A DNA stretch of 64,000 nt from Pseudomonas fluorescens (GTDB lineage Bacteria > Pseudomonadota > Gammaproteobacteria > Pseudomonadales > Pseudomonadaceae). The translations under genes and the position numbers were made by a program. A model generated the notes under the pieces. That model was given only the letters and a program-made list of their open reading frames with translations. It made no database searches and had not been told where the DNA came from. Shown here piece by piece: positions 1 through 64,000 of the stretch (positions are counted from its first letter, which is position 1; each line of letters begins with the position of its first letter). Location of the stretch: NCBI RefSeq assembly GCF_019212185.1, contig NZ_CP078138.1, forward strand, positions 2,338,501 through 2,402,500, in the 5' to 3' direction.

Positions 1-104
1 GGCACGTCTTCATCGTTACGCAAATGGCGATGCCAGCCATACAAGGCCATGCCCAGCGTAACAATGACAATGACTGCAAAAGCGATAGCAGCGTAGGTAA
101 TCAC
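1..104 (-). CDS. N-terminal part of a small membrane protein (truncated by window edge)
   Basis: The minus strand is open from a GTG at 104 to the window edge. An AGGA lies about 12 bases upstream, and an in-frame TAA about 36 bases upstream limits other starts. The 34 visible residues form one hydrophobic helix (about residues 3-23, rich in Ile, Val and Ala) followed by Trp-His-Arg-His and acidic residues, as in a membrane anchor with a cytoplasmic tail. I do not recognise the family. The rest of the gene is outside the window. Confidence 0.45.
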   Translation of the reverse strand, partial: MITYAAIAFAVIVIVTLGMALYGWHRHLRNDEDV

Positions 105-389
105 GTGTGTTGCGAATCCTTGCAGAGCGATTGTTACAGCTTAGATTCGATACGCGTAGAGGTATGTAGGATCAGTCTGCAATTGCACCGCTCTGATAAG
201 CGGTTATGCCGGTAATCCTGTCGAGCGATGGGTCTGGGGAAGAAGGAGCCAAATCCCTTTGGCCTGCTGGATTTTGTACGAATGCTATGACGAATCTGTG
301 ACAGGTCTGTACTGCGGCGGGCGAACCGCCGGGATATGGACTACACCTTTCTGGACCTCGGCGACGGGTTTCAAATAGGGAGTTATCCA

Positions 390-845
390 ATGCTTGCCCA
401 CTGGTTTCTCGCGGCAATACACCTGCTGGCCTATGGATTGGCGTTATGGGCGGTGTTGTCCCGCGCTACGGCCCTGCGCCAGGTCACCGCGAATGGCGAG
501 GGTGCCAGGCGTGTATTGCTGGCGGACAACCTTTGGGGGATATCAGCGATTATTCTGCTGGTGAGCGGTGGCTTCAGGGCGTTTGGCGGGTACGAGAAGG
601 GCACGGACTATTACCTGCATCAGCCACTTTTCCACCTGAAAATGACCTTGTTCGTGGTCATCCTGGTACTGGAGATCGCGCCAATGGTCACGCTGGTCAA
701 ATGGCGGATTGCCTTGGCGCGCAAGACTGCACTGAATGTCAGGCGCACGGGTTTATACGCGCGTGTCTGTCATATTGAAGCGCTGTTTTTGGTCTTGATG
801 GTCGTGGCCGCATCCGGCATGGCGCGTGGCGTGACATTCGGTTGA
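390..845 (+). CDS. DUF2214-like integral membrane protein
   Basis: A 151-residue protein with about four hydrophobic segments: an N-terminal helix after Met-Leu-Ala-His-Trp-Phe, one near residues 50-65, one near 85-105 and one at the C-terminus. The residues around the second helix (Asp-Asn-Leu-Trp-Gly) and the Gly-Tyr-Glu-Lys-Gly segment resemble DUF2214 inner-membrane proteins of unknown function. I chose the ATG at 390 because a GGGAG lies just upstream. The frame extends to 336, but that would add a non-hydrophobic leader with no ribosome site. It is a monocistronic unit convergent with rsmE. Confidence 0.75.
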   Translation: MLAHWFLAAIHLLAYGLALWAVLSRATALRQVTANGEGARRVLLADNLWGISAIILLVSGGFRAFGGYEKGTDYYLHQPLFHLKMTLFVVILVLEIAPMVTLVKWRIALARKTALNVRRTGLYARVCHIEALFLVLMVVAASGMARGVTFG

Positions 846-987
846 AGGGCAGTAGGAGCAGCCGATTTCGACCCTGAAAATGAGAATCGCCTGACATCGT
901 CGAGCGGGACATTCCGTTAGTATCGACATCTTGTTGCGGCGGCCCGCTGGGGACTCAAGAGCGCGGGGCAAGACTTCCAGAATCTTT

Positions 988-1020
988 AGCCAGCCTTGGC
1001 CATGCAGCAGCAGGCTGGCT
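988..1020 (-). terminator. Hairpin downstream of rsmE
   Basis: A perfect 9-bp inverted repeat (AGCCAGCCT at 988-996, AGGCTGGCT at 1012-1020) lies about 20 bases past the rsmE stop. No T-run follows on the minus strand, so it may be only a 3' stabilising stem rather than an intrinsic terminator. Confidence 0.4.
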
Positions 1021-1039
1021 ACTGATCACTGTTCGAGGC

Positions 1040-1231
1040 TCAGCTTTGCGGCTTGTCCGGGGCAGTCAAGCCTGCCTGGATGCGCTGGTAGATTTCTTCT
1101 CGATGCACCGCAACGTCTTTCGGGGCATTGATGCCAATTCTGACCTGCTGGCCGCTAACGCCCAGTATGGTGATCGTAATGTCGTCACCGATGTTTATGC
1201 TTTCACCGACTTTGCGGGTGAGTATCAGCAT
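1040..1231 (-). CDS. rsmE: RsmE, CsrA-family post-transcriptional regulator
   Basis: A 63-residue CsrA/RsmA-family RNA-binding protein. It begins [10 protein letters not shown] and carries the conserved [13 protein letters not shown] segment, which includes the Arg (R44-equivalent) that contacts GGA in RNA. The family dimerises, binds GGA motifs at ribosome-binding sites and is titrated by RsmX/Y/Z under GacS/GacA control. The Ser-Ile-Asn-Ile-Gly-Asp-Asp and Gly-Val-Ser-Gly-Gln-Gln segments and the Pro-Asp-Lys tail fit RsmE of fluorescent pseudomonads better than RsmA. I chose the start at 1231 because it restores the canonical MLILTR N-terminus behind AGGAG; a longer frame to 1261 has no family support. 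Confidence 0.95.
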
Positions 1232-1477
1232 GATCTTCTCCTTGATAGCTTTGTAAGGCACCTGACTCGTGTGCAGATGTCGGTCATACGTATAGATTAG
1301 TGCGAAGTGTCACGGTTTGGGTGCATCTTTGTGACGCGCAGACGCCGCATTAATTCCCGGGGTGCGACTATACAGAGGCTTCAAGCATCATTCTCGCTGT
1401 TTTATGCCCTGTTTGCCTGGGTTGAGAATCATTTTTGAGTGATAAGATCTCTTCCTTTGGTATTGCGAGGAAAAACT

Positions 1478-1843
1478 GTGCGCAGAATGATGTGGGTGAT
1501 CGCGGTATTGGTCCTGGCCGGCTGCGGTGAGCGAGACCAGCAAGCGTCGAAAAAGCCTCAGGCTCCGGTGGTTTCTACTCAGAATGAAGCTGCTGCACCG
1601 CAATGGGATGTGTTGGTACAAGGTTCGACTCCGCAAGCTGTCAGCGATCTCGCCGGGTGGTTGATCGAGCATAGCTTTGTTTCGTACGTAGTCACGCGCG
1701 AGGGCAAACAACAGGTTCTGGTCGGCCCGTTCAACTCCCGGGCCGAGGCCGAGGCCAAACAGGCAGCTGTGTCCGCTGCGCTGGTCAAGGCGAAGAAACA
1801 GAACATCGAAACCCTGGTTATCGAGCACAGCAACGCAGAGTAA
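1478..1843 (+). CDS. SPOR-domain lipoprotein
   Basis: A 121-residue protein with a short hydrophobic signal and lipobox Leu-Ala-Gly-Cys (Cys at about residue 16), so it should be a lipoprotein. After a Gln/Pro/Ala-rich spacer, residues of about 40-115 look like a SPOR fold (WDVLVQGS, then LVGPFNSRAEAEA), which in other proteins binds denuded septal peptidoglycan. The GTG at 1478 is preferred because AGGA lies 6 bases upstream; an ATG at 1487 is possible. It shares a strong bidirectional terminator with the convergent endonuclease gene. Confidence 0.75.
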   Translation: MRRMMWVIAVLVLAGCGERDQQASKKPQAPVVSTQNEAAAPQWDVLVQGSTPQAVSDLAGWLIEHSFVSYVVTREGKQQVLVGPFNSRAEAEAKQAAVSAALVKAKKQNIETLVIEHSNAE

Positions 1844-1899
1844 TTTTTCGTGAGCGTTGCGGCGGCCTGGCATGGGTAGAGAGGGTGGACTGCAAACGT

Positions 1900-1932
1900 A
1901 AAAGGCCCGGTGCCATGCACCGGGCCTTTTTT
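1900..1932. terminator. Bidirectional intrinsic terminator
   Basis: A stem of AAAAGGCCCGGTG and CACCGGGCCTTTT closes a 5-base loop, with an A-run on one side and a T-run on the other. It ends both the SPOR lipoprotein gene (+) and the endonuclease gene (-). Confidence 0.92.
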
Positions 1933-1938
1933 CATCAC

Positions 1939-2628
1939 TTAGCCGCACATCTTCATGTCGACGGGTCCGACAAACTCATTGGCGCGTCCCATGACGCACG
2001 CGACCTTCTGGTTGCGTTGCTGCTCCCAGGCTTGTACCGGGTAGGTTTTGTTCCAGGCTTCGTACAGTTGCCGGTCCTGCTTCGAAAGGCGCAAGCCGTA
2101 TTGCTTGCTCATATAGAAGTATGTGCGGGCGATCATCCCCCGAATGGAGGGGCGGGGCATGACCTTCTTGGCCTTGAAATCTACCTGGGTCAGGCATGAA
2201 CCATACTGGCCGCTTTGCTCTGGCAGCCAGCCAAAGCTGAAGTTGCTGCGATCTCCGTTGACCTCGCCAATACTCGGCACCAGGTTGTGCAGGTCCGCTT
2301 CCGCACGCTGGTAGGTAGGGTCGTTGCGGGTGCAGTTTTTTCGACCACCGTCCTGCCAGCATTGACGCTGGTGCCCGATTTGCCAGGCCGGAACGATGTG
2401 CTCCCACTCGATCCGTGCCGCCCGGTTGGCGTTTTTGCGCGGCACGTAGCCACACGCCTTGAGGTCAACCCGATTTCCGGTGTACTTGCAGCCGCAATAA
2501 AACTCGGTGGACTGCGGTGCGTAGAGTTTCCAGGCAACTTTCTTGGCTTCGGTAAAGGTGCGGGGGGCCTGCGCATTGGCGCTGACCGCCACCAGGAGCA
2601 TCAGCAAAGCAAAAAAACGAACAATCAT
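1939..2628 (-). CDS. Secreted endonuclease I family nuclease
   Basis: A 229-residue protein with a signal peptide (hydrophobic residues 4-17, cleavage likely after Ala-Asn-Ala at about 17-19). It matches the endonuclease I/Dns family: Glu-Trp-Glu-His-Ile-Val-Pro-Ala at residues 74-81 carries the catalytic His (His77), and Asp-Leu-His-Asn-Leu-Val-Pro with Gly-Asp-Arg-Ser-Asn (about 112-129) supplies the metal ligand region. Many Cys residues suggest disulfides, as in periplasmic relatives that cut DNA non-specifically. The stop of the upstream DUF1654 gene lies 4 bases before this ATG, so the two are probably cotranscribed and both fall under the LexA box at 2903. Confidence 0.88.
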   Translation of the reverse strand: MIVRFFALLMLLVAVSANAQAPRTFTEAKKVAWKLYAPQSTEFYCGCKYTGNRVDLKACGYVPRKNANRAARIEWEHIVPAWQIGHQRQCWQDGGRKNCTRNDPTYQRAEADLHNLVPSIGEVNGDRSNFSFGWLPEQSGQYGSCLTQVDFKAKKVMPRPSIRGMIARTYFYMSKQYGLRLSKQDRQLYEAWNKTYPVQAWEQQRNQKVACVMGRANEFVGPVDMKMCG

Positions 2629-2632
2629 TGAC

Positions 2633-2884
2633 TCAGTCTTCCTTCGGCACGACCCAGAAAATCTGTACGCCACCGTCGTCGCGGTAGGCGAGGGTAACGT
2701 TGTCGTTTTCAGCTATTTCTTCCAGCAGGCGTTCCCAATCCTCCACGGGTTCGTCCGGGAGTCGGAAGATCAAGGCCGCCTTGGCTTTTTGCGCGTTCGG
2801 CGAATTGATGATTTTCTGAACGCGTAAGCCGAGCCTTTCATAGGCGCCTGGAGGGGTGCTGTTTGCTGCAGAAGTCGTGGCCAC
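2633..2884 (-). CDS. DUF1654-like small protein, SOS-controlled
   Basis: An 83-residue soluble protein. Its core runs from Tyr-Glu-Arg-Leu-Gly-Leu-Arg through Ile-Asn-Ser-Pro, a Trp-Glu-Arg-Leu helix and an Asp-Asp-Gly-Gly-Val strand near the C-terminus, the pattern I associate with DUF1654 of pseudomonads (function unknown). I place the start at the GTG at 2884 because AAGGA sits 7 bases upstream; ATGs at 2914 and 2935 lie within or upstream of the LexA box and promoter. It is translated just ahead of the endonuclease gene. A homologue is encoded in the prophage at 37345. Confidence 0.8.
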   Translation of the reverse strand: MATTSAANSTPPGAYERLGLRVQKIINSPNAQKAKAALIFRLPDEPVEDWERLLEEIAENDNVTLAYRDDGGVQIFWVVPKED

Positions 2885-2902
2885 GGAGGAGTCCTTATTA
2901 AG

Positions 2903-2943
2903 CTGTACGTGCATACAGTATTTAACTGTAAGCATTTTCGCAA
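2903..2943 (-). promoter_or_regulatory. LexA box over a sigma70 promoter
   Basis: On the minus strand CTGTATGCACGTACAG (2903-2918) matches the CTGT-N8-ACAG LexA consensus exactly. It overlaps a -10 (TACTGT, 2915-2920) that is 17 bp from a -35 (TTGCGA, 2938-2943). This predicts DNA-damage induction of the DUF1654-endonuclease pair. Confidence 0.78.
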
Positions 2944-3077
2944 CTGCTTAAAATTCAAGAGAATCCTGTGACCTTGATTTTTGGCTTTTAGTGCATGGGG
3001 GAGGAAGTTTTTTTGCGGGGCAGGAGGTTTGCTGCGATGGCACCAGCCGCCGGAAACGGCGGATGGTACGGGTAAGC

Positions 3078-3099
3078 GTCCGACCCGGGCGGGTCGGAC
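3078..3099. other. Hairpin downstream of the asparaginase gene
   Basis: GTCCGACCC and GGGTCGGAC form a perfect 9-bp stem nine bases past the asparaginase stop. No T-run follows on the minus strand, so its role as a terminator is uncertain. Confidence 0.4.
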
Positions 3100-3107
3100 G
3101 GCATCCA

Positions 3108-4543
<1,436 letters not shown>

Positions 4544-4978
4544 ATGAGTTTGACGGTTGGCTTCAACTCCGGCGGAGCGATCAGTTTTAACGATAGACAT
4601 TTGTCCGTTGCGCAGGCGTCAGGAACTGCGGCGGACGCGGTTTCGGCGGATGATGAAGAGGGCGCTGGCACAACCGTTTCCGGCGCTCAACTGCAGCCCA
4701 AGGCAAGTGCATCCAGCGAATCGTCCAGCGGTGACATCACCGTCGAGACCCTGGTCAAGCGCATGAAAGAGTTGCAGAAGTTGCTGGAAAAACAACAGCA
4801 GCAACTGGCTGCTGCTCAGGCTGCTACCTATCCGAACCCTGAAACCAAAGCCAGTGTGGTAGCGGGTCTCCAGGCGCAAATTGCCACCACCAACTCGGCA
4901 CTACTGCAAGTGGCGGCGGCGTTGATGAAAGCCGTGGGCAATGCTTCGTCGGGTGCAGTGGTCAACACCACGGCTTGA
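4544..4978 (+). CDS. Hypothetical protein with central coiled coil
   Basis: A 144-residue protein I do not recognise. The first 60 residues are Ser/Ala/Gly-rich and probably disordered. Residues of about 70-95 form a Gln/Lys/Leu-rich coiled coil (a run of Lys-Gln-Gln-Gln-Gln). The C-terminal third is Ala-rich and helical. There is no signal peptide. An AGGA lies 9 bases before the ATG. It is divergent from the asparaginase gene and stands alone. Confidence 0.72.
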   Translation: MSLTVGFNSGGAISFNDRHLSVAQASGTAADAVSADDEEGAGTTVSGAQLQPKASASSESSSGDITVETLVKRMKELQKLLEKQQQQLAAAQAATYPNPETKASVVAGLQAQIATTNSALLQVAAALMKAVGNASSGAVVNTTA

Positions 4979-5073
4979 TTGGTAGAGGACCGAGCGCCGA
5001 TCGGCCAGGAATGCGAAACGGGACACATACCAGGCGTTGACAAATCGGCGGGCAGTTTCCATAGTTCGGGTTA

Positions 5074-5087
5074 CGCAAACGTTTGCG
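5074..5087. promoter_or_regulatory. Predicted RbsR operator
   Basis: CGCAAACGTTTGCG is a perfect 14-bp palindrome with the AAACGTTT centre typical of LacI-family ribose repressors. It lies 112 bp before rbsB, and the operon encodes a LacI-family regulator (8744-9763), so autoregulated ribose control is the simplest reading. Confidence 0.68.
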
Positions 5088-5198
5088 CGCTCATTCTGAT
5101 GACTTGATTTCGACGGTGAGGCACCTTCGGTTACGTCTGTCATTGTTCAAGCCTGCGCCAGGCGTTGCTCACAATAATCATAAGAACGGAGTGAACCC

Positions 5199-6155
5199 AT
5201 GAAGCTGCCATTTGCTGGACGTCTTCTTGCTGTCGCCATCCTGGCTGCCGCCGCAACCTCCTTGCCCCTCTCTTCGGCATTCGCCGACACCCCGGAAAAA
5301 CCCAAGGTCGCCCTGGTCATGAAATCCCTGGCCAACGAGTTCTTCCTGACCATGGAAGATGGTGCCAAGGCTTACCAAAAAGAACATCCGGCTGACTTCG
5401 AGCTGATATCCAACGGCATCAAGGACGAAACCGATACCGCCAACCAAATTCGCATCGTCGAGCAGATGATTGTCTCCAAGGTCAACGCGCTGGTGATTGC
5501 CCCCGCCGACTCGAAAGCCATGGTGCCGGTGATCAAGAAGGCCGTTGATGCCGGCATCACCGTGATCAACATCGATAACCAACTCGACCCGGATGTGCTC
5601 AAGAGCAAGAACATCAGCGTGCCATTTGTCGGGCCTGACAACCGCAAGGGCGCGCGCCTGGTCGGCGAATACCTGGCCAAGCAACTCAAGGCCGGCGACG
5701 AAGTGGGCATCATTGAAGGGGTTTCCACCACCACCAATGCCCAGGCCCGTACCGCAGGCTTCAAGGATGCAATGGAGGCTGCGCAGATCAAGGTGGTGTC
5801 CTTGCAATCCGGCGACTGGGAAATCAACAAGGGCAACCAGGTAGCCGCCTCGATGCTCAGCGAATACCCGAACATCAAGGCCCTGCTGGCAGGTAACGAC
5901 AGCATGGCCGTCGGCGCCGTTTCGGCGGTGCGTGCAGCGGGCAAGGCTGGCAAGGTCCAGGTGGTGGGCTACGACAATATCAATGCCATCAAGCCAATGC
6001 TCAAGGACGGTCGTGTCCTGGCCACCGCCGACCAGTTCGCCGCGAAGCAGGCCGTGTTCGGCATCGAGACCGCGCTGAAAATGCTCAAGGGCGAAAAGGT
6101 CGACAGCGGCGTCAATGGTGTAATCGAAACACCGGTCGAGCTGGTCACCCAGTAA
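5199..6155 (+). CDS. rbsB: Ribose ABC transporter, periplasmic binding protein
   Basis: A 318-residue periplasmic binding protein with a signal peptide ending near Ala-Phe-Ala (about residues 28-30). The mature part starts with the Lys-Val-Ala-Leu-Val-Met-Lys-Ser-Leu-Ala-Asn-Glu-Phe-Phe segment of sugar-binding proteins. Later Val-Ile-Ala-Pro-Ala-Asp-Ser, Ile-Asp-Asn-Gln-Leu and Gly-Asn-Asp-Ser-Met-Ala fit ribose/galactose-type Peripla_BP folds. GGAG precedes the ATG by 7 bases. It is the first gene of the rbs operon and should deliver ribose to RbsC/RbsA. Confidence 0.9.
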   Translation: MKLPFAGRLLAVAILAAAATSLPLSSAFADTPEKPKVALVMKSLANEFFLTMEDGAKAYQKEHPADFELISNGIKDETDTANQIRIVEQMIVSKVNALVIAPADSKAMVPVIKKAVDAGITVINIDNQLDPDVLKSKNISVPFVGPDNRKGARLVGEYLAKQLKAGDEVGIIEGVSTTTNAQARTAGFKDAMEAAQIKVVSLQSGDWEINKGNQVAASMLSEYPNIKALLAGNDSMAVGAVSAVRAAGKAGKVQVVGYDNINAIKPMLKDGRVLATADQFAAKQAVFGIETALKMLKGEKVDSGVNGVIETPVELVTQ

Positions 6156-6212
6156 CCCTGTCGGCGACGCAATGGCGCTCGTCCGTACGGGCGAGCGCAC
6201 GGAGATTCTCTT

Positions 6213-7766
6213 ATGTCAGAGCCTGCCTCGAACCCGGTGCTTTCGGTCAGCGGTGTCGGCAAAACCTATGCGCAACCGGTATTGACCGGCATTGACCTGA
6301 CGCTGATGCGCGGTGAAGTGCTGGCGTTGACCGGTGAAAACGGCGCGGGCAAAAGTACCCTGTCGAAGATCATCGGCGGCTTGGTCACGCCCACCACCGG
6401 CCATATGCAATTTCAGGGGCAGGCTTACTGCCCCGGCAGTCGAACCCAGGCTGAAGCGCTGGGGATTCGCATGGTTATGCAGGAACTCAATTTGCTGCCG
6501 ACCCTGTCAGTCGCGGAGAACCTGTTCCTCGATAACCTGCCGAGCAAGGGTGGCTGGATCAGCCGCAAGCAGCTGCGCAAGGCGGCAATCGAAGCCATGG
6601 CGCAAGTCGGCCTCGATGCCATCGATCCGGACACGCTGGTAAGCGAGCTGGGGATCGGCCATCAGCAAATGGTGGAAATCGCCCGCAACCTGATCGGCGA
6701 TTGCCATGTGCTGATTCTCGATGAGCCCACGGCAATGCTGACGGCGCGTGAAGTGGAGATGCTGTTTGACCAGATCACCCGCCTGCAGGCCCGCGGGGTA
6801 TCGATTGTTTACATCTCCCATCGTCTCGAAGAACTGGCGCGAGTGGCCCAGCGCATTGCGGTACTGCGCGACGGTCATCTGGTCTGCGTCGAACCCATGG
6901 CCAACTACAACAGTGAACAATTGGTCAACCTGATGGTGGGCCGCGAGCTGGGCGAACACATCGACCTGGGGCCTCGGCAGATCGGTGCGACGGCATTGAC
7001 AGTGAGCGGGCTGACGCGCTCGGACAAGGTCTGCGACGTTTCCTTTGCCGTGCGCAGTGGTGAGATTTTCGGTATTTCCGGCTTGATCGGCGCAGGACGC
7101 ACGGAACTGCTGCGTCTGATTTTCGGCGCCGACGCCGCCGACTCCGGCACGGTTGCCCTGGGTTCGCCGGCCCGGGTGGTGAGTATCCGTTCGCCGGCCG
7201 ATGCCGTGGGGCAGGGCATTGCGTTGATTACCGAAGACCGCAAAGGCGAAGGCCTGCTGCTAACCCAGTCGATCAGTACCAACATCGCCCTGGGCAACAT
7301 GGCGGAGATTTCCAGTGCCGGCATCGTCAACTCGGGTGACGAGATCGCGCTGGCACAACGGCAAATTGATGCCATGCGTATTCGCAGCTCCAGTCCGACC
7401 CAGCTGGTGTCCGAGCTGTCGGGTGGCAACCAGCAGAAAGTGGTGATCGGCCGCTGGCTGGAGCGCGACTGTTCGGTGCTGATGTTCGATGAACCGACCC
7501 GAGGAATCGACGTCGGCGCCAAGTTCGATATTTACGCCTTGCTCGGCGAATTGACTCGGCAAGGCAAGGCGCTGGTGGTGGTGTCCAGTGATCTGCGGGA
7601 ACTGATGTTGATCTGTGACCGGATCGGCGTGTTATCGGCCGGGCGCCTGGTCGAGACGTTCGAGCGTGACAACTGGAGCCAGGATGAATTGCTTGCCGCC
7701 GCTTTTGCCGGCTACCAAAAACGTGATGCGTTGCTCGATGCAGCAGCGCCTGGGGAGCTTCGATGA
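6213..7766 (+). CDS. rbsA: Ribose ABC transporter, tandem ATPase
   Basis: A 517-residue double ABC protein. The first domain has an intact Walker A (GENGAGKST, about residues 41-49) and a Walker B ending Leu-Asp-Glu-Pro-Thr. The second domain has the degenerate GLIGAGRTE nucleotide loop common in sugar ABC2-type ATPases, followed by Leu-Ser-Gly-Gly-Asn-Gln-Gln-Lys and Phe-Asp-Glu-Pro-Thr-Arg-Gly. It energises import through RbsC. Its stop overlaps the rbsC start by 4 bases (ATGA), indicating translational coupling. Confidence 0.93.
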   Translation: MSEPASNPVLSVSGVGKTYAQPVLTGIDLTLMRGEVLALTGENGAGKSTLSKIIGGLVTPTTGHMQFQGQAYCPGSRTQAEALGIRMVMQELNLLPTLSVAENLFLDNLPSKGGWISRKQLRKAAIEAMAQVGLDAIDPDTLVSELGIGHQQMVEIARNLIGDCHVLILDEPTAMLTAREVEMLFDQITRLQARGVSIVYISHRLEELARVAQRIAVLRDGHLVCVEPMANYNSEQLVNLMVGRELGEHIDLGPRQIGATALTVSGLTRSDKVCDVSFAVRSGEIFGISGLIGAGRTELLRLIFGADAADSGTVALGSPARVVSIRSPADAVGQGIALITEDRKGEGLLLTQSISTNIALGNMAEISSAGIVNSGDEIALAQRQIDAMRIRSSSPTQLVSELSGGNQQKVVIGRWLERDCSVLMFDEPTRGIDVGAKFDIYALLGELTRQGKALVVVSSDLRELMLICDRIGVLSAGRLVETFERDNWSQDELLAAAFAGYQKRDALLDAAAPGELR

Positions 7767-8740
7767 AAACTGCTGTGTCTGCTGGCAAACGTAGTGGCAA
7801 CTTTTATGGCCTGGGCAGTTACCTGGGCCTGGCGGGGGCCTTGCTGGCAATGATTGCGCTGTTCTCGGTACTGAGCAGCCATTTTCTTTCCTACGAGACG
7901 TTCAGCACGCTGGCCAACCAGATCCCCGACTTGATGGTGTTGGCGGTGGGCATGACCTTTGTGTTGATTATCGGCGGCATCGATCTGTCGGTCGGCTCGG
8001 TGCTCGCGCTCGCGGCGTCGACGGTCAGCGTGGCGATCCTGGGGTGGGGCTGGAGCGTGCTGCCGGCCGCATTGCTGGGTATGGCGGCCGCGGCGTTGGC
8101 CGGGACCATTACCGGCTCGATCACGGTGGCCTGGCGCATTCCGTCATTCATCGTGTCGCTGGGGGTGCTGGAAATGGCCCGAGGCGTGGCGTACCAGATG
8201 ACCGGCTCGCGTACGGCCTACATCGGCGATGCCTTCGCCTGGTTGTCCAACCCGATTGCCTTTGGCATTTCGCCGTCGTTCATCATTGCGCTGCTGATCA
8301 TTTTTATCGCTCAGGCGGTGCTGACTCGTACTGTGTTCGGTCGCTACCTGATCGGCATTGGTACCAACGAAGAGGCGGTACGTCTGGCAGGTATCAATCC
8401 AAAACCCTACAAGGTCCTGGTGTTCAGTCTGATGGGGCTGCTGGCCGGCGTTGCCGCGCTGTTCCAGATCTCGCGCCTGGAGGCGGCCGACCCCAACGCG
8501 GGTTCCGGCCTGGAGCTGCAAGTGATCGCGGCGGTGGTCATCGGCGGAACCAGCCTGATGGGAGGGCGTGGCTCGGTGATCAGTACCTTCTTCGGCGTGC
8601 TGATCATTTCCGTGCTGGCGGCCGGGTTGGCGCAAATCGGCGCCACCGAGCCGACCAAGCGCATCATCACCGGCGCGGTGATCGTGATCGCTGTGGTCCT
8701 CGATACCTATCGCAGTCAACGCGCGCGTCGTCGGAGCTGA
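7763..8740 (+). CDS. rbsC: Ribose ABC transporter permease
   Basis: A 325-residue inner-membrane permease (BPD_transp_2 type) with eight to ten hydrophobic segments. It has the Gly-Gly-Ile-Asp-Leu-Ser-Val-Gly-Ser and Gly-Thr-Asn-Glu-Glu-Ala-Val-Arg-Leu-Ala-Gly-Ile motifs of ribose/xylose permeases, the latter being the cytoplasmic loop that contacts the ATPase. The start overlaps the rbsA stop and the stop lies 3 bases before rbsR. Confidence 0.93.
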   Translation: MKTAVSAGKRSGNFYGLGSYLGLAGALLAMIALFSVLSSHFLSYETFSTLANQIPDLMVLAVGMTFVLIIGGIDLSVGSVLALAASTVSVAILGWGWSVLPAALLGMAAAALAGTITGSITVAWRIPSFIVSLGVLEMARGVAYQMTGSRTAYIGDAFAWLSNPIAFGISPSFIIALLIIFIAQAVLTRTVFGRYLIGIGTNEEAVRLAGINPKPYKVLVFSLMGLLAGVAALFQISRLEAADPNAGSGLELQVIAAVVIGGTSLMGGRGSVISTFFGVLIISVLAAGLAQIGATEPTKRIITGAVIVIAVVLDTYRSQRARRRS

Positions 8741-8743
8741 ATC

Positions 8744-9763
8744 ATGGCGACGATCAAGGATGTGGCGGCACTCGCGGGTATTTCCTACACCACGGTGTCG
8801 CATGTACTGAACAAAACTCGACCGGTAAGTGACGAGGTGCGGATCAAAGTCGAGGCGGCGATTCAGCGCCTGGACTACGTGCCCAGTGCGGTGGCGCGTT
8901 CACTGAAAGCCAAGACCACCGCGACCATCGGCCTGCTGGTGCCCAACAGTCTCAACCCGTACTTTGCCGAACTGGCGCGCGGTATCGAGGATTACTGCGA
9001 GCGGAACGGCTATTGCGTGATCCTCTGCAACTCCGACGATAACCCGGACAAGCAACGCAGTTACCTGCGGGTTCTCCTAGAGAAACGCATCGACGGCCTG
9101 ATCGTCGCCTCGGCAGGTGGCGACAGCGGTCTGGCCCAGGGCTTGGCCGGTGTGCGCACGCCCATGGTCATCGTCGACCGTGGCCTGGAAGGGCTGGATG
9201 CCGACCTGGTACGGATCGACCACGAGTATGGCGCTTACCTGGCCACCCGGCACCTGCTGGAACTCGGCCATCGGGATATCGCCTGTATCGGCGGACCGGC
9301 GCACACCAGCGTGGCGCAGATGCGCCTGGCCGGTTTCTGCCGGGCGTTGAAGGAGGCTGCGGTCAAAGTGCCGAGCGCCCGCATGCTCGAAAGCGACTTT
9401 ACCAGTCCCGGTGGTTACCAGGCGGCTGCCACTTTGCTCGAGAAGAATCCGCCGAGCGCGATCTTCGCCGGCAACGACATGATGGGCATCGGCGTGTTGC
9501 GGGCGGCTGCCGAGCGCAATATCCGAGTGCCGAGCGAGCTGTCGGTGATCGGCTTCGACGATATTCAGATGAGCCGCTATGTCTACCCGGCACTGACTAC
9601 CGTCGGCCAGTCGATCCTGCAACTGGGGGAAATGGCCGCGCAAGCGTTGTTGCGCCGCATCGCCAGCCCGCAATTGGCGACCGGGCAACGGATCGTCACG
9701 CCCGACATTGTGTTGCGTGAGTCGACCGCGCCGTTGTCCGGCGTCTTCGATCAGTACCGCTGA
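8744..9763 (+). CDS. rbsR: LacI-family ribose operon repressor
   Basis: A 339-residue LacI/GalR regulator. Residues 2-25 are a classic helix-turn-helix with hinge (Ala-Thr-Ile-Lys-Asp-Val-Ala, then Ser-His-Val-Leu-Asn). The remainder is a periplasmic-binding-like effector domain with Gly-Leu-Leu-Val-Pro-Asn-Ser and Gly-Asn-Asp-Met-Met-Gly. Its place inside the ribose operon identifies the ligand as ribose or ribose-phosphate by inference. The palindrome at 5074 is the expected operator. Confidence 0.88.
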   Translation: MATIKDVAALAGISYTTVSHVLNKTRPVSDEVRIKVEAAIQRLDYVPSAVARSLKAKTTATIGLLVPNSLNPYFAELARGIEDYCERNGYCVILCNSDDNPDKQRSYLRVLLEKRIDGLIVASAGGDSGLAQGLAGVRTPMVIVDRGLEGLDADLVRIDHEYGAYLATRHLLELGHRDIACIGGPAHTSVAQMRLAGFCRALKEAAVKVPSARMLESDFTSPGGYQAAATLLEKNPPSAIFAGNDMMGIGVLRAAAERNIRVPSELSVIGFDDIQMSRYVYPALTTVGQSILQLGEMAAQALLRRIASPQLATGQRIVTPDIVLRESTAPLSGVFDQYR

Positions 9764-9786
9764 AACGACTTGATGAGTAACGATGT

Positions 9787-10704
9787 ATGTCAGCAAAAGT
9801 AGCAGTAGTAGGCAGTTTGAATATGGATCTGGTGACCCGGGCGCCGCGTCTGCCGGTGGGCGGGGAAACCCTGATTGGCCATTCCTTTGCCACGGTCTCT
9901 GGCGGCAAGGGTGCCAACCAGGCAGTTGCCGCGGCCCGTCTCGGGGCGCAGGTATCGATGCTCGGCTGTGTCGGCAGCGACGCCTATGGCGCCGAGTTGC
10001 GTGACGCGCTGCTGGTCGAGGGCATTGATTGCCAGGCGGTCAGCCGTGTCGAGGGTGCGAGTGGTGTGGCGTTGATTGTGGTCGATGACCAAAGCCAGAA
10101 CGCAATCGTGATTGTTGCCGGTGCCAACGGTGCGCTGACACCGACCCTGATCGATCAGTTCGATCCGGTGCTGCAGGCGGCACAGGTGGTCATCTGTCAG
10201 TTGGAAGTGCCTGACGCCACGGTGGGACATGTCCTGCAGCGCGCGCGGGAGTTGGGCAAGACCGTCATACTCAATCCGGCCCCGGCCAGTCGACCGCTGC
10301 CAGCCCACTGGTACGCTTGCATCGATTACCTGATCCCCAATGAAAGCGAAGCCTCGGCGTTGAGCGGTTTACCCGTGGACTCCCGGGAGACTGCCGAAAC
10401 GGCCGCGAGCCGCTTGATTGCAATGGGCACGGGCAAGGTGATCATCACCCTTGGTGCTCAGGGGGCACTGTTTGCCGATGGCCACGGCTTCACACATTTC
10501 CCGGCGCCCAAGGTCAAGGCGGTCGACACCACGGCGGCTGGCGACACCTTTGTCGGTGGCTTCGCTGCGGCGCTGGCGGCGGGCAAAAGCGAGGCTGAGG
10601 CGATTGGTTTCGGCCAGATCGCGGCGGCGTTGTCGGTGACCCGTGCCGGCGCCCAACCTTCGATTCCGACGCTGTCCGACGTCCAGGCCTTCAAACCCTC
10701 ATGA
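9787..10704 (+). CDS. rbsK: Ribokinase
   Basis: A 305-residue PfkB-family kinase that phosphorylates ribose to ribose-5-phosphate. Signature 1 (Gly-Gly-Lys-Gly-Ala-Asn-Gln-Ala) lies near residue 38. The C-terminal signature [12 protein letters not shown] (about 245-256) carries the catalytic Asp. It follows rbsR by 23 bases. Its stop overlaps the rbsD start by 4 bases. Confidence 0.93.
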
Positions 10705-11105
10705 AAAAGACTCCACTGCTTAACATTGCCTTGTCGCGTCTAATCGCCTCGCTCGGTCATGGCGATGTGCTGGTAATCGGTGACGCCGGTTTACCCGTGC
10801 CGCCTGGCGTCGAGTTGATCGACCTGGCCCTGACTCAGGGCATTCCCGACTTCATCAGCACCCTGAACGTGGTGCTCAGCGAGATGCAGGTGGAAAGCCA
10901 TGTGCTCGCCGACGAAATCCTGCAAGCCCGTCCCGCACCGTTACAGGCGCTCGAACAGCTGTCAGTCCAGGGGGCGATCGGCCAGCGGCGTTTACTCAGC
11001 CATGAGGCATTCAAGCAACTCAGCCGGCAGGCACGAGCGATTGTTCGTACGGGCGAGTGTCAGCCGTACTGCAACATCGCCCTGATCGCCGGAGTGACCT
11101 TCTAA
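10701..11105 (+). CDS. rbsD: D-ribose pyranase
   Basis: A 134-residue RbsD/FucU-family mutarotase that converts beta-pyranose to beta-furanose ribose, the form ribokinase needs. The catalytic His20 is present in Leu-Gly-His-Gly-Asp, followed by Asp-Ala-Gly-Leu-Pro-Val-Pro. The C-terminus has the family's [10 protein letters not shown] segment. It is coupled to rbsK by ATGA overlap. Confidence 0.92.
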
Positions 11106-11141
11106 CTCGGATTCGCTTCACTCATGCACAAGGAACGCGCC

Positions 11142-12170
11142 ATGCAACGCTATGCTCAACGACTGTGCCTTTCACTCCGGAGCCTGCTGCTTTTGACTCT
11201 GCTAACCGCTACCGGCGCCCACGCGGCGCAAAAAATCGAACTGATCATCGACACGGACCCGGGGGCGGACGACGTCGTGGCGTTGCTGTTCGCCCTGGCA
11301 TCGCCAGAGGAGTTGAACATTCGCGCCCTGACCGCGGTGGCGGGCAATGTGCGCCTGGACAAGACGTCGCGAAATGCGCGTCTGGCCCAGGAGTGGGCAG
11401 GGCGCGAGGAGGTGCCGGTCTATGCTGGCGCGCCTAAACCGCTCATGCGCACGCCCATCTATGCCGAGGATATCCATGGCATGGAAGGTCTGTCCGGCGT
11501 GTCGGTGCATGAGCCCAAGGCCGGGCTGGCAGCGGGCAACGCCGTCAACTACCTGATCGACACCTTGCGTGCCGCCGAGCCCCACAGCATCACCATTGCC
11601 ATGCTCGGACCGCAGACCAACCTGGCGCTGGCGTTGATCCAGGCGCCGGACATCACCCAGGGCATCAAGGAAGTGGTGATCATGGGCGGGGCGCACTTCA
11701 ATGGCGGCAACATCACCCCGGTCGCCGAGTTCAACCTGTTCGCCGACCCGCAGGCCGCCGAAGTGGTGCTCAAGAGCGGGGTCAAGCTCACCTACCTGCC
11801 GCTGGACGTGACCCACAAGATCCTCACCAGCGAGGCGCGCCTCAAGCAGATCGCGGCCTTGAACAACCGCGCCAGCAAACTGGTGGGGGGCATTCTTAAC
11901 GAGTACGTCAAAGGCGACATGGAGCACTACGGCTTGCCTGGTGGACCGGTGCATGACGCCACGGTCATCGCCTATCTGCTCAAGCCTGAGCTGTTCAGTG
12001 GTCGTGAGGTCAATGTGGTGATCGACAGTCGTGAAGGGCCAACCTTCGGCCAGACCATCGTCGATTGGTACGATGGCCTCAAGGCGCCGAAAAATGCGTT
12101 CTGGGTCGAGAGTGGCGATGCGCAGGGCTTTTTCGATCTGCTGACCGAGCGCCTCGCCCGCCTGAAGTAA
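11142..12170 (+). CDS. Secreted nucleoside hydrolase (IunH-like)
   Basis: A 342-residue inosine-uridine-type nucleoside hydrolase. Mature residues begin with the Ca-binding Asp-Thr-Asp-Pro-Gly-Ala-Asp-Asp motif. The active-site His-Asp pair is seen in Val-His-Asp-Ala-Thr-Val near residue 270. A signal peptide (Leu-rich segment ending Ala-His-Ala-Ala) places it in the periplasm. The ATG at 11142 is preferred, with AAGGA 7 bases upstream; an upstream ATG at 11124 would lengthen the signal. As the last gene of the rbs operon it would release ribose from nucleosides for RbsBAC import. Confidence 0.9.
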   Translation: MQRYAQRLCLSLRSLLLLTLLTATGAHAAQKIELIIDTDPGADDVVALLFALASPEELNIRALTAVAGNVRLDKTSRNARLAQEWAGREEVPVYAGAPKPLMRTPIYAEDIHGMEGLSGVSVHEPKAGLAAGNAVNYLIDTLRAAEPHSITIAMLGPQTNLALALIQAPDITQGIKEVVIMGGAHFNGGNITPVAEFNLFADPQAAEVVLKSGVKLTYLPLDVTHKILTSEARLKQIAALNNRASKLVGGILNEYVKGDMEHYGLPGGPVHDATVIAYLLKPELFSGREVNVVIDSREGPTFGQTIVDWYDGLKAPKNAFWVESGDAQGFFDLLTERLARLK

Positions 12171-12178
12171 GTTGCACC

Positions 12179-12391
12179 TCAGGCCTGTTCGGACGCTGGG
12201 GCCAGCTTCTGCCCTAGTGGGTATTTTTCGAGAATTTGCGCAATAAAGGTATGGGCTGCTTCGGCGCCAAGGGCCTTGACGAGCAGGTCGATGCTGAGGA
12301 GCGCAAGTTCTTCCGGGCTGCCAGGGCTGTAGGAACTATGGCCCTGTGGCCAATTAACTTTGATGGCGGCTTCGATGCTTACGCTGTTCAT
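12179..12391 (-). CDS. Small hypothetical protein
   Basis: A 70-residue acidic, helical protein with no signal peptide and no recognised domain. It is convergent with the nucleoside hydrolase gene, with 8 bases between stops. Codon use resembles its neighbours. The ribosome site before the ATG is weak. Confidence 0.6.
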   Translation of the reverse strand: MNSVSIEAAIKVNWPQGHSSYSPGSPEELALLSIDLLVKALGAEAAHTFIAQILEKYPLGQKLAPASEQA

Positions 12392-12523
12392 GGTGATGCT
12401 CGTGAAGTAGGAAAGGTCTGAGTGTCGAGTTAACCATTTTGTGCCGCGTTTGGCACTCCGACTTAGGCAGCAACGCAGGGCTATGCGACACTTGGTCTTT
12501 GATCAACGTTCAGGAACCTGGTT

Positions 12524-12829
12524 GTGCAGATCGATTTGAACACGCCTGACGGCCTGACTCTCGAGGCCGTTCGCCAATTGCTGGCTTCTGCCAGCGATGA
12601 TGAACACACCCAGCTGCGGGTGACCAAGGGCGGTATTGCCTACATTTCGTCAGGGGTGGTGGGCGGTACCGACATTGACCACCTACTATTTCGCCTGGAA
12701 ACCTGGGCAAAAGGATCCGGCTATGTCGGACGAGTCGCTGCCAGTGATGAAGTCTGGGTCATGCAGATCTTCAACGCGCTAAAAGAAAACTGGCCCAATC
12801 CTCCCTACGATTACATTGATGTTTACTGA
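12524..12829 (+). CDS. Small hypothetical protein
   Basis: A 101-residue protein starting at GTG, with AGGA 8 bases upstream. It has the alternating alpha/beta look of a small cytosolic fold and ends Pro-Pro-Tyr-Asp-Tyr-Ile-Asp-Val-Tyr. No transmembrane or signal segment is present. I do not recognise the family. It stands alone between a convergent and a tandem gene. Confidence 0.65.
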   Translation: MQIDLNTPDGLTLEAVRQLLASASDDEHTQLRVTKGGIAYISSGVVGGTDIDHLLFRLETWAKGSGYVGRVAASDEVWVMQIFNALKENWPNPPYDYIDVY

Positions 12830-12999
12830 GTGCTGTTCATATTCAGTCACGATTGTGCGCTGAACAGGGCCGGGAGGCTCAGGCAAACTTGCGCGTTCGA
12901 CGTCCGGGAGGGCAAGGTGATGGCCGCTACCCTGAACCAAACGTCTCGACGATGGTCGGTTGTTGCACGAATTCAGCTTAATTATTGAAAGGAGGCGTC

Positions 13000-13314
13000 A
13001 TGCCTTGGAAGCTCGCGTCATTGGGTACTGTGCTGGCGGTTGCCATGTTGGCCGGTTGCACCGCCACGTCTGAATCGGCCAAGGGCCCTGTCGCAGCCGA
13101 GGCTGGCAGCGGTCGCTGTGACGCAACGGCGGCCGAGTTCACCCTGGGCAAGAAGGCTTCGCCGCAATTGCTCGAAGAGGCCCGCACCCGCTCCGGCTCG
13201 CAAAGCGCAAGGATCCTGCGGCCGAACGACATGATCACCCTGGAATACCGCTCCGATCGCCTGAACCTGAATACCGACGCCAACCTGGTGATCAACCGGG
13301 TCAACTGCGGCTGA
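13000..13314 (+). CDS. I78-family peptidase inhibitor lipoprotein
   Basis: A 104-residue protein with a lipobox (Met-Leu-Ala-Gly-Cys at about residues 16-20). The mature part shows the I78 inhibitor pattern: Cys-Asp-Ala, Ala-Arg...Ser-Gly, Arg-Ile-Leu-Arg-Pro-Asn-Asp-Met-Ile-Thr and a C-terminal Arg-Leu-Asn...Cys-Gly, the two Cys probably forming a disulfide. The family is related to potato-inhibitor-like serine protease inhibitors. The ATG at 13000 follows AGGAGG; an in-frame TTG at 12985 is less likely. Confidence 0.8.
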   Translation: MPWKLASLGTVLAVAMLAGCTATSESAKGPVAAEAGSGRCDATAAEFTLGKKASPQLLEEARTRSGSQSARILRPNDMITLEYRSDRLNLNTDANLVINRVNCG

Positions 13315-13337
13315 TCGCAGCAGGTTTTGTATCGCCC

Positions 13338-13371
13338 ATAAAAAACCCCGTCACTTGGACGGGGTTTTTTT
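13338..13371. terminator. Bidirectional intrinsic terminator
   Basis: AAAAAACCCCGTC and GACGGGGTTTTTT form a stem around a 4-base loop, with T-runs on both strands. It separates the I78 gene (+) from the cold-shock gene (-). Confidence 0.93.
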
Positions 13372-13385
13372 AGTGCGCCGAGAAA

Positions 13386-13598
13386 TTACTCTGGGCGAAC
13401 CTGTGCAGCTTGCATACCCTTTTGGCCTTTCTCAGCCACGAAGGAAACGGTTTGGCCTTCTTTCAGGCTTTTGAAACCGTCGCTTTCGATAGCTTTGAAG
13501 TGTACGAACAGGTCGTCACCGCCACCTTGAGGAGTGATGAAGCCGAAGCCTTTTTCATCGTTGAACCATTTAACGGTGCCGGTTTGGCGATTAGACAT
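13386..13598 (-). CDS. Cold-shock domain protein (CspA family)
   Basis: A 70-residue single cold-shock domain. The RNP1 motif Lys-Gly-Phe-Gly-Phe-Ile and RNP2 Asp-Leu-Phe-Val-His-Phe are intact, so it should bind single-stranded nucleic acid as an RNA chaperone. The ATG at 13598 gives the canonical [12 protein letters not shown] start; the upstream open frame is the untranslated leader. It resembles the CapB/CspD-type proteins of Pseudomonas; the subtype cannot be settled by eye. Confidence 0.95.
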
Positions 13599-13833
13599 GG
13601 TGTATCTCCAAGAAACATATATTTTCAGTAGTACTGTGCTGCTCAGGCCAACTGGGCACACCCGGGTATCATAGTCGAAATGTTCGACTTGGCACCCCCC
13701 CGACAGCACTGTTTGCCAGACAGTTGCGCATTCTTTCCGCTTTGAAACGGCTGGAGGCCCCGGTTTACAAGGGTTTCAGTCGAAAACAAAAGCCATAAAA
13801 AAAGCTGAAAAAGCTGTCTGAAATGTAGTTTTT

Positions 13834-13879
13834 GGCAGTTTTTTCGCCGGTTTCGGTAGGTTGGGGCGGAAAAACTGCC
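13834..13879. repeat. Long inverted repeat (stem-loop)
   Basis: Arms 13834-13848 and 13865-13879 pair over 15 bp with one mismatch (GGCAGTTTTT against AAAAACTGCC, then CGCC against GGCG). It sits 11 bases beyond the stop of the minus-strand gene at 13891 and upstream of the cold-shock gene, so it may end or stabilise that transcript. No terminal T-run follows. Confidence 0.55.
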
Positions 13880-13890
13880 TGGAAAAATCG

Positions 13891-14190
13891 TTATCGCTGG
13901 GCCTTGCAGGAGGCAATCGCCGCTTGGGCTTTCTGAACCAGTTCAGGCGACGGAGCTTGCTCTTTGCTCATGAGTTGCTTGATTTCGTCGGTGGAAAACT
14001 TTTTATCCAGTTCGTTTGCGCCGCACGCGCAATGCTTGTCGGCATTAGCTTTGCCAATGGTTTTTTCGGCGGCGCCGCTGCAATCCTTCATGAAGTCAGC
14101 GCGCATCCCGGCAGGCCATGCCGCATGAGCACTCAACGGCAACAACATGGCCAATGGCGCGGCCAAGGCGAAAAGTCTCGTAAGACGCAT
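13891..14190 (-). CDS. Small periplasmic protein, function unknown
   Basis: A 99-residue protein with a clear signal peptide (residues 1-23, ending Ala-His-Ala-Ala). The mature part has four Cys (Asp-Cys-Ser, His-Cys-Ala-Cys, Ser-Cys-Lys), two in a Cys-Ala-Cys pair, suggesting disulfides or metal binding, and is otherwise helical and Lys/Ala-rich. No catalytic motif is recognised. Confidence 0.75.
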   Translation of the reverse strand: MRLTRLFALAAPLAMLLPLSAHAAWPAGMRADFMKDCSGAAEKTIGKANADKHCACGANELDKKFSTDEIKQLMSKEQAPSPELVQKAQAAIASCKAQR

Positions 14191-14575
14191 GAGAAAAACT
14201 CCTGAGGGTCAGTTAAGTGTCGCGATTCTCAGGGCATTTGAGGCGCTTCGTACACCTCAAGTTCAGTTTTGCCCGGTATTTGCCCTGAATTCCCTTACCG
14301 CGCAACGTGTGCGCAGCGGTGACCGTTCATCTGTGCTAGGATTCCCCGCTTGGATATTTTCAGGCCCTGGATGATCTGTTCTCCGGCGCGGTCAATGTCC
14401 GAATAACCCTGATTTGATCTCCAGTCACTCTGGTTCGGTTCCCGGTTGGCCGCAAGGCTCCTGCCGCTGTAAGGCAGGCGTTCATCATTGAATGGCCTGG
14501 ACTGAGTCGCGTACTGGCTGCTCATCCCAACCCACGTGACCTTTGGTAGGGGTCACCACTAGGAGAGGAGGCGCC
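14191..14575. other. Non-coding upstream region of thrS
   Basis: No convincing gene. It should hold the promoter of the translation operon. A short stem (CTGCC/GGCAG around 14460-14475) is visible in the probable leader. GGAGAGGAGG-like purines immediately precede the thrS ATG at 14576. Confidence 0.5.
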
Positions 14576-16498
14576 ATGCCCACTATTACTCTTCCCGACG
14601 GCAGTCAACGTTCGTTCGATCATCCGGTATCCGTAGCCGAAGTCGCCGCCTCCATTGGCGCCGGCCTGGCCAAGGCCACCGTGGCCGGCAAGGTCAACGG
14701 CAAGCTGGTCGATGCCTGCGATGTCATCGATAGCGACGCTACGCTGCAAATCATTACGCCCAAAGACGAAGAGGGGCTGGAAATCATTCGCCACTCTTGC
14801 GCGCACCTGATTGGCCACGCGGTCAAACAGCTGTACCCAACGGCGAAAATGGTGATCGGTCCGGTCATTGAAGAAGGCTTCTATTACGACATCGCCTACG
14901 AGCGTCCTTTCACTCCGGACGACCTGGCCGCCATCGAACAGCGCATGCACCTGCTGATCGAAAAAGATTACGACGTCATCAAGAAAGTCACTCCGCGTGC
15001 TGAAGTGATCGATGTGTTCTCCCAGCGCGGCGAAGATTACAAGCTGCGCCTGGTCGAGGACATGCCGAGCGAACAGGCCATGGGCCTGTATTACCACGAA
15101 GAATATGTCGACATGTGCCGCGGTCCGCACGTGCCGAATACCCGTTTCCTGAAGTCCTTCAAGCTGACCAAGCTCTCCGGCGCCTACTGGCGCGGTGATG
15201 CCAAGAATGAGCAGCTGCAGCGCGTCTACGGCACCGCCTGGGCCGACAAGAAGCAACTGGCGGCTTACATCCAGCGTATCGAAGAAGCTGAAAAGCGCGA
15301 CCATCGCAAGATCGGCAAGCGTCTTGGCCTGTTCCATACCCAGGAAGAAGCCCCGGGCATGGTGTTCTGGCACCCGAACGGCTGGACCCTGTACCAGGTA
15401 CTCGAGCAGTACATGCGCAAGGTACAGCGTGAAAACGGCTACCTGGAGATCAAGACGCCGCAAGTGGTTGACCGTAGCCTGTGGGAGAAATCCGGGCACT
15501 GGGCCAACTACGCCGACAACATGTTCACCACTGAGTCGGAAAGCCGCGACTACGCCATCAAGCCGATGAACTGCCCGTGCCACGTGCAGGTGTTCAACCA
15601 GGGCTTGAAGAGCTACCGCGAACTGCCGATGCGTCTGGCCGAGTTTGGTGCCTGCCACCGTAACGAGCCGTCGGGTGCCCTGCACGGCATTATGCGCGTC
15701 CGTGCCTTTACCCAGGACGATGCCCACATCTTCTGCACCGAAGAGCAGATGCAGGCCGAATCCGCTGCGTTTATCAAGCTGACCATGGATGTCTACGCCG
15801 ACTTTGGCTTTAAAGACATCGAGATGAAGCTGTCCACTCGTCCGGAAAAACGCGTTGGTTCCGACGAATTGTGGGATCGCGCCGAATCGGCACTGGCCGC
15901 AGCGCTAGACAGTGCGGGCCTTGCGTACGATCTGCAGCCGGGCGAGGGTGCTTTCTACGGTCCGAAGATCGAGTTCTCGCTAAAAGATTGCCTTGGTCGT
16001 GTCTGGCAATGTGGTACCTTGCAGCTCGATTTTAACCTGCCAATCCGTCTGGGAGCCGAATACGTCTCCGAAGACAACAGTCGCAAGCACCCGGTCATGC
16101 TGCACCGGGCGATCCTCGGATCCTTCGAGCGTTTCGTCGGCATCCTGATCGAGCACTACGAGGGCGCGTTCCCCGCATGGCTGGCTCCGACCCAGGCAGT
16201 GATCATGAATATCACTGATAAACAGGCAGATTTTGCGGCTGAGGTTGAAAAAACTCTCAACCAAAGCGGTTTTCGTGCCAAGTCTGACTTGAGAAATGAA
16301 AAGATCGGCTTTAAAATCCGCGAGCATACTTTGCTCAAGGTTCCTTATCTCTTGGTTATCGGAGATCGGGAAGTCGAGATGCAGACTGTCGCTGTGCGTA
16401 CTCGTGAAGGTGCTGACCTGGGCTCGATGCCCGTCGCCCAGTTCGCTGAGTTTCTCGCGCAAGCGGTTTCCCGGCGTGGTCGCCCAGATTCGGAGTAA
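14576..16498 (+). CDS. thrS: Threonyl-tRNA synthetase
   Basis: A 640-residue class II aminoacyl-tRNA synthetase that charges tRNA-Thr. The order is TGS domain (residues 1-60), tRNA_SAD editing domain with His-Ser-Cys-Ala-His (HxxxH-like zinc site) near 73 and Cys-Arg-Gly-Pro-His near 182, catalytic core with Met-Asn-Cys-Pro-Cys-His and Phe-Arg/Arg-Asn-Glu-Pro motif 2, then an anticodon-binding domain. The ATG at 14576 gives the usual Met-Pro-Thr-Ile-Thr-Leu-Pro start. It is first in the thrS-infC-rpmI-rplT-pheST-ihfA block. Confidence 0.97.
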
Positions 16499-17049
16499 TT
16501 ATTATTAAGCGTGAAATGAGACAAGATAAACGAGCTGCACCGAAAGCCCCGATCAACGAGAATATCTCGGCACGCGAGGTTCGGTTAATTGGGGCTGAAG
16601 GCGAGCAGCTTGGGATTGTGTCAATTGAAGACGCGCTTCTTAAGGCTGAAGAAGCCAAGCTCGATTTGGTGGAAATTTCCGCCGATGCAGTACCTCCTGT
16701 TTGCAAGCTGATGGACTACGGCAAATCGATCTTCGAAAAGAAGAAGCAGGTTGCCGCGGCCAAGAAAAATCAGAAGCAGATCCAGGTTAAAGAAATCAAG
16801 TTTCGTCCAGGGACGGAGGAAGGGGATTACCAGGTAAAACTGCGCAACCTGGTACGTTTCCTGAGTGACGGGGACAGGGCCAAGGTATCCTTGCGATTCC
16901 GCGGCCGTGAGATGGCCCACCAGGAGCTGGGGATGGAACTCCTCAAGCGGGTTGAAGCTGACCTGCTCGAGTACGGTTCGGTCGAACAGCATCCTAAGAT
17001 GGAAGGACGCCAGCTGATCATGGTCATCGCCCCGAAAAAGAAGAAGTAA
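16498..17049 (+). CDS. infC: Translation initiation factor IF-3 (ATT start)
   Basis: IF-3 of about 183 residues, with the N-terminal domain (Ile-Asn-Glu-Asn-Ile, then Val-Arg-Leu-Ile-Gly), the Lys-rich linker and a C-terminal domain ending Ile-Ala-Pro-Lys-Lys-Lys-Lys. It splits 70S ribosomes and proofreads start codons. Three consecutive ATT codons (16498, 16501, 16504) overlap or follow the thrS stop; one is the start, as the rare AUU start is what lets IF-3 repress its own synthesis. I give 16498, which yields the usual MIIKREM N-terminus, but GGAG at 16492-16495 is spaced better for 16504. The ATG at 16516 is an internal Met. Confidence 0.93.
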
Positions 17050-17109
17050 TCAACAGGGCACGGCAGGCCTTCTGATTATGTTTATCAACTGAATGCGGAG
17101 TATCCGAAC

Positions 17110-17304
17110 ATGCCAAAAATGAAGACCAAAAGTGGTGCTGCTAAGCGGTTTCTGAAAACTGCTAACGGTATCAAGCACAAGCACGCTTTCAAGAGCCACA
17201 TCCTGACCAAAATGTCGACCAAGCGTAAGCGTCAACTGCGCGGTAGCAGCTTGCTGCACGCGTCTGACGTGGCAAAAGTCGAGCGCATGCTGCGCCTTCG
17301 TTAA
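17110..17304 (+). CDS. rpmI: 50S ribosomal protein L35
   Basis: A 64-residue basic protein with [12 protein letters not shown] near the start and Lys-Arg-Lys-Arg-Gln-Leu-Arg in the middle, the full L35 pattern and length. It lies between infC and rplT, as in most proteobacteria. Confidence 0.97.
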
Positions 17305-17332
17305 TTTTAGTCAAGAATAGAGGAAGTAACTC

Positions 17333-17689
17333 ATGGCTCGTGTAAAGCGTGGCGTCATTGCCCGTAAGCGTCACAAAAAAATTCTGAAACTTGCTAAAGG
17401 CTACTACGGCGCTCGCTCGCGCGTATTCCGTGTTGCCAAGCAAGCGGTAATCAAGGCAGGCCAATACGCCTACCGTGACCGTCGTCAGAAAAAACGTCAG
17501 TTCCGCGCTCTGTGGATCGCTCGTATCAACGCTGGTGCTCGTATCAACGGTCTGTCCTACAGCCGTTTCATCGCCGGCCTGAAAAAAGCGTCCATCGAGA
17601 TCGACCGTAAGGTTCTGGCTGATCTGGCAGTGAACGAAAAAGCGGCGTTTGCTGCGATTGTCGAGAAAGCTAAAGCCATCCTGGCTTAA
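17333..17689 (+). CDS. rplT: 50S ribosomal protein L20
   Basis: A 118-residue ribosomal protein L20, needed early in 50S assembly. The start Ala-Arg-Val-Lys-Arg-Gly, the Arg/Lys-rich extension and the globular Ile-Asn-Gly-Leu-Ser-Tyr-Ser segment are typical. In E. coli L20 represses rpmI-rplT translation; I see no matching RNA site here by eye. Confidence 0.97.
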
Positions 17690-17745
17690 GTACCCCCGAC
17701 AGTCACCAGGCCTCACCTCTGTGGGGTCCGGTGTTAAACGTCATA

Positions 17746-18815
<1,070 letters not shown>

Positions 18816-18841
18816 TCGTAACGAATTCTTAGGAGAGCAGG

Positions 18842-21220
18842 ATGAAATTCAGTGAACAATGGCTGCGTGGCTGGGTAAGCCCGCAGGTTAGTCGCGATGA
18901 GCTGGTTGCTCGTCTGTCGATGGCCGGTCTTGAGGTCGATAGCGTTACCCCGGCCGCCGGTGTTTTCAAGGGCGTGGTAGTGGGCGAGGTGCTGAGCACC
19001 GAGCAGCACCCGGACGCTGACAAGTTGCGTGTTTGCCAGGTCAGCAATGGCGCGGAAACGTTCCAGGTGGTCTGCGGCGCGCCGAACGTACGCCCGGGCC
19101 TGAAAATCCCGTTCGCCATGATCGGTGCCGAACTGCCTGGCGACTTCAAGATCAAGAAGGCCAAGCTGCGTGGCGTCGAGTCCAACGGCATGCTGTGCTC
19201 GCAATCCGAGCTGCAGGTGGGTGAGGGCAATGACGGTCTGATGGAGCTGCCGGCCGATGCGCCGGTGGGTGAAGATTTCCGCGTTTACCTGGACCTGGAA
19301 GATGCCAGCATCGAGGTTGATCTGACCCCGAACCGTGGCGACTGCCTGTCCCTGGCCGGCCTGGCACGTGAAGTTGGCGCGCTGTATGCCGCGCCTGTCA
19401 GCCGTCCGTTGGTAGCTAGCGTGCCGGCCGTCCACGACGAAGTGCGTCCGGTCGAAGTGCTGGCGCCGGCTGCGTGCCCGCGTTACCTGGGCCGGGTGGT
19501 TCGCAACGTCGACCTGTCCCGTCCTACGCCGCTGTGGATGGTCGAGCGCTTGCGTCGAGCCGACGTGCGCAGCATCGATGCTGCCGTCGACATCACCAAC
19601 TACGTGATGTTGGAGCTGGGGCAGCCGCTGCACGCCTTCGATCTTGCCGAAATCAACGGTGGGATTCGCGTGCGCATGGCCGAAGAAGGCGAGAAGCTGG
19701 TACTGCTCGATGGTCAGGAGGTCAGCCTGCGTGCCGATACCCTGGTCATCGCCGACCACACCCGTGCCCTGGCAATCGCCGGCATCATGGGCGGCGAGCA
19801 CAGCGGCGTCAGCGCAACTACGCGCGACGTGTTCCTCGAAAGCGCATTTTTCGACCAGATCGCAGTCGCCGGCAAAGCCCGTTCCTATGGCCTGCATACC
19901 GACGCTTCGCACCGCTACGAGCGTGGCGTGGACTGGCAACTGGCCCGTGAAGCCATGGAGCGTGCCACTGGCCTGCTGCTGGAGATCACCGGTGGCGACG
20001 CTGGCCCGATCATCGAGACCGTCAGCGAGCAGCACCTGCCATCGATCGCCCCGATCACCCTGCGCGCCCAACGCATCACCCAGATGCTGGGCATGGAAAT
20101 GGACCCGGCCGAAGTCGAGCGTCTGCTCAGTGCTCTGGGCCTGACCATCTCTGCCGATGGAGAAGGGCAGTGGCGCGTAGAAGTGCCAAGCCATCGCTTC
20201 GATATCAGCCTGGAAGTCGATCTGATCGAAGAACTGGCGCGCCTGTATGGCTACAACCGCCTGCCGGTTCGCTACCCGCAAGCTCGCCTGGCACCACAGG
20301 CCAAGGCTGAAGCTCGTAGCGAATTGCCTGAATTGCGTCGCCTGCTGGTAGCGCGTGGTTACCAGGAAGCGATCACCTACAGCTTCATCGATCCAAAACA
20401 GTCCGAACTGTTCAATCCGGGCGTCGAACCGCTGTTGCTGGCCAATCCAATCTCCAACGACATGGCGGCCATGCGTTCGTCCCTGTGGCCGGGCCTGGTC
20501 AAGTCGTTGCAGCACAACTTGAACCGTCAGCAGGATCGCGTCCGTCTGTTCGAGAGCGGCTTGCGTTTTGTCGGTCAACTGGACGGCCTTAAGCAAGAGC
20601 CAATGCTGGCTGGCGTGGTGTGCGGCAGCCGTCTGCCGGAAGGTTGGGCGCAGGGTCGTGATGTGGTCGATTTCTTCGACATCAAGGCTGATGTGGAGGC
20701 GGTGCTGGGCTTTGCCGGTGCACTGGATTCGTTCACGTTCGTGCCAGGCAAACACCCGGCGCTGCACCCGGGGCAAACTGCGCGCATCGAGCGTGAAGGT
20801 CGCGAAGTCGGTTACGTCGGCGCGATTCACCCTGAGCTGTCGAAAACTCTCGGTCTCGACCGTCCGGTGTTCGTCTTCGAGCTGGTATTGAGCGAAGTGG
20901 CCTTGGGCAAAATGCCGAAATTCCACGAGTTATCGCGCTTTCCTGAAGTTCGTCGTGACCTCGCACTGCTGGCCGATGCCGGCGTTGCCGCCAGTGCCGT
21001 CATGGAAGTAATCCGTGAAAATGCAGGCGAATGGCTGACAGAGCTCAGGCTCTTTGACGTTTATCAGGGTAAAGGCATTGATCCTCATAGAAAAAGCCTT
21101 GCCGTTGGCTTGACCTGGCAGCATCCATCGCGCACTCTTAATGACGATGAGGTGAATACCACGACGCAAAACATCCTCACCTCGCTCGAACAAAGGTTGA
21201 ACGCCACGTTAAGGAAGTGA
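18842..21220 (+). CDS. pheT: Phenylalanyl-tRNA synthetase beta subunit
   Basis: A 792-residue protein, the usual length. Order: EMAP-like tRNA-binding domain (about 40-150), B3/B4 editing domain (about 215-370, with Ile-Met-Gly-Gly-Glu-His), B5, a catalytic-like core and a C-terminal FDX anticodon-binding domain (Phe-Asp-Val-Tyr-Gln-Gly-Lys). It edits mischarged Tyr-tRNA-Phe. AGGAG precedes the ATG and the ihfA start follows by 3 bases. Confidence 0.97.
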   Translation: MKFSEQWLRGWVSPQVSRDELVARLSMAGLEVDSVTPAAGVFKGVVVGEVLSTEQHPDADKLRVCQVSNGAETFQVVCGAPNVRPGLKIPFAMIGAELPGDFKIKKAKLRGVESNGMLCSQSELQVGEGNDGLMELPADAPVGEDFRVYLDLEDASIEVDLTPNRGDCLSLAGLAREVGALYAAPVSRPLVASVPAVHDEVRPVEVLAPAACPRYLGRVVRNVDLSRPTPLWMVERLRRADVRSIDAAVDITNYVMLELGQPLHAFDLAEINGGIRVRMAEEGEKLVLLDGQEVSLRADTLVIADHTRALAIAGIMGGEHSGVSATTRDVFLESAFFDQIAVAGKARSYGLHTDASHRYERGVDWQLAREAMERATGLLLEITGGDAGPIIETVSEQHLPSIAPITLRAQRITQMLGMEMDPAEVERLLSALGLTISADGEGQWRVEVPSHRFDISLEVDLIEELARLYGYNRLPVRYPQARLAPQAKAEARSELPELRRLLVARGYQEAITYSFIDPKQSELFNPGVEPLLLANPISNDMAAMRSSLWPGLVKSLQHNLNRQQDRVRLFESGLRFVGQLDGLKQEPMLAGVVCGSRLPEGWAQGRDVVDFFDIKADVEAVLGFAGALDSFTFVPGKHPALHPGQTARIEREGREVGYVGAIHPELSKTLGLDRPVFVFELVLSEVALGKMPKFHELSRFPEVRRDLALLADAGVAASAVMEVIRENAGEWLTELRLFDVYQGKGIDPHRKSLAVGLTWQHPSRTLNDDEVNTTTQNILTSLEQRLNATLRK

Positions 21221-21223
21221 CGT

Positions 21224-21526
21224 ATGGGGGCTCTGACGAAAGCTGAGATGGCGGAACGTCTGTATGAAGAGCTGGGCCTGAACAAACGGGAGGCCAAGGA
21301 ATTGGTCGAACTGTTTTTTGAAGAAATCAGGCACGCGCTCGAAGACAACGAACAAGTCAAATTGTCCGGTTTCGGCAATTTCGACCTTCGGGACAAACGC
21401 CAGCGGCCTGGCCGCAATCCGAAAACGGGGGAAGAAATCCCGATCACGGCTCGCCGTGTGGTCACCTTTCGTCCAGGGCAGAAGTTGAAGGCCCGAGTTG
21501 AGGCTTATGCTGGAACCAAGTCATAA
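21224..21526 (+). CDS. ihfA: Integration host factor alpha subunit
   Basis: A 100-residue HU/IHF-fold DNA-bending protein with the alpha-specific Leu-Ser-Gly-Phe-Gly-Asn-Phe and the beta-arm Gly-Arg-Asn-Pro-Lys-Thr-Gly-Glu segment whose Pro intercalates into DNA. It pairs with IHF-beta. It is relevant here because tyrosine-recombinase phages such as the adjacent one normally need IHF for integration. It overlaps the start of the MerR gene by 20 bases. Confidence 0.97.
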
Positions 21527-21863
21527 CGACGAGCTTCCCGTCATCCCAGGCAAACGCTACTTCACCATTGGTGAAGTCAGCGAGCTGTGTGCGGTAAAGC
21601 CGCACGTACTGCGCTATTGGGAGCAGGAGTTTCCTCAACTCAACCCCGTCAAACGCCGCGGAAACCGCCGGTATTATCAGCGACAAGACGTGCTGATGAT
21701 CCGGCAGATCCGCGCGTTGCTTTATGATCAGGGGTTCACCATAGGCGGCGCACGCTTGCGATTGTCCGGTGACGAGGCCAAAGACGACACCACCCAGTAC
21801 AAGCAAATGATCCGCCAGATGATCTCCGAGCTCGAAGATGTACTGGTGGTCCTCAAGAAATAA
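21507..21863 (+). CDS. MerR-family regulator
   Basis: A 118-residue MerR-type protein. The winged helix starts at [10 protein letters not shown] and includes Leu-Arg-Tyr-Trp-Glu and Arg-Arg-Tyr-Tyr. A C-terminal coiled coil follows, without an effector domain or metal Cys cluster. The ATG at 21507 is preferred over the in-frame TTG at 21498 because GAGG precedes it. A MerR gene directly after ihfA is conserved in pseudomonads; its targets are unknown to me. Confidence 0.9.
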
Positions 21864-21951
21864 AAACTTGCTTTAAATACTTCCAGTTTTCAAAAGCTTG
21901 CGATATATTCTTGAGCGTTCTTCGAGAACAGCAACAGGTAACACGCCTAGT

Positions 21952-22028
21952 CGGGGCGTAGCGCAGTCCGGTAGCGCACTAGCATGGGGTGCTAGGGGTC
22001 GAGTGTTCGAATCACTCCGTCCCGACCA
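21952..22028 (+). tRNA. tRNA-Pro(GGG)
   Basis: A 77-nt cloverleaf. The acceptor CGGGGCG pairs with CGTCCCG, the anticodon stem CTAGC/GCTAG closes loop ATGGGGT (anticodon GGG), the T-loop is GTTCGAATC, and CCA is encoded. Its 3' half is the presumed attachment site of the prophage, whose integrase gene ends 80 bp downstream. Confidence 0.95.
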
Positions 22029-22044
22029 TATAATTCAATGACTT

Positions 22045-22074
22045 AGCCCAATGTTCACAGCATTGGGCTTTTTC
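22045..22074 (+). terminator. Intrinsic terminator after tRNA-Pro
   Basis: AGCCCAATG and CATTGGGCT form a 9-bp stem around 7 bases, followed by five T's. It is placed to end the tRNA transcript. It lies on the prophage side of the tRNA end, so it may be prophage DNA that restores termination. Confidence 0.88.
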
Positions 22075-22107
22075 ATGTGCGTGACTTTTGCGTGACTTCT
22101 CTATTTT

Positions 22108-23286
22108 TCACGCCTGCTTCCTCTTCAAGATTGTCAGGACCGGTCCACGCGAATCGGTTGCTGATACCATGTTTGCAGCTTCAATCAGATGCCCGAGCTC
22201 CGCGCCCGAGTAGTGACTGGTGATGCTGCCGTTCTTGTGGCCCAGAAGTGCCTTTCGATCTTCCTCGGTGACGCCTGCTGCGCGTAGCCGACGGCCAAAT
22301 GTGTGTTTGAGGTCGTGGATCCTTATGGATGCATAACCTGGATGAGCGGGGCGAAGGTTTTCCTCCTGCCAGAGTTTTGCCGCTCTCACCCGCGCCTTCT
22401 TCCAAGCCGAGTCGTTCATGCGATGCATTGCGTTGCCGTTGTAGGGGAATACCCATTCCTTGCTCAGGCCTCGCTGTTGCTCGATGATCGACTTGGCCAC
22501 GCTATTCAGCACGACGAGTCGCTCATCACCGTTTTTCACACCGGACCGTTCGTGCCTCCCGCCAAAATCAGCCGGTATCAGAAAAACGCTGCTCCCGAGC
22601 TCCGGTACCGCAATCTCCCAATCCCATCTCAGCTTGCAGACCTCCTGCTCCCGGGTGCCGGTGTTCACTTTGAACAGGGCCATCGTTTGCAGGTGGGCCG
22701 GCAATTCTGCAAACAGAATCGACTGCTCCTGCCATGACATCGGGTAAGGCTTGCGGCTCGACTTCTTCTCTTCCAGTTTCGTGAGCATCGGCACACTATC
22801 CAGCCACGGCCTTCGCTCATCATCTCGCCACTTCCTGGCACACAACGATAAAACCCGAACCACACGCTCGATCGAGATATTCACCGTCCTGTTGCTCACA
22901 CCTTTTTTCACCTTGCCATCTGGCAGCGTCTTGGTCGCCAACCTGTCCTTAATGAAAGGCCCGAGGGCTTGGTCATCAATATGGGTTAGCGGCATGTCGC
23001 CGATGAATTCGTCCAGCTGTGAAAGATGGTGAGCCGAAAGCTTGATCGAAGGCTGATCCTTAAATTCGACCAAGAAGCGCATCGCCGCATCCCGCCACGT
23101 TCTGACCTGCCGAACGCCGTAGACCTTCTCCTGCCGGATCTGCTCCAGTCGGTGTATCAGGTAGCGTTCTGCTTCTTGCCGGTCACTTGTTCCAGTAGAT
23201 TCGTAAAGTCTTTCGCCGTTGATTTTCTTGTCGATATGCCAGAGACCTTTCCTTTGGGAGAGGCCTGTGATCGTTTTTCGCGCCAT
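22108..23286 (-). CDS. int: Phage integrase (tyrosine recombinase)
   Basis: A 392-residue integrase. An N-terminal arm-binding region and SAM-like core-binding domain (about 65-160) precede the catalytic domain (about 180-370). Visible catalytic residues are Arg212 (in Thr-Gly-Thr-Arg-Glu), His324 (His-Asp-Leu-Lys-His-Thr), His350 (Leu-Leu-Gly-His) and the nucleophile Tyr359 (Ser-His-Tyr-Ser). Box II has Lys327 where most relatives have Arg, a variant seen in other Pseudomonas phage integrases. It reads towards tRNA-Pro, as expected for a tRNA-targeting integrase. Confidence 0.95.
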   Translation of the reverse strand: MARKTITGLSQRKGLWHIDKKINGERLYESTGTSDRQEAERYLIHRLEQIRQEKVYGVRQVRTWRDAAMRFLVEFKDQPSIKLSAHHLSQLDEFIGDMPLTHIDDQALGPFIKDRLATKTLPDGKVKKGVSNRTVNISIERVVRVLSLCARKWRDDERRPWLDSVPMLTKLEEKKSSRKPYPMSWQEQSILFAELPAHLQTMALFKVNTGTREQEVCKLRWDWEIAVPELGSSVFLIPADFGGRHERSGVKNGDERLVVLNSVAKSIIEQQRGLSKEWVFPYNGNAMHRMNDSAWKKARVRAAKLWQEENLRPAHPGYASIRIHDLKHTFGRRLRAAGVTEEDRKALLGHKNGSITSHYSGAELGHLIEAANMVSATDSRGPVLTILKRKQA

Positions 23287-23561
23287 TGTGTTTCTCCTTT
23301 CTGGCGCTCGCTGCGGGGCAATTGTTGCTCCGGGGCGCGTTTTTTATCAATTGCTTTGGCCGCAACGTAGGAGGACGCCCACTCGTCCAACTCCTGTCGG
23401 TCGAAACCAACACCTCGCTCGCCGATCGGAAACTCGCTCACGTAGGGGCGGACGATCTCGTTGAATAGGGGGAGTGACATACTCAGGTATGTAGGCGCCT
23501 CGCCAGCCCGAATGAACCTTGGGGCAAGTGGCATGCTTCTGGATGATGCTTTACTGCCCAT
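23157..23561 (-). CDS. Candidate excisionase / AlpA-like DNA-binding protein
   Basis: A 134-residue basic protein. Residues of about 15-60 (Arg-Phe-Ile-Arg-Ala-Gly-Glu-Ala, then Phe-Asn-Glu-Ile-Val-Arg, Gly-Val-Gly-Phe-Asp-Arg-Gln-Glu-Leu-Asp-Glu-Trp) resemble the winged-helix MerR/AlpA fold of excisionases, where a hydrophobic strand precedes Asp-xx-Glu-Leu-Asp-xx-Trp. The Lys/Arg-rich tail overlaps the integrase start by 130 bp in another frame. I chose the ATG at 23561 because GGAG lies 6 bases upstream; 23573 is possible. Position and overlap suggest Xis; this is inference. Confidence 0.65.
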   Translation of the reverse strand: MGSKASSRSMPLAPRFIRAGEAPTYLSMSLPLFNEIVRPYVSEFPIGERGVGFDRQELDEWASSYVAAKAIDKKRAPEQQLPRSERQKGETQWREKRSQASPKGKVSGISTRKSTAKDFTNLLEQVTGKKQNAT

Positions 23562-23600
23562 GTATTGCTCCATGCTGCGCGTGGCGGCAGAAGGTGGTGG

Positions 23601-24095
23601 TTACTGGGAGAACTTGGCGAGCGCTTCGTCTGCAATCTTCATCGCAGCTTGGGCTTCGTTGACGTAGGCTGGGTCGAACCCACCGCACAGGTGGATGGTT
23701 GCCTGGCATGCGCGCAGGTTCTCTCGATTGAGCTTCAGCGCCGAGATCAGCTCTTTGCGTGCCTCGGCCTCACCACGGCCGATATCCCAGAATCGCTGGC
23801 CCCAATGCCCGGCAGGTGGCGGGTTGTTGTTCTGAGAGCCGAAGGCCATTGCCCCGACGATTGAGTCGAGCAGGTCGCGCTTGTAGGCGTTATCGCCGTC
23901 GATGCTCAGGCCCGCCCGGCGCAGGGTGCTCAATACCTCGTCGAGGTCGATCCCTTGATCCTTGAGCACGATGTCGAGTTTTGGTTTTCCTGGCTCGTAG
24001 ATCACCAGTGCCAGCTTGGCGCCGGGCCACAGGTGTTCACTGATGCTGACAAGTGCATCGTTAGCGACTTCGTGAAATCGTTCTGTTGCGGACAT
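23601..24095 (-). CDS. Phage protein of unknown function
   Basis: A 164-residue protein. The N-terminal 65 residues (Phe-His-Glu-Val-Ala-Asn-Asp-Ala, Trp-Pro-Gly-Ala-Lys-Leu-Ala-Leu-Val-Ile-Tyr) look like an alpha/beta domain. The middle contains Phe-Gly-Ser-Gln-Asn-Asn-Asn-Pro-Pro. The C-terminus is helical with two Cys and a His. AGGA precedes the ATG at 24095. The open frame continues upstream to 24404 but without codon or ribosome-site support. It belongs to the leftward early operon. Confidence 0.7.
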   Translation of the reverse strand: MSATERFHEVANDALVSISEHLWPGAKLALVIYEPGKPKLDIVLKDQGIDLDEVLSTLRRAGLSIDGDNAYKRDLLDSIVGAMAFGSQNNNPPPAGHWGQRFWDIGRGEAEARKELISALKLNRENLRACQATIHLCGGFDPAYVNEAQAAMKIADEALAKFSQ

Positions 24096-24145
24096 AGGAA
24101 TTCCTCGCCCGCCGTACACCGGCAGGCTCTTGTGTGGGGTAGGGG

Positions 24146-24457
24146 TTAAATGAGTTCGGCGGGGACTTTGACGTTTGGCCCGTGCTTGGCCCAGACCACT
24201 GCGCGGAACACGGCGATGGTTCGGGTTTCGCCGTCCATGCGGTGCCAGGGCTCTCGGTCTGTAGCAGCGAGCCATGGATAGTGGTAACCGCGCTCGACCC
24301 AGACGCCGTACTTCTCGATCAGTTGCTCGGCGTTTACCTGGGCGAAGAGCTGTAACTGTCCGGCGTCCGGCTGCGGACTGCCCTCGATGGTGTCGATTGC
24401 CCACTGCAGTGCCGGGCCGGCCAGTTCCTCGGTGCTGACGCTGACCCTGCGGCTCAT
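24146..24457 (-). CDS. DUF2591-like phage protein
   Basis: A 103-residue protein. Leu-Ala-Gly-Pro-Ala-Leu-Gln-Trp-Ala-Ile-Asp at residues 12-22 and the Tyr-Pro-Trp-Leu...Pro-Trp segment fit DUF2591, a family found in phage early regions and of unknown role. Its ATG overlaps the stop of the upstream gene (ATGA at 24454-24457), indicating coupling. Confidence 0.75.
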   Translation of the reverse strand: MSRRVSVSTEELAGPALQWAIDTIEGSPQPDAGQLQLFAQVNAEQLIEKYGVWVERGYHYPWLAATDREPWHRMDGETRTIAVFRAVVWAKHGPNVKVPAELI

Positions 24458-24819
24458 CGCCGACCGCCCGCGGCGACAGCAGCCAGCTCGCACTCGGCGG
24501 CTAGCTTCAACAGGTTGCGAGTCGTCGGCGTGAAGCCTTCCGTGTTTGGGTAGTGCGCAAGGTTATGCTCGTGCGGGTATTCCTCGAACGGCCCATGCCA
24601 GCACCAATTCATCTTCCAGTCCGCCCATACGGTGTATGCATCCTGACCTTCGCCCCAATAGTCGGTACCGCCGCCAACGCTCCGTACATGGCTCACGCGG
24701 GTGCGTTGCTCATACGCAAGCTCGCTTGGTTCGTCCTTGTCGATCCAAGCCCGCCGATAGAGCGTTGGGTTCAATTGGACCAGCCTGTTGCTGAGTTTCT
24801 TCTCGATGCGTGCCTTCAT
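24454..24819 (-). CDS. Phage protein of unknown function (Trp/Tyr-rich)
   Basis: A 121-residue protein with many aromatic residues in the middle (Tyr-Trp-Gly-Glu, Trp-Ala-Asp-Trp-Lys-Met-Asn-Trp-Cys-Trp-His). No family is recognised. The ATG at 24819 overlaps the stop of a 17-codon ORF (TGATG), and its own stop overlaps the next ATG. An in-frame GTG at 24822 is an alternative start. Confidence 0.65.
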   Translation of the reverse strand: MKARIEKKLSNRLVQLNPTLYRRAWIDKDEPSELAYEQRTRVSHVRSVGGGTDYWGEGQDAYTVWADWKMNWCWHGPFEEYPHEHNLAHYPNTEGFTPTTRNLLKLAAECELAAVAAGGRR

Positions 24820-24872
24820 CACCGCGGCCCCTTGTAGCGGTAAGCGTAGGCGAACCAGGCGAGGGCGATCAT
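24819..24872 (-). CDS. 17-residue ORF bridging two phage genes
   Basis: ATG at 24872 overlaps the upstream stop (ATGA) and its TGA overlaps the next start (TGATG). The product is a hydrophobic peptide, Met-Ile-Ala-Leu-Ala-Trp-Phe-Ala-Tyr and so on, ending in basic residues. It could be a real micro-protein or simply a device passing ribosomes along the operon. There is no separate ribosome site. Confidence 0.4.
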   Translation of the reverse strand: MIALAWFAYAYRYKGPR

Positions 24873-25294
24873 GGCGTCACATCCCGGCGCGCCCACTGCA
24901 CATACGGGCCGTCCTCTGTATCAAAGATCCCCATCAGGAACCACTCAGGTCCTGGTGACTCGGGATTCCAGGCGGTGCACGCTGCATCCTCTTCAGGAAG
25001 GTCGTAGGTCTCGTCTCCCGAATGCCAGCCTTTCACCTCTAACCCTTGTTCTGCTACCCAGGCCCTGTACGGCGCCGGATCTTCGCCTCCATCGAATTCA
25101 GGTATGCCCGGGTGCCCCCACCAGCCGTCCTTGTCGCGCTTCACTTCGACGGGGCCAAAGGACTTCGGCCTGTGATTCGGGCAAGGCATCACGTAAAGCA
25201 CGTCGGAGTACTCACCACCGCCGGAGCTGAACTCCATCTGGCAGCCGCACTTCGCCGGCTCGCCATTTACGAACGTTATCTTTTCTTCAGGCAT
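24869..25294 (-). CDS. Phage protein of unknown function, Cys-containing
   Basis: A 141-residue acidic protein with Cys-Gly-Cys near residue 16 and Met-Pro-Cys-Pro-Asn-His near 37, possibly one zinc knuckle, and a Trp/Gly/Pro-rich C-terminal half. Start at 25294, with AAGGA 7 bases upstream. It is the last leftward gene before the oppositely oriented ATPase cassette. Confidence 0.65.
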   Translation of the reverse strand: MPEEKITFVNGEPAKCGCQMEFSSGGGEYSDVLYVMPCPNHRPKSFGPVEVKRDKDGWWGHPGIPEFDGGEDPAPYRAWVAEQGLEVKGWHSGDETYDLPEEDAACTAWNPESPGPEWFLMGIFDTEDGPYVQWARRDVTP

Positions 25295-25410
25295 GACTTC
25301 GTCCTTGCCGCTAGTGAGGGGTGATTGCGATTTGAGGGTCAATTGACCATGCATTTCTGAGAAAACTAGGCCAGAATACGTTAGCGGTTTAAAGTTTGGT
25401 GGGAGGCTGA

Positions 25411-26709
25411 ATGCATTACTTTAGAAATTTTAAAAATTACTCGACGGCAGAGATTAATTTATTCTCTAACTTTACGTTACTTATTGGTAAGAACGGAAGT
25501 GGTAAGTCAAATCTGATTGAAGGGGTTGAATTGTTAGCTGCCTTGGCTGAAGGACGGCCTCTTCATGAGATGGTGGAGGGTAGAGGATATTTACCAAATA
25601 TGTACTCCATTAGAGGTGGGATACATAGTTGTGTTAAATTTGGTGAAACTAGTTTTTCTCTTGGTTTCTCTGGATTTTATAAATTTTTAAATAAAAATGA
25701 GCCTTTTGATTATTGTATTACGGTATCCGTTGATCCGTTTCCGTGCGTGATTGCAGAGCATTTACTTGTGGCAGGTCGAAAAATATTTCTTGCTGAAAGT
25801 GAGTCCTCAACTCGAGATGGGCTGCTAAACGTCCAGTTTGATAATTTTGCAAGAGGTGGTACCAAGCCGCATAAGAAGTTTTTCGGTGATAGGTCTATTA
25901 TTTCCCGGTATGAAGAGCTTACCGAAAGTAATGAGGCAGGAGATAAGAATAAAAAATTAAAGGCTGTGCAGATGGTGGCGTCGATCAAACGCTATCTTCA
26001 GTCTTCATTTGTTTTCGATCCCAGCCCAAAGTTAATGCGCGATTATGTTAGGCAGGGGCAGAATGTTCTGTTGAAAGATGGTTCGAACATCTCTGCTGTT
26101 CTTCACTCTATGAGTCTGTCTAAAGCTGATCCATCGCCATTGGCAAATGTTCTTTCCGTGATACGTCAAATTCCGGAGGAGCCTTTTTTAAATTTTGGCT
26201 TTGTCATTACAACTCAGCATGATGTTTTGCTTACTTTACAGTCTGGCAAGTATCCAGTTGATGCTCGACTTGTTTCAGACGGTACTTTAAGGGCGATGGC
26301 CGTGGTCACGGCTCTCGAGTCTATAAATGACGGTTCGCGCGTTGTTATTGAGGAGTTCGATAATGGACTGCATCCAAGTAGGGCGGAGGTTTTACTAGAA
26401 GCTATCAGGGAAATAGTTGCAAGAAAAAAACTAAATATACTACTTTCAACACACAACCCGGCAAGCCTGAATTCGCTAGATGCGGATTGGTTGAAAAATG
26501 TGCATGTTTGTTATTGGGACGCCTTGGAAGATACTTCGAAGTTAACAGGGTTGTTAGATATTCCAGATGTTGATGCGCTGCTGGAGTCCAATGGTGGGTT
26601 AGGGGATCTTGTAACTAAGTCTGTCTTTGAAAAGCATTTGGCTCCTCGATTTGAAGAAAGTAAGAAACAAGTGGCTAAAGACTGGTTGAGGCGCTTGGTT
26701 AATGAGTAA
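25411..26709 (+). CDS. AAA/ABC-type ATPase (OLD/AAA_21-like), defence candidate
   Basis: A 432-residue ATPase. The N-terminus resembles SMC/OLD-type ATPases: a Phe-Lys-Asn-Tyr segment, Walker A GKNGSGKS at residues 26-33, then Leu-Ile-Glu-Gly-Val. An ABC-type signature region (Ser-Asp-Gly-Thr-Leu-Arg-Ala-Met, near 289-296), Walker B Val-Val-Ile-Glu-Glu-Phe-Asp-Asn-Gly (about 311-319) and switch His in Ser-Thr-His-Asn-Pro (about 346-350) complete it. No TOPRIM or other nuclease domain follows. Codon use is AT-rich, unlike the flanking phage genes. Its stop overlaps the next gene by 8 bases. ATPases of this class pair with nuclease effectors in antiphage systems such as PARIS and Septu. Confidence 0.85.
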   Translation: MHYFRNFKNYSTAEINLFSNFTLLIGKNGSGKSNLIEGVELLAALAEGRPLHEMVEGRGYLPNMYSIRGGIHSCVKFGETSFSLGFSGFYKFLNKNEPFDYCITVSVDPFPCVIAEHLLVAGRKIFLAESESSTRDGLLNVQFDNFARGGTKPHKKFFGDRSIISRYEELTESNEAGDKNKKLKAVQMVASIKRYLQSSFVFDPSPKLMRDYVRQGQNVLLKDGSNISAVLHSMSLSKADPSPLANVLSVIRQIPEEPFLNFGFVITTQHDVLLTLQSGKYPVDARLVSDGTLRAMAVVTALESINDGSRVVIEEFDNGLHPSRAEVLLEAIREIVARKKLNILLSTHNPASLNSLDADWLKNVHVCYWDALEDTSKLTGLLDIPDVDALLESNGGLGDLVTKSVFEKHLAPRFEESKKQVAKDWLRRLVNE

Positions 26710-27214
26710 AATAGTACTTTTGGATACTAGTTATTTTCTTGAGCTTTTTCTTGTTCCTATGGATTCGGTGCAGGCGAAGCACGAAGAGGCAGTTGCTCTA
26801 TTTGATCAGGCTATTGATGGCTCGTATCATCTTTACTGTACTCTAGGAGTTTTATATGAGGTGGCTAATCATATTGTTGATATTAAGAATGCAGAGACTC
26901 AAAACCGAATAGCAATGGCGTATAAAGAAATGGTTGTTCTTTCCTGGAATACTAATTCTCCATTTACGATTGTTCCTAGCTCAAACTCGAGTGAGGTCTT
27001 AGCTCAGTTTTCATCGCTTCCTGAGCTTTGCCAGAAATACTCCGAATCACTACGGCAACGACTTAGTCTTGTGGATTGTACTATTGCTGAAGTTGCGGAG
27101 AAAATTCAAGCTAATTATTTGAGTAGGAGTAGGCGCTGGCCGGCTCATATTTGGACTACACATGGCGAGTTGAAGGCGTTAGAGCCAGATAGATTTGAAA
27201 ATCCTTACTTTTAA
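26702..27214 (+). CDS. PIN-like nuclease, partner of the ATPase
   Basis: A 170-residue protein. It starts Ile-Val-Leu-Leu-Asp-Thr-Ser-Tyr-Phe, the first acidic strand of PIN domains (Asp8). Later come Gly-Val-Leu-Tyr-Glu-Val-Ala (second acidic residue) and Leu-Ser-Leu-Val-Asp-Cys-Thr-Ile-Ala-Glu-Val-Ala near residue 128, the third PIN motif. PIN proteins are metal-dependent RNases. Base composition matches the ATPase and the frames overlap by 8 bases, so the two form a unit. No antitoxin is visible, which argues that the ATPase itself controls it. The nuclease assignment is by eye. Confidence 0.75.
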   Translation: MSKIVLLDTSYFLELFLVPMDSVQAKHEEAVALFDQAIDGSYHLYCTLGVLYEVANHIVDIKNAETQNRIAMAYKEMVVLSWNTNSPFTIVPSSNSSEVLAQFSSLPELCQKYSESLRQRLSLVDCTIAEVAEKIQANYLSRSRRWPAHIWTTHGELKALEPDRFENPYF

Positions 27215-27246
27215 ATCCCTAACCGCTACTTTGCATTCGAGGGATT
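27212..27246 (+). terminator. Possible terminator of the ATPase-PIN cassette
   Basis: AATCCCT (27214-27220) and AGGGATT (27240-27246) pair around a 19-base loop, with a T-run eight bases further on (CTTTTT). It lies at the cassette's 3' end. Confidence 0.35.
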
Positions 27247-27665
27247 AAGTCTTGCTTTTTGAGAAGAGAGGATTATCAAGACGTTGAAAAAGTGGTGGCC
27301 CGCTCTGTTTTATTTTGTGTATCTACTGGTGCCTTCAAGGCATCCGTCGGAGCTCGGCGTACTGTGGTGTATCGAACATGGGCGATTGCTGGCGAACTGT
27401 ACCCCTATGATCTTCTGGGCTCTCTTCTCGACCAGGGTCAGCCACTCAGCTTCCGGGATAGGCTCGACGCAGCCTGGAGCCTTGAGGTTTTTTGCGGGTG
27501 CCGCTGGTCTTCTAGCGCGCCTCGGCGGTGGCGACGTCAATGGTCATGCCAAGCACTGCAAATGTGCTCATAGCTTATCTCCGGGCAGCCGCCGGCTTGG
27601 CCAGGCTGGCGTGATTCGTTGAAGTGGGGTATGAATCTCTGATCTCACACTGGCAGGAGGCCGAC
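27247..27665. other. Region with only doubtful reading frames
   Basis: Rightward frames from 27259 and 27284 and a leftward TTG-started frame (27310-27540) overlap each other. The leftward product (Pro/Arg-rich start, then Glu-Ala-Glu-Trp-Leu-Thr-Leu-Val-Glu-Lys) has the most protein-like codons, but an ATG at 27547 that would suit it is in another frame and meets TAG after 11 codons. It could be the broken end of a leftward early gene. Confidence 0.35.
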
Positions 27666-27854
27666 ATGAGGTTACAAAGCGATGTAGACGCCTTGGCGGC
27701 GATTGAAGAGGACGCGAAAGCAATGCTGAAACGGATAGGGCTGCCCAACAGCGAGCAAATGCTTGAGGTGGTCGTCTTCCTTCGCCAGATCATTGATCTC
27801 GCCACCTATACGGAGTCACTTGGCCAATTCATTGAATCGCCGAACTTCGTCTAA
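27666..27854 (+). CDS. Small phage protein, helical
   Basis: A 62-residue protein rich in Ala, Glu and Leu, probably a helical hairpin. The start at 27666 follows AGGAGG at the ideal distance. It lies immediately after the ATPase-PIN cassette and on the same strand, but its GC-rich codons match the phage backbone. Function unknown. Confidence 0.65.
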   Translation: MRLQSDVDALAAIEEDAKAMLKRIGLPNSEQMLEVVVFLRQIIDLATYTESLGQFIESPNFV

Positions 27855-27933
27855 GCCTGAGGCGATGGTGGCAAATTGGTGGAGCTTGGGGTATTTGTGT
27901 TCGGCCCGGCATGGGGCCGGTGAGGAGATAAAA

Positions 27934-28164
27934 ATGGATGAGCACTTCAAGAAAATACCCATTCCGGAGGGTCACACGCTTGTGGCGGCAGGACTCGAAT
28001 GGAAAGGCGCTCGGAAAGGGCGTGATACGGACATCTATTTTTATAATGAGTTGAATGCAGCTGGAGAAGTTGTTGCTTCGTACGAAGTGACCGACAGCAT
28101 GTCTACCTATCCACCTTTCAGCAGCAGCATTAGCGTTTCCAAGGTCAAAGGTTCGGGCGAATAA
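27934..28164 (+). CDS. Small phage protein of unknown function
   Basis: A 76-residue protein with an N-terminal Ile-Pro-Ile-Pro-Glu-Gly-His segment and a Ser-rich C-terminus. GAGGAG sits 8 bases before the ATG at 27934; the longer open frame to 27763 overlaps the upstream gene and is not supported. It is convergent with the DUF2303 gene across a strong hairpin. Confidence 0.65.
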   Translation: MDEHFKKIPIPEGHTLVAAGLEWKGARKGRDTDIYFYNELNAAGEVVASYEVTDSMSTYPPFSSSISVSKVKGSGE

Positions 28165-28176
28165 CCTCGTCCCCCG

Positions 28177-28202
28177 GATCCTGCTGAATCATCAGCAGGA
28201 TC
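28177..28202. terminator. Hairpin between convergent genes
   Basis: GATCCTGCTG and CAGCAGGATC form a perfect 10-bp stem with a 6-base loop between the stops of the genes at 27934 (+) and 28215 (-). It has no long T-run, but its position suits a bidirectional transcription block. Confidence 0.55.
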
Positions 28203-28214
28203 ACTTTGGCAGGC

Positions 28215-29030
28215 TTACTTGGGATCAAATGATCCGAGGGAGAGATAGGCATTGGTGCCGATTTTTTCCTGAAGCACCGTCTTGAATTCCTGGGCGATGT
28301 CTTCACGCTGCACCTCTTCACCAACCCAGCGCAACTTCAGCGCCGGCACCGTGCCGCTGGTGATCACCGAAATTCGCAGGTTGATCTGCTGCTCGGTCAG
28401 GCCTTCGAACGGGATGGTGCTGAACAGCAGGGCTGCCGGCAGTGTTTCTTTGCTACGGGCCTCAATCTGATCCATGGCGCTACGGCTGGCGCTGGTGTCG
28501 CCAACGGTGGTTTCGGATTCGCTGGTGGCTTTGACCGTGATGGTCCGAACGGCAGCGATGGCCCGGGCAACAGGAATCGCTTTGCCTTCGTCATCCACCG
28601 GCGTCAGGTACTGGTGCCAATCCTCGATCCAGTCGCTCAGATCCTTCTGCGTCATAGTCCGACCGCCGATGCTTTGAGCGGCCTTGTAGCCGGCCGACGC
28701 CTTGAGCTTCAGCACTGCGCGGTCATCCGCGTGGCCAGGGGTTACATCAGTGCCCAGGTTGAACAGCAGCGTGCAGGTCATCTCGTCCTGGTCGATGAAG
28801 CCTTTGGCAGTTGAGATGGCACGGCCAGCGACATACGCGCTGAAGTCGGCCAGCGAGTGGGTGGAGTAGATGCCGCGGAAACGGCTACGGCCGGCCTGCC
28901 ATTTCTCCAGGGTGACGACTTGGCAGCCTTCCGGCAGAACAACGGTCGGCGTCTGGGTTGCCAGGTGCTTACCTGTCGCTTCGAGCGCGGTGTCGGTGAT
29001 GAGCTGGATCGCTTCTTTGGTCAGAGACAT
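28215..29030 (-). CDS. DUF2303 (YfdQ-like) phage protein
   Basis: A 271-residue protein that fits the YfdQ/DUF2303 family of phage early-region proteins: Leu-Glu-Lys-Trp-Gln...Arg-Phe-Arg-Gly near residues 41-53, Gly-His-Ala-Asp-Asp-Arg-Ala-Val-Leu in the middle, and Thr-Gln-Lys-Asp-Leu-Ser-Asp-Trp-Ile-Glu-Asp-Trp. The molecular role is not known to me. It is cotranscribed with its upstream neighbour at 29057, which has the YfdP-like position. Confidence 0.85.
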   Translation of the reverse strand: MSLTKEAIQLITDTALEATGKHLATQTPTVVLPEGCQVVTLEKWQAGRSRFRGIYSTHSLADFSAYVAGRAISTAKGFIDQDEMTCTLLFNLGTDVTPGHADDRAVLKLKASAGYKAAQSIGGRTMTQKDLSDWIEDWHQYLTPVDDEGKAIPVARAIAAVRTITVKATSESETTVGDTSASRSAMDQIEARSKETLPAALLFSTIPFEGLTEQQINLRISVITSGTVPALKLRWVGEEVQREDIAQEFKTVLQEKIGTNAYLSLGSFDPK

Positions 29031-29056
29031 TGTTCAGTTCCTTGGTAGTCGAGCGG

Positions 29057-29404
29057 TTAGGTGCGTGGGGTGATGGGGGCTTGTTCGCGGCTGAAGAGTT
29101 GGTCGTGCTTTTCCGCGAAGAGGGTGATCTTGCCGCCGGAGCCGACGTGCATCGGCGTGTCCAGGCTGGTGTTCTCGCTGCGGGTACCGCGCTTGGTCGG
29201 CACCTTGTAGTCGAGCTTGTGCTTGATCTTCACCTGGCTGGACTCGCCGATCTGGCTGAAGTCCAGGGTGATGACCAGCTTGCCGGCCTTTCCGTGGTCG
29301 ACTACACCGGAGGCCACTTCAGACAGGGCGTAACCGATCTGGCTGGCGAAGGCACCGCCGTTCAGCTCTTCGAGAAATTCGGCGGTATCTGTTGCAGTTG
29401 GCAT
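29057..29404 (-). CDS. Phage early protein next to DUF2303
   Basis: A 115-residue protein with alternating strands (Ala-Gly-Lys-Leu-Val-Ile-Thr-Leu-Asp-Phe, Gln-Val-Lys-Ile-Lys-His-Lys-Leu) and a C-terminus containing Ile-Thr-Leu-Phe. It is the usual small partner upstream of DUF2303 genes in prophages; function unknown. 26 bases separate its stop from the next start. Confidence 0.7.
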   Translation of the reverse strand: MPTATDTAEFLEELNGGAFASQIGYALSEVASGVVDHGKAGKLVITLDFSQIGESSQVKIKHKLDYKVPTKRGTRSENTSLDTPMHVGSGGKITLFAEKHDQLFSREQAPITPRT

Positions 29405-29516
29405 TGCGATTACCTCGGGTAGGCGCCGCCCTCCGTGACCGGATGCGGCAGTGGGGTGGTGGAAGTTTGTGAGTAGGTGCGTATGATTTGGTGTTTCGAA
29501 CTAGCCAGGAGGCTTT

Positions 29517-29852
29517 ATGTCGTTTTTTCGAGCTGCACAATGTTTCGCAGCAGCCCAAGATGCACTCACACCACCGCTCCCTTACAGCAATGCGGAAGCT
29601 GTTAAGCACGCATTTAGCGAATGCTCCGAAGGCTTGTCCGGCGTGCCGCGCTCGGAGCTTGATCAGCAAGCTCTGGAGTGGGTCTCTCAGCTAGATTTGC
29701 TGATGGATTATTCAGAGATTGCTGTGCCTCAAGGTAAGGGCGGTCTTCCTGCAAAGGCAGAACTGATTGGCGAGGCGGATCAGAAACTGCTGCTGCAGTT
29801 GGTGGGTGATTTGCAGGCTTGGTTCAGTGCCGCGAACAAGAAGCCTATCTAA
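29517..29852 (+). CDS. Small phage protein on the opposite strand
   Basis: A 111-residue helical protein that runs against the leftward operon. AGGAGG precedes the ATG by 4-5 bases. It contains Ser-Glu-Leu-Asp-Gln-Gln-Ala-Leu-Glu-Trp and a Leu-Gln-Leu-Val-Gly-Asp-Leu-Gln-Ala-Trp end. No family recognised. Its stop overlaps the stop region of the leftward gene at 29849 by 4 bases. Confidence 0.6.
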   Translation: MSFFRAAQCFAAAQDALTPPLPYSNAEAVKHAFSECSEGLSGVPRSELDQQALEWVSQLDLLMDYSEIAVPQGKGGLPAKAELIGEADQKLLLQLVGDLQAWFSAANKKPI

Positions 29853-30211
29853 GAAGGGACTCCGATTTCGTCTTCCGGCTCGCTTGGGCCGTCGTGGAGT
29901 TTGCGAAGGCTCTGTTTATGGAATTCACGCGACACCTCTTCGGTAATAGCGAAAGGTGTCGTGACACAGCGAAGCATAGCGGCAGCAGTCTCGAAGTCCG
30001 CAGCAATCACGTTGCGCTGCAGGTTCTGATACACCTCTTGCTGGTTGTTGAATCCGTGCTCTTTCATCAAGCGCTTGAGGTCAGGCATGAACACGCCGGC
30101 GACTTCAACTGTGAACCGGCCGATGCCTTTCTTGGCATTGTCGGCGGCTTTCTTCTCGCGCTTCTTGCGGTGCTTGATGGCTTCCGCCGTCGCCTGCTGT
30201 ACCGCGGCCAT
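29849..30211 (-). CDS. Phage early protein, Lys-rich N-terminus
   Basis: A 120-residue protein. The first 30 residues are Lys/Ala-rich (His-Arg-Lys-Lys-Arg-Glu-Lys-Lys), followed by a helical domain with Met-Pro-Asp-Leu-Lys-Arg-Leu and a predicted three-helix segment (Glu-Val-Tyr-Gln-Asn-Leu-Gln-Arg-Asn), possibly nucleic-acid binding. No family assigned. Confidence 0.65.
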   Translation of the reverse strand: MAAVQQATAEAIKHRKKREKKAADNAKKGIGRFTVEVAGVFMPDLKRLMKEHGFNNQQEVYQNLQRNVIAADFETAAAMLRCVTTPFAITEEVSREFHKQSLRKLHDGPSEPEDEIGVPS

Positions 30212-30280
30212 GGCCTACCTCTTCAATTCCGCAGGCTGGTATCTCCAGCCATGTTTGTCGTTTGCGCTGCTGGATACGAG

Positions 30281-30895
30281 CTAAGCGACGCATGAGGTAC
30301 AGCCCTGGCGTGCTTTCGGGTAGTCGATGCCATGGGCAGCGATGATCCGCTCGAAGGCTTTGTTGCCGATGGCCAGCCTGCCGCAGCACTGGCGCCGGGT
30401 GATGCCCAGCTCCAGATACGCTCTGATCCGTTCTGCAAGCCTCGCATCCCGGGCCGCCATCTGCTCCAGTCGAGCGGAGTCATAGGCGCCGCTGCGCTCA
30501 GGCTTTTGATAGGAAAAGTCGTAGTCATTGGACAGAGTGAGCAGCTTGCGCCGGTTGATGCCGGTCAGTTGGTGCACCTCCGTCTGGGTCATCGTCTCTG
30601 CCAAACCCTTGATCCGCTCGACCAGAGCTGCCTTTACCCTGGCACGCTCTTCGCGCTCGATATCGCGCTGCGTGATCCGTTCGACTTTGATCGGCGCCGC
30701 GGCGCGCCGCCTCGGTGCTGATCGCTTGATTGGTTCCGGGTCATGCCGGATTGGAGGAGGGGAGTACGTGAAAGGAGCCAACTCCTGAATAGTCCCTCCT
30801 GCTTTCAAGAACGCCTCGACATTGCTGTTCAGCTCCGCACTACGCGAGGCGTTCATTTGGATCATGCTGAGTTCGTGGCTGATATGGATATTCAT
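30281..30895 (-). CDS. Phage DNA-binding-like protein with two HTH-like segments
   Basis: A 204-residue basic protein. Residues of about 95-120 (Met-Thr-Gln-Thr-Glu-Val-His-Gln-Leu-Thr-Gly-Ile-Asn-Arg-Arg-Lys) read like a helix-turn-helix. A second similar unit lies near 170-190 (Ile-Thr-Arg-Arg-Gln-Cys-Cys-Gly-Arg-Leu-Ala-Ile-Gly). The frame extends upstream to 31048, but the ATG at 30895 overlaps the exonuclease stop as ATGA, the pattern of this operon. Role unknown. Confidence 0.65.
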   Translation of the reverse strand: MNIHISHELSMIQMNASRSAELNSNVEAFLKAGGTIQELAPFTYSPPPIRHDPEPIKRSAPRRRAAAPIKVERITQRDIEREERARVKAALVERIKGLAETMTQTEVHQLTGINRRKLLTLSNDYDFSYQKPERSGAYDSARLEQMAARDARLAERIRAYLELGITRRQCCGRLAIGNKAFERIIAAHGIDYPKARQGCTSCVA

Positions 30896-31509
30896 GCGGC
30901 GATCCCCAAAACCCTGTTCATCCGCTCGTCCAGGATTTCGTAGAAGGTTTTCACCCGTTCGGCGAGCTTGCGGATCATCGCTTCGTCGCGGTACACGCGC
31001 TTTACGAAGAGGGGCATGCCAGGCCAGTAACTGATGAAGTCCAGCCATTCACGCTCGGATACCCACAGACCGCCTTGGCACTGGGCGACGTGCTCCTTTG
31101 GCACTTCGCCATTCAAAATCACGCCGACCTGAAACTTGGGCAGTTTGGTCTTGATTTCGGTGAGGCCCTTGTCGCCAACCAGTGCGTCAGGGGAGTACCC
31201 GATTCCATGGTTCAAGATGATCCCTACTGACCTGGTCTTGAGGCTTTCTCGGTCCTCATACAGCCCGCGCGCGACTCCCTCCAGCTCATGTCCCCGGATA
31301 GTGGCCTTGGTCTGGAAAGGAATCTCGGCAGCCTCTTCGGTGATGCGTTCGCCGATTAGCTGATCCATGTAGGTGAATGCGGCCACGCCGAAACCCGCCT
31401 CGCCTTTGCCAGCGACCAGCAGGCAATCCAGCTCGGAGCAGGTGATGATGCCCAGGCGAAGAGCAAGCCACTCAGGTGTGCCCTGATCGATATCAGTGAT
31501 AATCTGCAT
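30892..31509 (-). CDS. YqaJ/lambda-exonuclease-like recombination nuclease
   Basis: A 205-residue PD-(D/E)XK nuclease. The YqaJ pattern is visible: Gly-Thr-Pro-Glu-Trp-Leu-Ala-Leu-Arg-Leu-Gly-Ile-Ile-Thr near the start, a central Tyr-Ser-Pro-Asp-Ala-Leu-Val-Gly, then Glu-Ile-Lys-Thr-Lys (the ExK motif, about residue 118) and Gln-Cys-Gln-Gly. It resects double-strand ends 5' to 3' to feed the ERF annealase encoded upstream, whose 3' end it overlaps by 17 bases. Confidence 0.9.
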   Translation of the reverse strand: MQIITDIDQGTPEWLALRLGIITCSELDCLLVAGKGEAGFGVAAFTYMDQLIGERITEEAAEIPFQTKATIRGHELEGVARGLYEDRESLKTRSVGIILNHGIGYSPDALVGDKGLTEIKTKLPKFQVGVILNGEVPKEHVAQCQGGLWVSEREWLDFISYWPGMPLFVKRVYRDEAMIRKLAERVKTFYEILDERMNRVLGIAA

Positions 31510-32269
31510 TTTGTGTCTCCAGGAGCGCTGATTCGTGCTGCTTGACTGACTTGCTGAGCATCCCCAGCACCTGGTCGAACGCGGCCTTTTCCACCGCAGA
31601 CGGCGTGCCGTGAATACTGGCGAATGCAGCCTTGGCTTTGTCGCTGCAGCGCTCTAGCAGCATGGCCAGTTGAGTTGCCTGAACCGAGGTAACGCGCGGC
31701 GTCACAACGGCGCCGTTACCGTCATCGTCCTCGCCGGTGGTGGTGAAGTTGAGAAGGGCGCCGGCTGTGTAGCGCTTGCCGTAGCTCACGCTGGAGGCCA
31801 CGGCCTGGACGCCGTTCTTGCTGCCGCTGGTGTCTGCCGGAAGCACGAGCGAGGTTGTTTCGCGATGGCCGGCTCTATGGCTCAGAACGCCCTCGACCTC
31901 AATGCCCCGGTCGTTGCGTGGAGTGCGGAAGGTGATCGCGAACCCATGGCGGGCGAGCACCGGCTTGATCACCTCATTGATGTCTTCCCAGAGGGCGTAG
32001 GTGCTCTGGATACGGCCGTTTTTGTCCTTGATACCACCGCGCTCTCCAATGACTGGCAGCTCTTCCTGCATGGCTGACAGCGCTTCGTCGTATTGCTGCT
32101 TGGCCTGCAGCGCATGAATGTTTTGGTGCATGACCATCAACCGCTCCATCTTGTCGATGTCTGCGGTTGGGGACATGGCTACCTGCTGGATGATCTGCAG
32201 GATGGTGACCGACTCGGCGGCTACCGCCGGCGGCTGGGAATGAGTTTCGACCCTGGCTACATGGCTCAT
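31493..32269 (-). CDS. ERF-family single-strand annealing protein
   Basis: A 258-residue protein of the ERF superfamily. Key segments are Gln-Tyr-Asp-Glu-Ala-Leu-Ser-Ala-Met-Gln, Tyr-Ala-Leu-Trp-Glu-Asp-Ile-Asn-Glu-Val-Ile, the Gly-Phe-Ala-Ile-Thr-Phe strand, and the hallmark Ser-Tyr-Gly-Lys-Arg-Tyr. It anneals homologous single strands for Rec-independent recombination and concatemer formation, partnering with the exonuclease at 30892. Confidence 0.92.
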   Translation of the reverse strand: MSHVARVETHSQPPAVAAESVTILQIIQQVAMSPTADIDKMERLMVMHQNIHALQAKQQYDEALSAMQEELPVIGERGGIKDKNGRIQSTYALWEDINEVIKPVLARHGFAITFRTPRNDRGIEVEGVLSHRAGHRETTSLVLPADTSGSKNGVQAVASSVSYGKRYTAGALLNFTTTGEDDDGNGAVVTPRVTSVQATQLAMLLERCSDKAKAAFASIHGTPSAVEKAAFDQVLGMLSKSVKQHESALLETQNADYH

Positions 32270-32279
32270 GGCGGTTACC

Positions 32280-33383
32280 TCAGAAGTTGATGGTGATATG
32301 GGGGATTTCGCGGCGCGCGATCTTCAGAACAATGGTTTTGGCCAGATCTTCAGTGATGTTCAAGGACATCAGCGCCTCTTTGGCAGCGCCCATGACCTTC
32401 ACCTTGTGCGCCTGGTCGGCTTCGCGCAGCTTCTCCTGCCGCAGTATTTCGTCGGCCGCCGCCTGCTGTCGGGCGACTTCATCTTGGCGGGCGCGCTCCA
32501 CGGCCTCAGCCTGGCGGCGTTCGGCATCAATGCGTTGTTGCTCGGCGCGCTGCTCCGCCTCGATCCGCTGACGTTCTGCCTGTTCAGCCTGAAGCTGCAA
32601 TTGCAGGCGCTGGTTCTCGGCATCCTGTCTCTCCCGCTCGGCGGCATCGATCAGGGCCTGCTCGCGCTGAGCCGCTGCTTCACGATCGGCCTGTGCCCGC
32701 TGTTCGGCCTCAACGCGGGTGCGCTCGACGGCCTCACGGGCAATCGCTGCCTCACGGTCTGCCTTGGCGCGGGCTTCGGCCTCTTCGCGGAGGCGGGCCA
32801 GTTCGGCTTGCTCAGCTTCGTACCTGGTGCGCTCGGCGTGTACGGCGCGAAGCTTTGCCAGCGTCTGGTCCTTCACTTGGGCAGCTTCGGCTAAGAACTC
32901 TTCCCAGCTTTCGTCGATTGCGACCAGCTCCAGGTCGGCAATAATCTGGGCGACCTGCTCGGCGCGCGGTGCTCCCTCGAAAACAGCCAGATCCTTGATC
33001 CGTTGAATTCCGTCGACGTGCGCGTCGGTCCGGGCCAGCTCTTTTTGCTCCCAATCCGTCAGTGGCTGGCGGGTGGCGTCTCGCAGGGTATCCATCTTGG
33101 TGACGAACTCCCGCAGCTCAGCCTCGACCACCTTCGGCATTTCCTTCAGGCGCTTCAGGTAATCGCGGCCAGGCTTTTCCACAGCCGTTTTCGATTTGCT
33201 GACCTTGGCGGCGAGAGAGGCGATACGGTCGCGACCCTTGCGAGTGGTCAGGTCCGGGACCTCGGCGGAGACTTCCGCCTGTACCGCGTCGAAGAACCGG
33301 CCAAGGCCACCGGTGACGTATATGACCGGAGCGTTGTCGGCGTTGATGTCGTCGATGGTGATGACTTGCTGTTTTGCGGACAC
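32280..33383 (-). CDS. Long coiled-coil phage protein of the recombination operon
   Basis: A 367-residue protein. The first 150 residues are globular (Ile-Tyr-Val-Thr-Gly-Gly-Leu, then Ser-Lys-Ser-Lys-Thr-Ala-Val-Glu-Lys). Residues of about 180-320 are an extreme Ala/Glu/Arg/Gln coiled coil, and a small C-terminal domain ends Pro-His-Ile-Thr-Ile-Asn-Phe. The GTG at 33383 is the likely start because AAGGA lies 7 bases upstream; the frame itself runs to 33647. Similar proteins sit upstream of ERF genes in other prophages; biochemical function unknown to me. Confidence 0.8.
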   Translation of the reverse strand: MSAKQQVITIDDINADNAPVIYVTGGLGRFFDAVQAEVSAEVPDLTTRKGRDRIASLAAKVSKSKTAVEKPGRDYLKRLKEMPKVVEAELREFVTKMDTLRDATRQPLTDWEQKELARTDAHVDGIQRIKDLAVFEGAPRAEQVAQIIADLELVAIDESWEEFLAEAAQVKDQTLAKLRAVHAERTRYEAEQAELARLREEAEARAKADREAAIAREAVERTRVEAEQRAQADREAAAQREQALIDAAERERQDAENQRLQLQLQAEQAERQRIEAEQRAEQQRIDAERRQAEAVERARQDEVARQQAAADEILRQEKLREADQAHKVKVMGAAKEALMSLNITEDLAKTIVLKIARREIPHITINF

Positions 33384-33427
33384 GAGCGAATCCTTGCCGC
33401 GATGCACGCAGCGTTTGAAGGTGTTGG

Positions 33428-33544
33428 TTATTGGGTGAGCTGGCCGGAGTAGGCGCTTGCCAGCATCCAGGCAATGAAGAGGAGAAGGGTGATGGCTGAG
33501 CCGCGCCAGAAGCAGTAGCGCTTGGCGCGCTGGTAGGAGGTCAT
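33428..33544 (-). CDS. 38-residue single-pass membrane protein
   Basis: ATG at 33544, 7 bases after a perfect AGGAGG, with TAA at 33428. The product has a basic N-terminus (Gln-Arg-Ala-Lys-Arg-Tyr), one hydrophobic helix (Ile-Thr-Leu-Leu-Leu-Phe-Ile-Ala-Trp-Met-Leu) and a short polar tail. Its start overlaps the upstream stop (ATGA). The strong ribosome site makes it a credible micro-protein of unknown role. Confidence 0.6.
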   Translation of the reverse strand: MTSYQRAKRYCFWRGSAITLLLFIAWMLASAYSGQLTQ

Positions 33545-33690
33545 TTTGTAGCCTCCTTTTCCTGCTTAGCCTTGATGGCGCAGTCGGCATGCTGCACTCG
33601 CCAACTGCCAAGATGACGCTCGAAATGGCCGGCGCCCGCTGCAACACTGCCGTGGCAGCGATAGCAGATGCCTGGGTGCTTGTTTCTCAT
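33541..33690 (-). CDS. 49-residue Cys/His protein (possible zinc knuckle)
   Basis: ATG at 33690 overlaps the upstream stop and its TGA overlaps the next ATG. The product has Cys-Tyr-Arg-Cys-His-Gly, Gly-His-Phe-Glu-Arg and Gln-His-Ala-Asp-Cys, spacing that could bind one zinc. Function unknown. Coupled starts and stops on both sides support it as a real gene. Confidence 0.6.
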   Translation of the reverse strand: MRNKHPGICYRCHGSVAAGAGHFERHLGSWRVQHADCAIKAKQEKEATK

Positions 33691-33890
33691 GTCCGCACCT
33701 CATAAGCGACAGTCCACTCACCGCACAGGCAGGCCCGGCAGCTCCAGGCATGCACATTCGGGATGCCCGCATCGTGAGCCAGCGAAAGGGCGCCCAGCCA
33801 CTTGGTGTGGGTGAAGGCCAGGATCATGCGGTCGGCGGGCAGCTCTTCGAGCTGTTCGTCGATCAGCGTTTTAACCGGTGGCGTACTCAT
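33687..33890 (-). CDS. Small phage protein with Cys triplet
   Basis: A 67-residue protein with Ser-Cys-Arg-Ala-Cys-Leu-Cys near its C-terminus. AGGAG precedes the ATG at 33890, which overlaps the upstream stop. It is part of a chain of five tightly coupled small genes (34512 down to 33428). Function unknown. Confidence 0.62.
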   Translation of the reverse strand: MSTPPVKTLIDEQLEELPADRMILAFTHTKWLGALSLAHDAGIPNVHAWSCRACLCGEWTVAYEVRT

Positions 33891-34078
33891 GCGAACTCCT
33901 TTCGCTGCCTGCAATGCTTCAGCAGACGCTGGCAGTAGTGGCTGAACTCTTCGAGGGTGATCAACTGGTCGGTCATTAGGTTGGTGATGATCTGCTGGAC
34001 CAGAACGCTGTTGTCGGGCGGGCAGTCGGGATACTCAAGACCCGCCAGGGCCTCGTCGATCAAAATGTAAGGGCTCAT
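33887..34078 (-). CDS. Small phage protein of unknown function
   Basis: A 63-residue, mostly helical protein (Ile-Leu-Ile-Asp-Glu-Ala-Leu-Ala-Gly-Leu; Gln-Gln-Ile-Ile-Thr-Asn-Leu) with a basic C-terminus. Its start overlaps the stop of the gene at 34075 by 4 bases and its stop overlaps the next start. Confidence 0.6.
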   Translation of the reverse strand: MSPYILIDEALAGLEYPDCPPDNSVLVQQIITNLMTDQLITLEEFSHYCQRLLKHCRQRKEFA

Positions 34079-34512
34079 AGGTCACCGTCCACATCGTCTT
34101 CTGCCTCTTCACGCTGGGCGGTTGCCGCATCGGCGGCGTGCGGCCGGAGCAGGTCGGCTGCGATTTCCTCGAGCCGCTCGATCAACCGCTCGCTGCCCAG
34201 CAGGTATTTGGCATGGGTGCGGCAATCGCTGCTACTTCCAACTACCGAGCTCAGAACCAACTTGGCGAACGAGTCGCGATCATCCAAGCCGTCAATTTGG
34301 CGCTGAGTCAGGTGCAGTTGCAGGTGAGTGGCGTATTCCGCCGCGGTCACCCTCTGCACCGGACCAAGCCGGCGCTTCCACGTCACATCCGACCCGCACA
34401 CCAGCTGTTCAGCGGCGCTCTCAAGCCATTCGCGCTGGTAATCCTGCTCGCTCACCGCCGAAGGCAACTGCGCGTCGTAGTTGAACTGACAAATCTTCAG
34501 TGCTGCATTCAT
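34075..34512 (-). CDS. Phage early protein of unknown function
   Basis: A 145-residue acidic helical protein. GGAGG lies 5 bases before the ATG at 34512. It contains Tyr-Gln-Arg-Glu-Trp-Leu-Glu-Ser-Ala and a very acidic C-terminus (Glu-Glu-Ala-Glu-Asp-Asp-Val-Asp). No family recognised. Confidence 0.65.
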   Translation of the reverse strand: MNAALKICQFNYDAQLPSAVSEQDYQREWLESAAEQLVCGSDVTWKRRLGPVQRVTAAEYATHLQLHLTQRQIDGLDDRDSFAKLVLSSVVGSSSDCRTHAKYLLGSERLIERLEEIAADLLRPHAADAATAQREEAEDDVDGDL

Positions 34513-34658
34513 GGTCGCCTCCAGGGTGGCGGGTATTGATCCAACAAAACTCGGCTGCACTCATCCATTCCGCTGGTTGCCGATGGGCGCGGAGGGGAGT
34601 GCATGCGGGTGGTGTCGGAGGGTATAAGTGGGAATACGATTTCAATAAGGATGTTTCT

Positions 34659-34955
34659 ATGTCGTTGCTGGATCTTGATTCGATCTCGAGGGCTTTGCCT
34701 CACCCCTGGAAGTCCGCTGTGATCGGGCGGGTAGGGGATTCCAACATCAAAGTTCTTCGTATGGATGAAATGCCCTCTGTCGCCGAGGTTCATGACTACA
34801 CCGAAGGCTTGTTAGTCATCTCTGGGCAACTGTTGCTAGGCGTTCAAGGTGACGTGATCACCGTAGGGGCAGGGCAGATGTACCTGGCAGAAGCCGGTGT
34901 CCCTCACGAAGTGTTGCCTGGAAGCCACGGGACCTTAGTCATAGTGGATGTTTGA
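34659..34955 (+). CDS. Cupin-fold small protein
   Basis: A 98-residue single-domain cupin. The barrel strands are seen in Glu-Gly-Leu-Leu-Val-Ile-Ser-Gly-Gln-Leu-Leu-Leu-Gly-Val, Val-Gly-Ala-Gly-Gln-Met-Tyr-Leu-Ala-Glu and Gly-Val-Pro-His-Glu-Val. One His (in Glu-Val-His-Asp) plus the later His could bind metal. AAGGA precedes the ATG at 34659. It runs against the leftward operon, so it is probably cargo with its own promoter. Substrate unknown. Confidence 0.75.
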   Translation: MSLLDLDSISRALPHPWKSAVIGRVGDSNIKVLRMDEMPSVAEVHDYTEGLLVISGQLLLGVQGDVITVGAGQMYLAEAGVPHEVLPGSHGTLVIVDV

Positions 34956-35507
34956 TAGGTAGCAGGCGCCCGGCACTGCCCGGGATGTGTCGAGTCTGGC
35001 CAGCTATGCCCTCGGACTCGCCTGCGGTGTTCGTCTTCGCTTTGGTTGGGCCTACCTTTCGGCTGATGCGCGGTCACATCGTCGGCCCTACTGTCCGCTG
35101 CCTGTCATGGTATTGGGCGCAGCCTTCAGGCTTGCTGCGCCGAGCAGGTGAATCGATTACTGGTACATGGCTGCGAATCCTCCGTGCGGTGTGGTTGTGG
35201 GAGTACGGGGGGCTGCGTTGCGCGGTGCAGAATCGTCCGCATCGGGGTGTGATCTGGCAGGTGCCAATCTCTGCATCAGCCCTGTTCATTGCTCGGACTT
35301 CGCTGCGTGGAAGCTCGCTGCTTGGCGGCAGGATTCAGATCACACTCCGATGCGGCCTGGTGCTGGGGAGTACCAGGGCATCGGGAAGGTCTCCAACCTT
35401 CTGACGGGGTCTCTGATTATTTAGATTGCCGTAGGCCCGTGAAGCGGCAATTTCGTTGAGGCTTTCGCCATCCCGCTGCCCACTCAGTGAATGGGCAGAA
35501 GTGATGC
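34956..35507. other. 550-bp region with a 20-bp inverted repeat and no clear gene
   Basis: Two overlapping rightward frames are open (34952-35404 and 35167-35424), but neither has a convincing ribosome site or protein-like composition. Arms at 35237-35256 and 35336-35355 are inverted copies with 19 of 20 matches (CCGCATCGGGGTGTGATCTG on the left), separated by 79 bases. A structured RNA or a degenerate element is possible. Confidence 0.4.
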
Positions 35508-35678
35508 CTACGGTTTGTCTTTCGGTTTGCCGAGCATAAGCGCCAACAAGAGCAGCGCGACCAGTGCCAGGTCACCAGCCATTGAAAGGATGCCACTAGC
35601 CGATTCGACGAATACGACCCCGCCGGCGAGCCCGTAGGCAGCCAGCGCGCACATTTTGTTGCTGAGCCTGCCGAACAT
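35508..35678 (-). CDS. 56-residue small membrane protein
   Basis: The start at 35678 follows AGGA by 6 bases. The product has one or two hydrophobic helices (Ala-Leu-Ala-Ala-Tyr-Gly-Leu-Ala-Gly-Gly-Val-Val and Leu-Ala-Leu-Val-Ala-Leu-Leu-Leu-Leu-Ala-Leu-Met-Leu) and a basic end (Lys-Pro-Lys-Asp-Lys-Pro). Function unknown. Confidence 0.6.
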   Translation of the reverse strand: MFGRLSNKMCALAAYGLAGGVVFVESASGILSMAGDLALVALLLLALMLGKPKDKP

Positions 35679-35894
35679 GGTGAATCCTCTGGGTTGGGTT
35701 GCATCCCGCTGCACCCTGTCGCCAAGGTGCAGAAGTGATGCTGTCCACCGTGGCCCGCTGCTGGCGGCAGTCACCGGCTTGAATCAAATGTGGTTGCCTG
35801 TTTTTACAGGGCCAGGCTCCCTGTTTCCTCGCTTTCCACAGTCGAGTGAAAGCCATATGCTCCGACCTCCACTGTCGAAACAAGGAACGTAGTG

Positions 35895-36185
35895 ATGGCG
35901 CAATATCTAGTGCGGGTTGAGCTTTTCGGAGCGAATGGTGAAGGCTACGAAGACCTTCACGAAAAGATGGAGGCGCTGGGATTGAAAAGATCAGTTGTCT
36001 TCGATGATGGGAAGACGTATGCGATGCCTATAGGCACGTATTTTGGTAGCAGCAGTCTTGATTCGGGATCATTGAGGGACAAAGTTAGGATCGTTTCAAA
36101 ACCTCTTTCACCAACCAAGGAAGCAGCTATTTTTGCGTGCCAGGTTCAAGATCAGCATTGGTCTGCTTTTTTGTATCAGGCTTGA
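35895..36185 (+). CDS. Small phage protein, ferredoxin-fold-like
   Basis: A 96-residue protein. The pattern Tyr-Leu-Val-Arg-Val-Glu-Leu-Phe, a helix (Asp-Leu-His-Glu-Lys-Met-Glu-Ala-Leu-Gly-Leu), then strands Ser-Val-Val-Phe-Asp-Asp-Gly-Lys suggests a small alpha/beta fold. AAGGA precedes the ATG at 35895. It lies against the leftward operon and its end overlaps the gene at 36176 by 10 bases. No family assigned. Confidence 0.65.
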   Translation: MAQYLVRVELFGANGEGYEDLHEKMEALGLKRSVVFDDGKTYAMPIGTYFGSSSLDSGSLRDKVRIVSKPLSPTKEAAIFACQVQDQHWSAFLYQA

Positions 36186-36346
36186 AGCGGACCGCCAGCT
36201 TTGCCTTCTCCTTTCGGGACGCTTTCAACGGCGTGAAGCCTTAGTACGCCCATAGCAATTTTGAAGGCAGCATCGAAGCTGATGCTGTCGTCATCCGCAA
36301 TCCTCTGAACGATTTCATCAATCTGTTTCTCTTGGGCCTCATTCAT
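36176..36346 (-). CDS. Small helical phage protein
   Basis: A 56-residue protein whose first 40 residues form an acidic helix pair (Asp-Glu-Ile-Val-Gln-Arg-Ile-Ala-Asp-Asp, Ala-Phe-Lys-Ile-Ala-Met-Gly-Val-Leu). The start at 36346 is chosen over upstream codons by protein content. Function unknown. Confidence 0.5.
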   Translation of the reverse strand: MNEAQEKQIDEIVQRIADDDSISFDAAFKIAMGVLRLHAVESVPKGEGKAGGPLQA

Positions 36347-36407
36347 CGTCTTGCTCCGGTTGTTTTCCCAATGCACCCGTCACCAGGTGCATCAGTGAAA
36401 AGGCCAG

Positions 36408-36845
36408 TTACTTGTGCGCCTCTGGGTCTTTCAGGTGCTTGTCGAATAGCTTCTTGTGTCGTCTAGCGAAGCGGGCAAGTCGCGCTATCAGGAACAGCGT
36501 TATCGCTGCGATTACGAGCGGATAAAGCCGAAAGCCGACCACGATTGCGAGAGGACAAACAAGCAGAAGAAAGAGGGGTAGGACGACAGCCAAAGAGCCG
36601 TCAGATATCTTTTCCCCATCACCTTTCTGGTATGGATAAGAGGTCGAATCCCGGTCCCTCGTATACCCAAGCCGCCTCATTACTGCGAAAACAAGCGGGT
36701 TGCATTCGACCCGACTCTCATCATCGTCAATCCAGTTCCAGGTCAACTGCCAGACCTTGGATCCGACGATCAAGGCGATCCAGGCAATAGCCAGAAGAGC
36801 CCCAATCACCAGTGCCACCCCTTCGGGCTTTAAGTTCAGTTCCAT
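36408..36845 (-). CDS. Phage membrane protein, first gene of the leftward operon
   Basis: A 145-residue protein with one hydrophobic helix near residues 10-28 and two more around 85-122, ending in a basic Arg-Arg-His-Lys-Lys tail. GGGAG lies 9 bases before the ATG at 36845. The same frame stays open through the leader to 37241, but the region contains the boxA-like leader and no alternative ribosome site, so I keep the short form. It is the first gene after the predicted leftward promoter. Confidence 0.7.
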   Translation of the reverse strand: MELNLKPEGVALVIGALLAIAWIALIVGSKVWQLTWNWIDDDESRVECNPLVFAVMRRLGYTRDRDSTSYPYQKGDGEKISDGSLAVVLPLFLLLVCPLAIVVGFRLYPLVIAAITLFLIARLARFARRHKKLFDKHLKDPEAHK

Positions 36846-37119
36846 TTGTTGACTCCCGTGTAATTTCCCTGATGCCCCTCGTGAGAAGGGCATCGAGGAA
36901 ATCTGTGTTGCCGTCTCGCTACGCTTATCCGGGTCATTCTCCAGTTCGGTAGTCCTCGTCCGCCGCAGGTTCTCCCTGCGTTTCCCTCCAGCGCCAAAGT
37001 CACTCCCGTGGCGGTAGGTCAGATCAGATCGCCGGTCTCCAGTAGAGGCGTAGCGGCCAATCGTTAGTTTTTGACAGAGCCTTTGCATCGGCCCTCCCTG
37101 TCCTTGCCGGACAGGCGGC

Positions 37120-37182
37120 CCCGCTGTTATTTCCGCAGCGGGATCGTGTTCTGAATTTTTAAAGAGCGACTCCGAATCGGAG
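37120..37182 (-). promoter_or_regulatory. BoxA-like antitermination (nut/rrn-type) leader
   Basis: In the leftward transcript CGCTCTTTAAAAA (37156-37168) is close to the Pseudomonas rRNA boxA. It is preceded by the dyad CTCCGA-T-TCGGAG (37170-37182) and followed by the stem CCCGCTG...CAGCGGG (37120-37142). This arrangement suggests NusB/NusE- or phage-protein-mediated antitermination of the 15-kb leftward operon. No N-like gene is identified. Confidence 0.5.
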
Positions 37183-37231
37183 CGGACCCTTTGGAGGCCC
37201 TTCGCAGTCCCTGTAGCGCTGCGATGGATGT

Positions 37232-37273
37232 AGTTAACCATCGGTATATTTTAACGTCAATACCGATGGTTAA
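37232..37273. promoter_or_regulatory. Left operators and leftward promoter (OL/pL-like)
   Basis: Two copies of the repressor dyad lie here: TTAACCATCGGTAT (37234-37247) and its inverse ATACCGATGGTTAA (37260-37273). On the minus strand TTGACG (37255-37260) and TTAACT (37232-37237) are 17 bp apart and form a promoter overlapped by both operators, pointing into the leftward operon. Confidence 0.7.
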
Positions 37274-37312
37274 TTTATTTTTTGATTGGCGTGCGTTATT
37301 CTTTTGGCGTTG

Positions 37313-37328
37313 CTGGATGGATATACAG
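37313..37328 (+). promoter_or_regulatory. LexA-like box before the prophage DUF1654 gene
   Basis: CTGGATGGATATACAG differs from CTGT-N8-ACAG at one conserved base and contains the TATACA that would serve as a -10. It ends 16 bases before the ATG at 37345. The host paralogue has a perfect box in the same place. Confidence 0.55.
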
Positions 37329-37344
37329 TGTCTGGGGAAAGGAT

Positions 37345-37656
37345 ATGAGCAGGGCGCAGAAGGCTAAACCAGCAGTACGAGCTGAAATGTCCGGAGTGGA
37401 GCGTTTGGGGCTACGCATTTCGTCAATGATCAACTCGCCGCGCGCCCAAGAGAGGTGCTCGGTGCTAATTCATCGCATGGATACGGATCAAGATGCCGAG
37501 TGGGACGAAGTCCTGGGGCAGATAGCGGAGACGGACGGGGTGTCTATGGTTTTTCAGGATGATGGCGGGGTTCTACTGGAATGGGAGGCACCAAACGAAG
37601 AAGATCGGGTGCTTGAGATGGGCGAGGTCGAAGCCGTAGAGGAGGCGCCGTTCTAG
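37345..37656 (+). CDS. Prophage DUF1654-like protein, paralogue of a host SOS gene
   Basis: A 103-residue protein. Val-Glu-Arg-Leu-Gly-Leu-Arg-Ile, Met-Ile-Asn-Ser-Pro-Arg-Ala-Gln, Glu-Ile/Gln-Ile-Ala-Glu-Thr-Asp-Gly-Val and Asp-Asp-Gly-Gly-Val align without gaps to the host protein at 2633-2884. The acidic C-terminal tail (Glu-Met-Gly-Glu-Val-Glu-Ala-Val) is extra. The ATG at 37345 is preferred over upstream in-frame codons. It reads rightward away from the left operators and has a LexA-like box, so it may be repressor-independent and damage-inducible. Function unknown. Confidence 0.8.
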   Translation: MSRAQKAKPAVRAEMSGVERLGLRISSMINSPRAQERCSVLIHRMDTDQDAEWDEVLGQIAETDGVSMVFQDDGGVLLEWEAPNEEDRVLEMGEVEAVEEAPF

Positions 37657-37774
37657 TCGGTCGATAAGTAGGCTACTCTCAGCCAAATTTAAATGTGATA
37701 ATAGCCTTGAGAATTGATGGCTGCATGCCATCATTATATGCTGCAACTGTAATCAATCCAGGAGTCTCTCCTCA

Positions 37775-38560
37775 GTGTTTTCCGAGAAAGAGATAAAGGC
37801 GCTACTCATTGACTGGCTTTTTGATAAAGGCATGGTCAATGACGCGGTTATCATTAATGAAATGGTTGTCGCCAACTGGTCTCGTCGAGCAGATATAGCA
37901 GTTGCCAATGGTCGGCTTTATGGCTTTGAAATAAAAAGTCACTTTGATACGCTTAAGAGGCTGCCTGGACAAGTTGAGTCTTTTCAAGCTCATTTTGATA
38001 AAGTAGTAGTAGTTGCCGCGTCTAAGTTTATTGGCTCGATAGAGCGCGATTATCCTGCTGAAATAGGAATACTTGAAGTTTATGAGGTCTCCGGACGTGC
38101 AAGGATTCGGCAAGTCCGTGCTGGGCGCATTTGTGAAGTTAAGGATGTGCTCAAGCTGACAAGCCTTATAACTAAGTCTGAGCTTGAAAAATATCTCAGG
38201 AAAGTTGGGGTGTCAGTACTGCCTGGAATGCTTAGGTCGGAACTTGTTAGGGCGTGCGGCACGAAGGCCAGTAAGAAGTTACGGGCGTATGTTTTGGCAT
38301 GCATTAAGGGCAGATATAATGAATCCTTTACCAATTTTCTAAATGGGCGGCAGTCCAGCACAACTGAAATGTGCTTAGATCTCCTCAGTAAAAGTGCAAC
38401 AATCAGGGTGGGCATTGAGCGTCAATCGGCTTTGTATAGTGCCGATTACAAAAAGTCTCCTCGAGTAGAAAAGAAAATTGATTTTTCGATGTTGGGCGAA
38501 GGGACTGAGGCGCTTGGATTTGAAATGCCCCAGTCGGTATTAATTCGTCGGCGGAGTTAA
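37775..38560 (+). CDS. sce7726-family PD-(D/E)XK-like protein, exclusion candidate
   Basis: A 261-residue protein starting at GTG, with AGGAG about 10 bases upstream. Residues 24-70 read Ile-Ile-Asn-Glu...Arg-Arg-Ala-Asp-Ile-Ala-Val-Ala-Asn-Gly and Gly-Phe-Glu-Ile-Lys-Ser, then Leu-Pro-Gly-Gln-Val. This is the sce7726 signature, with Asp40 and Glu52-x-Lys54 matching a restriction-type nuclease core. The rest is helical and unassigned. Codons are AT-rich compared with phage neighbours. It converges on, and overlaps by 4 bases, the Beta-family gene. Families of this type are found beside sce7725/Beta-type genes on mobile DNA. Confidence 0.8.
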   Translation: MFSEKEIKALLIDWLFDKGMVNDAVIINEMVVANWSRRADIAVANGRLYGFEIKSHFDTLKRLPGQVESFQAHFDKVVVVAASKFIGSIERDYPAEIGILEVYEVSGRARIRQVRAGRICEVKDVLKLTSLITKSELEKYLRKVGVSVLPGMLRSELVRACGTKASKKLRAYVLACIKGRYNESFTNFLNGRQSSTTEMCLDLLSKSATIRVGIERQSALYSADYKKSPRVEKKIDFSMLGEGTEALGFEMPQSVLIRRRS

Positions 38561-39636
38561 AAATCAAAGTCGTCAAAATCTTCTTCGTCTGTCTGACTTT
38601 CACTGTTTAACTCAATCTGCCTGCTAATATGCATGTTGACTCGCGCAGCGATCCATGATGCCGGAGTTTTCATTTTGTCGATTTCGCCTCTCGAGGCTTG
38701 CACTATTTTTTTAGCTCCCCATGTATCATCATCTAATATTTCGGGGAATGCCTCAATAAGATCTTCGGCTGCTGAGATATAGCCCTGTGAATTAGTTTCT
38801 GAGCGTCGTTCAAAAACCCAAGCGTCATTGAGTGCATAGTCGATTCTAGCGACAAATCTTCCGCCTGCAGAAGTTGGATACACTCTTGAATGGATTGAGC
38901 CGTGGTCGCCATAGATAACAGCCTCTCTACCTATCGCTGCGTGAAGCTTAGTTTCCATAATGTCGATTACGCCGCTTCTGCCTTTGCTATTTGCGTCAAT
39001 AAACGGCATTACCGATGATGGGAAGCTAGTTGATGCGACGCTTATAATTGCACTGTCTACTTCGTCTCTGATGGAGTTGATCAATGTTACTGTCCCGGCT
39101 AACGAGGCGTGGAGCGTATCTCTGATGTAGCCTGCATCGATTATTATTAATGCATTGTCAGAAGAGTCTAGTGCTGATAATGCTGAAATAATATTGTTGA
39201 TTTGATCGCTAAAGCTGTTGATCTTAAAAATAACTTTTCCAAGGCCTTCATTTTCGAATGCGCGAGCTTGTCGAATTACTTGAGATATTTTTGATTCTTC
39301 TGTTATTTGAATTACAGGTATAATTGGATGGTTGATTTCTTTTATGAAATCTCTCCATTTTTTGAAGTTTGAATCAGGGTCTCTTAGTTCAAATACATCT
39401 TTGGTTAGATGGTTTGGGTCCGATGTAAGGTCTAGCGCGAAGGGTCGTCCGCCAGATGCTGCTATAACCTCTCTTAGGGATGTTTTGGTGTCTGTTTGTC
39501 GCGGCCAAATACCGAGAGTGAACAGTGGGATGATTGCATCCTTGCACGTATCGGAAAGCTCGCCGAACCCTTTTACTTCTGCGGGCCTAGTTCTCAGGTT
39601 GGGATAATAGCTGTAATCATTAAAATTAATTGTCAT
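38557..39636 (-). CDS. Beta-family (T4 beta/sce7725-like) protein
   Basis: A 359-residue protein. The N-terminus Tyr-Tyr-Pro-Asn-Leu-Arg-Thr-Arg-Pro-Ala-Glu and Ile-Ile-Pro-Leu-Phe, the middle Ile-Ile-Asp-Ala-Gly-Tyr, and Tyr-Gly-Asp-His-Gly-Ser-Ile with Pro-Thr-Ser-Ala-Gly-Gly-Arg fit the Beta_protein family (a TIM-barrel-like fold, function unsettled). The C-terminus is very acidic (Glu-Glu-Asp-Phe-Asp-Asp-Phe). It overlaps the upstream membrane-protein gene by 11 bases and the sce7726 gene tail to tail. It is read in the same direction as the repressor, so it could be expressed in the lysogen. Confidence 0.78.
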   Translation of the reverse strand: MTINFNDYSYYPNLRTRPAEVKGFGELSDTCKDAIIPLFTLGIWPRQTDTKTSLREVIAASGGRPFALDLTSDPNHLTKDVFELRDPDSNFKKWRDFIKEINHPIIPVIQITEESKISQVIRQARAFENEGLGKVIFKINSFSDQINNIISALSALDSSDNALIIIDAGYIRDTLHASLAGTVTLINSIRDEVDSAIISVASTSFPSSVMPFIDANSKGRSGVIDIMETKLHAAIGREAVIYGDHGSIHSRVYPTSAGGRFVARIDYALNDAWVFERRSETNSQGYISAAEDLIEAFPEILDDDTWGAKKIVQASRGEIDKMKTPASWIAARVNMHISRQIELNSESQTDEEDFDDFDF

Positions 39637-40084
39637 CTAGCATATCCTCAGAATCTATCTTGGGCACTTCGGCAGGGGGCTCTGAAGAGCTTTTATTGGT
39701 CGATGGCGTGCGTCGTCGGGGCTTTGCTGCGACTTTCGTGGTAGTAGCTATCACGTACGAGCCGATTTCAGTGAGTCTGTCGTTGGCGTACTCAAGTTCG
39801 CCAACCCTTGCGGTCAGCTCTATCGATTTTTGCGCGTGCTCAACTACTTCGTGGCTTAGTTGGCCGTTTATATGCATTAACTTCAAGCAAAGTCGAGTCA
39901 AAAATATGCCAATCAATATCGCTGATATCCATCCCGATAGACTAAGCCATAAAGATCTATCTCCGGAACTCGAGTAATAGACAGACAAAGCAATACCTGC
40001 TGCCCCCAGGAAGACACCGATAACCCCGTAATAGAATCCTGCAAGCGATACGCTGTCAGAATGTGATTTGTTTCCATCAGACAA
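39626..40084 (-). CDS. Membrane protein of the immunity-region cargo
   Basis: A 152-residue protein with two membrane helices (about 14-36 and 47-68), a coiled coil (about 75-105, His-Glu-Val-Val-Glu-His-Ala-Gln-Lys-Ser) and a Lys/Ser/Pro-rich tail. It overlaps the Beta-family gene by 11 bases and follows the repressor gene by 43 bases on the same strand. Lambda RexB occupies an equivalent place and is also a membrane protein, but I see no sequence similarity. Confidence 0.75.
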   Translation of the reverse strand: MSDGNKSHSDSVSLAGFYYGVIGVFLGAAGIALSVYYSSSGDRSLWLSLSGWISAILIGIFLTRLCLKLMHINGQLSHEVVEHAQKSIELTARVGELEYANDRLTEIGSYVIATTTKVAAKPRRRTPSTNKSSSEPPAEVPKIDSEDMLDDN

Positions 40085-40127
40085 TTTGACTCACCATGTC
40101 CTGAAACTCAAAAATTATTCCAGCTCA

Positions 40128-40997
40128 TTAGGCCTTCCGTGCATTCCAGATCATCAACACCTTGGCGTGGATCGTAACGTCCTCAATCCTGGCTACTTGG
40201 TCCTTGTGTTTTGCGTTGTCCGAAATCAGCCAAAAGCGCTCCGAATCCATAACCTGCACTCGTTTTATGTACAGGTGATCAAGCCAAGTCAGCACGTAAA
40301 TACCGTCGCCCGCGAACTCGTTAACCCCTTTGTCTACGATCAGCGGGTCTTTGTCGTTGATGGTGCCTTCCATGCTCTGGCCCCAGCCGGTAATCATGGC
40401 GAGTGAGTGAGGGGAGGTGTAAGAGATGTTTTTCTCGCGCAGCACGTCTTCGTGAATGATGAGGTTGCGAACGACCTCGTTGTAGTCGCCCGGGACTTGA
40501 CCGTGACCCATCGAAGCTCGGACATCGTATTGGCGAATCACGATCTCTCCCGCACGCGCCTTTAGTCCTGAAAAATCCGCCTGAATTACCTTGCCCTGGG
40601 CCTCGCTGGCCGCCGTGAGCGCTGCCGCCGCGATCTTCTCTTGCGCATCGGCGTCGAGATTCTTGCCCGCATGCTTGCGGATCATCTCCATCACCTTCTC
40701 GGCTGCGCTAGCCCCGCCCTTAACTGGGGCGCTAGTCAGTGATGCGATCTCATCAGCTAGGCGCGGGCTGAACGCCGAAACAGGCTCATCAAGCATGCGT
40801 GCAAGTACTGCGGCGAACTTCGTATTCAGGGGGTTGATGCCCTTGAAGTAGAGGTTCACGGCAGCAGGCGTCATTCCCGCCTCATCGGCAATTTTCTTTT
40901 GGCTGAGCTTCAGCTCGTTCTTCTTCGAGAGGAACAGGTCGTGCGCGGCCGCGCATTCGGCGATCAGCTCTGGCGGGAGAATTCGTTTCTTAGTCAT
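40128..40997 (-). CDS. CI-type repressor with S24 autocleavage domain
   Basis: A 289-residue repressor. An HTH lies at about 30-52 (Leu-Ser-Gln-Lys-Lys-Ile-Ala-Asp-Glu-Ala-Gly-Met-Thr-Pro-Ala-Ala). The C-terminal LexA/S24 domain has Ser208 (Gly-Trp-Gly-Gln-Ser-Met) and Lys245 (Leu-Tyr-Ile-Lys-Arg) as the catalytic pair, with a plausible Ala149-Gly150 cleavage site (Lys-Ala-Arg-Ala-Gly-Glu). It should hold lysogeny by binding the ACC-N3-GGT operators and be cleaved with RecA after DNA damage. Operator 3 lies 12 bp upstream of its ATG, so autoregulation is likely. Confidence 0.92.
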   Translation of the reverse strand: MTKKRILPPELIAECAAAHDLFLSKKNELKLSQKKIADEAGMTPAAVNLYFKGINPLNTKFAAVLARMLDEPVSAFSPRLADEIASLTSAPVKGGASAAEKVMEMIRKHAGKNLDADAQEKIAAAALTAASEAQGKVIQADFSGLKARAGEIVIRQYDVRASMGHGQVPGDYNEVVRNLIIHEDVLREKNISYTSPHSLAMITGWGQSMEGTINDKDPLIVDKGVNEFAGDGIYVLTWLDHLYIKRVQVMDSERFWLISDNAKHKDQVARIEDVTIHAKVLMIWNARKA

Positions 40998-41008
40998 CGC
41001 GCGAATTT

Positions 41009-41073
41009 ATACCAATGGTTAAAAATAAGAAGAAACCATCGGTATTGATTAAAAATTAACAGATGGTTAATAT
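41009..41073. promoter_or_regulatory. Right operators and rightward promoter (OR/pR-like)
   Basis: Three dyad sites lie here: ATACCAATGGTTAA (41009-41022), GAAACCATCGGTAT (41032-41045) and TAACAGATGGTTAA (41057-41070), with centres 23 and 25 bp apart. TTGATT (41045-41050) and TAATAT (41068-41073) are 17 bp apart and make a rightward promoter covered by the second and third sites. Confidence 0.78.
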
Positions 41074-41101
41074 TGGCCTCATCTACAACCGAGGCACGAC
41101 C

Positions 41102-41296
41102 ATGAATGAGACTCCCCTCGACAAGTTCGTGGCTGACAAAGGGCAGTCCGAAGCCGCAAGACTTCTTCGGGTAACTGCCCCAGCCATTCACAAAGCCCTT
41201 TCTGCGAAACGAGATATCCGCGTGCTTGAGCTTCCTGATGGGAGTTTTGAGGCGAAGGAACAGCGTCCGTTTCCCTCCCAAAAATCTGCCGCTTAA
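41102..41296 (+). CDS. Cro-like repressor
   Basis: A 64-residue protein. Asp-Lys-Gly-Gln-Ser-Glu-Ala-Ala-Arg-Leu-Leu-Arg-Val-Thr-Ala-Pro-Ala-Ile-His-Lys-Ala-Leu is read as a helix-turn-helix of the lambda Cro type. It is the first gene of the predicted rightward promoter, in the Cro position opposite the CI gene. It should bind the same operators to shut off the repressor during lytic growth. The ATG at 41102 is preferred over upstream in-frame codons inside the operators. Confidence 0.85.
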   Translation: MNETPLDKFVADKGQSEAARLLRVTAPAIHKALSAKRDIRVLELPDGSFEAKEQRPFPSQKSAA

Positions 41297-41327
41297 ACCA
41301 ACTTCAATAGCCAGGAGCACGACCCGT

Positions 41328-41528
41328 ATGTACATGGACCCCAATCAAAAGCGCGCCATTCCGGTGAAGGTTCGTTTCGAACCTGTGCTGGATCGGATCC
41401 TGCGCAAGGCCGCCACAAAAACTCGCATGCAGCACGCGACCTACCTCTACGAAATCATCGAGTGGGCTGTTGCCAACGGTGTGATCGACGAACTCATGCA
41501 GGACAAACAAGAAGATATCGCGGGGTGA
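41328..41528 (+). CDS. Small ribbon-helix-helix-like protein
   Basis: A 66-residue protein with Val-Lys-Val-Arg-Phe-Glu-Pro-Val-Leu-Asp-Arg-Ile-Leu-Arg-Lys, then Tyr-Leu-Tyr-Glu-Ile-Ile-Glu-Trp, a strand-helix-helix pattern like Arc/MetJ-type DNA-binding proteins. AGGAG precedes the ATG at 41328 by 10 bases; ATG at 41334 is an alternative. It may be a CII-position early regulator; this is inferred from position only. Confidence 0.6.
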   Translation: MYMDPNQKRAIPVKVRFEPVLDRILRKAATKTRMQHATYLYEIIEWAVANGVIDELMQDKQEDIAG

Positions 41529-41547
41529 AGCCCCTTTGGAGGGCCGA

Positions 41548-41760
41548 ATGACCGTAATTCTTGAAAAGCTGCCGCCGGCTCACAGGCAAGAAATCCAGCG
41601 ATTGATGAACAACAACGGCTGGAGCCTTGAGCGGGCATTGAACGAAATGGTGGAAGCGTCCATTGCAGCAGGGGCGCTTTCGGTCGTTGGGCGGAGGAAA
41701 GCCAAGGTGCTTCAGTTGGTGACCCCAATAAGGGCCTCTTGCAGGGACTCTTCCGGGTAG
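41548..41760 (+). CDS. Small early phage protein
   Basis: A 70-residue protein, GGAGG 5 bases before the ATG. It has Leu-Pro-Pro-Ala-His-Arg-Gln-Glu-Ile-Gln-Arg-Leu-Met and Trp-Ser-Leu-Glu-Arg-Ala-Leu-Asn-Glu-Met, a helical fold perhaps related to small DNA-binding proteins. Function unknown. Confidence 0.6.
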   Translation: MTVILEKLPPAHRQEIQRLMNNNGWSLERALNEMVEASIAAGALSVVGRRKAKVLQLVTPIRASCRDSSG

Positions 41761-41811
41761 CCGAGAGGGCCTCTACCAAATTCGAGACAAAGAGTCAGAG
41801 AGGAAAATGGG

Positions 41812-42069
41812 ATGACAAGTGAAGAGGTACAGAACGAAATCAAGCTGATCTTTGCGCGGGCTTGTGCGGAGTCGCTGAAAGAAACGGCCGGCTCAATCCT
41901 AGCCATGGGGGATGGTGAACGAGAGGAAGCAGCAAAGGCTCATGGGGCAGCCTTTGCTTCTGCGTTTGTATTTGTTTCGGCCCGCTTCAGAAGCGGATGT
42001 TCAGCGACGCAGGCGGAACGGGAGCATACGGGCCAGTCGAGTAGTACTCCCGAAGCTGAGCCTCAATAG
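41812..42069 (+). CDS. Small early phage protein
   Basis: An 85-residue helical protein (Glu-Val-Gln-Asn-Glu-Ile-Lys-Leu-Ile-Phe-Ala-Arg-Ala) with a polar tail. AGAGGA precedes the ATG by 7 bases. Its last 83 bp overlap, on the opposite strand, the 3' end of the gene at 41987. Function unknown. Confidence 0.6.
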   Translation: MTSEEVQNEIKLIFARACAESLKETAGSILAMGDGEREEAAKAHGAAFASAFVFVSARFRSGCSATQAEREHTGQSSSTPEAEPQ

Positions 42070-42199
42070 CCCTCAGCGCTTCCTGGTCAACCTTAATGCC
42101 TTCACTTGTAAGCGTGATCAGCGCTGACGGGAACTGCCCGCCAGCTATCAAGGCATTGAGCGTATCGCTTGCAAGCTGCTTAGAAGATTTTTCAGTCAT
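41987..42199 (-). CDS. Small phage protein on the opposite strand
   Basis: A 70-residue protein beginning Met-Thr-Glu-Lys-Ser-Ser-Lys, with Asp-Thr-Leu-Asn-Ala-Leu-Ile-Ala-Gly-Gly. GGAGG lies 6 bases before the ATG at 42199, as good as any in the region. It is the only leftward gene in this block and overlaps its convergent neighbour by 83 bp. Function unknown. Confidence 0.55.
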   Translation of the reverse strand: MTEKSSKQLASDTLNALIAGGQFPSALITLTSEGIKVDQEALRAIEAQLREYYSTGPYAPVPPASLNIRF

Positions 42200-42283
42200 G
42201 TCCGGCCTCCTAGGCCTTTTCGAGTGGAATCAAAAAGCTACCACAGATGCGCCGGACACCTATAACGCCTGAACTGCAGGCAC

Positions 42284-42314
42284 AAAAAAGCCGACGGTCG
42301 AGGTCGGCTCTTTC
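42284..42314. terminator. Intrinsic terminator-like hairpin
   Basis: AGCCGAC and GTCGGCT pair around a 6-7 base loop, flanked by six A's on the left and CTTTC on the right. It is strongest on the minus strand and would shield the leftward gene at 41987; on the plus strand it is weaker, as a read-through tR-like site would be. Confidence 0.55.
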
Positions 42315-42342
42315 AACAGCTGTAAAACTTGTGGAGCAAATC

Positions 42343-42456
42343 ATGCACCATCAAACCGAATCGATCAATACCCCTGCCAATGTCGCGACACGTTTTGTGA
42401 AGTTTGAAAACGTGTCGCTTACCTACGCGCGTTCCCTGCTGGTCCGGAATTCCTGA
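42343..42456 (+). CDS. 37-residue ORF containing a perfect inverted repeat
   Basis: ATG at 42343 with GGAG 6 bases upstream; TGA two bases before the O-like gene start. The product ends Phe-Glu-Asn-Val-Ser-Leu-Thr-Tyr-Ala-Arg-Ser-Leu-Leu-Val-Arg-Asn-Ser. Inside it lies the 12-bp inverted repeat at 42385-42418, so the peptide may partly be a by-product of a conserved DNA or RNA element. Confidence 0.5.
   Translation: MHHQTESINTPANVATRFVKFENVSLTYARSLLVRNS
42385..42418. repeat. Perfect 12-bp inverted repeat GCGACACGTTTT / AAAACGTGTCGC
   Basis: Arms 42385-42396 and 42407-42418 match exactly around a 10-base spacer. A related copy with one inserted base occurs at 47888-47921. It lies 40 bp before the replication initiator gene. 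Confidence 0.7.
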
Positions 42457-42457
42457 C

Positions 42458-43426
42458 ATGCAATTCACCGTGACGATCAACCAGGCGAAAGCACTCGAGT
42501 GGGGATTGAATTCCCAGCAGGCGCTGCTGTTCGCGTTCGTCTACGGCTGCCCAAGTTGGGCGAAAGCGATGAAGACTGATGACGGTATTTTCTTTGCATT
42601 GAGCAAGGCCAAGATCGTCGAGGAGTTGCCTCTGCTGACCGACAAGCCAGACACGGCCTATCGCATGCTGAAGGCTTTGGAAGAGGCCGGTCTGATCGAG
42701 CTTTCCAGCACTTCAAACATCACTCTTTTCCGTCTGACCAGCAAGGCTGCCGAGTGGAACAAGAAACAGGATGGGTCGGAAAAATATCCGACCCCACCAG
42801 AGAACAAGGGTCGGAAAAAAATCCGATCTACCTCGGAAAAATCTCCGAGCAAGGTCGGAAAAAAATCCGAGCGAGGGTCGGAAAAATATCCGACAAATCA
42901 GGATACCAATAATCAGGATACCAATCAGGGTACAGGTCAGGACTTGCAGACAGCCCCGGCTGTGCCGTCGCAACCCGCCGCACTGGTCCTGATTTCGAGT
43001 GATACACCGCGGTGTGAAATCCCGATGGACATGCCAGGTCCGAAAGACCAGACCTGCAAAACGTTCAAGGCCTGGGCCAACTACGCGATGGCCTATCGGA
43101 AACGTTACGACGCATGGCCGGTGTGGAACGCGAAAGTCGCGGGGCAGGTAGGTCAGTTGGTTGACCGCCTTGGTGCCGGCGTTGCCCACCACGTCGCTGC
43201 GTACTTCCTGACAATCGACGACTCACGACTCATCAACGGCTGCCACGGCATCGGCGACTTGCTCGTCAAGGCTGAGGCCTACCACACCCAGTGGGCTACC
43301 AATCGCCGCATGAACTCGACCACTGCCCAGCAGATCGAGCGCAAGCAAGCGAACCTCACCGCTGGCATGGACGCTGCGCAGCGGATCATGCAGCGCGCGG
43401 GAGGGCAGCCCAATGAATTCCTTTGA
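42458..43426 (+). CDS. Lambda O-like replication initiator containing the origin
   Basis: A 322-residue protein. Residues 1-90 look like a winged-helix DNA-binding domain (Phe-Ala-Leu-Ser-Lys-Ala-Lys-Ile-Val-Glu-Glu-Leu, then Ala-Tyr-Arg-Met-Leu-Lys-Ala-Leu-Glu-Glu-Ala-Gly-Leu-Ile). A Ser/Lys-rich linker with repeated Ser-Glu-Lys and Lys-Lys units (about 105-150) is encoded by five iterons. The C-terminal part has Phe-Lys-Ala-Trp-Ala-Asn-Tyr-Ala. As in lambda O, the initiator should bind the iterons inside its own gene. The ATG at 42458 is chosen because it removes an N-terminal stretch shared with the upstream small ORF. Confidence 0.85.
   Translation: MQFTVTINQAKALEWGLNSQQALLFAFVYGCPSWAKAMKTDDGIFFALSKAKIVEELPLLTDKPDTAYRMLKALEEAGLIELSSTSNITLFRLTSKAAEWNKKQDGSEKYPTPPENKGRKKIRSTSEKSPSKVGKKSERGSEKYPTNQDTNNQDTNQGTGQDLQTAPAVPSQPAALVLISSDTPRCEIPMDMPGPKDQTCKTFKAWANYAMAYRKRYDAWPVWNAKVAGQVGQLVDRLGAGVAHHVAAYFLTIDDSRLINGCHGIGDLLVKAEAYHTQWATNRRMNSTTAQQIERKQANLTAGMDAAQRIMQRAGGQPNEFL
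42775..42894. repeat. Five iterons, predicted phage replication origin
   Basis: Five 18-bp near-palindromes of form GTCGGAAAAATATCCGAC lie at 42775, 42810, 42832, 42854 and 42877, with start spacings of 35, 22, 22 and 23 bp (about two helix turns). The first and last are identical. An A/T-richer stretch with AATCAGGATACC-type repeats follows to 42940, a possible unwinding region. Confidence 0.8.
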
Positions 43427-44213
43427 GCGCATGGCGCCTGACCAAATTGCGCGCCTGACCTTGGCGATCACGGCGACGGCGGAAGTACTGGGGCAGACCA
43501 TTACCTCCGAAGCCGCCGAAATGATGGCTGATGACTTAGCTGACTATCCGGCCGAAGCGGTCGCTGGCGCGCTCAAGGCCTGCCGCCGGGAGCTGACCGG
43601 CAAGCTGACATTGGCCGCCATTCTTCAGCGCGTTCAGGCTGCAGACGGCCGCCCAGGCAAGGACGAGGCATGGGCCATTGCCATGACCACCAATGATGAA
43701 TTCGAAACCGTGGTGCTGACTGATGAGATCCAGCTGGCTCTGGCCGCGGCGAAGCCTGTCCTCGATGCCGGCGACAAGATCGGCGCACGCATGGCCTTCA
43801 TCAGCGCTTACGAGCGATTCGTGGGCCAGGCCCGGGAAGACGCGAAGCCGGTCAACTGGCACGTCTCCGTGGGCTTCGACGCCAACCGTCGAATTCAGGC
43901 CGTTACCAAGGCGATGGAGTTGAAGCGCATTCCGCGTGAGCACGGCCAGAAGTATTTGGCAGACCTGAGCATTGGGCCCGTCACCGATGACGGTCGCGCA
44001 ATTGCCGGCCTGCTGACAGGAACAGTCACCCAGCCAGCACCGGCCCTTCGCAAAAAACTCGAGCTGGTGAAGAACTCGATGCTGGAAATGCGGAAGGCCA
44101 GCGCTGAAAGGAAGACCGAAATGCGGATTGAAGCGGCCAACGAGCTGGCGGATCGCCGGGCACTGCTGATCAAGCAGGCCCAGGAATTGGAAGCGAAGAG
44201 GGCGGCGCAATGA
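43413..44213 (+). CDS. Probable helicase-loader (lambda P-position) protein
   Basis: A 266-residue protein. The first 75 residues (Met-Ala-Pro-Asp-Gln-Ile-Ala-Arg-Leu, Ala-Glu-Val-Leu-Gly-Gln, Leu-Lys-Ala-Cys-Arg-Arg-Glu) form a helical domain common to phage P-type and related replication proteins. The rest is helical and Ala/Lys/Glu-rich. It overlaps the initiator gene by 14 bases, as P overlaps O in lambda. The role as DnaB loader is inferred from position and N-terminal pattern. Confidence 0.65.
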   Translation: MNSFERMAPDQIARLTLAITATAEVLGQTITSEAAEMMADDLADYPAEAVAGALKACRRELTGKLTLAAILQRVQAADGRPGKDEAWAIAMTTNDEFETVVLTDEIQLALAAAKPVLDAGDKIGARMAFISAYERFVGQAREDAKPVNWHVSVGFDANRRIQAVTKAMELKRIPREHGQKYLADLSIGPVTDDGRAIAGLLTGTVTQPAPALRKKLELVKNSMLEMRKASAERKTEMRIEAANELADRRALLIKQAQELEAKRAAQ

Positions 44214-44674
44214 CCGACTACACCGAACTGAAGCGTGCAGCTGAGCGAATAGTTGAAGTCCAGACATCGCAGGACGTACCCATCGGCATCCTGTTTGATG
44301 AGTTTGAAGCATTGGCAAGCCCTGAGGCAGTCCTGGCCCTGATCGCAGAGAGCGAGCGACTGAACGCAGAAAACAAGCAGTTGATCCTACTGGAGTGCTA
44401 CGGAGGCACGGCCCAAGCAGCGATAAATCTTCTCGCCGAGCGCGACCAGCTCAAGGCTGAACTGGAAAAGGCTGAGCTGATTGGCCGGATCGCATGCAAC
44501 TTCGACGGCTACAAGGCGGTGCTGGATGAGCGCGATCAGCTCAAGGCCGAGAACGAGGAACTGGCAACCGCAATGAGTGAGATCCTGCGCGTAACCCCGA
44601 TGGGTCTTGAAGCCTTCGGCATTGCAGCGCTGGCACTGGGTGAGCTGGGCGTGAACAAAGAGGTGCAGTCATGA
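44210..44674 (+). CDS. Ea22-like phage protein
   Basis: A 154-residue protein with repeated coiled-coil units (Glu-Arg-Asp-Gln-Leu-Lys-Ala-Glu occurs twice) and Leu-Ile-Ala-Glu-Ser-Glu-Arg-Leu-Asn-Ala-Glu-Asn-Lys, the style of Ea22-like early proteins of lambdoid phages. Start and stop both overlap neighbours by 4 bases. Function unknown. Confidence 0.65.
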   Translation: MTDYTELKRAAERIVEVQTSQDVPIGILFDEFEALASPEAVLALIAESERLNAENKQLILLECYGGTAQAAINLLAERDQLKAELEKAELIGRIACNFDGYKAVLDERDQLKAENEELATAMSEILRVTPMGLEAFGIAALALGELGVNKEVQS

Positions 44675-45141
44675 CCGACAAGATCAGCGTCAACTGCCAG
44701 GCCAAGCTCTCCGAAGCCATCACCTGCCTGACCTCCATGTTCCGCGACAAGAAGTTCGTCGTGGTTTCCCTGCGACCAGGCAAGGACCGCACGCTCGACC
44801 AGAACGCTCTGTGGTTTGCGATGTACGACCGTATCGCCAAGTCCACCGAGATGGGCGACGTGGAAGACGTGCGCCGGTACTGCAAGCTCCACATCGGCGT
44901 GCCGCTCATGCGCGGCGAAGATCCTGAGTTCCGTCAGGGCTGGGCGGAGTCATTCGTGCACCTGGACTACGAGGTAAAGCTGCGCCTGATGGGGCCGTGC
45001 GCGATGTTCGGACCGGACGGCTTCCCCGTGACCCGCTTGTTCAATCGCGCCCAGGGCGGCATGTACACCGACCGGATCGTCGACGAGTTCGGGCCGAAGG
45101 GCGTGCACTTTGCCGATCTGCTGAGCGAGGTGGCGGCATGA
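44671..45141 (+). CDS. ninB: NinB-like recombination protein (lambda Orf family)
   Basis: A 156-residue protein. Ser-Leu-Arg-Pro-Gly-Lys-Asp-Arg-Thr-Leu-Asp-Gln-Asn-Ala-Leu-Trp, then Tyr-Cys-Lys-Leu-His-Ile-Gly-Val-Pro and a C-terminal Tyr-Thr-Asp-Arg-Ile-Val-Asp-Glu-Phe match the NinB/Orf family, which binds single-stranded DNA and SSB and substitutes for RecFOR in phage recombination. It is coupled to genes on both sides. Confidence 0.85.
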   Translation: MTDKISVNCQAKLSEAITCLTSMFRDKKFVVVSLRPGKDRTLDQNALWFAMYDRIAKSTEMGDVEDVRRYCKLHIGVPLMRGEDPEFRQGWAESFVHLDYEVKLRLMGPCAMFGPDGFPVTRLFNRAQGGMYTDRIVDEFGPKGVHFADLLSEVAA

Positions 45142-45734
45142 TCCCCAAGCAACCACGTTCGAAGACATGCAAGAACCCAGCGTGCAGGGCCTCATTCGTC
45201 CCGCAGCGCCTCGGCCAGGCAGTGTGCAGCTACACCTGCGGCCTGGCCATCAAGGACGTGAACCAGGAGAGGGCGCGCAAGTCGCTGGCCCAAGTTGAGC
45301 GCCGGGAGATCAAGGTCCGCAAGGAGAAGCTGAAGAGCAGGGCGGATCACATGCGTGAGACGCAGGTGGTGTTCAACGAATTCATTCGCCTGCGGGACGC
45401 CGCTCACCCGTGCATCAGCTGTGACTCGGTTTCCACCGATGATGGCTTGATCACCGGCAGCCGCTGGGACGCCGGACACTATCGTTCCGTTGGTTCGTGC
45501 CCAGAGCTGCGCTTCGAGCCGCTCAATGTGCACCGCCAGTGTGTTCGCTGTAACCGCAATCTGTCCGGTAACGCCGTGGAGTACCGCATCCGCCTGGTGC
45601 AGCGCATCGGCGCCGAAGAGCTGGATTGGTTGGAAGGCCCTCATGAGGCCCAGCGCTACACCGTCGAAGAGTTGAAGGCCATCAAGGCCAAGTACCGAGC
45701 AATGACCAGAGAACTGAAGAGGGCTGCAGCATGA
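45138..45734 (+). CDS. ninG: NinG (Rap)-like recombination nuclease
   Basis: A 198-residue protein. An N-terminal zinc knuckle (Cys-Lys-Asn-Pro-Ala-Cys...Cys-Ser-Tyr-Thr-Cys) precedes a helical arm and a second Cys site (Cys-Ile-Ser-Cys-Asp, later His-Arg-Gln-Cys-Val-Arg-Cys-Asn) with Trp-Asp-Ala-Gly-His-Tyr, the pattern of NinG/Rap, a structure-specific endonuclease acting on recombination intermediates. The ATG at 45138 overlaps the ninB stop. Confidence 0.9.
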   Translation: MIPKQPRSKTCKNPACRASFVPQRLGQAVCSYTCGLAIKDVNQERARKSLAQVERREIKVRKEKLKSRADHMRETQVVFNEFIRLRDAAHPCISCDSVSTDDGLITGSRWDAGHYRSVGSCPELRFEPLNVHRQCVRCNRNLSGNAVEYRIRLVQRIGAEELDWLEGPHEAQRYTVEELKAIKAKYRAMTRELKRAAA

Positions 45735-46276
45735 TCTACCGTAACGTGATTTCCGCAGTAGTCCGGGCCTTGGCCTCTGAAACCATCAACTCCGCCGGCG
45801 GCTGCGACTTTGAGCCGAAGGTGCAGTGTGCCAAGCAGAAGGGGGAGATCGTCGGCAAGGAGGTGGCCTTCCTGACTGACTGCTGGGTGTTCGGGCGGCT
45901 GCACAAGTCGCTGTCGCCGGCGCACTGGCGGGCACTGGTCGCGAAGTACTCCACGCACGAAGAGCGCAAGCACGGCGCTATTCTTGAGCTGCTGAATTCG
46001 GTGAAGACGCCGGCGCCGAAACGATTCCGGGAGTGCGCCGTGCTGACCTGGGCTATTCCGCAAGTGGCGGGGACCGAGGGTAAGCGTTCTGCCGCGGTCC
46101 TGCCAGCAGCCTGGTACGACATCACGAACTGGGACAATGACGGCAAACCGGAATCGACCCGGTACCGGTGGCGGTCGTCTATCCGAAAGGCGCTCGATGA
46201 CCAGGTGAACGAGGCGCTGACTGCGGCACAAGAACTGCTCGATGCTGAAGGCCTTATCGAAAGTTGCGCGGCGTAG
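45731..46276 (+). CDS. Possible late antiterminator (Q-position) protein
   Basis: A 181-residue protein in the place of Q, directly after ninG and before the lysis genes. It has Cys-Asp-Phe-Glu-Pro-Lys-Val-Gln-Cys, Leu-Ser-Pro-Ala-His-Trp-Arg-Ala-Leu-Val-Ala-Lys-Tyr-Ser-Thr, and Thr-Arg-Tyr-Arg-Trp-Arg-Ser-Ser-Ile. I cannot identify a Q family by motif, so the late-regulator role is inferred from position. Coupled to ninG by ATGA overlap. Confidence 0.55.
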   Translation: MIYRNVISAVVRALASETINSAGGCDFEPKVQCAKQKGEIVGKEVAFLTDCWVFGRLHKSLSPAHWRALVAKYSTHEERKHGAILELLNSVKTPAPKRFRECAVLTWAIPQVAGTEGKRSAAVLPAAWYDITNWDNDGKPESTRYRWRSSIRKALDDQVNEALTAAQELLDAEGLIESCAA

Positions 46277-46400
46277 CAAAAAGCCATTGCTATGAGTGAG
46301 AAAGTGAGAGAGTATTTACCCATCCTGTCGATCTTGCGCGTTGAGGTTGCACAGTAAAGCGCGGCAAGATGTCGGGCTTTTTTATGTGAGGCAAAGGAAA

Positions 46401-46664
46401 ATGCGGACTCTCTTAATTCTAGGAATGTTGCTCTCGCCTTTGGCGCTTGCCGACATGATCGAGCCCTCACATGACTGTAATCAACCAGACGTTCCGTTTG
46501 AGTTTCAAGATCAGTATGAGCGTGAACAGTTCCAGGCTGATGTGGACGAGTACAAATCCTGCATAGCTGAATTCGTAGAAGAGCAGCAAGACGCCATTCG
46601 AAAGCACAACTCTGCAGCAGATGATGCTATTGAAGAATGGAACTCGTTTGCCCGATCGACATAA
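46401..46664 (+). CDS. Small exported acidic phage protein
   Basis: An 87-residue protein with a signal peptide (Leu-Leu-Ile-Leu-Gly-Met-Leu-Leu-Ser-Pro-Leu-Ala-Leu-Ala). The mature part is acidic and helical with two Cys (Asp-Cys-Asn, Ser-Cys-Ile). AAAGGAAA precedes the ATG at 46401. It is the first rightward gene of the late region; an envelope role is possible but not shown. Confidence 0.65.
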   Translation: MRTLLILGMLLSPLALADMIEPSHDCNQPDVPFEFQDQYEREQFQADVDEYKSCIAEFVEEQQDAIRKHNSAADDAIEEWNSFARST

Positions 46665-46682
46665 TCGTTGCACCAGTTTCAT

Positions 46683-46713
46683 AGCCTCGCCAATGTGCGG
46701 GGCTTTTTTATGC
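46683..46713 (+). terminator. Intrinsic terminator before the lysis genes
   Basis: GCCTCGC and GCGGGGC pair (one G-T) around CAATGT and are followed by six T's. Genes downstream would need antitermination or a new promoter. Confidence 0.75.
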
Positions 46714-47053
46714 CTCAAATTCAACTGTTGCCAGGGCAGCCTTCGGGGTACCTGGACGTCGATAGCCGGATAGTGCGACGTACGGAAACAACACCGGCAG
46801 CCCGCGCACCCTTACCTCACCATGCTGTCAGGGTGGCGCGAGACTGGATCAGCGAGACCGATGCAATAGGGCGTCGGCGCTGTGAATGTCTTTGGCTGGC
46901 AGCGTGGGAAGACACGCGCACCTATTCAGGGCCTCTGCATACGCAGGGGCTTTTTCGTATCTGGCACCCACGCCATTGTCTTTGCTCCGAGCGGATGAGA
47001 GAGGCGGGGAGTGCTGGACCTATTCTCGCTCTCCCCGAAAGGGAGGAATCCGG
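46714..47053. terminator. Second terminator (46931-46955) in a gene-poor leader
   Basis: No supported gene lies in this stretch; a frame starting at 46710 is open but has no ribosome site and reads through the hairpin. GCCTCTGC (46931-46938) and GCAGGGGC (46943-46950) form a stem followed by TTTTT, so with the hairpin at 46683 there are two tandem terminators, the arrangement a Q-type late leader would show. Confidence 0.6.
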
Positions 47054-47383
47054 ATGCCGCCAATGCCTGAAAAACCAGACACCTGGCTCATCGCCATGGC
47101 CTGGCTTAGCCAGCATGCCCCGATGTTCTATGCGGCGGCGCTGTCTTGCTGGATCGCCTTCCTGCGCGTCATCTACGGCGGCGGTGGAAGGCGGCAAGCC
47201 CTGCTTGAGTCCTGCCTGTGCGGTGCGATCACAGCCGGGGCGTTCCCGCTGCTTGAGTATTTCAACCTCCCATCGAGCCTTGCAGCCGCCGTCGGCGCTG
47301 TCATTGGCACCCTCGGCGTGAAGAAGGTTGCCGCCCTGGCTGACCGATTCACCGATTTCAAGTTGCCCAAGCGGCAGGAGTGA
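47054..47383 (+). CDS. Phage holin, lambda S family-like
   Basis: A 109-residue protein with three hydrophobic segments (about 14-30, 38-55, 65-85) and a basic C-terminus (Lys-Leu-Pro-Lys-Arg-Gln-Glu). Met-Pro-Glu-Lys-Pro-Asp-Thr-Trp and Gly-Gly-Gly-Arg-Arg-Gln-Ala-Leu-Leu-Glu-Ser-Cys-Leu-Cys-Gly-Ala fit the lambda-family holin PF05106. GGGAGGA sits 6 bases before the ATG. Holins open the inner membrane at lysis time. Confidence 0.85.
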   Translation: MPPMPEKPDTWLIAMAWLSQHAPMFYAAALSCWIAFLRVIYGGGGRRQALLESCLCGAITAGAFPLLEYFNLPSSLAAAVGAVIGTLGVKKVAALADRFTDFKLPKRQE

Positions 47384-47386
47384 CCC

Positions 47387-47581
47387 ATGCAACTGATCGA
47401 CAACTGGAAACAAGCGCTGAGCATGACCAGCGTTCAGGCGGGTGGTGCGATTGCTGCCCTGGGTATCGCCGAGCAGCTGATGCCATCGCTTCAGGCCGTG
47501 CTGCCTCCGATGGCTTACGGCGTGCTGGGCCTGCTGGTGATGATTGCTCGGGTGATCCTGCAGCCGAAGCTGACCAAGTAG
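47387..47581 (+). CDS. Second small holin-like membrane protein
   Basis: A 64-residue protein with two hydrophobic helices (Ala-Gly-Gly-Ala-Ile-Ala-Ala-Leu-Gly-Ile-Ala and Gly-Val-Leu-Gly-Leu-Leu-Val-Met-Ile-Ala) and a basic tail, as in class II holins. AGGAG precedes the ATG, 3 bases after the previous stop. It may be the true holin, an antiholin or a partner of the gene upstream. Confidence 0.75.
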   Translation: MQLIDNWKQALSMTSVQAGGAIAALGIAEQLMPSLQAVLPPMAYGVLGLLVMIARVILQPKLTK

Positions 47582-47630
47582 TCCATCGCCGAATTTCCCC
47601 AAATCAGCCTGTGCGCAGGCCGGAGGCTCT

Positions 47631-47879
47631 ATGAGTACTGAATACCAAGTTCGCCCTGTAACCCGATATGTAGTGACCCGCTACGAAGCCACGTCGAGCC
47701 GTCACGGATCGCTGACTGGCGCTTCGTCCAGTGTTATCGGTGAATTCGTCAACGGGCACATTGCAGATGATGTGGCTGACGGGATGGTCGCCAAGGACAT
47801 TGCTGCTGGAATCGAATCGAGCCGGTCGCGACATGGTCTGTCGCTCGGCGAGGTTCTATCCGGCAGCCGGGTCGAGTAA
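47631..47879 (+). CDS. Small protein after the holins
   Basis: An 82-residue soluble protein (Tyr-Gln-Val-Arg-Pro-Val-Thr-Arg-Tyr-Val-Val-Thr-Arg-Tyr; Gly-Glu-Phe-Val-Asn-Gly-His-Ile-Ala-Asp-Asp-Val-Ala), with GGAGG 4 bases before the ATG. It lacks a signal, membrane segment or muralytic motif, so it is neither endolysin nor spanin. Function unknown. Confidence 0.65.
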   Translation: MSTEYQVRPVTRYVVTRYEATSSRHGSLTGASSSVIGEFVNGHIADDVADGMVAKDIAAGIESSRSRHGLSLGEVLSGSRVE

Positions 47880-47887
47880 CCAAATCC

Positions 47888-47921
47888 GCGACACGTTTCG
47901 CGAATCAGCAAACTGTGTCGC
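47888..47921. repeat. Second copy of the GCGACACGTTT inverted repeat
   Basis: GCGACACGTTT (47888-47898) is identical to 11 bases of the element at 42385. The opposite arm AAACTGTGTCGC (47910-47921) has one extra base relative to a perfect repeat. It lies between the convergent genes at 47631 and 47938. Confidence 0.6.
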
Positions 47922-47937
47922 GATTCCTGGTCCAGAG

Positions 47938-48426
47938 TCAGAGCTTTCCCTGCGTTTTTAGATTGGAAAGCAGTTGATAGAGCTTGTTGAACCGACCTTT
48001 GAGCTCCTCACCGTGGGTATTCAGGAAAGCATCGAATTTTTCCTTGTCTTCGTGGGCAATAGCCTCTTCTCGAATTCGGAAACCTTCTGGTTGGGCGGTA
48101 AAAAGGTCGCGTTCAATCTCAATGGCTTGCTTGTCACGAGCAAGCAGCGTTTTAGCCAAAAAAATGGATGAGTCTATAACCCGATGGAGGGGAAGCTCCT
48201 CCGACTGACGGGACCACTGCTCCTTATAACGCATGATCTTTAGCGAAACCTCATTGGCGCTCCACTGTGAAATCCCTATCGAGAGATATCTGGCGTCGGT
48301 TTTGTCTCTACGCCAACCATCAAACTGCTTGTATGGCATGGCATAGACGGGCTGGTGATCGAGATGCTTAGGTAGCGGTGGTGAAACGGCGTAATTGTCC
48401 TTCGATGCAAACTCTTCAATGGGCAT
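47938..48426 (-). CDS. Leftward cargo protein in the late region, unknown
   Basis: A 162-residue protein of mixed charge with Trp-Arg-Arg-Asp-Lys-Thr-Asp-Ala-Arg-Tyr-Leu-Ser-Ile-Gly, Leu-Pro-Leu-His-Arg-Val-Ile-Asp-Ser-Ser-Ile-Phe-Leu-Ala-Lys, and a helical C-terminus. I recognise no domain. It follows the gene at 48484 on the same strand by 57 bases and opposes the late operon, so the pair is probably expressed on its own. Confidence 0.65.
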   Translation of the reverse strand: MPIEEFASKDNYAVSPPLPKHLDHQPVYAMPYKQFDGWRRDKTDARYLSIGISQWSANEVSLKIMRYKEQWSRQSEELPLHRVIDSSIFLAKTLLARDKQAIEIERDLFTAQPEGFRIREEAIAHEDKEKFDAFLNTHGEELKGRFNKLYQLLSNLKTQGKL

Positions 48427-48483
48427 GGATACGAGCCTATGGAAAGGGGGCGGTGTGCCGCAGGTGAGTGCGGCACGGGTTGA

Positions 48484-48714
48484 TCAAGCAGGTCGATTGA
48501 TCATGTCGATAACGGCGACGATATCGAAGGCAGTGCGGCTTTCATGGCTATTGCCCTGGAAGTTCACAGAGCCAGTGTTGAAGAGGTTCATGATCAGGCC
48601 GCAGCTGAACGTGAACTGGTGCTGGGTCGCAGTCGGGTGCCTTTCTACAACGTCAGGGTGCTTCTGCCTGATTATGTTGATGAGAAAATCCGGGTTATTG
48701 CATTTTATAGGCAT
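48484..48714 (-). CDS. Leftward cargo protein with F-N-T-G-x-V-x-F-Q-G motif
   Basis: A 76-residue protein. Leu-Ile-Met-Asn-Leu-Phe-Asn-Thr-Gly-Ser-Val-Asn-Phe-Gln-Gly-Asn is like the segment seen in small TBP-like or RNase-toxin-associated domains (F-x-T-G-x-V-x-x-Q-G). The start at 48714 gives a compact domain; the frame runs to 48807 without a ribosome site. It is paired with the gene at 47938. The similarity is from memory and weak. Confidence 0.6.
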   Translation of the reverse strand: MPIKCNNPDFLINIIRQKHPDVVERHPTATQHQFTFSCGLIMNLFNTGSVNFQGNSHESRTAFDIVAVIDMINRPA

Positions 48715-48835
48715 GTTGCTTACTCGTTTGGCTGAAAGAAATGCGCGAGCCAAAGAGCGCGACAATTGGAGAGCCCTCCTTGGCCAGTCACTGCTAAATA
48801 GTGGCACTTGGACATAATTTCAAGGGTTGTAGCAT

Positions 48836-49444
48836 ATGAGCAGACCAATGCCGCCGGCTGACTTGCTCCAATCGCCTTGGATGACCCTTCGCTCTGCACC
48901 TGAAGTATGGGAATGGCTCCAAGCCGAGATCCTTGCCGACACCGGCAGCATCCACAACGAAGACCATGCCCACCTACTGGATGCAGACATCCAGATCATG
49001 TGGGCATCGTCCAGTTTCGAGAAGCAGGGTCGCACAGTGCTGGGCCAGGCTGAACAGGTAGCGTTCCGTGCTGGTGGCTGGCAGAAAGCCCGGATGGAGC
49101 AGCAGATGATGGATTGGTTCGGCGATGTGCCGACCTACATCATCACCTTGGCTGCAGATTACTGCGCCCATTGCTCCGACGCTGATTTCTGCGCCCTGGT
49201 CGAGCATGAGCTGTACCACATCGCCCAGGCGAAGGATCAGTACGGCGCCCCCAAGTTCACGCAGGAAGGATTGCCCAAGCTGGAGATGCGCGGCCACGAC
49301 GTCGAAGAGTTCGTCGGTGTGGTTCGCCGCTACGGTGCGAGCCCTGAAGTGCAGGAGTTGGTAGACGCTGCGAACAAGCCTGCTGAAGTGGGGAAATTGA
49401 ACATATCGAGGGCCTGCGGAACCTGTCTGCTCAAGTCGGCCTGA
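48836..49444 (+). CDS. Putative phage metallopeptidase
   Basis: A 202-residue protein. His-Glu-Leu-Tyr-His at 124-128 is a zincin HExxH motif, with a possible third ligand downstream (Gly-His-Asp-Val-Glu-Glu-Phe). Cys pairs (Tyr-Cys-Ala-His-Cys near 110, Cys-Gly-Thr-Cys-Leu at the end) may bind another metal. The layout matches a putative metallopeptidase family seen next to terminase genes in prophages. Substrate unknown. Confidence 0.8.
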   Translation: MSRPMPPADLLQSPWMTLRSAPEVWEWLQAEILADTGSIHNEDHAHLLDADIQIMWASSSFEKQGRTVLGQAEQVAFRAGGWQKARMEQQMMDWFGDVPTYIITLAADYCAHCSDADFCALVEHELYHIAQAKDQYGAPKFTQEGLPKLEMRGHDVEEFVGVVRRYGASPEVQELVDAANKPAEVGKLNISRACGTCLLKSA

Positions 49445-49475
49445 ATATTGACAGGCATTAGACGGATGAGAATTT

Positions 49476-49937
49476 ATGGCAGTCCTGAAAAGTGAGGTGA
49501 AGAGCTTCATAGTTCAGGCCCTGGCGTGCTTCGACACACCGTCCCAGGTCGTGGAGTCCGTCAAGACTGAATATGGGCTGGTTGTGAGCCGCCAGCAGGT
49601 GGAGACGCACGATCCAACCAAGGCAGCCGGGAAGGGGCTTGCCGCGAAGTGGGCGACCCTGTTCCACGACACACGCAAGCGATTCCGTGAAGAAACCGCC
49701 GAGATCCCGATCGCCAACCGAGCGTATCGACTTCGGGCGCTTGGCCGCATGGCTGAGAAAGCCGAGAGCATGAAGAACATGGCGCTGACTGCCCAGTTAC
49801 TTGAGCAGGCAGCCAAAGAGGTCGGCGATGTCTACGTGAATCGCCAGACCAAGAGCGAAAACCCACATGACAATCTGGCGCCTACTCGGGTGCAGGTCGA
49901 CGTAGTGGACGCGAGGAAGCCTGATGCCGAGCCTTAA
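49476..49937 (+). CDS. Terminase small subunit (DUF2280-like)
   Basis: A 153-residue protein. The N-terminal helix-turn-helix-like segment (Val-Gln-Ala-Leu-Ala-Cys-Phe-Asp-Thr-Pro-Ser-Gln-Val, Val-Ser-Arg-Gln-Gln-Val-Glu) followed by a helical oligomerisation region (Tyr-Arg-Leu-Arg-Ala-Leu-Gly-Arg-Met-Ala-Glu-Lys-Ala) fits DUF2280 small terminases that recognise pac or cos DNA. It overlaps the large subunit gene by 14 bases. Confidence 0.85.
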   Translation: MAVLKSEVKSFIVQALACFDTPSQVVESVKTEYGLVVSRQQVETHDPTKAAGKGLAAKWATLFHDTRKRFREETAEIPIANRAYRLRALGRMAEKAESMKNMALTAQLLEQAAKEVGDVYVNRQTKSENPHDNLAPTRVQVDVVDARKPDAEP

Positions 49938-51225
49938 CGTTCCGCAATCACAGTTCCTCTTGTTGCCTCACAAGTTTCGCGCTTTTGTTGCTGGGTTTGG
50001 CTCTGGCAAGACCTGGGTTGGATGTTCGGCACTGAGCAAGCACTTCATGGAGTGGCCCGGGGTCAACGCTGGCTACTTCGCACCGACTTACCCGCAGATC
50101 CGGGACATCTTCTATCCGACCATGGATGAGGTGGCCTACGACTGGGGGCTCAAAACCAAGATCAACCAGGCGAACCATGAGGTTCACATCTACAGCGGCC
50201 GGCAGTACCGCGGGACTGTGATCTGCCGGTCGATGGAGAAGCCGCAGACCATCGTCGGCTTCAAGATCGGTCACGCCCTGGTAGATGAGTTGGACGTGCT
50301 GACCGCTATCAAGGCGCAGCAGGCCTGGCGGAAGATCATCGCCCGGATGCGTTACAACCTGCCGGGGCTGAAGAACGGTGTCGACGTCACCACCACACCG
50401 GAAGGCTTCAAGTTCGTCTTCCAGCAGTTCGTGAAACAGCTTCGCGATAAGCCAAAGCTGAACGAGATGTACGGCCTGGTGCAGGCCAGCACGTTCGACA
50501 ACGAGCTCAACCTGCCGGACGACTACATCGAATCGTTGATGGAGTCGTATCCGCCGCAGTTGATCCTGGCATACCTCAAGGGGCAGTTCGTCAACCTGAC
50601 GTCCGGCACCATCTACACGGCCTACGACCGCAAGCTAAACCAGTGCTTCGACACGGTGCAGCCAGGCGAGCCCCTATTCATCGGGATGGACTTCAACGTC
50701 GGCAAGATGGCCGCCATCACCCACGTCAAGCGCGACCAGGGGCTGCCCCGGGCGGTTGATGAGCTGGTCGATGGCTACGACACGCCGGACATGATTCGCC
50801 GCATCAAGGAGCGCTACTGGCGCCACAACGGCAACAGTTTCGAGAAGACCTGCGAGATCCGAATTTACCCGGATGCTTCGGGCGGTTCGCGGAAGTCGGT
50901 AAACGCTAGTGAAACCGACATCGCAATCCTCAGGCAGGCGGGCTTTTCGGTGATCGCGCCCGATGCCAACCCGCCAGTGAAGGATCGGATCAACGCCATG
51001 AACGCCATGTTCTGCAATGCACAGGGTGAGCGGCGCTACCAGGTGAACCCGTTCACCTGCCCAACCTATGCCGACGGCCTGGAACAGCAGGTGTGGTCAG
51101 CCAATGGGGAGCCGGACAAGAAGTCAGGCAACGACCATGCGAACGATGCCGGCGGCTACTTCATCCATCACGACTACCCAATCGTTAAACCGGTTACCCA
51201 TCTTCCAGTCACATTCAGCTTCTGA
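49924..51225 (+). CDS. Terminase large subunit
   Basis: A 433-residue packaging motor. Walker A Gly-Phe-Gly-Ser-Gly-Lys-Thr at 24-30, Walker B His-Ala-Leu-Val-Asp-Glu-Leu-Asp near 120, coupling motif Thr-Thr-Thr-Pro-Glu-Gly, and the nuclease domain with Ile-Gly-Met-Asp-Phe-Asn-Val-Gly, Tyr-Pro-Asp-Ala-Ser-Gly and the C-terminal Asn-Asp-His-Ala-Asn-Asp-Ala-Gly-Gly-Tyr. It cuts and pumps DNA into proheads. Confidence 0.95.
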   Translation: MPSLNVPQSQFLLLPHKFRAFVAGFGSGKTWVGCSALSKHFMEWPGVNAGYFAPTYPQIRDIFYPTMDEVAYDWGLKTKINQANHEVHIYSGRQYRGTVICRSMEKPQTIVGFKIGHALVDELDVLTAIKAQQAWRKIIARMRYNLPGLKNGVDVTTTPEGFKFVFQQFVKQLRDKPKLNEMYGLVQASTFDNELNLPDDYIESLMESYPPQLILAYLKGQFVNLTSGTIYTAYDRKLNQCFDTVQPGEPLFIGMDFNVGKMAAITHVKRDQGLPRAVDELVDGYDTPDMIRRIKERYWRHNGNSFEKTCEIRIYPDASGGSRKSVNASETDIAILRQAGFSVIAPDANPPVKDRINAMNAMFCNAQGERRYQVNPFTCPTYADGLEQQVWSANGEPDKKSGNDHANDAGGYFIHHDYPIVKPVTHLPVTFSF

Positions 51226-51233
51226 GGCCTTCC

Positions 51234-52652
51234 ATGGCGAATTACAGCGACATCCGGGCAGAGTACGCAGAAGCCCTGCCTGGCTGGCAGCTGGTGAAAC
51301 GTTGCGTGGCTGGTGCCCGAGAGGTCCGCAAGCACGATATCTACCTACCGCAGCCAGACCCCGAGAACAAATCGCCGGAGAACCAGGCGCGGTACAAGCA
51401 GTACAAGAAGCGGGCGATGTTCCTCAACGTCACCGGGCGAACTCGCACCGGTTTGATGGGCGCTGTGTTCCGCAAGACTGCTGAGCTGACCCTGCCGACC
51501 GGTGTCGACTACCTCAAGGAGAACGCCAGCGGCGACGGCACCAGTCTTGAGCAACTGTCGAAAGAGGCGGTGGGTGAGTGCCTGGACACTGGGCGCGGCG
51601 GGTTCCTCGTGGACTTTCCGACGGCCAAAACCGAAAGCGGTGTGTCCTCGATGGCTGATCTGGCCACCAAGCGCGCATTGATTCACTTCTACGACGCCCT
51701 CGCGATCATCGATTGGGATGAGCAGGTGATCGATGGCGTGAAGAAGCTCGTCTACGTGAACCTGCAGGAGAACGTTACCGAGTTCAACCCGGCCGAACTG
51801 TCGCGCGAGACCTACAAACAGAATCGGGTGCTGCTGCTGATTGATGGGAAGTATGTGCAGCGGGTGTACAAGGAGGGTGATGCCGCCCATACCGAAACTG
51901 AGCCAACCGACAAGGATGGCCAGCCATTCGACCACATCCCGTTCAGCTTCTTCGGTGCCCAGAACAACGACGCCAGCGTGGACAAGTCGCCCCTTGAAGA
52001 CCTGGCCGACGTCAACATCCTGCACTACGGCAACAGCGCCACGGTGGAGGAGAGCGGCTTCATCAGCAGCCAGCCGACGCTTTTCATCACCACTGACATT
52101 GATCCGGACAGCTTCATCAAGCTGAACCCGAACGGCATGCACATCGGTTCTACCCGTGGCTACAACCTGGGCAAGTCCGGTACCGCAACTCTGGTCCAGG
52201 CCCAAGAGACCCAGCTCTCCCGCGCTCTGATGAAGGACAAGGAAGAGCAGATGCTGATGATCGGCGCTCGCATCGTCCAGCAGGGAGGCGGTGCCGAGAC
52301 AGCTGAAGCAGTGCGCATCCGGTACAGCTCCGACAACAGTGTTCTGAGCACCATCGCCGGCAATGTCTCCGAGGCAATCAGGCGGGCCATCCTGGACGCT
52401 GAGCGCTTCATGATTGGCGAGCCGGACGAGAACAGCACCGTGTTCTGGCTCAACCAAGCGTTCTTCGACGAGACCATGACCGCGCAGGACATCATGGCCC
52501 AGGTGCAGCTCTGGCAGCAGGGCTTCATTGCGAAGTCCGATGTGCGGACCAACCTGCGCCAAGGTGGTGTGCTTGAGGCTGACCGGACTGACGACAAGAT
52601 CGACGAGGAGCTGGCGAGCCAGCCCCCAGTAGGCGGAAGCGATGAGCAATGA
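51234..52652 (+). CDS. Portal protein (DUF4055-like)
   Basis: A 472-residue protein between terminase and head morphogenesis genes. Asn-Val-Thr-Gly-Arg-Thr-Arg-Thr-Gly-Leu-Met-Gly-Ala-Val-Phe-Arg-Lys, Gly-Arg-Gly-Gly-Phe-Leu-Val-Asp-Phe-Pro, Ile-Pro-Phe-Ser-Phe-Phe-Gly-Ala-Gln-Asn and Gly-Phe-Ile-Ser-Ser-Gln-Pro-Thr-Leu-Phe are typical of DUF4055 portals. It forms the dodecameric head vertex for DNA entry. It overlaps the next gene by 11 bases. Confidence 0.88.
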   Translation: MANYSDIRAEYAEALPGWQLVKRCVAGAREVRKHDIYLPQPDPENKSPENQARYKQYKKRAMFLNVTGRTRTGLMGAVFRKTAELTLPTGVDYLKENASGDGTSLEQLSKEAVGECLDTGRGGFLVDFPTAKTESGVSSMADLATKRALIHFYDALAIIDWDEQVIDGVKKLVYVNLQENVTEFNPAELSRETYKQNRVLLLIDGKYVQRVYKEGDAAHTETEPTDKDGQPFDHIPFSFFGAQNNDASVDKSPLEDLADVNILHYGNSATVEESGFISSQPTLFITTDIDPDSFIKLNPNGMHIGSTRGYNLGKSGTATLVQAQETQLSRALMKDKEEQMLMIGARIVQQGGGAETAEAVRIRYSSDNSVLSTIAGNVSEAIRRAILDAERFMIGEPDENSTVFWLNQAFFDETMTAQDIMAQVQLWQQGFIAKSDVRTNLRQGGVLEADRTDDKIDEELASQPPVGGSDEQ

Positions 52653-53685
52653 GGGCTTCCTCGAAGACGCGGCTACCCGGCACCAGATTTACGTCCAGCG
52701 GTACGCGGGCGGAAACCTCAAGCGTGTAGCTGTGTTCCTCAGCAAGGCGATCAGGACAGCCAAGGAACGCGTATCCGCAGGACTGAGCGCCTACGGCACG
52801 CGTCGGTACACCTCGCAGATAGAAACGCTTCAGGGCGATTTGCGCGGCATCTACGACGACCTCAAGGGGCGCGCTCAGCTTGATCTGGGCGAATTCGCGG
52901 CCTACGAGGCTGAATTCAACGCCACCATGTTGGGCAAGGTCGTCCGGGCCGTGGTGCAGCTCAGTGTTCCGTCGGCTGAGATGGTTTCGGCTGCCGCCCT
53001 GATCGATCCGCTGCAGTTGGAGGCGCGCAAGGGAATACAGCGCATCAGCATCAGTGGTGCGTTGGACCAGTTCGGGACCAAGAAAGCAGCCGAGATCATC
53101 GGTGAGATCCAGATTGGTTCAAGCTTGGGCGAAACCAGCCAGCAGATCAGAAGGCGCCTGACAGGCATTCACCAGTTGCAGCAGGACCAGGCCGCCTCGC
53201 TGGTCCGCACCATGACCAACCACATCGCCAGCACGGCCAGGGCCGAGGTGCTCAAGGCAAACGACGACATTCTCAAAGGGATGCGCCGGATTGCCACGCT
53301 CGACTCCAAGACCACGCTGTTCTGCATGAGCATCGACCAGACGATTATCCCGCTGGATGGGCCGCGACCGCCGTATCACTGGGGGTGCCGCACGACAATC
53401 GTACCTGTGCTGAAGGACGAGTTTGCGCGGGAGATTCCAGGCTCTACCAGGCCCTCAATCGGTCCTGATGGGGTGGCGCTGGTATCGAGCAAGACGAGCT
53501 ATCAGGAATGGCTGGCACGTCAGCCGGCGGCCTTCCAGCGTGACATCCTCGGCCCGAACCGGTACGCGCTGTTCAGCAAGGGAGAACTGACTCTGGACAA
53601 GTTCATCGATGACAACGGCAAGACGCTGACCCTTCAGCAACTGAAAGACCTTGAGCCCCTGGCTTTCGAGCGTGCGGGTCTTTAG
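52642..53685 (+). CDS. Minor head / head morphogenesis protein
   Basis: A 347-residue protein. The C-terminal half has the Mu-gpF/SPP1-gp7 pattern: Leu-Val-Arg-Thr-Met-Thr-Asn-His-Ile-Ala-Ser-Thr-Ala, Arg-Ile-Ala-Thr-Leu-Asp-Ser-Lys-Thr-Thr-Leu-Phe-Cys, and Pro-Pro-Tyr-His-Trp-Gly-Cys-Arg-Thr-Thr. It is probably a minor capsid protein ejected with DNA or aiding assembly. Confidence 0.85.
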   Translation: MSNEGFLEDAATRHQIYVQRYAGGNLKRVAVFLSKAIRTAKERVSAGLSAYGTRRYTSQIETLQGDLRGIYDDLKGRAQLDLGEFAAYEAEFNATMLGKVVRAVVQLSVPSAEMVSAAALIDPLQLEARKGIQRISISGALDQFGTKKAAEIIGEIQIGSSLGETSQQIRRRLTGIHQLQQDQAASLVRTMTNHIASTARAEVLKANDDILKGMRRIATLDSKTTLFCMSIDQTIIPLDGPRPPYHWGCRTTIVPVLKDEFAREIPGSTRPSIGPDGVALVSSKTSYQEWLARQPAAFQRDILGPNRYALFSKGELTLDKFIDDNGKTLTLQQLKDLEPLAFERAGL

Positions 53686-53704
53686 CGAGTAACCAGATTG
53701 AACA

Positions 53705-53730
53705 GCCCTGCCAGCCGGCGGGGCTTTTTT
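53705..53730 (+). terminator. Intrinsic terminator within the head operon
   Basis: GCCCTGCC and GGCGGGGC form an 8-bp stem followed by six T's, just after the head morphogenesis gene. Full expression of the capsid genes beyond it would need antitermination, or it sets relative dosage. Confidence 0.8.
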
Positions 53731-53773
53731 ATACCCGCAGGCAGGGCCTGCACCAAGTCTCTGGGAGACAGCA

Positions 53774-54484
53774 ATGACCTTGAAATTCCAACTGGACAGC
53801 CTCGATGGCGTCGACGAATCCATTCAGGCCCTGTACGTCGAGAAGGACGGAAAATTCGTTCTCGGCATCGAAGGTCTGCCACAACCTGAAGATGTCTCCG
53901 GCCTCAAGTCGAAGGTTCAGGAACTGCTGGACGAGAAGAAAGCGGCTGACAAAGCCCGCAAGGAGGCCGAAGACGCGGCCCGCCTGGAGCGTGAAGAATC
54001 CGCCCGCAAGTCTGGCAACGTCGAAGAGCTCGAAAAGTCCTGGTCGGAGAAGTACAACCGCCGCGAGGCTGAGCTGAACGGCTTGCTGGAGCAGGAGCGT
54101 GGCAGCTTGGGCGGGCAGATCCGGGATCTGACCGTCGGCCGTACCGCCACTGACATCGCGACCACGCTGGCCATCCCCGGCAGCGCCAAGGCATTGCTTC
54201 CCCACATCGAACGCCGCCTGAGCGTTGAGCAGCGCGACGGTAAACCCACCGTTGTGGTGCTGGATCAGGCCGGCAAGCTCTCCGCGACCACGCTGGACGA
54301 GTTGAAAGCTGAATTCATGAACGACCCTGCGTTCGGTCCACTGATCGCAGGCAGCAAGGCATCTGGCGGCGGGGCCGGCGGTGCTGGGAAGGGCGGCGGG
54401 GCCGCGAAAGGAAACATTGGCGGCACCAAGACGGAACGCACGGCGGCAATTGCCAGCCGGTTCCCAGATCTCCCTCAATCGTAA
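53774..54484 (+). CDS. Capsid scaffolding protein
   Basis: A 236-residue protein in the scaffold position before the major capsid gene. After a short N-terminal domain it has a long coiled coil (about 50-115; Glu-Leu-Leu-Asp-Glu-Lys-Lys-Ala-Ala-Asp-Lys) and a Gly-rich stretch near 198-215 before a basic C-terminal tail. This fits the phage scaffold type that shapes the prohead. No protease domain is seen. Confidence 0.85.
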   Translation: MTLKFQLDSLDGVDESIQALYVEKDGKFVLGIEGLPQPEDVSGLKSKVQELLDEKKAADKARKEAEDAARLEREESARKSGNVEELEKSWSEKYNRREAELNGLLEQERGSLGGQIRDLTVGRTATDIATTLAIPGSAKALLPHIERRLSVEQRDGKPTVVVLDQAGKLSATTLDELKAEFMNDPAFGPLIAGSKASGGGAGGAGKGGGAAKGNIGGTKTERTAAIASRFPDLPQS

Positions 54485-54495
54485 GGAAATAACTC

Positions 54496-55464
54496 ATGTC
54501 CCTGTCGCAAATGCAGGTTTTCAACGAATACATCATGCCGGCGACTCTTGAGACGCTGGATCAGTATCTGGCCGCTTTCAACGCTGCCAGCCGCGGCGCA
54601 ATTGTGCTGTCTCCGGACGGCTTCACCGGCGACTTCCTTCAGGAGTCGTTCTTCCAGACCTTGGCGGCTGCCCAGCGCCGTGTGGACCGCTACAGCGCAA
54701 ACGCTGCTGTGGCCGCCACCGATCTGACCGAACTGAAAAACACCTCGGTGAAAGTCGCCGGCGGTTTCGGTCCGATCCGCTACGAGCCGTCGCAGATGAC
54801 CTGGCTGGAGCGCCCAACCGCGCAAGGCATCGAGGTGGCGAGCCGTGCGTTCGCCGAGATCCTGCTGAAGGACCAACTGAACACCGCGATTGCAGCTCTG
54901 GTAGCGGCCATCACCGCTCAGGCCGCCGCCGTGAATGATGTGTCGGCTACCGCAGGCATCACCTACGCCGGTCTGAACAACGCCCATGCGAAGTTCGGCG
55001 ATGCAAGCCAGAACCTGGTCACCCAGGTGATGCAGGGCACCAGCTACCACAAGTTGGTCGGCCAGAATCTGGCGAACCAGCAGCAGCTGTTCCAGGCTGG
55101 CAACGTCCGCGTGGTGGACATCCTCGGCAAGATCTCCGTTGTGACGGATGCCCCTGCGCTGATGCAGGCCGGCACCCCGAACAAGGAAATCATCCTGTCC
55201 TTGGTGCAAGGCGCCGCGCTGGTCCACGATGGCCGCGACATCATCAGTAACGTCCAGACCACCAACGGTAAGGAGCGTATCGAAACCACGCTCCAGACCG
55301 ACTACACCTTCGGCCTGGGCCTGAAGGGCTACACATGGGACACCACCGCCGGCGGCAAGTCGCCAACCGACGCCGAGCTGGCGACCGGGACCAACTGGGA
55401 CAAGACCGCCACCAGCATCAAGCACACCGCCGGTGTTGCTCTGATCGGTGATGCCTCCAAGTAA
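54496..55464 (+). CDS. Major capsid protein
   Basis: A 322-residue protein. Its size, position after the scaffold gene, and features such as Glu-Tyr-Ile-Met-Pro-Ala-Thr-Leu-Glu near the N-terminus, Met-Gln-Gly-Thr-Ser-Tyr-His-Lys-Leu-Val and Thr-Thr-Leu-Gln-Thr-Asp-Tyr-Thr-Phe-Gly-Leu-Gly suit a major capsid protein (HK97-like fold expected). GC-rich codons as in highly expressed host genes. Confidence 0.88.
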   Translation: MSLSQMQVFNEYIMPATLETLDQYLAAFNAASRGAIVLSPDGFTGDFLQESFFQTLAAAQRRVDRYSANAAVAATDLTELKNTSVKVAGGFGPIRYEPSQMTWLERPTAQGIEVASRAFAEILLKDQLNTAIAALVAAITAQAAAVNDVSATAGITYAGLNNAHAKFGDASQNLVTQVMQGTSYHKLVGQNLANQQQLFQAGNVRVVDILGKISVVTDAPALMQAGTPNKEIILSLVQGAALVHDGRDIISNVQTTNGKERIETTLQTDYTFGLGLKGYTWDTTAGGKSPTDAELATGTNWDKTATSIKHTAGVALIGDASK

Positions 55465-55513
55465 CCCTGACAGCCGAGCCGGGCCCAGTGCCCGGTTTGG
55501 CGAGGACATGATC

Positions 55514-56089
55514 ATGAGCAACAAGAACATCTGGTATCTGCCCGGCCCGTTCCACCAGTACCAGGAAGACGTGAAGGCGCTGGCCAAAGACGCCGGCCTG
55601 CGCATCATCGACGCCAACGCGACGGAAGGCCGTGAAGACGCCGCCTCCGAGGTGCCTGAAGTCACGCTGCGTGAAACTCCCCACCAGGTGGTGATTGTCG
55701 GCGCCGGAGATTCCGAGCAACTGAAAGACCTGATCTTACGACTGAACATCGAGCGTGATCTGATCGTTACGTTGGTCGAGTCGGCCGAGGGTCTGGCTCC
55801 TCTGACGCACCCAGAAGCCGGCGAGCTGCCGATCCGCCTATTCGATGCGTTGAGCGGTATTCACCAAGGCATCACCAAGCTGAAGTCCGAGCGTGACGGT
55901 CTTGCTACTGAAAACGAAGCCCTGCGTGGCGAAGTGGCCAGCCTCAAGGCCTTGGCGAACAAGACCGCCGATGACAGCGCCGAGATCGAAGCCCTCAAGG
56001 CCGCACTCGATGCCGCCAATGTCACCTATCGCGCCAACGCCTCGAAAGAAGCGCTGCAGAAGCAGGTAGCTGAACTGACCAAGGCGTAA
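55514..56089 (+). CDS. Phage structural-region protein with coiled coil
   Basis: A 191-residue protein after the capsid gene. N-terminus Asn-Ile-Trp-Tyr-Leu-Pro-Gly-Pro-Phe; C-terminal coiled coil (about 125-190; Leu-Arg-Gly-Glu-Val-Ala-Ser-Leu-Lys-Ala-Leu). ATG 55514 is chosen as GAGGA lies 8 bases upstream; an earlier in-frame ATG at 55508 is too close. It may be a head-completion or decoration protein; function unassigned. Confidence 0.65.
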   Translation: MSNKNIWYLPGPFHQYQEDVKALAKDAGLRIIDANATEGREDAASEVPEVTLRETPHQVVIVGAGDSEQLKDLILRLNIERDLIVTLVESAEGLAPLTHPEAGELPIRLFDALSGIHQGITKLKSERDGLATENEALRGEVASLKALANKTADDSAEIEALKAALDAANVTYRANASKEALQKQVAELTKA

Positions 56090-56129
56090 CACCCGGGGCT
56101 TCGGCCCCGCTCATTCAAGCGGAGGCCTG

Positions 56130-56519
56130 ATGGCTACCTACATCACCGTGGCGGACGTAGACGCCATCCTCGGCTCCGACTGGACCACCGAGGACAAGAA
56201 GGCGCGCTCGGTCATGCAGGCCAACGCCTATCTGACCTCGCTGAACCTGGTCGGCGTCGACATGGATTCCATCCCGGTAGAGGTGAAGCAGGCCGGCGCT
56301 GAGCTGGCCAAGGTCGCCTCCGAGGGCAAGCTGTACCAGCAGAAGACGGAAGGCTCGCTCGAAGCCAAGACGGTAAAAGCCGGCTCGGTCACCACCAGCA
56401 AGACGTTCGCCTCGATCGACACCAGCAAGCTCATCGCGCAACCGGGTGATGTCCAGTTCGCACTGGCACTCCTCAACCCATGGATGCGAAGCGCATACAG
56501 CTTCGACGTGTACAGGTGA
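56130..56519 (+). CDS. Head-tail adaptor-like protein
   Basis: A 129-residue helical protein (Tyr-Ile-Thr-Val-Ala-Asp-Val-Asp-Ala-Ile-Leu-Gly, Ala-Asn-Ala-Tyr-Leu-Thr-Ser-Leu-Asn-Leu). Its position between capsid and neck genes, and its small helical look, fit the head-tail connector class that docks on the portal. It lies 3 bases before the next gene. Confidence 0.7.
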   Translation: MATYITVADVDAILGSDWTTEDKKARSVMQANAYLTSLNLVGVDMDSIPVEVKQAGAELAKVASEGKLYQQKTEGSLEAKTVKAGSVTTSKTFASIDTSKLIAQPGDVQFALALLNPWMRSAYSFDVYR

Positions 56520-56522
56520 CCC

Positions 56523-56903
56523 ATGGGATTACGCGATGAGATCCAGGCTGATCTGGCCGAGGCCTTCGACACTGACCTGGCCGATGCGGTGCAGGCGTTC
56601 ACTGGTGAATACCTGGGCCCCGGCGTTTACGACCCGGTGACCGAAGAGACAACCGCCCTGCCTGTGGCCTATACCGGGCGCGGCGTGCTGGATAACTACG
56701 ACAGCCGCCGCATCGACAACGTGAACATCAAGGTCGGCGACGTGCTGCTGATCTGCCTCGCGAACGAAACCACGGACAAGCCTGCCGTTGGCCATAAGGT
56801 CACCACCACCGACCTGCTTACGGGTGAGCCTGCGGTTTACACCATCGTCAACCCGGGCGTTGATCCGGCGGTTGCTCATTACGAGATCCAGATGAGGAAG
56901 TGA
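56523..56903 (+). CDS. Head-tail stopper-like protein
   Basis: A 126-residue protein with a short N-terminal helix and then beta-rich segments (Tyr-Thr-Gly-Arg-Gly-Val-Leu-Asp-Asn-Tyr, Val-Gly-Asp-Val-Leu-Leu-Ile-Cys-Leu-Ala, Tyr-Thr-Ile-Val-Asn). Order and fold type match neck stopper proteins. The name is by position. Confidence 0.65.
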   Translation: MGLRDEIQADLAEAFDTDLADAVQAFTGEYLGPGVYDPVTEETTALPVAYTGRGVLDNYDSRRIDNVNIKVGDVLLICLANETTDKPAVGHKVTTTDLLTGEPAVYTIVNPGVDPAVAHYEIQMRK

Positions 56904-56904
56904 C

Positions 56905-57294
56905 ATGGCCAAGAGCAGAGGGTGGACCACTCCACCGAGCTTGTTCGCTGACGTGGTCGAGGAAGACTTGGTGAAACGCGTTCGCGTGATTGCCATGGCC
57001 ATGCTGAACGAGATCGTCTTGCGGTCGCCTGTTGATACTGGGCGCTTCCGGGGAAACAACATCGTCAGCGTCGGTGCGCCGGTCTATACCACCACGGCAA
57101 ACATTGACCCGAGCGGCGCGGACACCATCAGCCGCGGGCTTTCTGCAATGACCGGCCTGGAGCCGTTCACCCAAGTGTTCGTCCAGAACAACCTGATTTA
57201 CAGCGTGCCGCTCGAAAACGGCCACTCAGCCCAGGCGCCGGCGGGCATCTACGGTGTCGCCTTCGCCGGCGTCTCACAGGCCTATAGCTCATGA
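56905..57294 (+). CDS. Neck / minor tail protein (HK97 gp10-like)
   Basis: A 129-residue protein. Met-Leu-Asn-Glu-Ile-Val-Leu-Arg-Ser-Pro-Val-Asp-Thr-Gly-Arg-Phe-Arg-Gly-Asn is the signature of gp10/tail-completion proteins, and Val-Pro-Leu-Glu-Asn-Gly-His-Ser follows near the end. It overlaps the next gene by 4 bases. Confidence 0.85.
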   Translation: MAKSRGWTTPPSLFADVVEEDLVKRVRVIAMAMLNEIVLRSPVDTGRFRGNNIVSVGAPVYTTTANIDPSGADTISRGLSAMTGLEPFTQVFVQNNLIYSVPLENGHSAQAPAGIYGVAFAGVSQAYSS

Positions 57295-57695
57295 CCTTTG
57301 AACAGATCCGCAGCATCGTCATCACCCGCATGACGCAGTGGGCCGGTATCCCGGCTACCAGTGTGGATTACCCGAACAGTCCCCAGCCGTTCGACCCGGC
57401 CGGTAACCCCATCTGGGCCAGGCTGGCTGACGTGCCGGGATTGGCCAGCGCCCCAGAGGTGGGAGTCGGCGCATGCGTTCGTCGCACCGGGCTGATCATC
57501 ATTCAGCTGTTCGTCCCTACCTACAAAGGCACGCTGGTCATCACCAAGGCCGCTGACACCCTCGTCGAGCACTTCCAGTTCTACAGCGACCCGACCGGGC
57601 CATTCGACTGCTTCGCCGTCTCGGCCAACGTGGTGGGTGATGACGGGCGCGGGTGGTACCAGGTCAACGTGTCGATCCCATACCGGGCCTACTGA
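57291..57695 (+). CDS. Tail terminator-like protein
   Basis: A 134-residue protein in the lambda gpU position, right before the major tail protein. Val-Arg-Arg-Thr-Gly-Leu-Ile-Ile-Ile-Gln-Leu-Phe-Val-Pro and the closing Trp-Tyr-Gln-Val-Asn-Val-Ser-Ile-Pro-Tyr-Arg suit the DUF4128/tail-terminator type that caps tail tube assembly. Confidence 0.75.
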   Translation: MTFEQIRSIVITRMTQWAGIPATSVDYPNSPQPFDPAGNPIWARLADVPGLASAPEVGVGACVRRTGLIIIQLFVPTYKGTLVITKAADTLVEHFQFYSDPTGPFDCFAVSANVVGDDGRGWYQVNVSIPYRAY

Positions 57696-57708
57696 GCCCT
57701 CAACATCC

Positions 57709-57729
57709 ACCGCCACATGGCGGTTTTTT
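57709..57729 (+). terminator. Intrinsic terminator before the major tail gene
   Basis: ACCGCC and GGCGGT form a 6-bp stem with a 4-base loop followed by a run of T's. It is the third T-run hairpin found inside the late operon. Confidence 0.75.
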
Positions 57730-57756
57730 TACGCCTATCGATAGGAGAAACACCCC

Positions 57757-58926
57757 ATGTCCAGTGGTGCCAAGGTCCAGCTTGCCTGGATCAAAGAGGT
57801 GACCCCAGGTGTTACGCCGGTCGGTGATTGGAACGTGCTGACGCGAATCAGTAACGGCCTGATGCCGACCTTCAACTCGGAAGAGAACAACGAAATCGGC
57901 TTCACCCGCATGTCGCAGGGTACCGCCCAGACCACTGTGGACGTTGGTGGCGACATCGAAACCAAGTGGCGCTATGGCGCGCTGGACGAGTTCCTGGCCT
58001 CGTGCTTCGGCAAGGCCTGGGCGGCGAACGTCCTCACCATGGGTGACGACCGTATCACCTTCTCGATCGCCTCCTACGCGACCGACATCGGCGTGTCGGC
58101 AATCGCCCGCGGCGTGCAAGTCGCGACCATGAACTTCGACTTCCCAGGCGACAACGAGGTCACGGTCACCACGACCATGGCCGCGCGCGCCTGGGATGAC
58201 AAGGGCGACAACACATCGTTCATCGTCAACGCCCAGCCCGAAACCAGCCAGCGCCGCTTCAGCTTCAAGGACATCAGCGGACTGAAGATCAATGGCGTTC
58301 AGGTGGGCGAAGACAACGCCTGCGTCGACAGCTTCAACCTGCAGTTCGACAACGCCGTGCAGACCCAGCGCTGCATTGGCAACGGCAATCCGTACCCAGG
58401 CAACATCATTGCCACCACGTTCACCCCGTCGGGTGCGATCACCATCAGCTGGTCGAAGATGGCATACGAGCTTTGGAAGCGGCAGAAGTCCAGCGACGCG
58501 ATCAGCCTGGAGTTCACCGTGGGCAACGCCGATGGCGGTTACAACATCCTGATCCCCGAGATGGAAGTGACCGCTGACTGGCCGGATGGCGGCTCCACCG
58601 ACATCATCCAGGTGGAACTGAACTACACCGCCCGCCGCGTGGCCCCGACTATCACCCGCCTGCCTGCGCCAGTGGTTATTGCTGCCGTGGCCGTCACGCC
58701 AGACACCCTGGCGCTGGATGTTGGCGACACCGCCGACCTCGAGGCGCTGGTCACCCCGGCCGGAGCAAGCCAGAGCGTCATATGGACCAGCTCGTCCCCG
58801 GCCATTGCCAGTGTCAGCGAAACCGGCATGGTCACCGGCCTAGCCGCCGGCAGCGCGACTATCACGGCCGCCAGCGTCGCAGACGGCACCAAGACCGACA
58901 CCTGCGCTGTCACCGTCACCGTTTAA
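57757..58926 (+). CDS. Major tail tube protein with C-terminal Ig-like domain
   Basis: A 389-residue protein. Residues 1-300 form the tail-tube domain (Ser-Gly-Ala-Lys-Val-Gln-Leu-Ala-Trp; Gly-Gly-Asp-Ile-Glu-Thr-Lys-Trp-Arg). Residues of about 308-389 are a BIG_2-type Ig-like domain (Val-Thr-Pro-Asp-Thr-Leu-Ala-Leu, Val-Ile-Trp-Thr-Ser-Ser-Ser-Pro-Ala-Ile-Ala-Ser-Val, then Gly-Ser-Ala-Thr-Ile-Thr-Ala) that would decorate the tube surface, as in lambda gpV. Ordinary tube proteins end near 300. Confidence 0.88.
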   Translation: MSSGAKVQLAWIKEVTPGVTPVGDWNVLTRISNGLMPTFNSEENNEIGFTRMSQGTAQTTVDVGGDIETKWRYGALDEFLASCFGKAWAANVLTMGDDRITFSIASYATDIGVSAIARGVQVATMNFDFPGDNEVTVTTTMAARAWDDKGDNTSFIVNAQPETSQRRFSFKDISGLKINGVQVGEDNACVDSFNLQFDNAVQTQRCIGNGNPYPGNIIATTFTPSGAITISWSKMAYELWKRQKSSDAISLEFTVGNADGGYNILIPEMEVTADWPDGGSTDIIQVELNYTARRVAPTITRLPAPVVIAAVAVTPDTLALDVGDTADLEALVTPAGASQSVIWTSSSPAIASVSETGMVTGLAAGSATITAASVADGTKTDTCAVTVTV

Positions 58927-58983
58927 CCCTTTGCCTGGCGCGCCCTGCGGTGCGCGTCGGGCCTTTTACCGCAGAGGAATACC

Positions 58984-59427
58984 ATGGGCATCACCATTGC
59001 AAAGAAGCCTGAGCTGGATATCAACGGTCAGCGCTGGGTTGAATTCGCCCCGGGCGCCGAGATCCTGGTGGGCTCGATCGCCAACCCGATTTACAAGTCT
59101 CACCAGGCGCTGATCAACCGCCACCTGGCCCTGATCAATCAACAGGCCGGCATCGGCACCGCAGAGTTCAGCCTGAGCACCATCCCTGATGTCGAGCTGG
59201 AGACCGACGACGACCTCTTCATCGAGCTCGCCGCCAAGCACCTGATCAAGGACTGGAAAGGCGTGGATATCGAGGAGCGGCCTGGAGAGCCTGCCCCGTA
59301 CAGCCCTGAGTTGTGCGCACAGCTGATCAAGCAGATGAGCAGCGTCTATTTCCTGGCTCTGCGCACCGGCACCGACATTGCTCGACGAGTCGAGGAGCAG
59401 GCCGCGGCCACTGCGGAAAAGCAGTAG
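58984..59427 (+). CDS. Tail assembly chaperone (gpG-like)
   Basis: A 147-residue protein between the tube and tape-measure genes, the place of the tail chaperone. Ile-Asp/Asp-Val-Glu-Leu-Glu-Thr-Asp-Asp-Asp-Leu-Phe and a helical acidic C-terminus fit this role. Near its 3' end the codons GAA-AAG (59416-59421) lie three codons before the stop and allow a -1 slip into the frame used by the next entry. Confidence 0.75.
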   Translation: MGITIAKKPELDINGQRWVEFAPGAEILVGSIANPIYKSHQALINRHLALINQQAGIGTAEFSLSTIPDVELETDDDLFIELAAKHLIKDWKGVDIEERPGEPAPYSPELCAQLIKQMSSVYFLALRTGTDIARRVEEQAAATAEKQ

Positions 59428-59789
59428 CGGCATATCTCTGGGGTAGGGAGTGGGCCGGGCCGCAGAACGAGAAAAAGCGCTGGAAACATGAGCGCCTCGG
59501 GCTGAAGGCTCAGGAGCCACCAGAGATCGATGGTGTCGTCGCTGAGATCCTTGAGGCTTATGCCCACATCAGCCGATCGCGGCAGTACGTCGGCATGGTC
59601 GGCGCTCCGGCGCCAATCGCGCCATCGGCCATCACCGAATACCTCGACCGCTACCCCTCTGCGATATGCCGCGAAGAGTTCGACGCAGCCGTCTCTGCCC
59701 TCGATGACAAATTCCGCCAGAACTGGGACGAACAGCACGAGAAAGCCCAGGGGGAAGCTGAATCCAAATCCAATCCGAATAGGCGTTGA
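59421..59789 (+). CDS. Frameshift extension of the tail chaperone (gpGT-like)
   Basis: The -1 frame relative to gpG is open from before the slip site to 59789 and has no ribosome site of its own near its start. After the slip at 59415-59421 (GGAAAAG) it would add about 122 residues: Val-Ala-Ala-Tyr-Leu-Trp-Gly-Arg-Glu-Trp, then a helical Asp/Glu-rich domain. This gives the G and G-T pair that lambda uses to load tube protein on the tape measure. Confidence 0.75.
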   Translation, partial: AVAAYLWGREWAGPQNEKKRWKHERLGLKAQEPPEIDGVVAEILEAYAHISRSRQYVGMVGAPAPIAPSAITEYLDRYPSAICREEFDAAVSALDDKFRQNWDEQHEKAQGEAESKSNPNRR

Positions 59790-59803
59790 CGCAGGAGAAC
59801 GAC

Positions 59804-62722
59804 ATGGCGCAGGAATCCCGCCTTGCGGTGACAATTGACTCGCGCGGGGCCAAGCGCAGTGCCGACGATCTGACTGGCTCTCTTGAGCGCATGGAGCGGG
59901 CGGGGGATGCGGCCGCAGCTTCGGCGGACGGCGTGTCATCCAGTCTCGATGATCAGCGAAAGGAACTAACCCAGCTCCTCGGGCAGATCAATCCCACGGT
60001 TGCCGCCCTTGGTCGCCTGGACGATATGCAGGAGAAACTGGCCAAGCTGAAAAAGGCCGGAATCGTCGAAAGCGACACATTTGTCGAGTACACCCAGCGC
60101 ATCAACACCATGCGCGATGCTTTGGGCGAGACCACTGTCGGCATGAACAAGGCCGGCATGTCGGCCAAGGCCTACCAAGCAGCTCTGCGCGGAGTTCCGG
60201 CTCAGTTTACTGACATTGCCGTAAGCCTACAGGGTGGCCAGGCTCCTTTGCAGGTACTGCTGCAGCAGGGCGGCCAACTGAAGGATATGTTCGGCGGAAT
60301 TGTTCCGGCAACGAAGGCGTTGGGCGGATATATCCTCGGCCTGGTCAACCCGTTCACCGTGGCTGCTGCGGCGGCAGGCACCCTGGCACTCGCCTATTAC
60401 CAGGGTTCTGAAGAGTCTGAGCGGCTGACCGCGTCGATCATCAAGAACGGAAACGCGGCCGGCACCAGCTACAGCGAACTTGCCAGCCTTGCTCAGCAGG
60501 TTGCAAACACCGGAACTACCGTAGGCGCAGCAGCTGATGTGATTGGCCAGCTGTCGGCAGCAGGCAACCGCCTGACCCCTATGTATGCCCAGATCGCGCA
60601 GGCTTCACTTGCCTGGGCGAAACAGACAGGCACCGATGTAACGAAGGTCGTCGAGACATTCAACGATATCGCCAAGAGCCCGGTGGAGGCAGTTAAGAAA
60701 CTCGACGCCGAGCTGAATTTTCTGACCACTAGCCAGTACGCGAACATCACATCCTTGCAGGAGCAAGGGAGAACGCTGGAAGCGGCCAGGGTGGCGACCG
60801 ATCTCTACGCCAGTACGCTTAGCAGTCGCTCCGGAGAGATGCAGGCAAACCTAGGGTCGCTAGAAAGCGCTTGGCAGTCGCTTGCCGGATTCGCTAAGCA
60901 GGCGTGGGATGCAATGCTCGATGTGGGGCGCAAGAAGACGCCAGAGCAAGAATTGAGTGAAGTCTACAATCAGATCGCTGATGCGCAGAAAGGCATAAAA
61001 CGTGGAGGGCGTGCGGCGTTTCAGTTGGGTGTCAACCAGCAAAGCCTGGACCAGCTGGAGAAGCGAGCCACTGAGCTTCAGGGGCAGATCGCCCAGGCCG
61101 GCGTAGATGCGTGGCAGGCCGGCACTACCAAGATTGTTCAGGATGCCGGCAAGAAGGGCATCGACCTCATTAACTCGACGTTCCAAGGCGCCCAGACACA
61201 GACCGCGAAGCTGCAAAAGCAATTGGTCGACCTCGATAAAGCCCGCGCTGACGCCTTGAAGTCCGGAGGACTCGGTGCCGCTGAAGAGACGAAATACGCG
61301 GCGGCCCGCAAGAACATCGAGAAAGAAATCGCCGACATCAAGGAGCGTGAGGCGAAGAAGAACAAGCCGAAGGCTGTAACCGGCCTGAATCGAGGTGTGG
61401 CTGAGGCCGAAAACACATTCTCCCGGCTTTACGGGCAGTACGACCCAGCTGCTCAGGCCGCCCGGGCGCTGACCAAGGAGCAAACCCAGCTCGACCTGGC
61501 ATTGAGCACGGGAAAAATCAGCCAGGAGGAATACGGAAAGGCGCTGGCCCAGGCCTCGAACAACTATGCCTCTGCACTCAAAGGCGCCCAAGGCCTCACC
61601 GTTGTCGAGCAGTACCGGGCTCAGCTTCAGAAGCAGCTGGCTAATGAGCAAGCTCAGTACAACTTGGACGCCGCAAGTGTCGGAATGGGTGACCTGCAAA
61701 CATCGCGCATGCAGCAACGCCTAAACTTGGAGATGCAGACCAATGATCGGCTGCTCCAGCTTCAGACTGAGCTGGCTAACGCAACGGACGAAAAGCAGCG
61801 CCAGGCTTTGCAGGGGCAGATCAATGCCGTCAACGAGTTCCTGCCTCAGCAGATCGCTGCGATGCAGGCCGGCTGGGCGCAGATGGATCAAGCCATGCTC
61901 AACCCTATCAACGGGTGGACAGCGGCAGTCCAAAACTTCGGTAACGAAGCGCGGGATATCGCCGGACAGACGCAGTCGATCTTCTCCAGTTCGTTCAACA
62001 CCATAGCGAATGACATCACCAGCGCGATCAAGAGTGGCAGCTTGTCGTTCAAGACGCTTGGGGATATCGGCGCTGACGTGCTCGACCAGGTGATCACCGG
62101 ATTTATACGGATGGGCGTGCAGATGGCGATGAACGCCGCGCTGAACGCGACACTCGGAGCTTCGGCAGCAGCGACCAACATTGCCCTGGCTGGGACAACC
62201 GCTTCCGCCTGGGCGCCTGCGGCCGCGATGGCTTCTCTTGCCACTCTCGGCACCAACGCAGTGCCGGCTGCTACTGCTTTGACTTCCACCACAGCGCTGG
62301 CTGCCGGTCTCGCAGTTGTCCCTGGTTTCGCCACTGGGGGTTACGTGTCCGGGGCTGGTACCGGCACCTCTGACAGCATCATGGCTCGACTGAGCGACGG
62401 TGAGTTCGTGGTTAATGCCCAGGCCACCAAGCGCAACCGTTCGCTGCTAGAGGCTATCAATTCGAACGAGCGGGTATCGGTGGCAGGTCGTGGCGGATCG
62501 GTCGCGGCTACGCAGCCAAGCAACAGCCCTGCTCCGGTCGCGGCTCAGCCGAATGTGACGGTGAACCTGATCGAAGACCGGTCCCGCGCCGGAACGGTTG
62601 ACCAGCGCACAGGCGACAACGGCCAGCTTGAAATCGACGCGTTCGTCGCTGACATCTGGGGCGGTGGCGAGCGGGCGCAAGCGCTTGAAAGTGCCTACGG
62701 GCTCACCAGGCAGGGCACCTAA
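59804..62722 (+). CDS. Tape measure protein
   Basis: A 972-residue protein, the longest gene here. Long helical coiled-coil regions, a hydrophobic stretch near 165-205 (Val-Asn-Pro-Phe-Thr-Val-Ala-Ala-Ala-Ala-Ala) and another at about 760-840, and a Gly-rich C-terminal part (Gly-Gly-Tyr-Val-Ser-Gly-Ala-Gly-Thr-Gly) fit lambda gpH-type tape measures that set tail length and enter the host envelope. The ATG at 59804 follows AGGAG by 6 bases; a TTG at 59786 is less likely. Confidence 0.93.
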   Translation: MAQESRLAVTIDSRGAKRSADDLTGSLERMERAGDAAAASADGVSSSLDDQRKELTQLLGQINPTVAALGRLDDMQEKLAKLKKAGIVESDTFVEYTQRINTMRDALGETTVGMNKAGMSAKAYQAALRGVPAQFTDIAVSLQGGQAPLQVLLQQGGQLKDMFGGIVPATKALGGYILGLVNPFTVAAAAAGTLALAYYQGSEESERLTASIIKNGNAAGTSYSELASLAQQVANTGTTVGAAADVIGQLSAAGNRLTPMYAQIAQASLAWAKQTGTDVTKVVETFNDIAKSPVEAVKKLDAELNFLTTSQYANITSLQEQGRTLEAARVATDLYASTLSSRSGEMQANLGSLESAWQSLAGFAKQAWDAMLDVGRKKTPEQELSEVYNQIADAQKGIKRGGRAAFQLGVNQQSLDQLEKRATELQGQIAQAGVDAWQAGTTKIVQDAGKKGIDLINSTFQGAQTQTAKLQKQLVDLDKARADALKSGGLGAAEETKYAAARKNIEKEIADIKEREAKKNKPKAVTGLNRGVAEAENTFSRLYGQYDPAAQAARALTKEQTQLDLALSTGKISQEEYGKALAQASNNYASALKGAQGLTVVEQYRAQLQKQLANEQAQYNLDAASVGMGDLQTSRMQQRLNLEMQTNDRLLQLQTELANATDEKQRQALQGQINAVNEFLPQQIAAMQAGWAQMDQAMLNPINGWTAAVQNFGNEARDIAGQTQSIFSSSFNTIANDITSAIKSGSLSFKTLGDIGADVLDQVITGFIRMGVQMAMNAALNATLGASAAATNIALAGTTASAWAPAAAMASLATLGTNAVPAATALTSTTALAAGLAVVPGFATGGYVSGAGTGTSDSIMARLSDGEFVVNAQATKRNRSLLEAINSNERVSVAGRGGSVAATQPSNSPAPVAAQPNVTVNLIEDRSRAGTVDQRTGDNGQLEIDAFVADIWGGGERAQALESAYGLTRQGT

Positions 62723-62734
62723 CGAGGAAAGGCA

Positions 62735-63205
62735 ATGATTCAGTACCCGGCAGAATTGCCACTTCCTCTGCAGGAGGGATACGGCCTGAATACGGCCGAT
62801 CCGATGCGGGCTACCCCGATGGTTACGGGGCGGACGCGCTATCGCATCAGGCACAGGCGCACGCCGACCTCGGCGTCGTTCAGTTTTAACTTCGACGAAG
62901 AAGAAGCGGCTCTTTTCGAGGGCTGGTACGAGTGGTCGATAAATCTCGGCCTGGAGTGGTTCGAGATGCCGCTTCAGACGCCGCTTGGACTTCAGGTTCA
63001 TCTTGTGCACTTCAAGCGGATGTACGGCGGCGGCGAACTGGCTCAGATAAAGCGGTGGAGGTTCACTGCTGAACTTGAGTTCAAAAAGCGCCCGGTCTAC
63101 ACCGAGGATCAGTACCTCGGGGCAGCGCTGGGCATGCCGCTTGGCCAGTTCAATGACGGCCTTCAGGGATCGCTGGAGAAGTGGTACACGAGGTACTTCG
63201 GATGA
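62735..63205 (+). CDS. Phage minor tail protein
   Basis: A 156-residue protein after the tape measure. Arg-Tyr-Arg-Ile-Arg, Phe-Phe-Glu/Leu-Phe-Glu-Gly-Trp-Tyr-Glu-Trp and Tyr-Gly-Gly-Gly-Glu-Leu are typical of the short distal-tail family that follows the tape-measure gene (lambda M-position). Its stop overlaps the next ATG. Confidence 0.75.
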   Translation: MIQYPAELPLPLQEGYGLNTADPMRATPMVTGRTRYRIRHRRTPTSASFSFNFDEEEAALFEGWYEWSINLGLEWFEMPLQTPLGLQVHLVHFKRMYGGGELAQIKRWRFTAELEFKKRPVYTEDQYLGAALGMPLGQFNDGLQGSLEKWYTRYFG

Positions 63206-63681
63206 ACCTAATTGAACAGTGCTACGCATCGGGCCTTGGGGAGTTGGTCGACACCATCGAAGGGCGGGAGGAGGGAGGCTCCGTCTCCCATCTCTACTGC
63301 TCCGGCTTTGAAGACAGGGTGTGCACCACCGAGGACGGCCGAACCCTGACCTTCATTGCGATGGCCATGGACCTGGCGCTACCCAAGAACGACAACAGCG
63401 GCTTCCAGAGCCTGGTTCTCGGCATGGACAACGTGACGGGAGAGGTCCAGGAGGTGGTGGAGGCAGCGAAGGCTGCCGGGCGGCGCTTCATCATCACCTT
63501 CCGCCGGTACTTGGCGGAAGACCTGTCGTTCCCGAGTGAGCGCTACCGAATGACGCTGCTCAGCCGCGATTATGAGGACGACATCGCCAAGCTCACCGCC
63601 GGCTTCTACGACCTGCTCAATACAAACGGTCTTCGCACCATCCTGACCACAACCTTGGCCCCTGGCCTGAAGTACACCTAA
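63202..63681 (+). CDS. DUF1833-like minor tail protein
   Basis: A 159-residue protein. Pro-Lys-Asn-Asp-Asn-Ser-Gly-Phe-Gln-Ser-Leu, Phe-Arg-Arg-Tyr-Leu-Ala-Glu-Asp-Leu and Arg-Tyr-Arg-Met-Thr-Leu-Leu-Ser fit the DUF1833 family found between lambda M-like and NlpC-like genes. Start at 63202 overlaps the previous stop (ATGA). Confidence 0.75.
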   Translation: MNLIEQCYASGLGELVDTIEGREEGGSVSHLYCSGFEDRVCTTEDGRTLTFIAMAMDLALPKNDNSGFQSLVLGMDNVTGEVQEVVEAAKAAGRRFIITFRRYLAEDLSFPSERYRMTLLSRDYEDDIAKLTAGFYDLLNTNGLRTILTTTLAPGLKYT

Positions 63682-63683
63682 CC

Positions 63684-64000
63684 ATGATCGAGAAATTCAT
63701 GCGCGCCCCGTATCGCGAGGGTGCAAGGGGCCCTATTGCCTTCGATTGCTGGGGGCTTTGCCGAGTCATTCGGCATGACCTGTTTGGGCTGCCCTGGCTG
63801 CCAAGTCTTGGCTCGGTGGGCAAGGACAAGATCCGCGAGAACACCAAGGCATATCGCTCGCTTCGAGTCTCGATGGAGGAGTGCCCGCCTGAGCCTGGAG
63901 CAATAGCTGCAGTCTTGCGCGGCGAGGCCCTGCTTCACGTTGGGACCGTCCTCCATATCGAGGGACGCCTCAAGGTCATCGACACAAACCCCGGCGGCGC
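63684..64000 (+). CDS. NlpC/P60-type tail protein, truncated by window end
   Basis: The first 105 codons of a gene that runs off the window. Phe-Asp-Cys-Trp-Gly-Leu-Cys (Cys22) and Leu-His-Val-Gly-Thr-Val-Leu-His are the Cys and His motifs of NlpC/P60 peptidases, as in lambda gpK, which may cut peptidoglycan during DNA entry. It starts two bases after the DUF1833 stop, so it belongs to the tail operon. Confidence 0.8.
   Translation, partial: MIEKFMRAPYREGARGPIAFDCWGLCRVIRHDLFGLPWLPSLGSVGKDKIRENTKAYRSLRVSMEECPPEPGAIAAVLRGEALLHVGTVLHIEGRLKVIDTNPGG

Follow-up and report, generated by a model that had tools for sequence, protein, structure and literature searches.

What does a pair of AT-rich genes, one encoding an ABC-type ATPase and the other a protein with PIN-like acidic motifs, do in a Pseudomonas prophage whose surrounding genes run in the opposite direction? 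A first-pass annotation of this DNA had proposed a prophage-borne abortive-infection or exclusion module with an RNase effector. We consider it fairly probable that the two genes form an ATP-gated module of abortive infection (defence) and travel as cargo of a temperate Pseudomonas phage; in our analysis the cassette is best read as a PIN variant of the ABC-ATPase-plus-nuclease architecture of WonAB, PARIS and Septu.

The cassette and its prophage

The window (the whole stretch of DNA that was analysed, 64,000 nucleotides) is part of one 6.34-Mb Pseudomonas chromosome contig (C1:2338501-2402500). Its relevant features, in window coordinates, are as follows.

21952-22028: tRNA-Pro(GGG)
21982-22038: attL, the first copy of a 57-bp direct repeat, which overlaps tRNA-Pro(GGG) in its 3' part
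22108-23286 (-): tyrosine integrase of the prophage
25349..25410 (+): 62-bp leader, presumed promoter and ribosome-binding region; aligns with prophage contig L087, not with L088
25411..26709 (+): ABC-type ATPase, 432 aa, PADLOC PDC-M07A family
26702..26709 (+): overlap of the ATPase and PIN genes, 8 bases
26702..27214 (+): protein of predicted PIN fold, 170 aa, PADLOC PDC-M07B family
27214..27246 (+): weak hairpin with a 7-bp stem, judged to lie outside the unit
28215..29030 (-): DUF2303 gene, bordering the variable cargo slot that holds the cassette
38557-39636 (-): 'Beta_protein' (PF14350) gene
47938-48426 (-): DUF6530 gene, opposite in direction to the terminase and tail genes after it
74478-74534: attR, the second copy of the 57-bp repeat, beyond the window end

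Because the 57-bp direct repeats mark both ends, the prophage is about 52.5 kb long. The IMG/VR contig 2791355514_000001 (52,172 bp) matches it in size and bears a near-identical copy of the cassette (L086), and 22 window genes were found there with protein identities of 98.7-100%. The other prophage genes recognised were terminase, tape measure, ERF, DUF2303 and S24/HTH repressor-like genes, and in the phage SC_8_H2H8_2017 only int, g138, g120 and g124 were matched of the 26 window genes tested. The genes at 22108-25354 and 28215-34560 lie on the strand opposite to the cassette, as the annotation had stated. A second AT-rich stretch (37775-40084, 1-kb GC 0.435-0.50) adjoins the S24/HTH repressor-like gene and contains the Beta_protein gene, whose neighbours gave no matches; possibly it is another cargo cassette.

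The reported AT-richness of the pair was borne out by GC values of 0.410 for the ATPase gene and 0.400 for the PIN gene (GC3 0.365 and 0.327). Six other prophage genes have values of 0.554-0.607 (GC3 0.62-0.81), and two small forward-strand ORFs just 3' of the cassette (27624-28164) have a GC of 0.52 and 0.51. The ORFs at 25411-26709 and 26702-27214 agree with the 8-base overlap described earlier. Relative to the copy in L087, 187 synonymous and 26 non-synonymous codon differences were counted in the ATPase gene, and 67 and 18, respectively, in the PIN gene. Since synonymous differences outnumber non-synonymous ones, the two ORFs are not a product of chance; judged from their codons, both genes are intact and under purifying selection. 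No sigma-70 consensus was found in the 62-bp leader, and Rfam returned nothing at gathering score within 24800-28300. The hairpin that the annotation had noted behind the pair did not survive analysis: among 200 shuffled versions of the region, 11 matched it (z -1.63), it was not called as a terminator, and it had no counterpart 3' of the pair in two other prophage copies, and on these grounds it was rejected both as a terminator and as part of the cassette.

An ABC ATPase and a PIN-fold partner

The 432-residue protein had been described as an ABC ATPase with intact Walker A, signature and Walker B motifs, and an alignment of 30 family members confirmed the description. Residues G26, G31 and K32 of Walker A (GKNGSGKSN) were invariant, as were the whole signature SDGTLR (289-294), E314 and E315 of Walker B, and H348 (H-loop). 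Pfam recognised AAA_21 (E 1.4e-22) plus AAA_15. The predicted head fold is RecF/SMC/Rad50-like, and the best Foldseek match of the model was PtuA (E 7e-12); the C-terminal extension, at about residues 383-432, was modelled with low confidence in the monomer. AriA was not among the 50 matches listed for the ATPase in the VIA list, which bears neither way. In PADLOC, PDC-M07A matched residues 4-429 of 432 (E 2.7e-97), the next other family being HEC-01A (1.1e-29), and among the 25 of 37 NCBIfam families listed none came near its cut-off; the ATPase matches a defence candidate, and in these scans the match to a housekeeping family that the annotation had named as a refutation did not arise.

The 170-residue protein matched PDC-M07B in PADLOC (E 1.1e-31, residues 5-169), scored 20.5 bits with Pfam PIN (PF01850), just under the cut-off of 23.6, and matched no NCBIfam family. 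A PIN fold, for which the annotation had suggested structure prediction, was indeed predicted at high confidence, with VapC toxins closest and VapC20 and VapC26 among the closest solved structures; a PDB search with the PIN profile gave a weak match to RNA-free RNase P (E 0.04). The three acidic motifs seen at first reading were well conserved in an alignment of 71 PIN sequences, which included that of the window and excluded most truncated ones: D8 is retained in 70, the remaining one having E, and E53 in 68, while D125 is retained in 65 and replaced by N in 5 and by G in 1. The fourth PIN acid is replaced by His154 in the window, a position occupied by D in 39/71 and by H in 26/71. The predicted fold and the acidic residues together make the protein a putative nuclease of the PIN-domain superfamily. 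In three PINs from Gemmatimonadota (L048, L051 and L065) Q or K stands in place of E53 and N in place of D125, and the pair is retained; because both residues are lost, these PINs may be inactive.

Both proteins best matched the A and B models of the PADLOC candidate system PDC-M07 by a wide margin, and their genes are adjacent, so the pair is an already listed candidate; here the annotation, which knew of no named system with such an ATPase and a PIN protein, needs correction. A full-text search for 'PDC-M07' by name returned no paper (the Payne 2024 preprint was outside its scope). The literature searched contained no study of the ATPase-PIN pair, and an earlier test may exist in the candidates' source preprint. 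The portions available of PMC10853773, PMC2701414, PMC9252829 and PMC11811056 contain nothing on it. According to passages of PMC12988326, which cites the 2024 preprint of Payne and others, the PDC series was found by 'guilt by embedding' and validation is pending for most of the candidates discussed, and an extract of PMC12409345 describes another candidate pair, PDC-M63AB, as tested and without effect.

Conservation of the pair and co-divergence of the partners

A search with the ATPase alignment yielded 79 loci in species genomes (from the best 80 of 118 matches) and 6 in viral contigs, which with six plasmid or phage loci made 91. After 4 loci in which the ATPase runs off the contig and 8 outgroups were left out, 79 remained. 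Seven outgroups (L079-L082, L084, L085 and L091) have an ATPase of about 25% identity and a different downstream partner, which is DUF4276 in the two that were scanned (L080 and L082); the outgroup L101 is a lone RecF-like gene.

The conserved pairing that the annotation had proposed to look for in other genomes was observed from both directions. Starting from the ATPase, an ORF matching the PIN profile lay behind it in 71 of the 79 loci (genome matches being the best 80 of 118), the window's prophage included. Counted among the 71 are four loci cut by a contig end (L009, L013, L056 and L061), three with short ORFs (L025, L050 and L066) and three in which the first motif is absent in the frame found (L054, L059 and L070). 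As for the eight misses, L036 and L047 have a PIN remnant, L046 ends at the contig edge just past the PIN start, L027 is without a PIN, and the ATPase match is partial in L043, L071 and L076. In L030, a PIN-like protein outside the PDC-M07B family (1774-2244, +; Pfam PIN E 1.3e-4, below cut-off) lies 181 nt after the ATPase. In L036, a TIR-domain gene (9447-10139, +) follows the PIN remnant and is perhaps an effector replacement. In the 65 loci whose start codons were assigned by script, the genes overlap in 52, by 4 nt in 31 and by 8 nt in 8, which makes translational coupling probable.

Starting from the PIN, whole-genome searches with its alignment found 9, 4 and 13 places besides the window at the genus, class and phylum levels, with the ATPase adjoining in 9, 3 and 12. 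The PADLOC PIN model matched five genomes among 194 relatives, one of them new (G140) and also with the ATPase adjoining. The PIN-first searches combined therefore placed the ATPase beside the PIN in 25 of 27 places; the two search directions are not fully independent, because the PIN alignment was built largely from pairs. G140 also encodes a second, distant relative of the ATPase (24-28% identity; L308 3104-4081, -), some 4 kb away from the pair. The family is rare, occurring in 10/398, 5/369 and 13/398 genomes of the genus, class and phylum, the window's own being counted each time, and the genomes compared here showed that the pairing is ancient, nearly obligate and crosses phyla.

The distance matrices of the ATPase and the PIN were correlated across 58 pairs (r = 0.835), and 0 of 1000 permutations gave a value as high. 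After correction for the contribution of the remainder of the ATPase, the residual correlation with the PIN was highest in segments within residues 325-420, with a peak at 349-408 (0.54) that ranked best in 93 of 100 subsamples. Because subsamples of kin sequences are not independent, this C-terminal peak points to a docking region without proving it.

Mobility of the cassette and the slot 3' of DUF2303

The DNA of the cassette aligned to the prophage contigs L087 (80.6%) and L088 (69%). The alignment starts 62 bp (L087) and 9 bp (L088) upstream of the ATPase start, and it ends at the PIN stop codon in L087 and two bases short of the last base of the gene in L088. Beyond the pair, L087 shares none of the 26 window genes tested and L088 shares two. 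An integrase gene adjoins the pair in both contigs and is separated from it by about 2.1 kb in the window. These alignments showed the cassette to be a sharply bounded mobile unit. Diverged pairs (31-33%) were also found in the viral contigs L089 and L090.

In related Pseudomonas prophages the slot 3' of DUF2303 is variable in content across 22 loci with both flanks; two of these come from the prophage of the window itself, and some contigs are represented twice. Among them the ATPase-PIN pair occupied the slot only in the near-identical prophage (two loci, one contig); the fillings measured 2.2-6.8 kb, and an exact empty site was not found in the 22. In 40 of 70 DUF2303 loci with room, the window's prophage included, the longest opposite-strand ORF had a GC below 0.52, a threshold set by ourselves and applied at this site alone, to contigs that were not dereplicated. 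The cargo set comprised 44 proteins in 31 similarity groups. PADLOC assigned two members to PDC-S31 and one each to PDC-M14B, AbiP and a TIR effector, the best E values ranging from 3e-45 to 9e-7. Pfam, run on the cargo set alone, matched putAbiC (2), AbiU2 (1) and DUFs, possibly on the same members as PADLOC. By comparison, 43 control genes elsewhere in the same loci gave one weak match each to three PADLOC models (E 1e-4 to 9e-4). The result moderately supports the view that the slot is a defence cargo slot, with a modest enrichment, and it is in line with PMC9122126 on hotspots in P2-like phages and P4-like satellites. The hotspot loci L140-L219 hold differing AT-rich opposite-strand genes, several of them in abortive-infection families.

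The surroundings of the distant Pseudomonas members are of another kind. The neighbours annotated in L112-L114 belong to housekeeping, efflux or type VI secretion, and ten neighbours in L115-L118 gave a single PADLOC match, to a TnsB-like protein. Defence islands around these members were therefore rejected, none being seen among the 20 neighbours scanned. Their position among chromosomal genes, the RecF/SMC/Rad50-like head of the ATPase and the weak RNase P match would fit a cellular RNA-processing or DNA-repair pair, consisting of a RecF/SMC-like ATPase and a PIN nuclease, that rides on mobile elements incidentally. However, the family is very patchy, low in GC, mobile, and borne by prophages and plasmids, and we regard a cellular role as highly improbable.

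Copies within type I restriction operons

The gene order hsdM-hsdS-ATPase-PIN-hsdR was found in pAQU1 of Photobacterium damselae (two records) and pIFL1_3 of Vibrio campbellii (L097, L098 and L123). L300, from genome G541 in the window's class, has a like order, with an extra stretch between hsdM and hsdS and a SprT-like gene after hsdR; its identity to pAQU1 is 40% for HsdR, 54% for HsdM, 24% for HsdS, 55% for the ATPase and 49% for the PIN. Since the much diverged L300 keeps the order, the arrangement is either long-lived or has arisen more than once. Between pIFL1_3 and pAQU1, hsdM and hsdR are 94.5-96.5% identical and hsdS only 40%. When the hsd proteins of pAQU1 were used as tblastn queries, no such operon came up at L086 or the other loci searched, the only matches being distant, weaker ones in L048 and L067; nor was one found in nine of ten widened loci, many loci having short flanks. 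Linkage to type I restriction-modification as a general rule was accordingly rejected, as it was seen only in pAQU1, pIFL1_3 and L300. Adjacency to other defence genes, which the annotation had proposed to look for, was seen at the hsd operons.

The pairs between hsdS and hsdR raise the possibility of a split PrrC, in which the ATPase would monitor either the type I enzyme or an anti-restriction protein of a phage, freeing the PIN RNase once restriction is defeated. According to an extract of PMC2610378, PrrC itself combines an ABC ATPase with an anticodon nuclease and is linked to a type I enzyme that keeps it silent. Nevertheless, no hsd operon was found at L086 or in nine of the ten widened loci, many loci having short flanks, and the effector is a PIN instead of the PrrC nuclease, so we think this explanation improbable. 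A broader proposal, bolder and in our view tentative, is that the pair is a split, PIN-based counterpart of PrrC and PARIS, ancient and spread over many phyla, whose ABC ATPase would stand guard over the cell's machinery of restriction or replication and whose role towards a PIN RNase cutting ribosomal or transfer RNA would be one of licensing and not just of inhibition, with effectors exchangeable on related ATPases.

A possible mode of action

PIN domains serve also in addiction and RNA maturation. The pair could be a toxin-antitoxin module in which the ATPase is the antitoxin silencing a VapC-like toxin, so that the prophage or plasmid is stabilised and defence is secondary or absent. The PIN fold is nearest to VapC toxins, one member (P0010) is annotated 'VapC family toxin' at its source, the operon is small and overlapping, and several members are plasmid-borne, one on a plasmid of only 9 kb. 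VapB antitoxins, however, are small DNA-binding proteins, and an ABC ATPase of 432 residues is very unlike those known; a place inside an hsd operon suits a guard better than an addiction module; and the analogue WonAB, in the passages available of PMC12137116, is not a simple sequestration pair. We therefore hold addiction to be unlikely, if less so than a split PrrC.

For the abortive-infection module that we prefer, the following course may be envisaged. A dimer of the ABC ATPase would bind the PIN protein through the C-terminal extension, hold and position it, and sense an infection event; once triggered, the ATPase would license cleavage by the PIN protein of an RNA that translation requires (tRNA or 23S rRNA), and the cleavage would stop translation and growth and thereby the rival phage. 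The defence role of the pair is likely; the RNA target, the trigger, complex formation, toxicity and phage protection are what we infer beyond it. The distant Pseudomonas members outside defence islands, the Gemmatimonadota PINs without E53 and D125, and the modest enrichment of the slot are points against a defence module. None of the three refuting outcomes listed in the annotation occurred. The cargo slot and the type I operon copies favour the annotation's proposal of a prophage defence module with an RNase effector, but its support is only partial because the pair was already catalogued as PDC-M07, function and RNA target are inferred, and the hairpin failed.

What is new here is the end of the alignment at the PIN stop in three prophages, the abortive-infection-type slot, the placement in type I operons in four records and the co-divergence at the ATPase C-terminus. 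The group of abortive-infection pairs that join an ATPase to a nuclease is growing, and its effectors are of the Toprim, HNH and PD-(D/E)xK kinds. If our reading is true, an ABC ATPase that controls a PIN effector would bring the best-known toxin-antitoxin RNase fold into this group and raise the question of what the ATPase senses. With the type I operon copies and the sharp bounds of the prophage cassette, both trigger and function can be put to the test, and Pseudomonas prophages offer, 3' of DUF2303, a convenient slot in which to search for further such systems.

Comparison with known systems

Defence systems with PIN effectors have been described before, since the recently validated DS-3 and DS-5 (DefensePredictor) require a PIN domain for phage defence and a PIN domain had already been validated elsewhere too, according to passages of PMC13092281; the same passages describe DS-3 as one protein and the partner of DS-5 as DUF5830/AcrIF4-like, not an ABC ATPase. 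With VapBC the pair shares the PIN fold, VapC20 and VapC26, which cut the sarcin-ricin loop (PMC8522696, in part), being among the closest solved structures, but its partner is a 432-aa ABC ATPase and no VapB-type DNA-binding antitoxin. PrrC and RloC likewise couple an ABC ATPase to an RNase, and four PDC-M07 records share the type I link of PrrC; they differ in being single fused proteins with another nuclease domain, whereas the window has two overlapping genes, and hsd genes were not found near the pair in L086.

Among two-gene systems, Septu and the retron PtuA-PtuB pair resemble the cassette in that PtuA is the top Foldseek match of the ATPase model, but PtuB is an HNH protein where the window has a PIN, and the NCBIfam PtuA cut-off was not reached (26.6 of 500 bits). 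PARIS is also an ABC-type ATPase with a nuclease in mobile-element hotspots; the AriA model matched at E 1.6e-26, well below PDC-M07A, and AriB is a Toprim tRNase that cuts tRNAs (extract of PMC12409363), whereas the partner here is a PIN by predicted fold.

WonAB, from the WASA-1 prophage of V. cholerae, is likewise a prophage-borne two-gene system of an ABC ATPase and a small nuclease (PMC12137116, in part), with PD-T4-4 and 'OLD-ABC ATPase + Novel REase' as relatives. The comparison covers gene organisation and predicted mechanism; the nuclease WonB is PD-(D/E)xK, whereas the window partner has a predicted PIN fold. In the passages available of PMC12137116, the dimerised C-terminal extensions of the ATPase are the predicted docking site of the nuclease, translation is shut off, and WonB overproduction is toxic only alongside active WonA, a result at odds with simple sequestration. 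The window ATPase has a C-terminal extension, modelled with low confidence in the monomer, and the co-divergence peak in its C-terminal part may mark a docking region parallel to that of WonAB. From PDC-M07 itself the window pair shows no structural difference, and it is a member of that candidate system.
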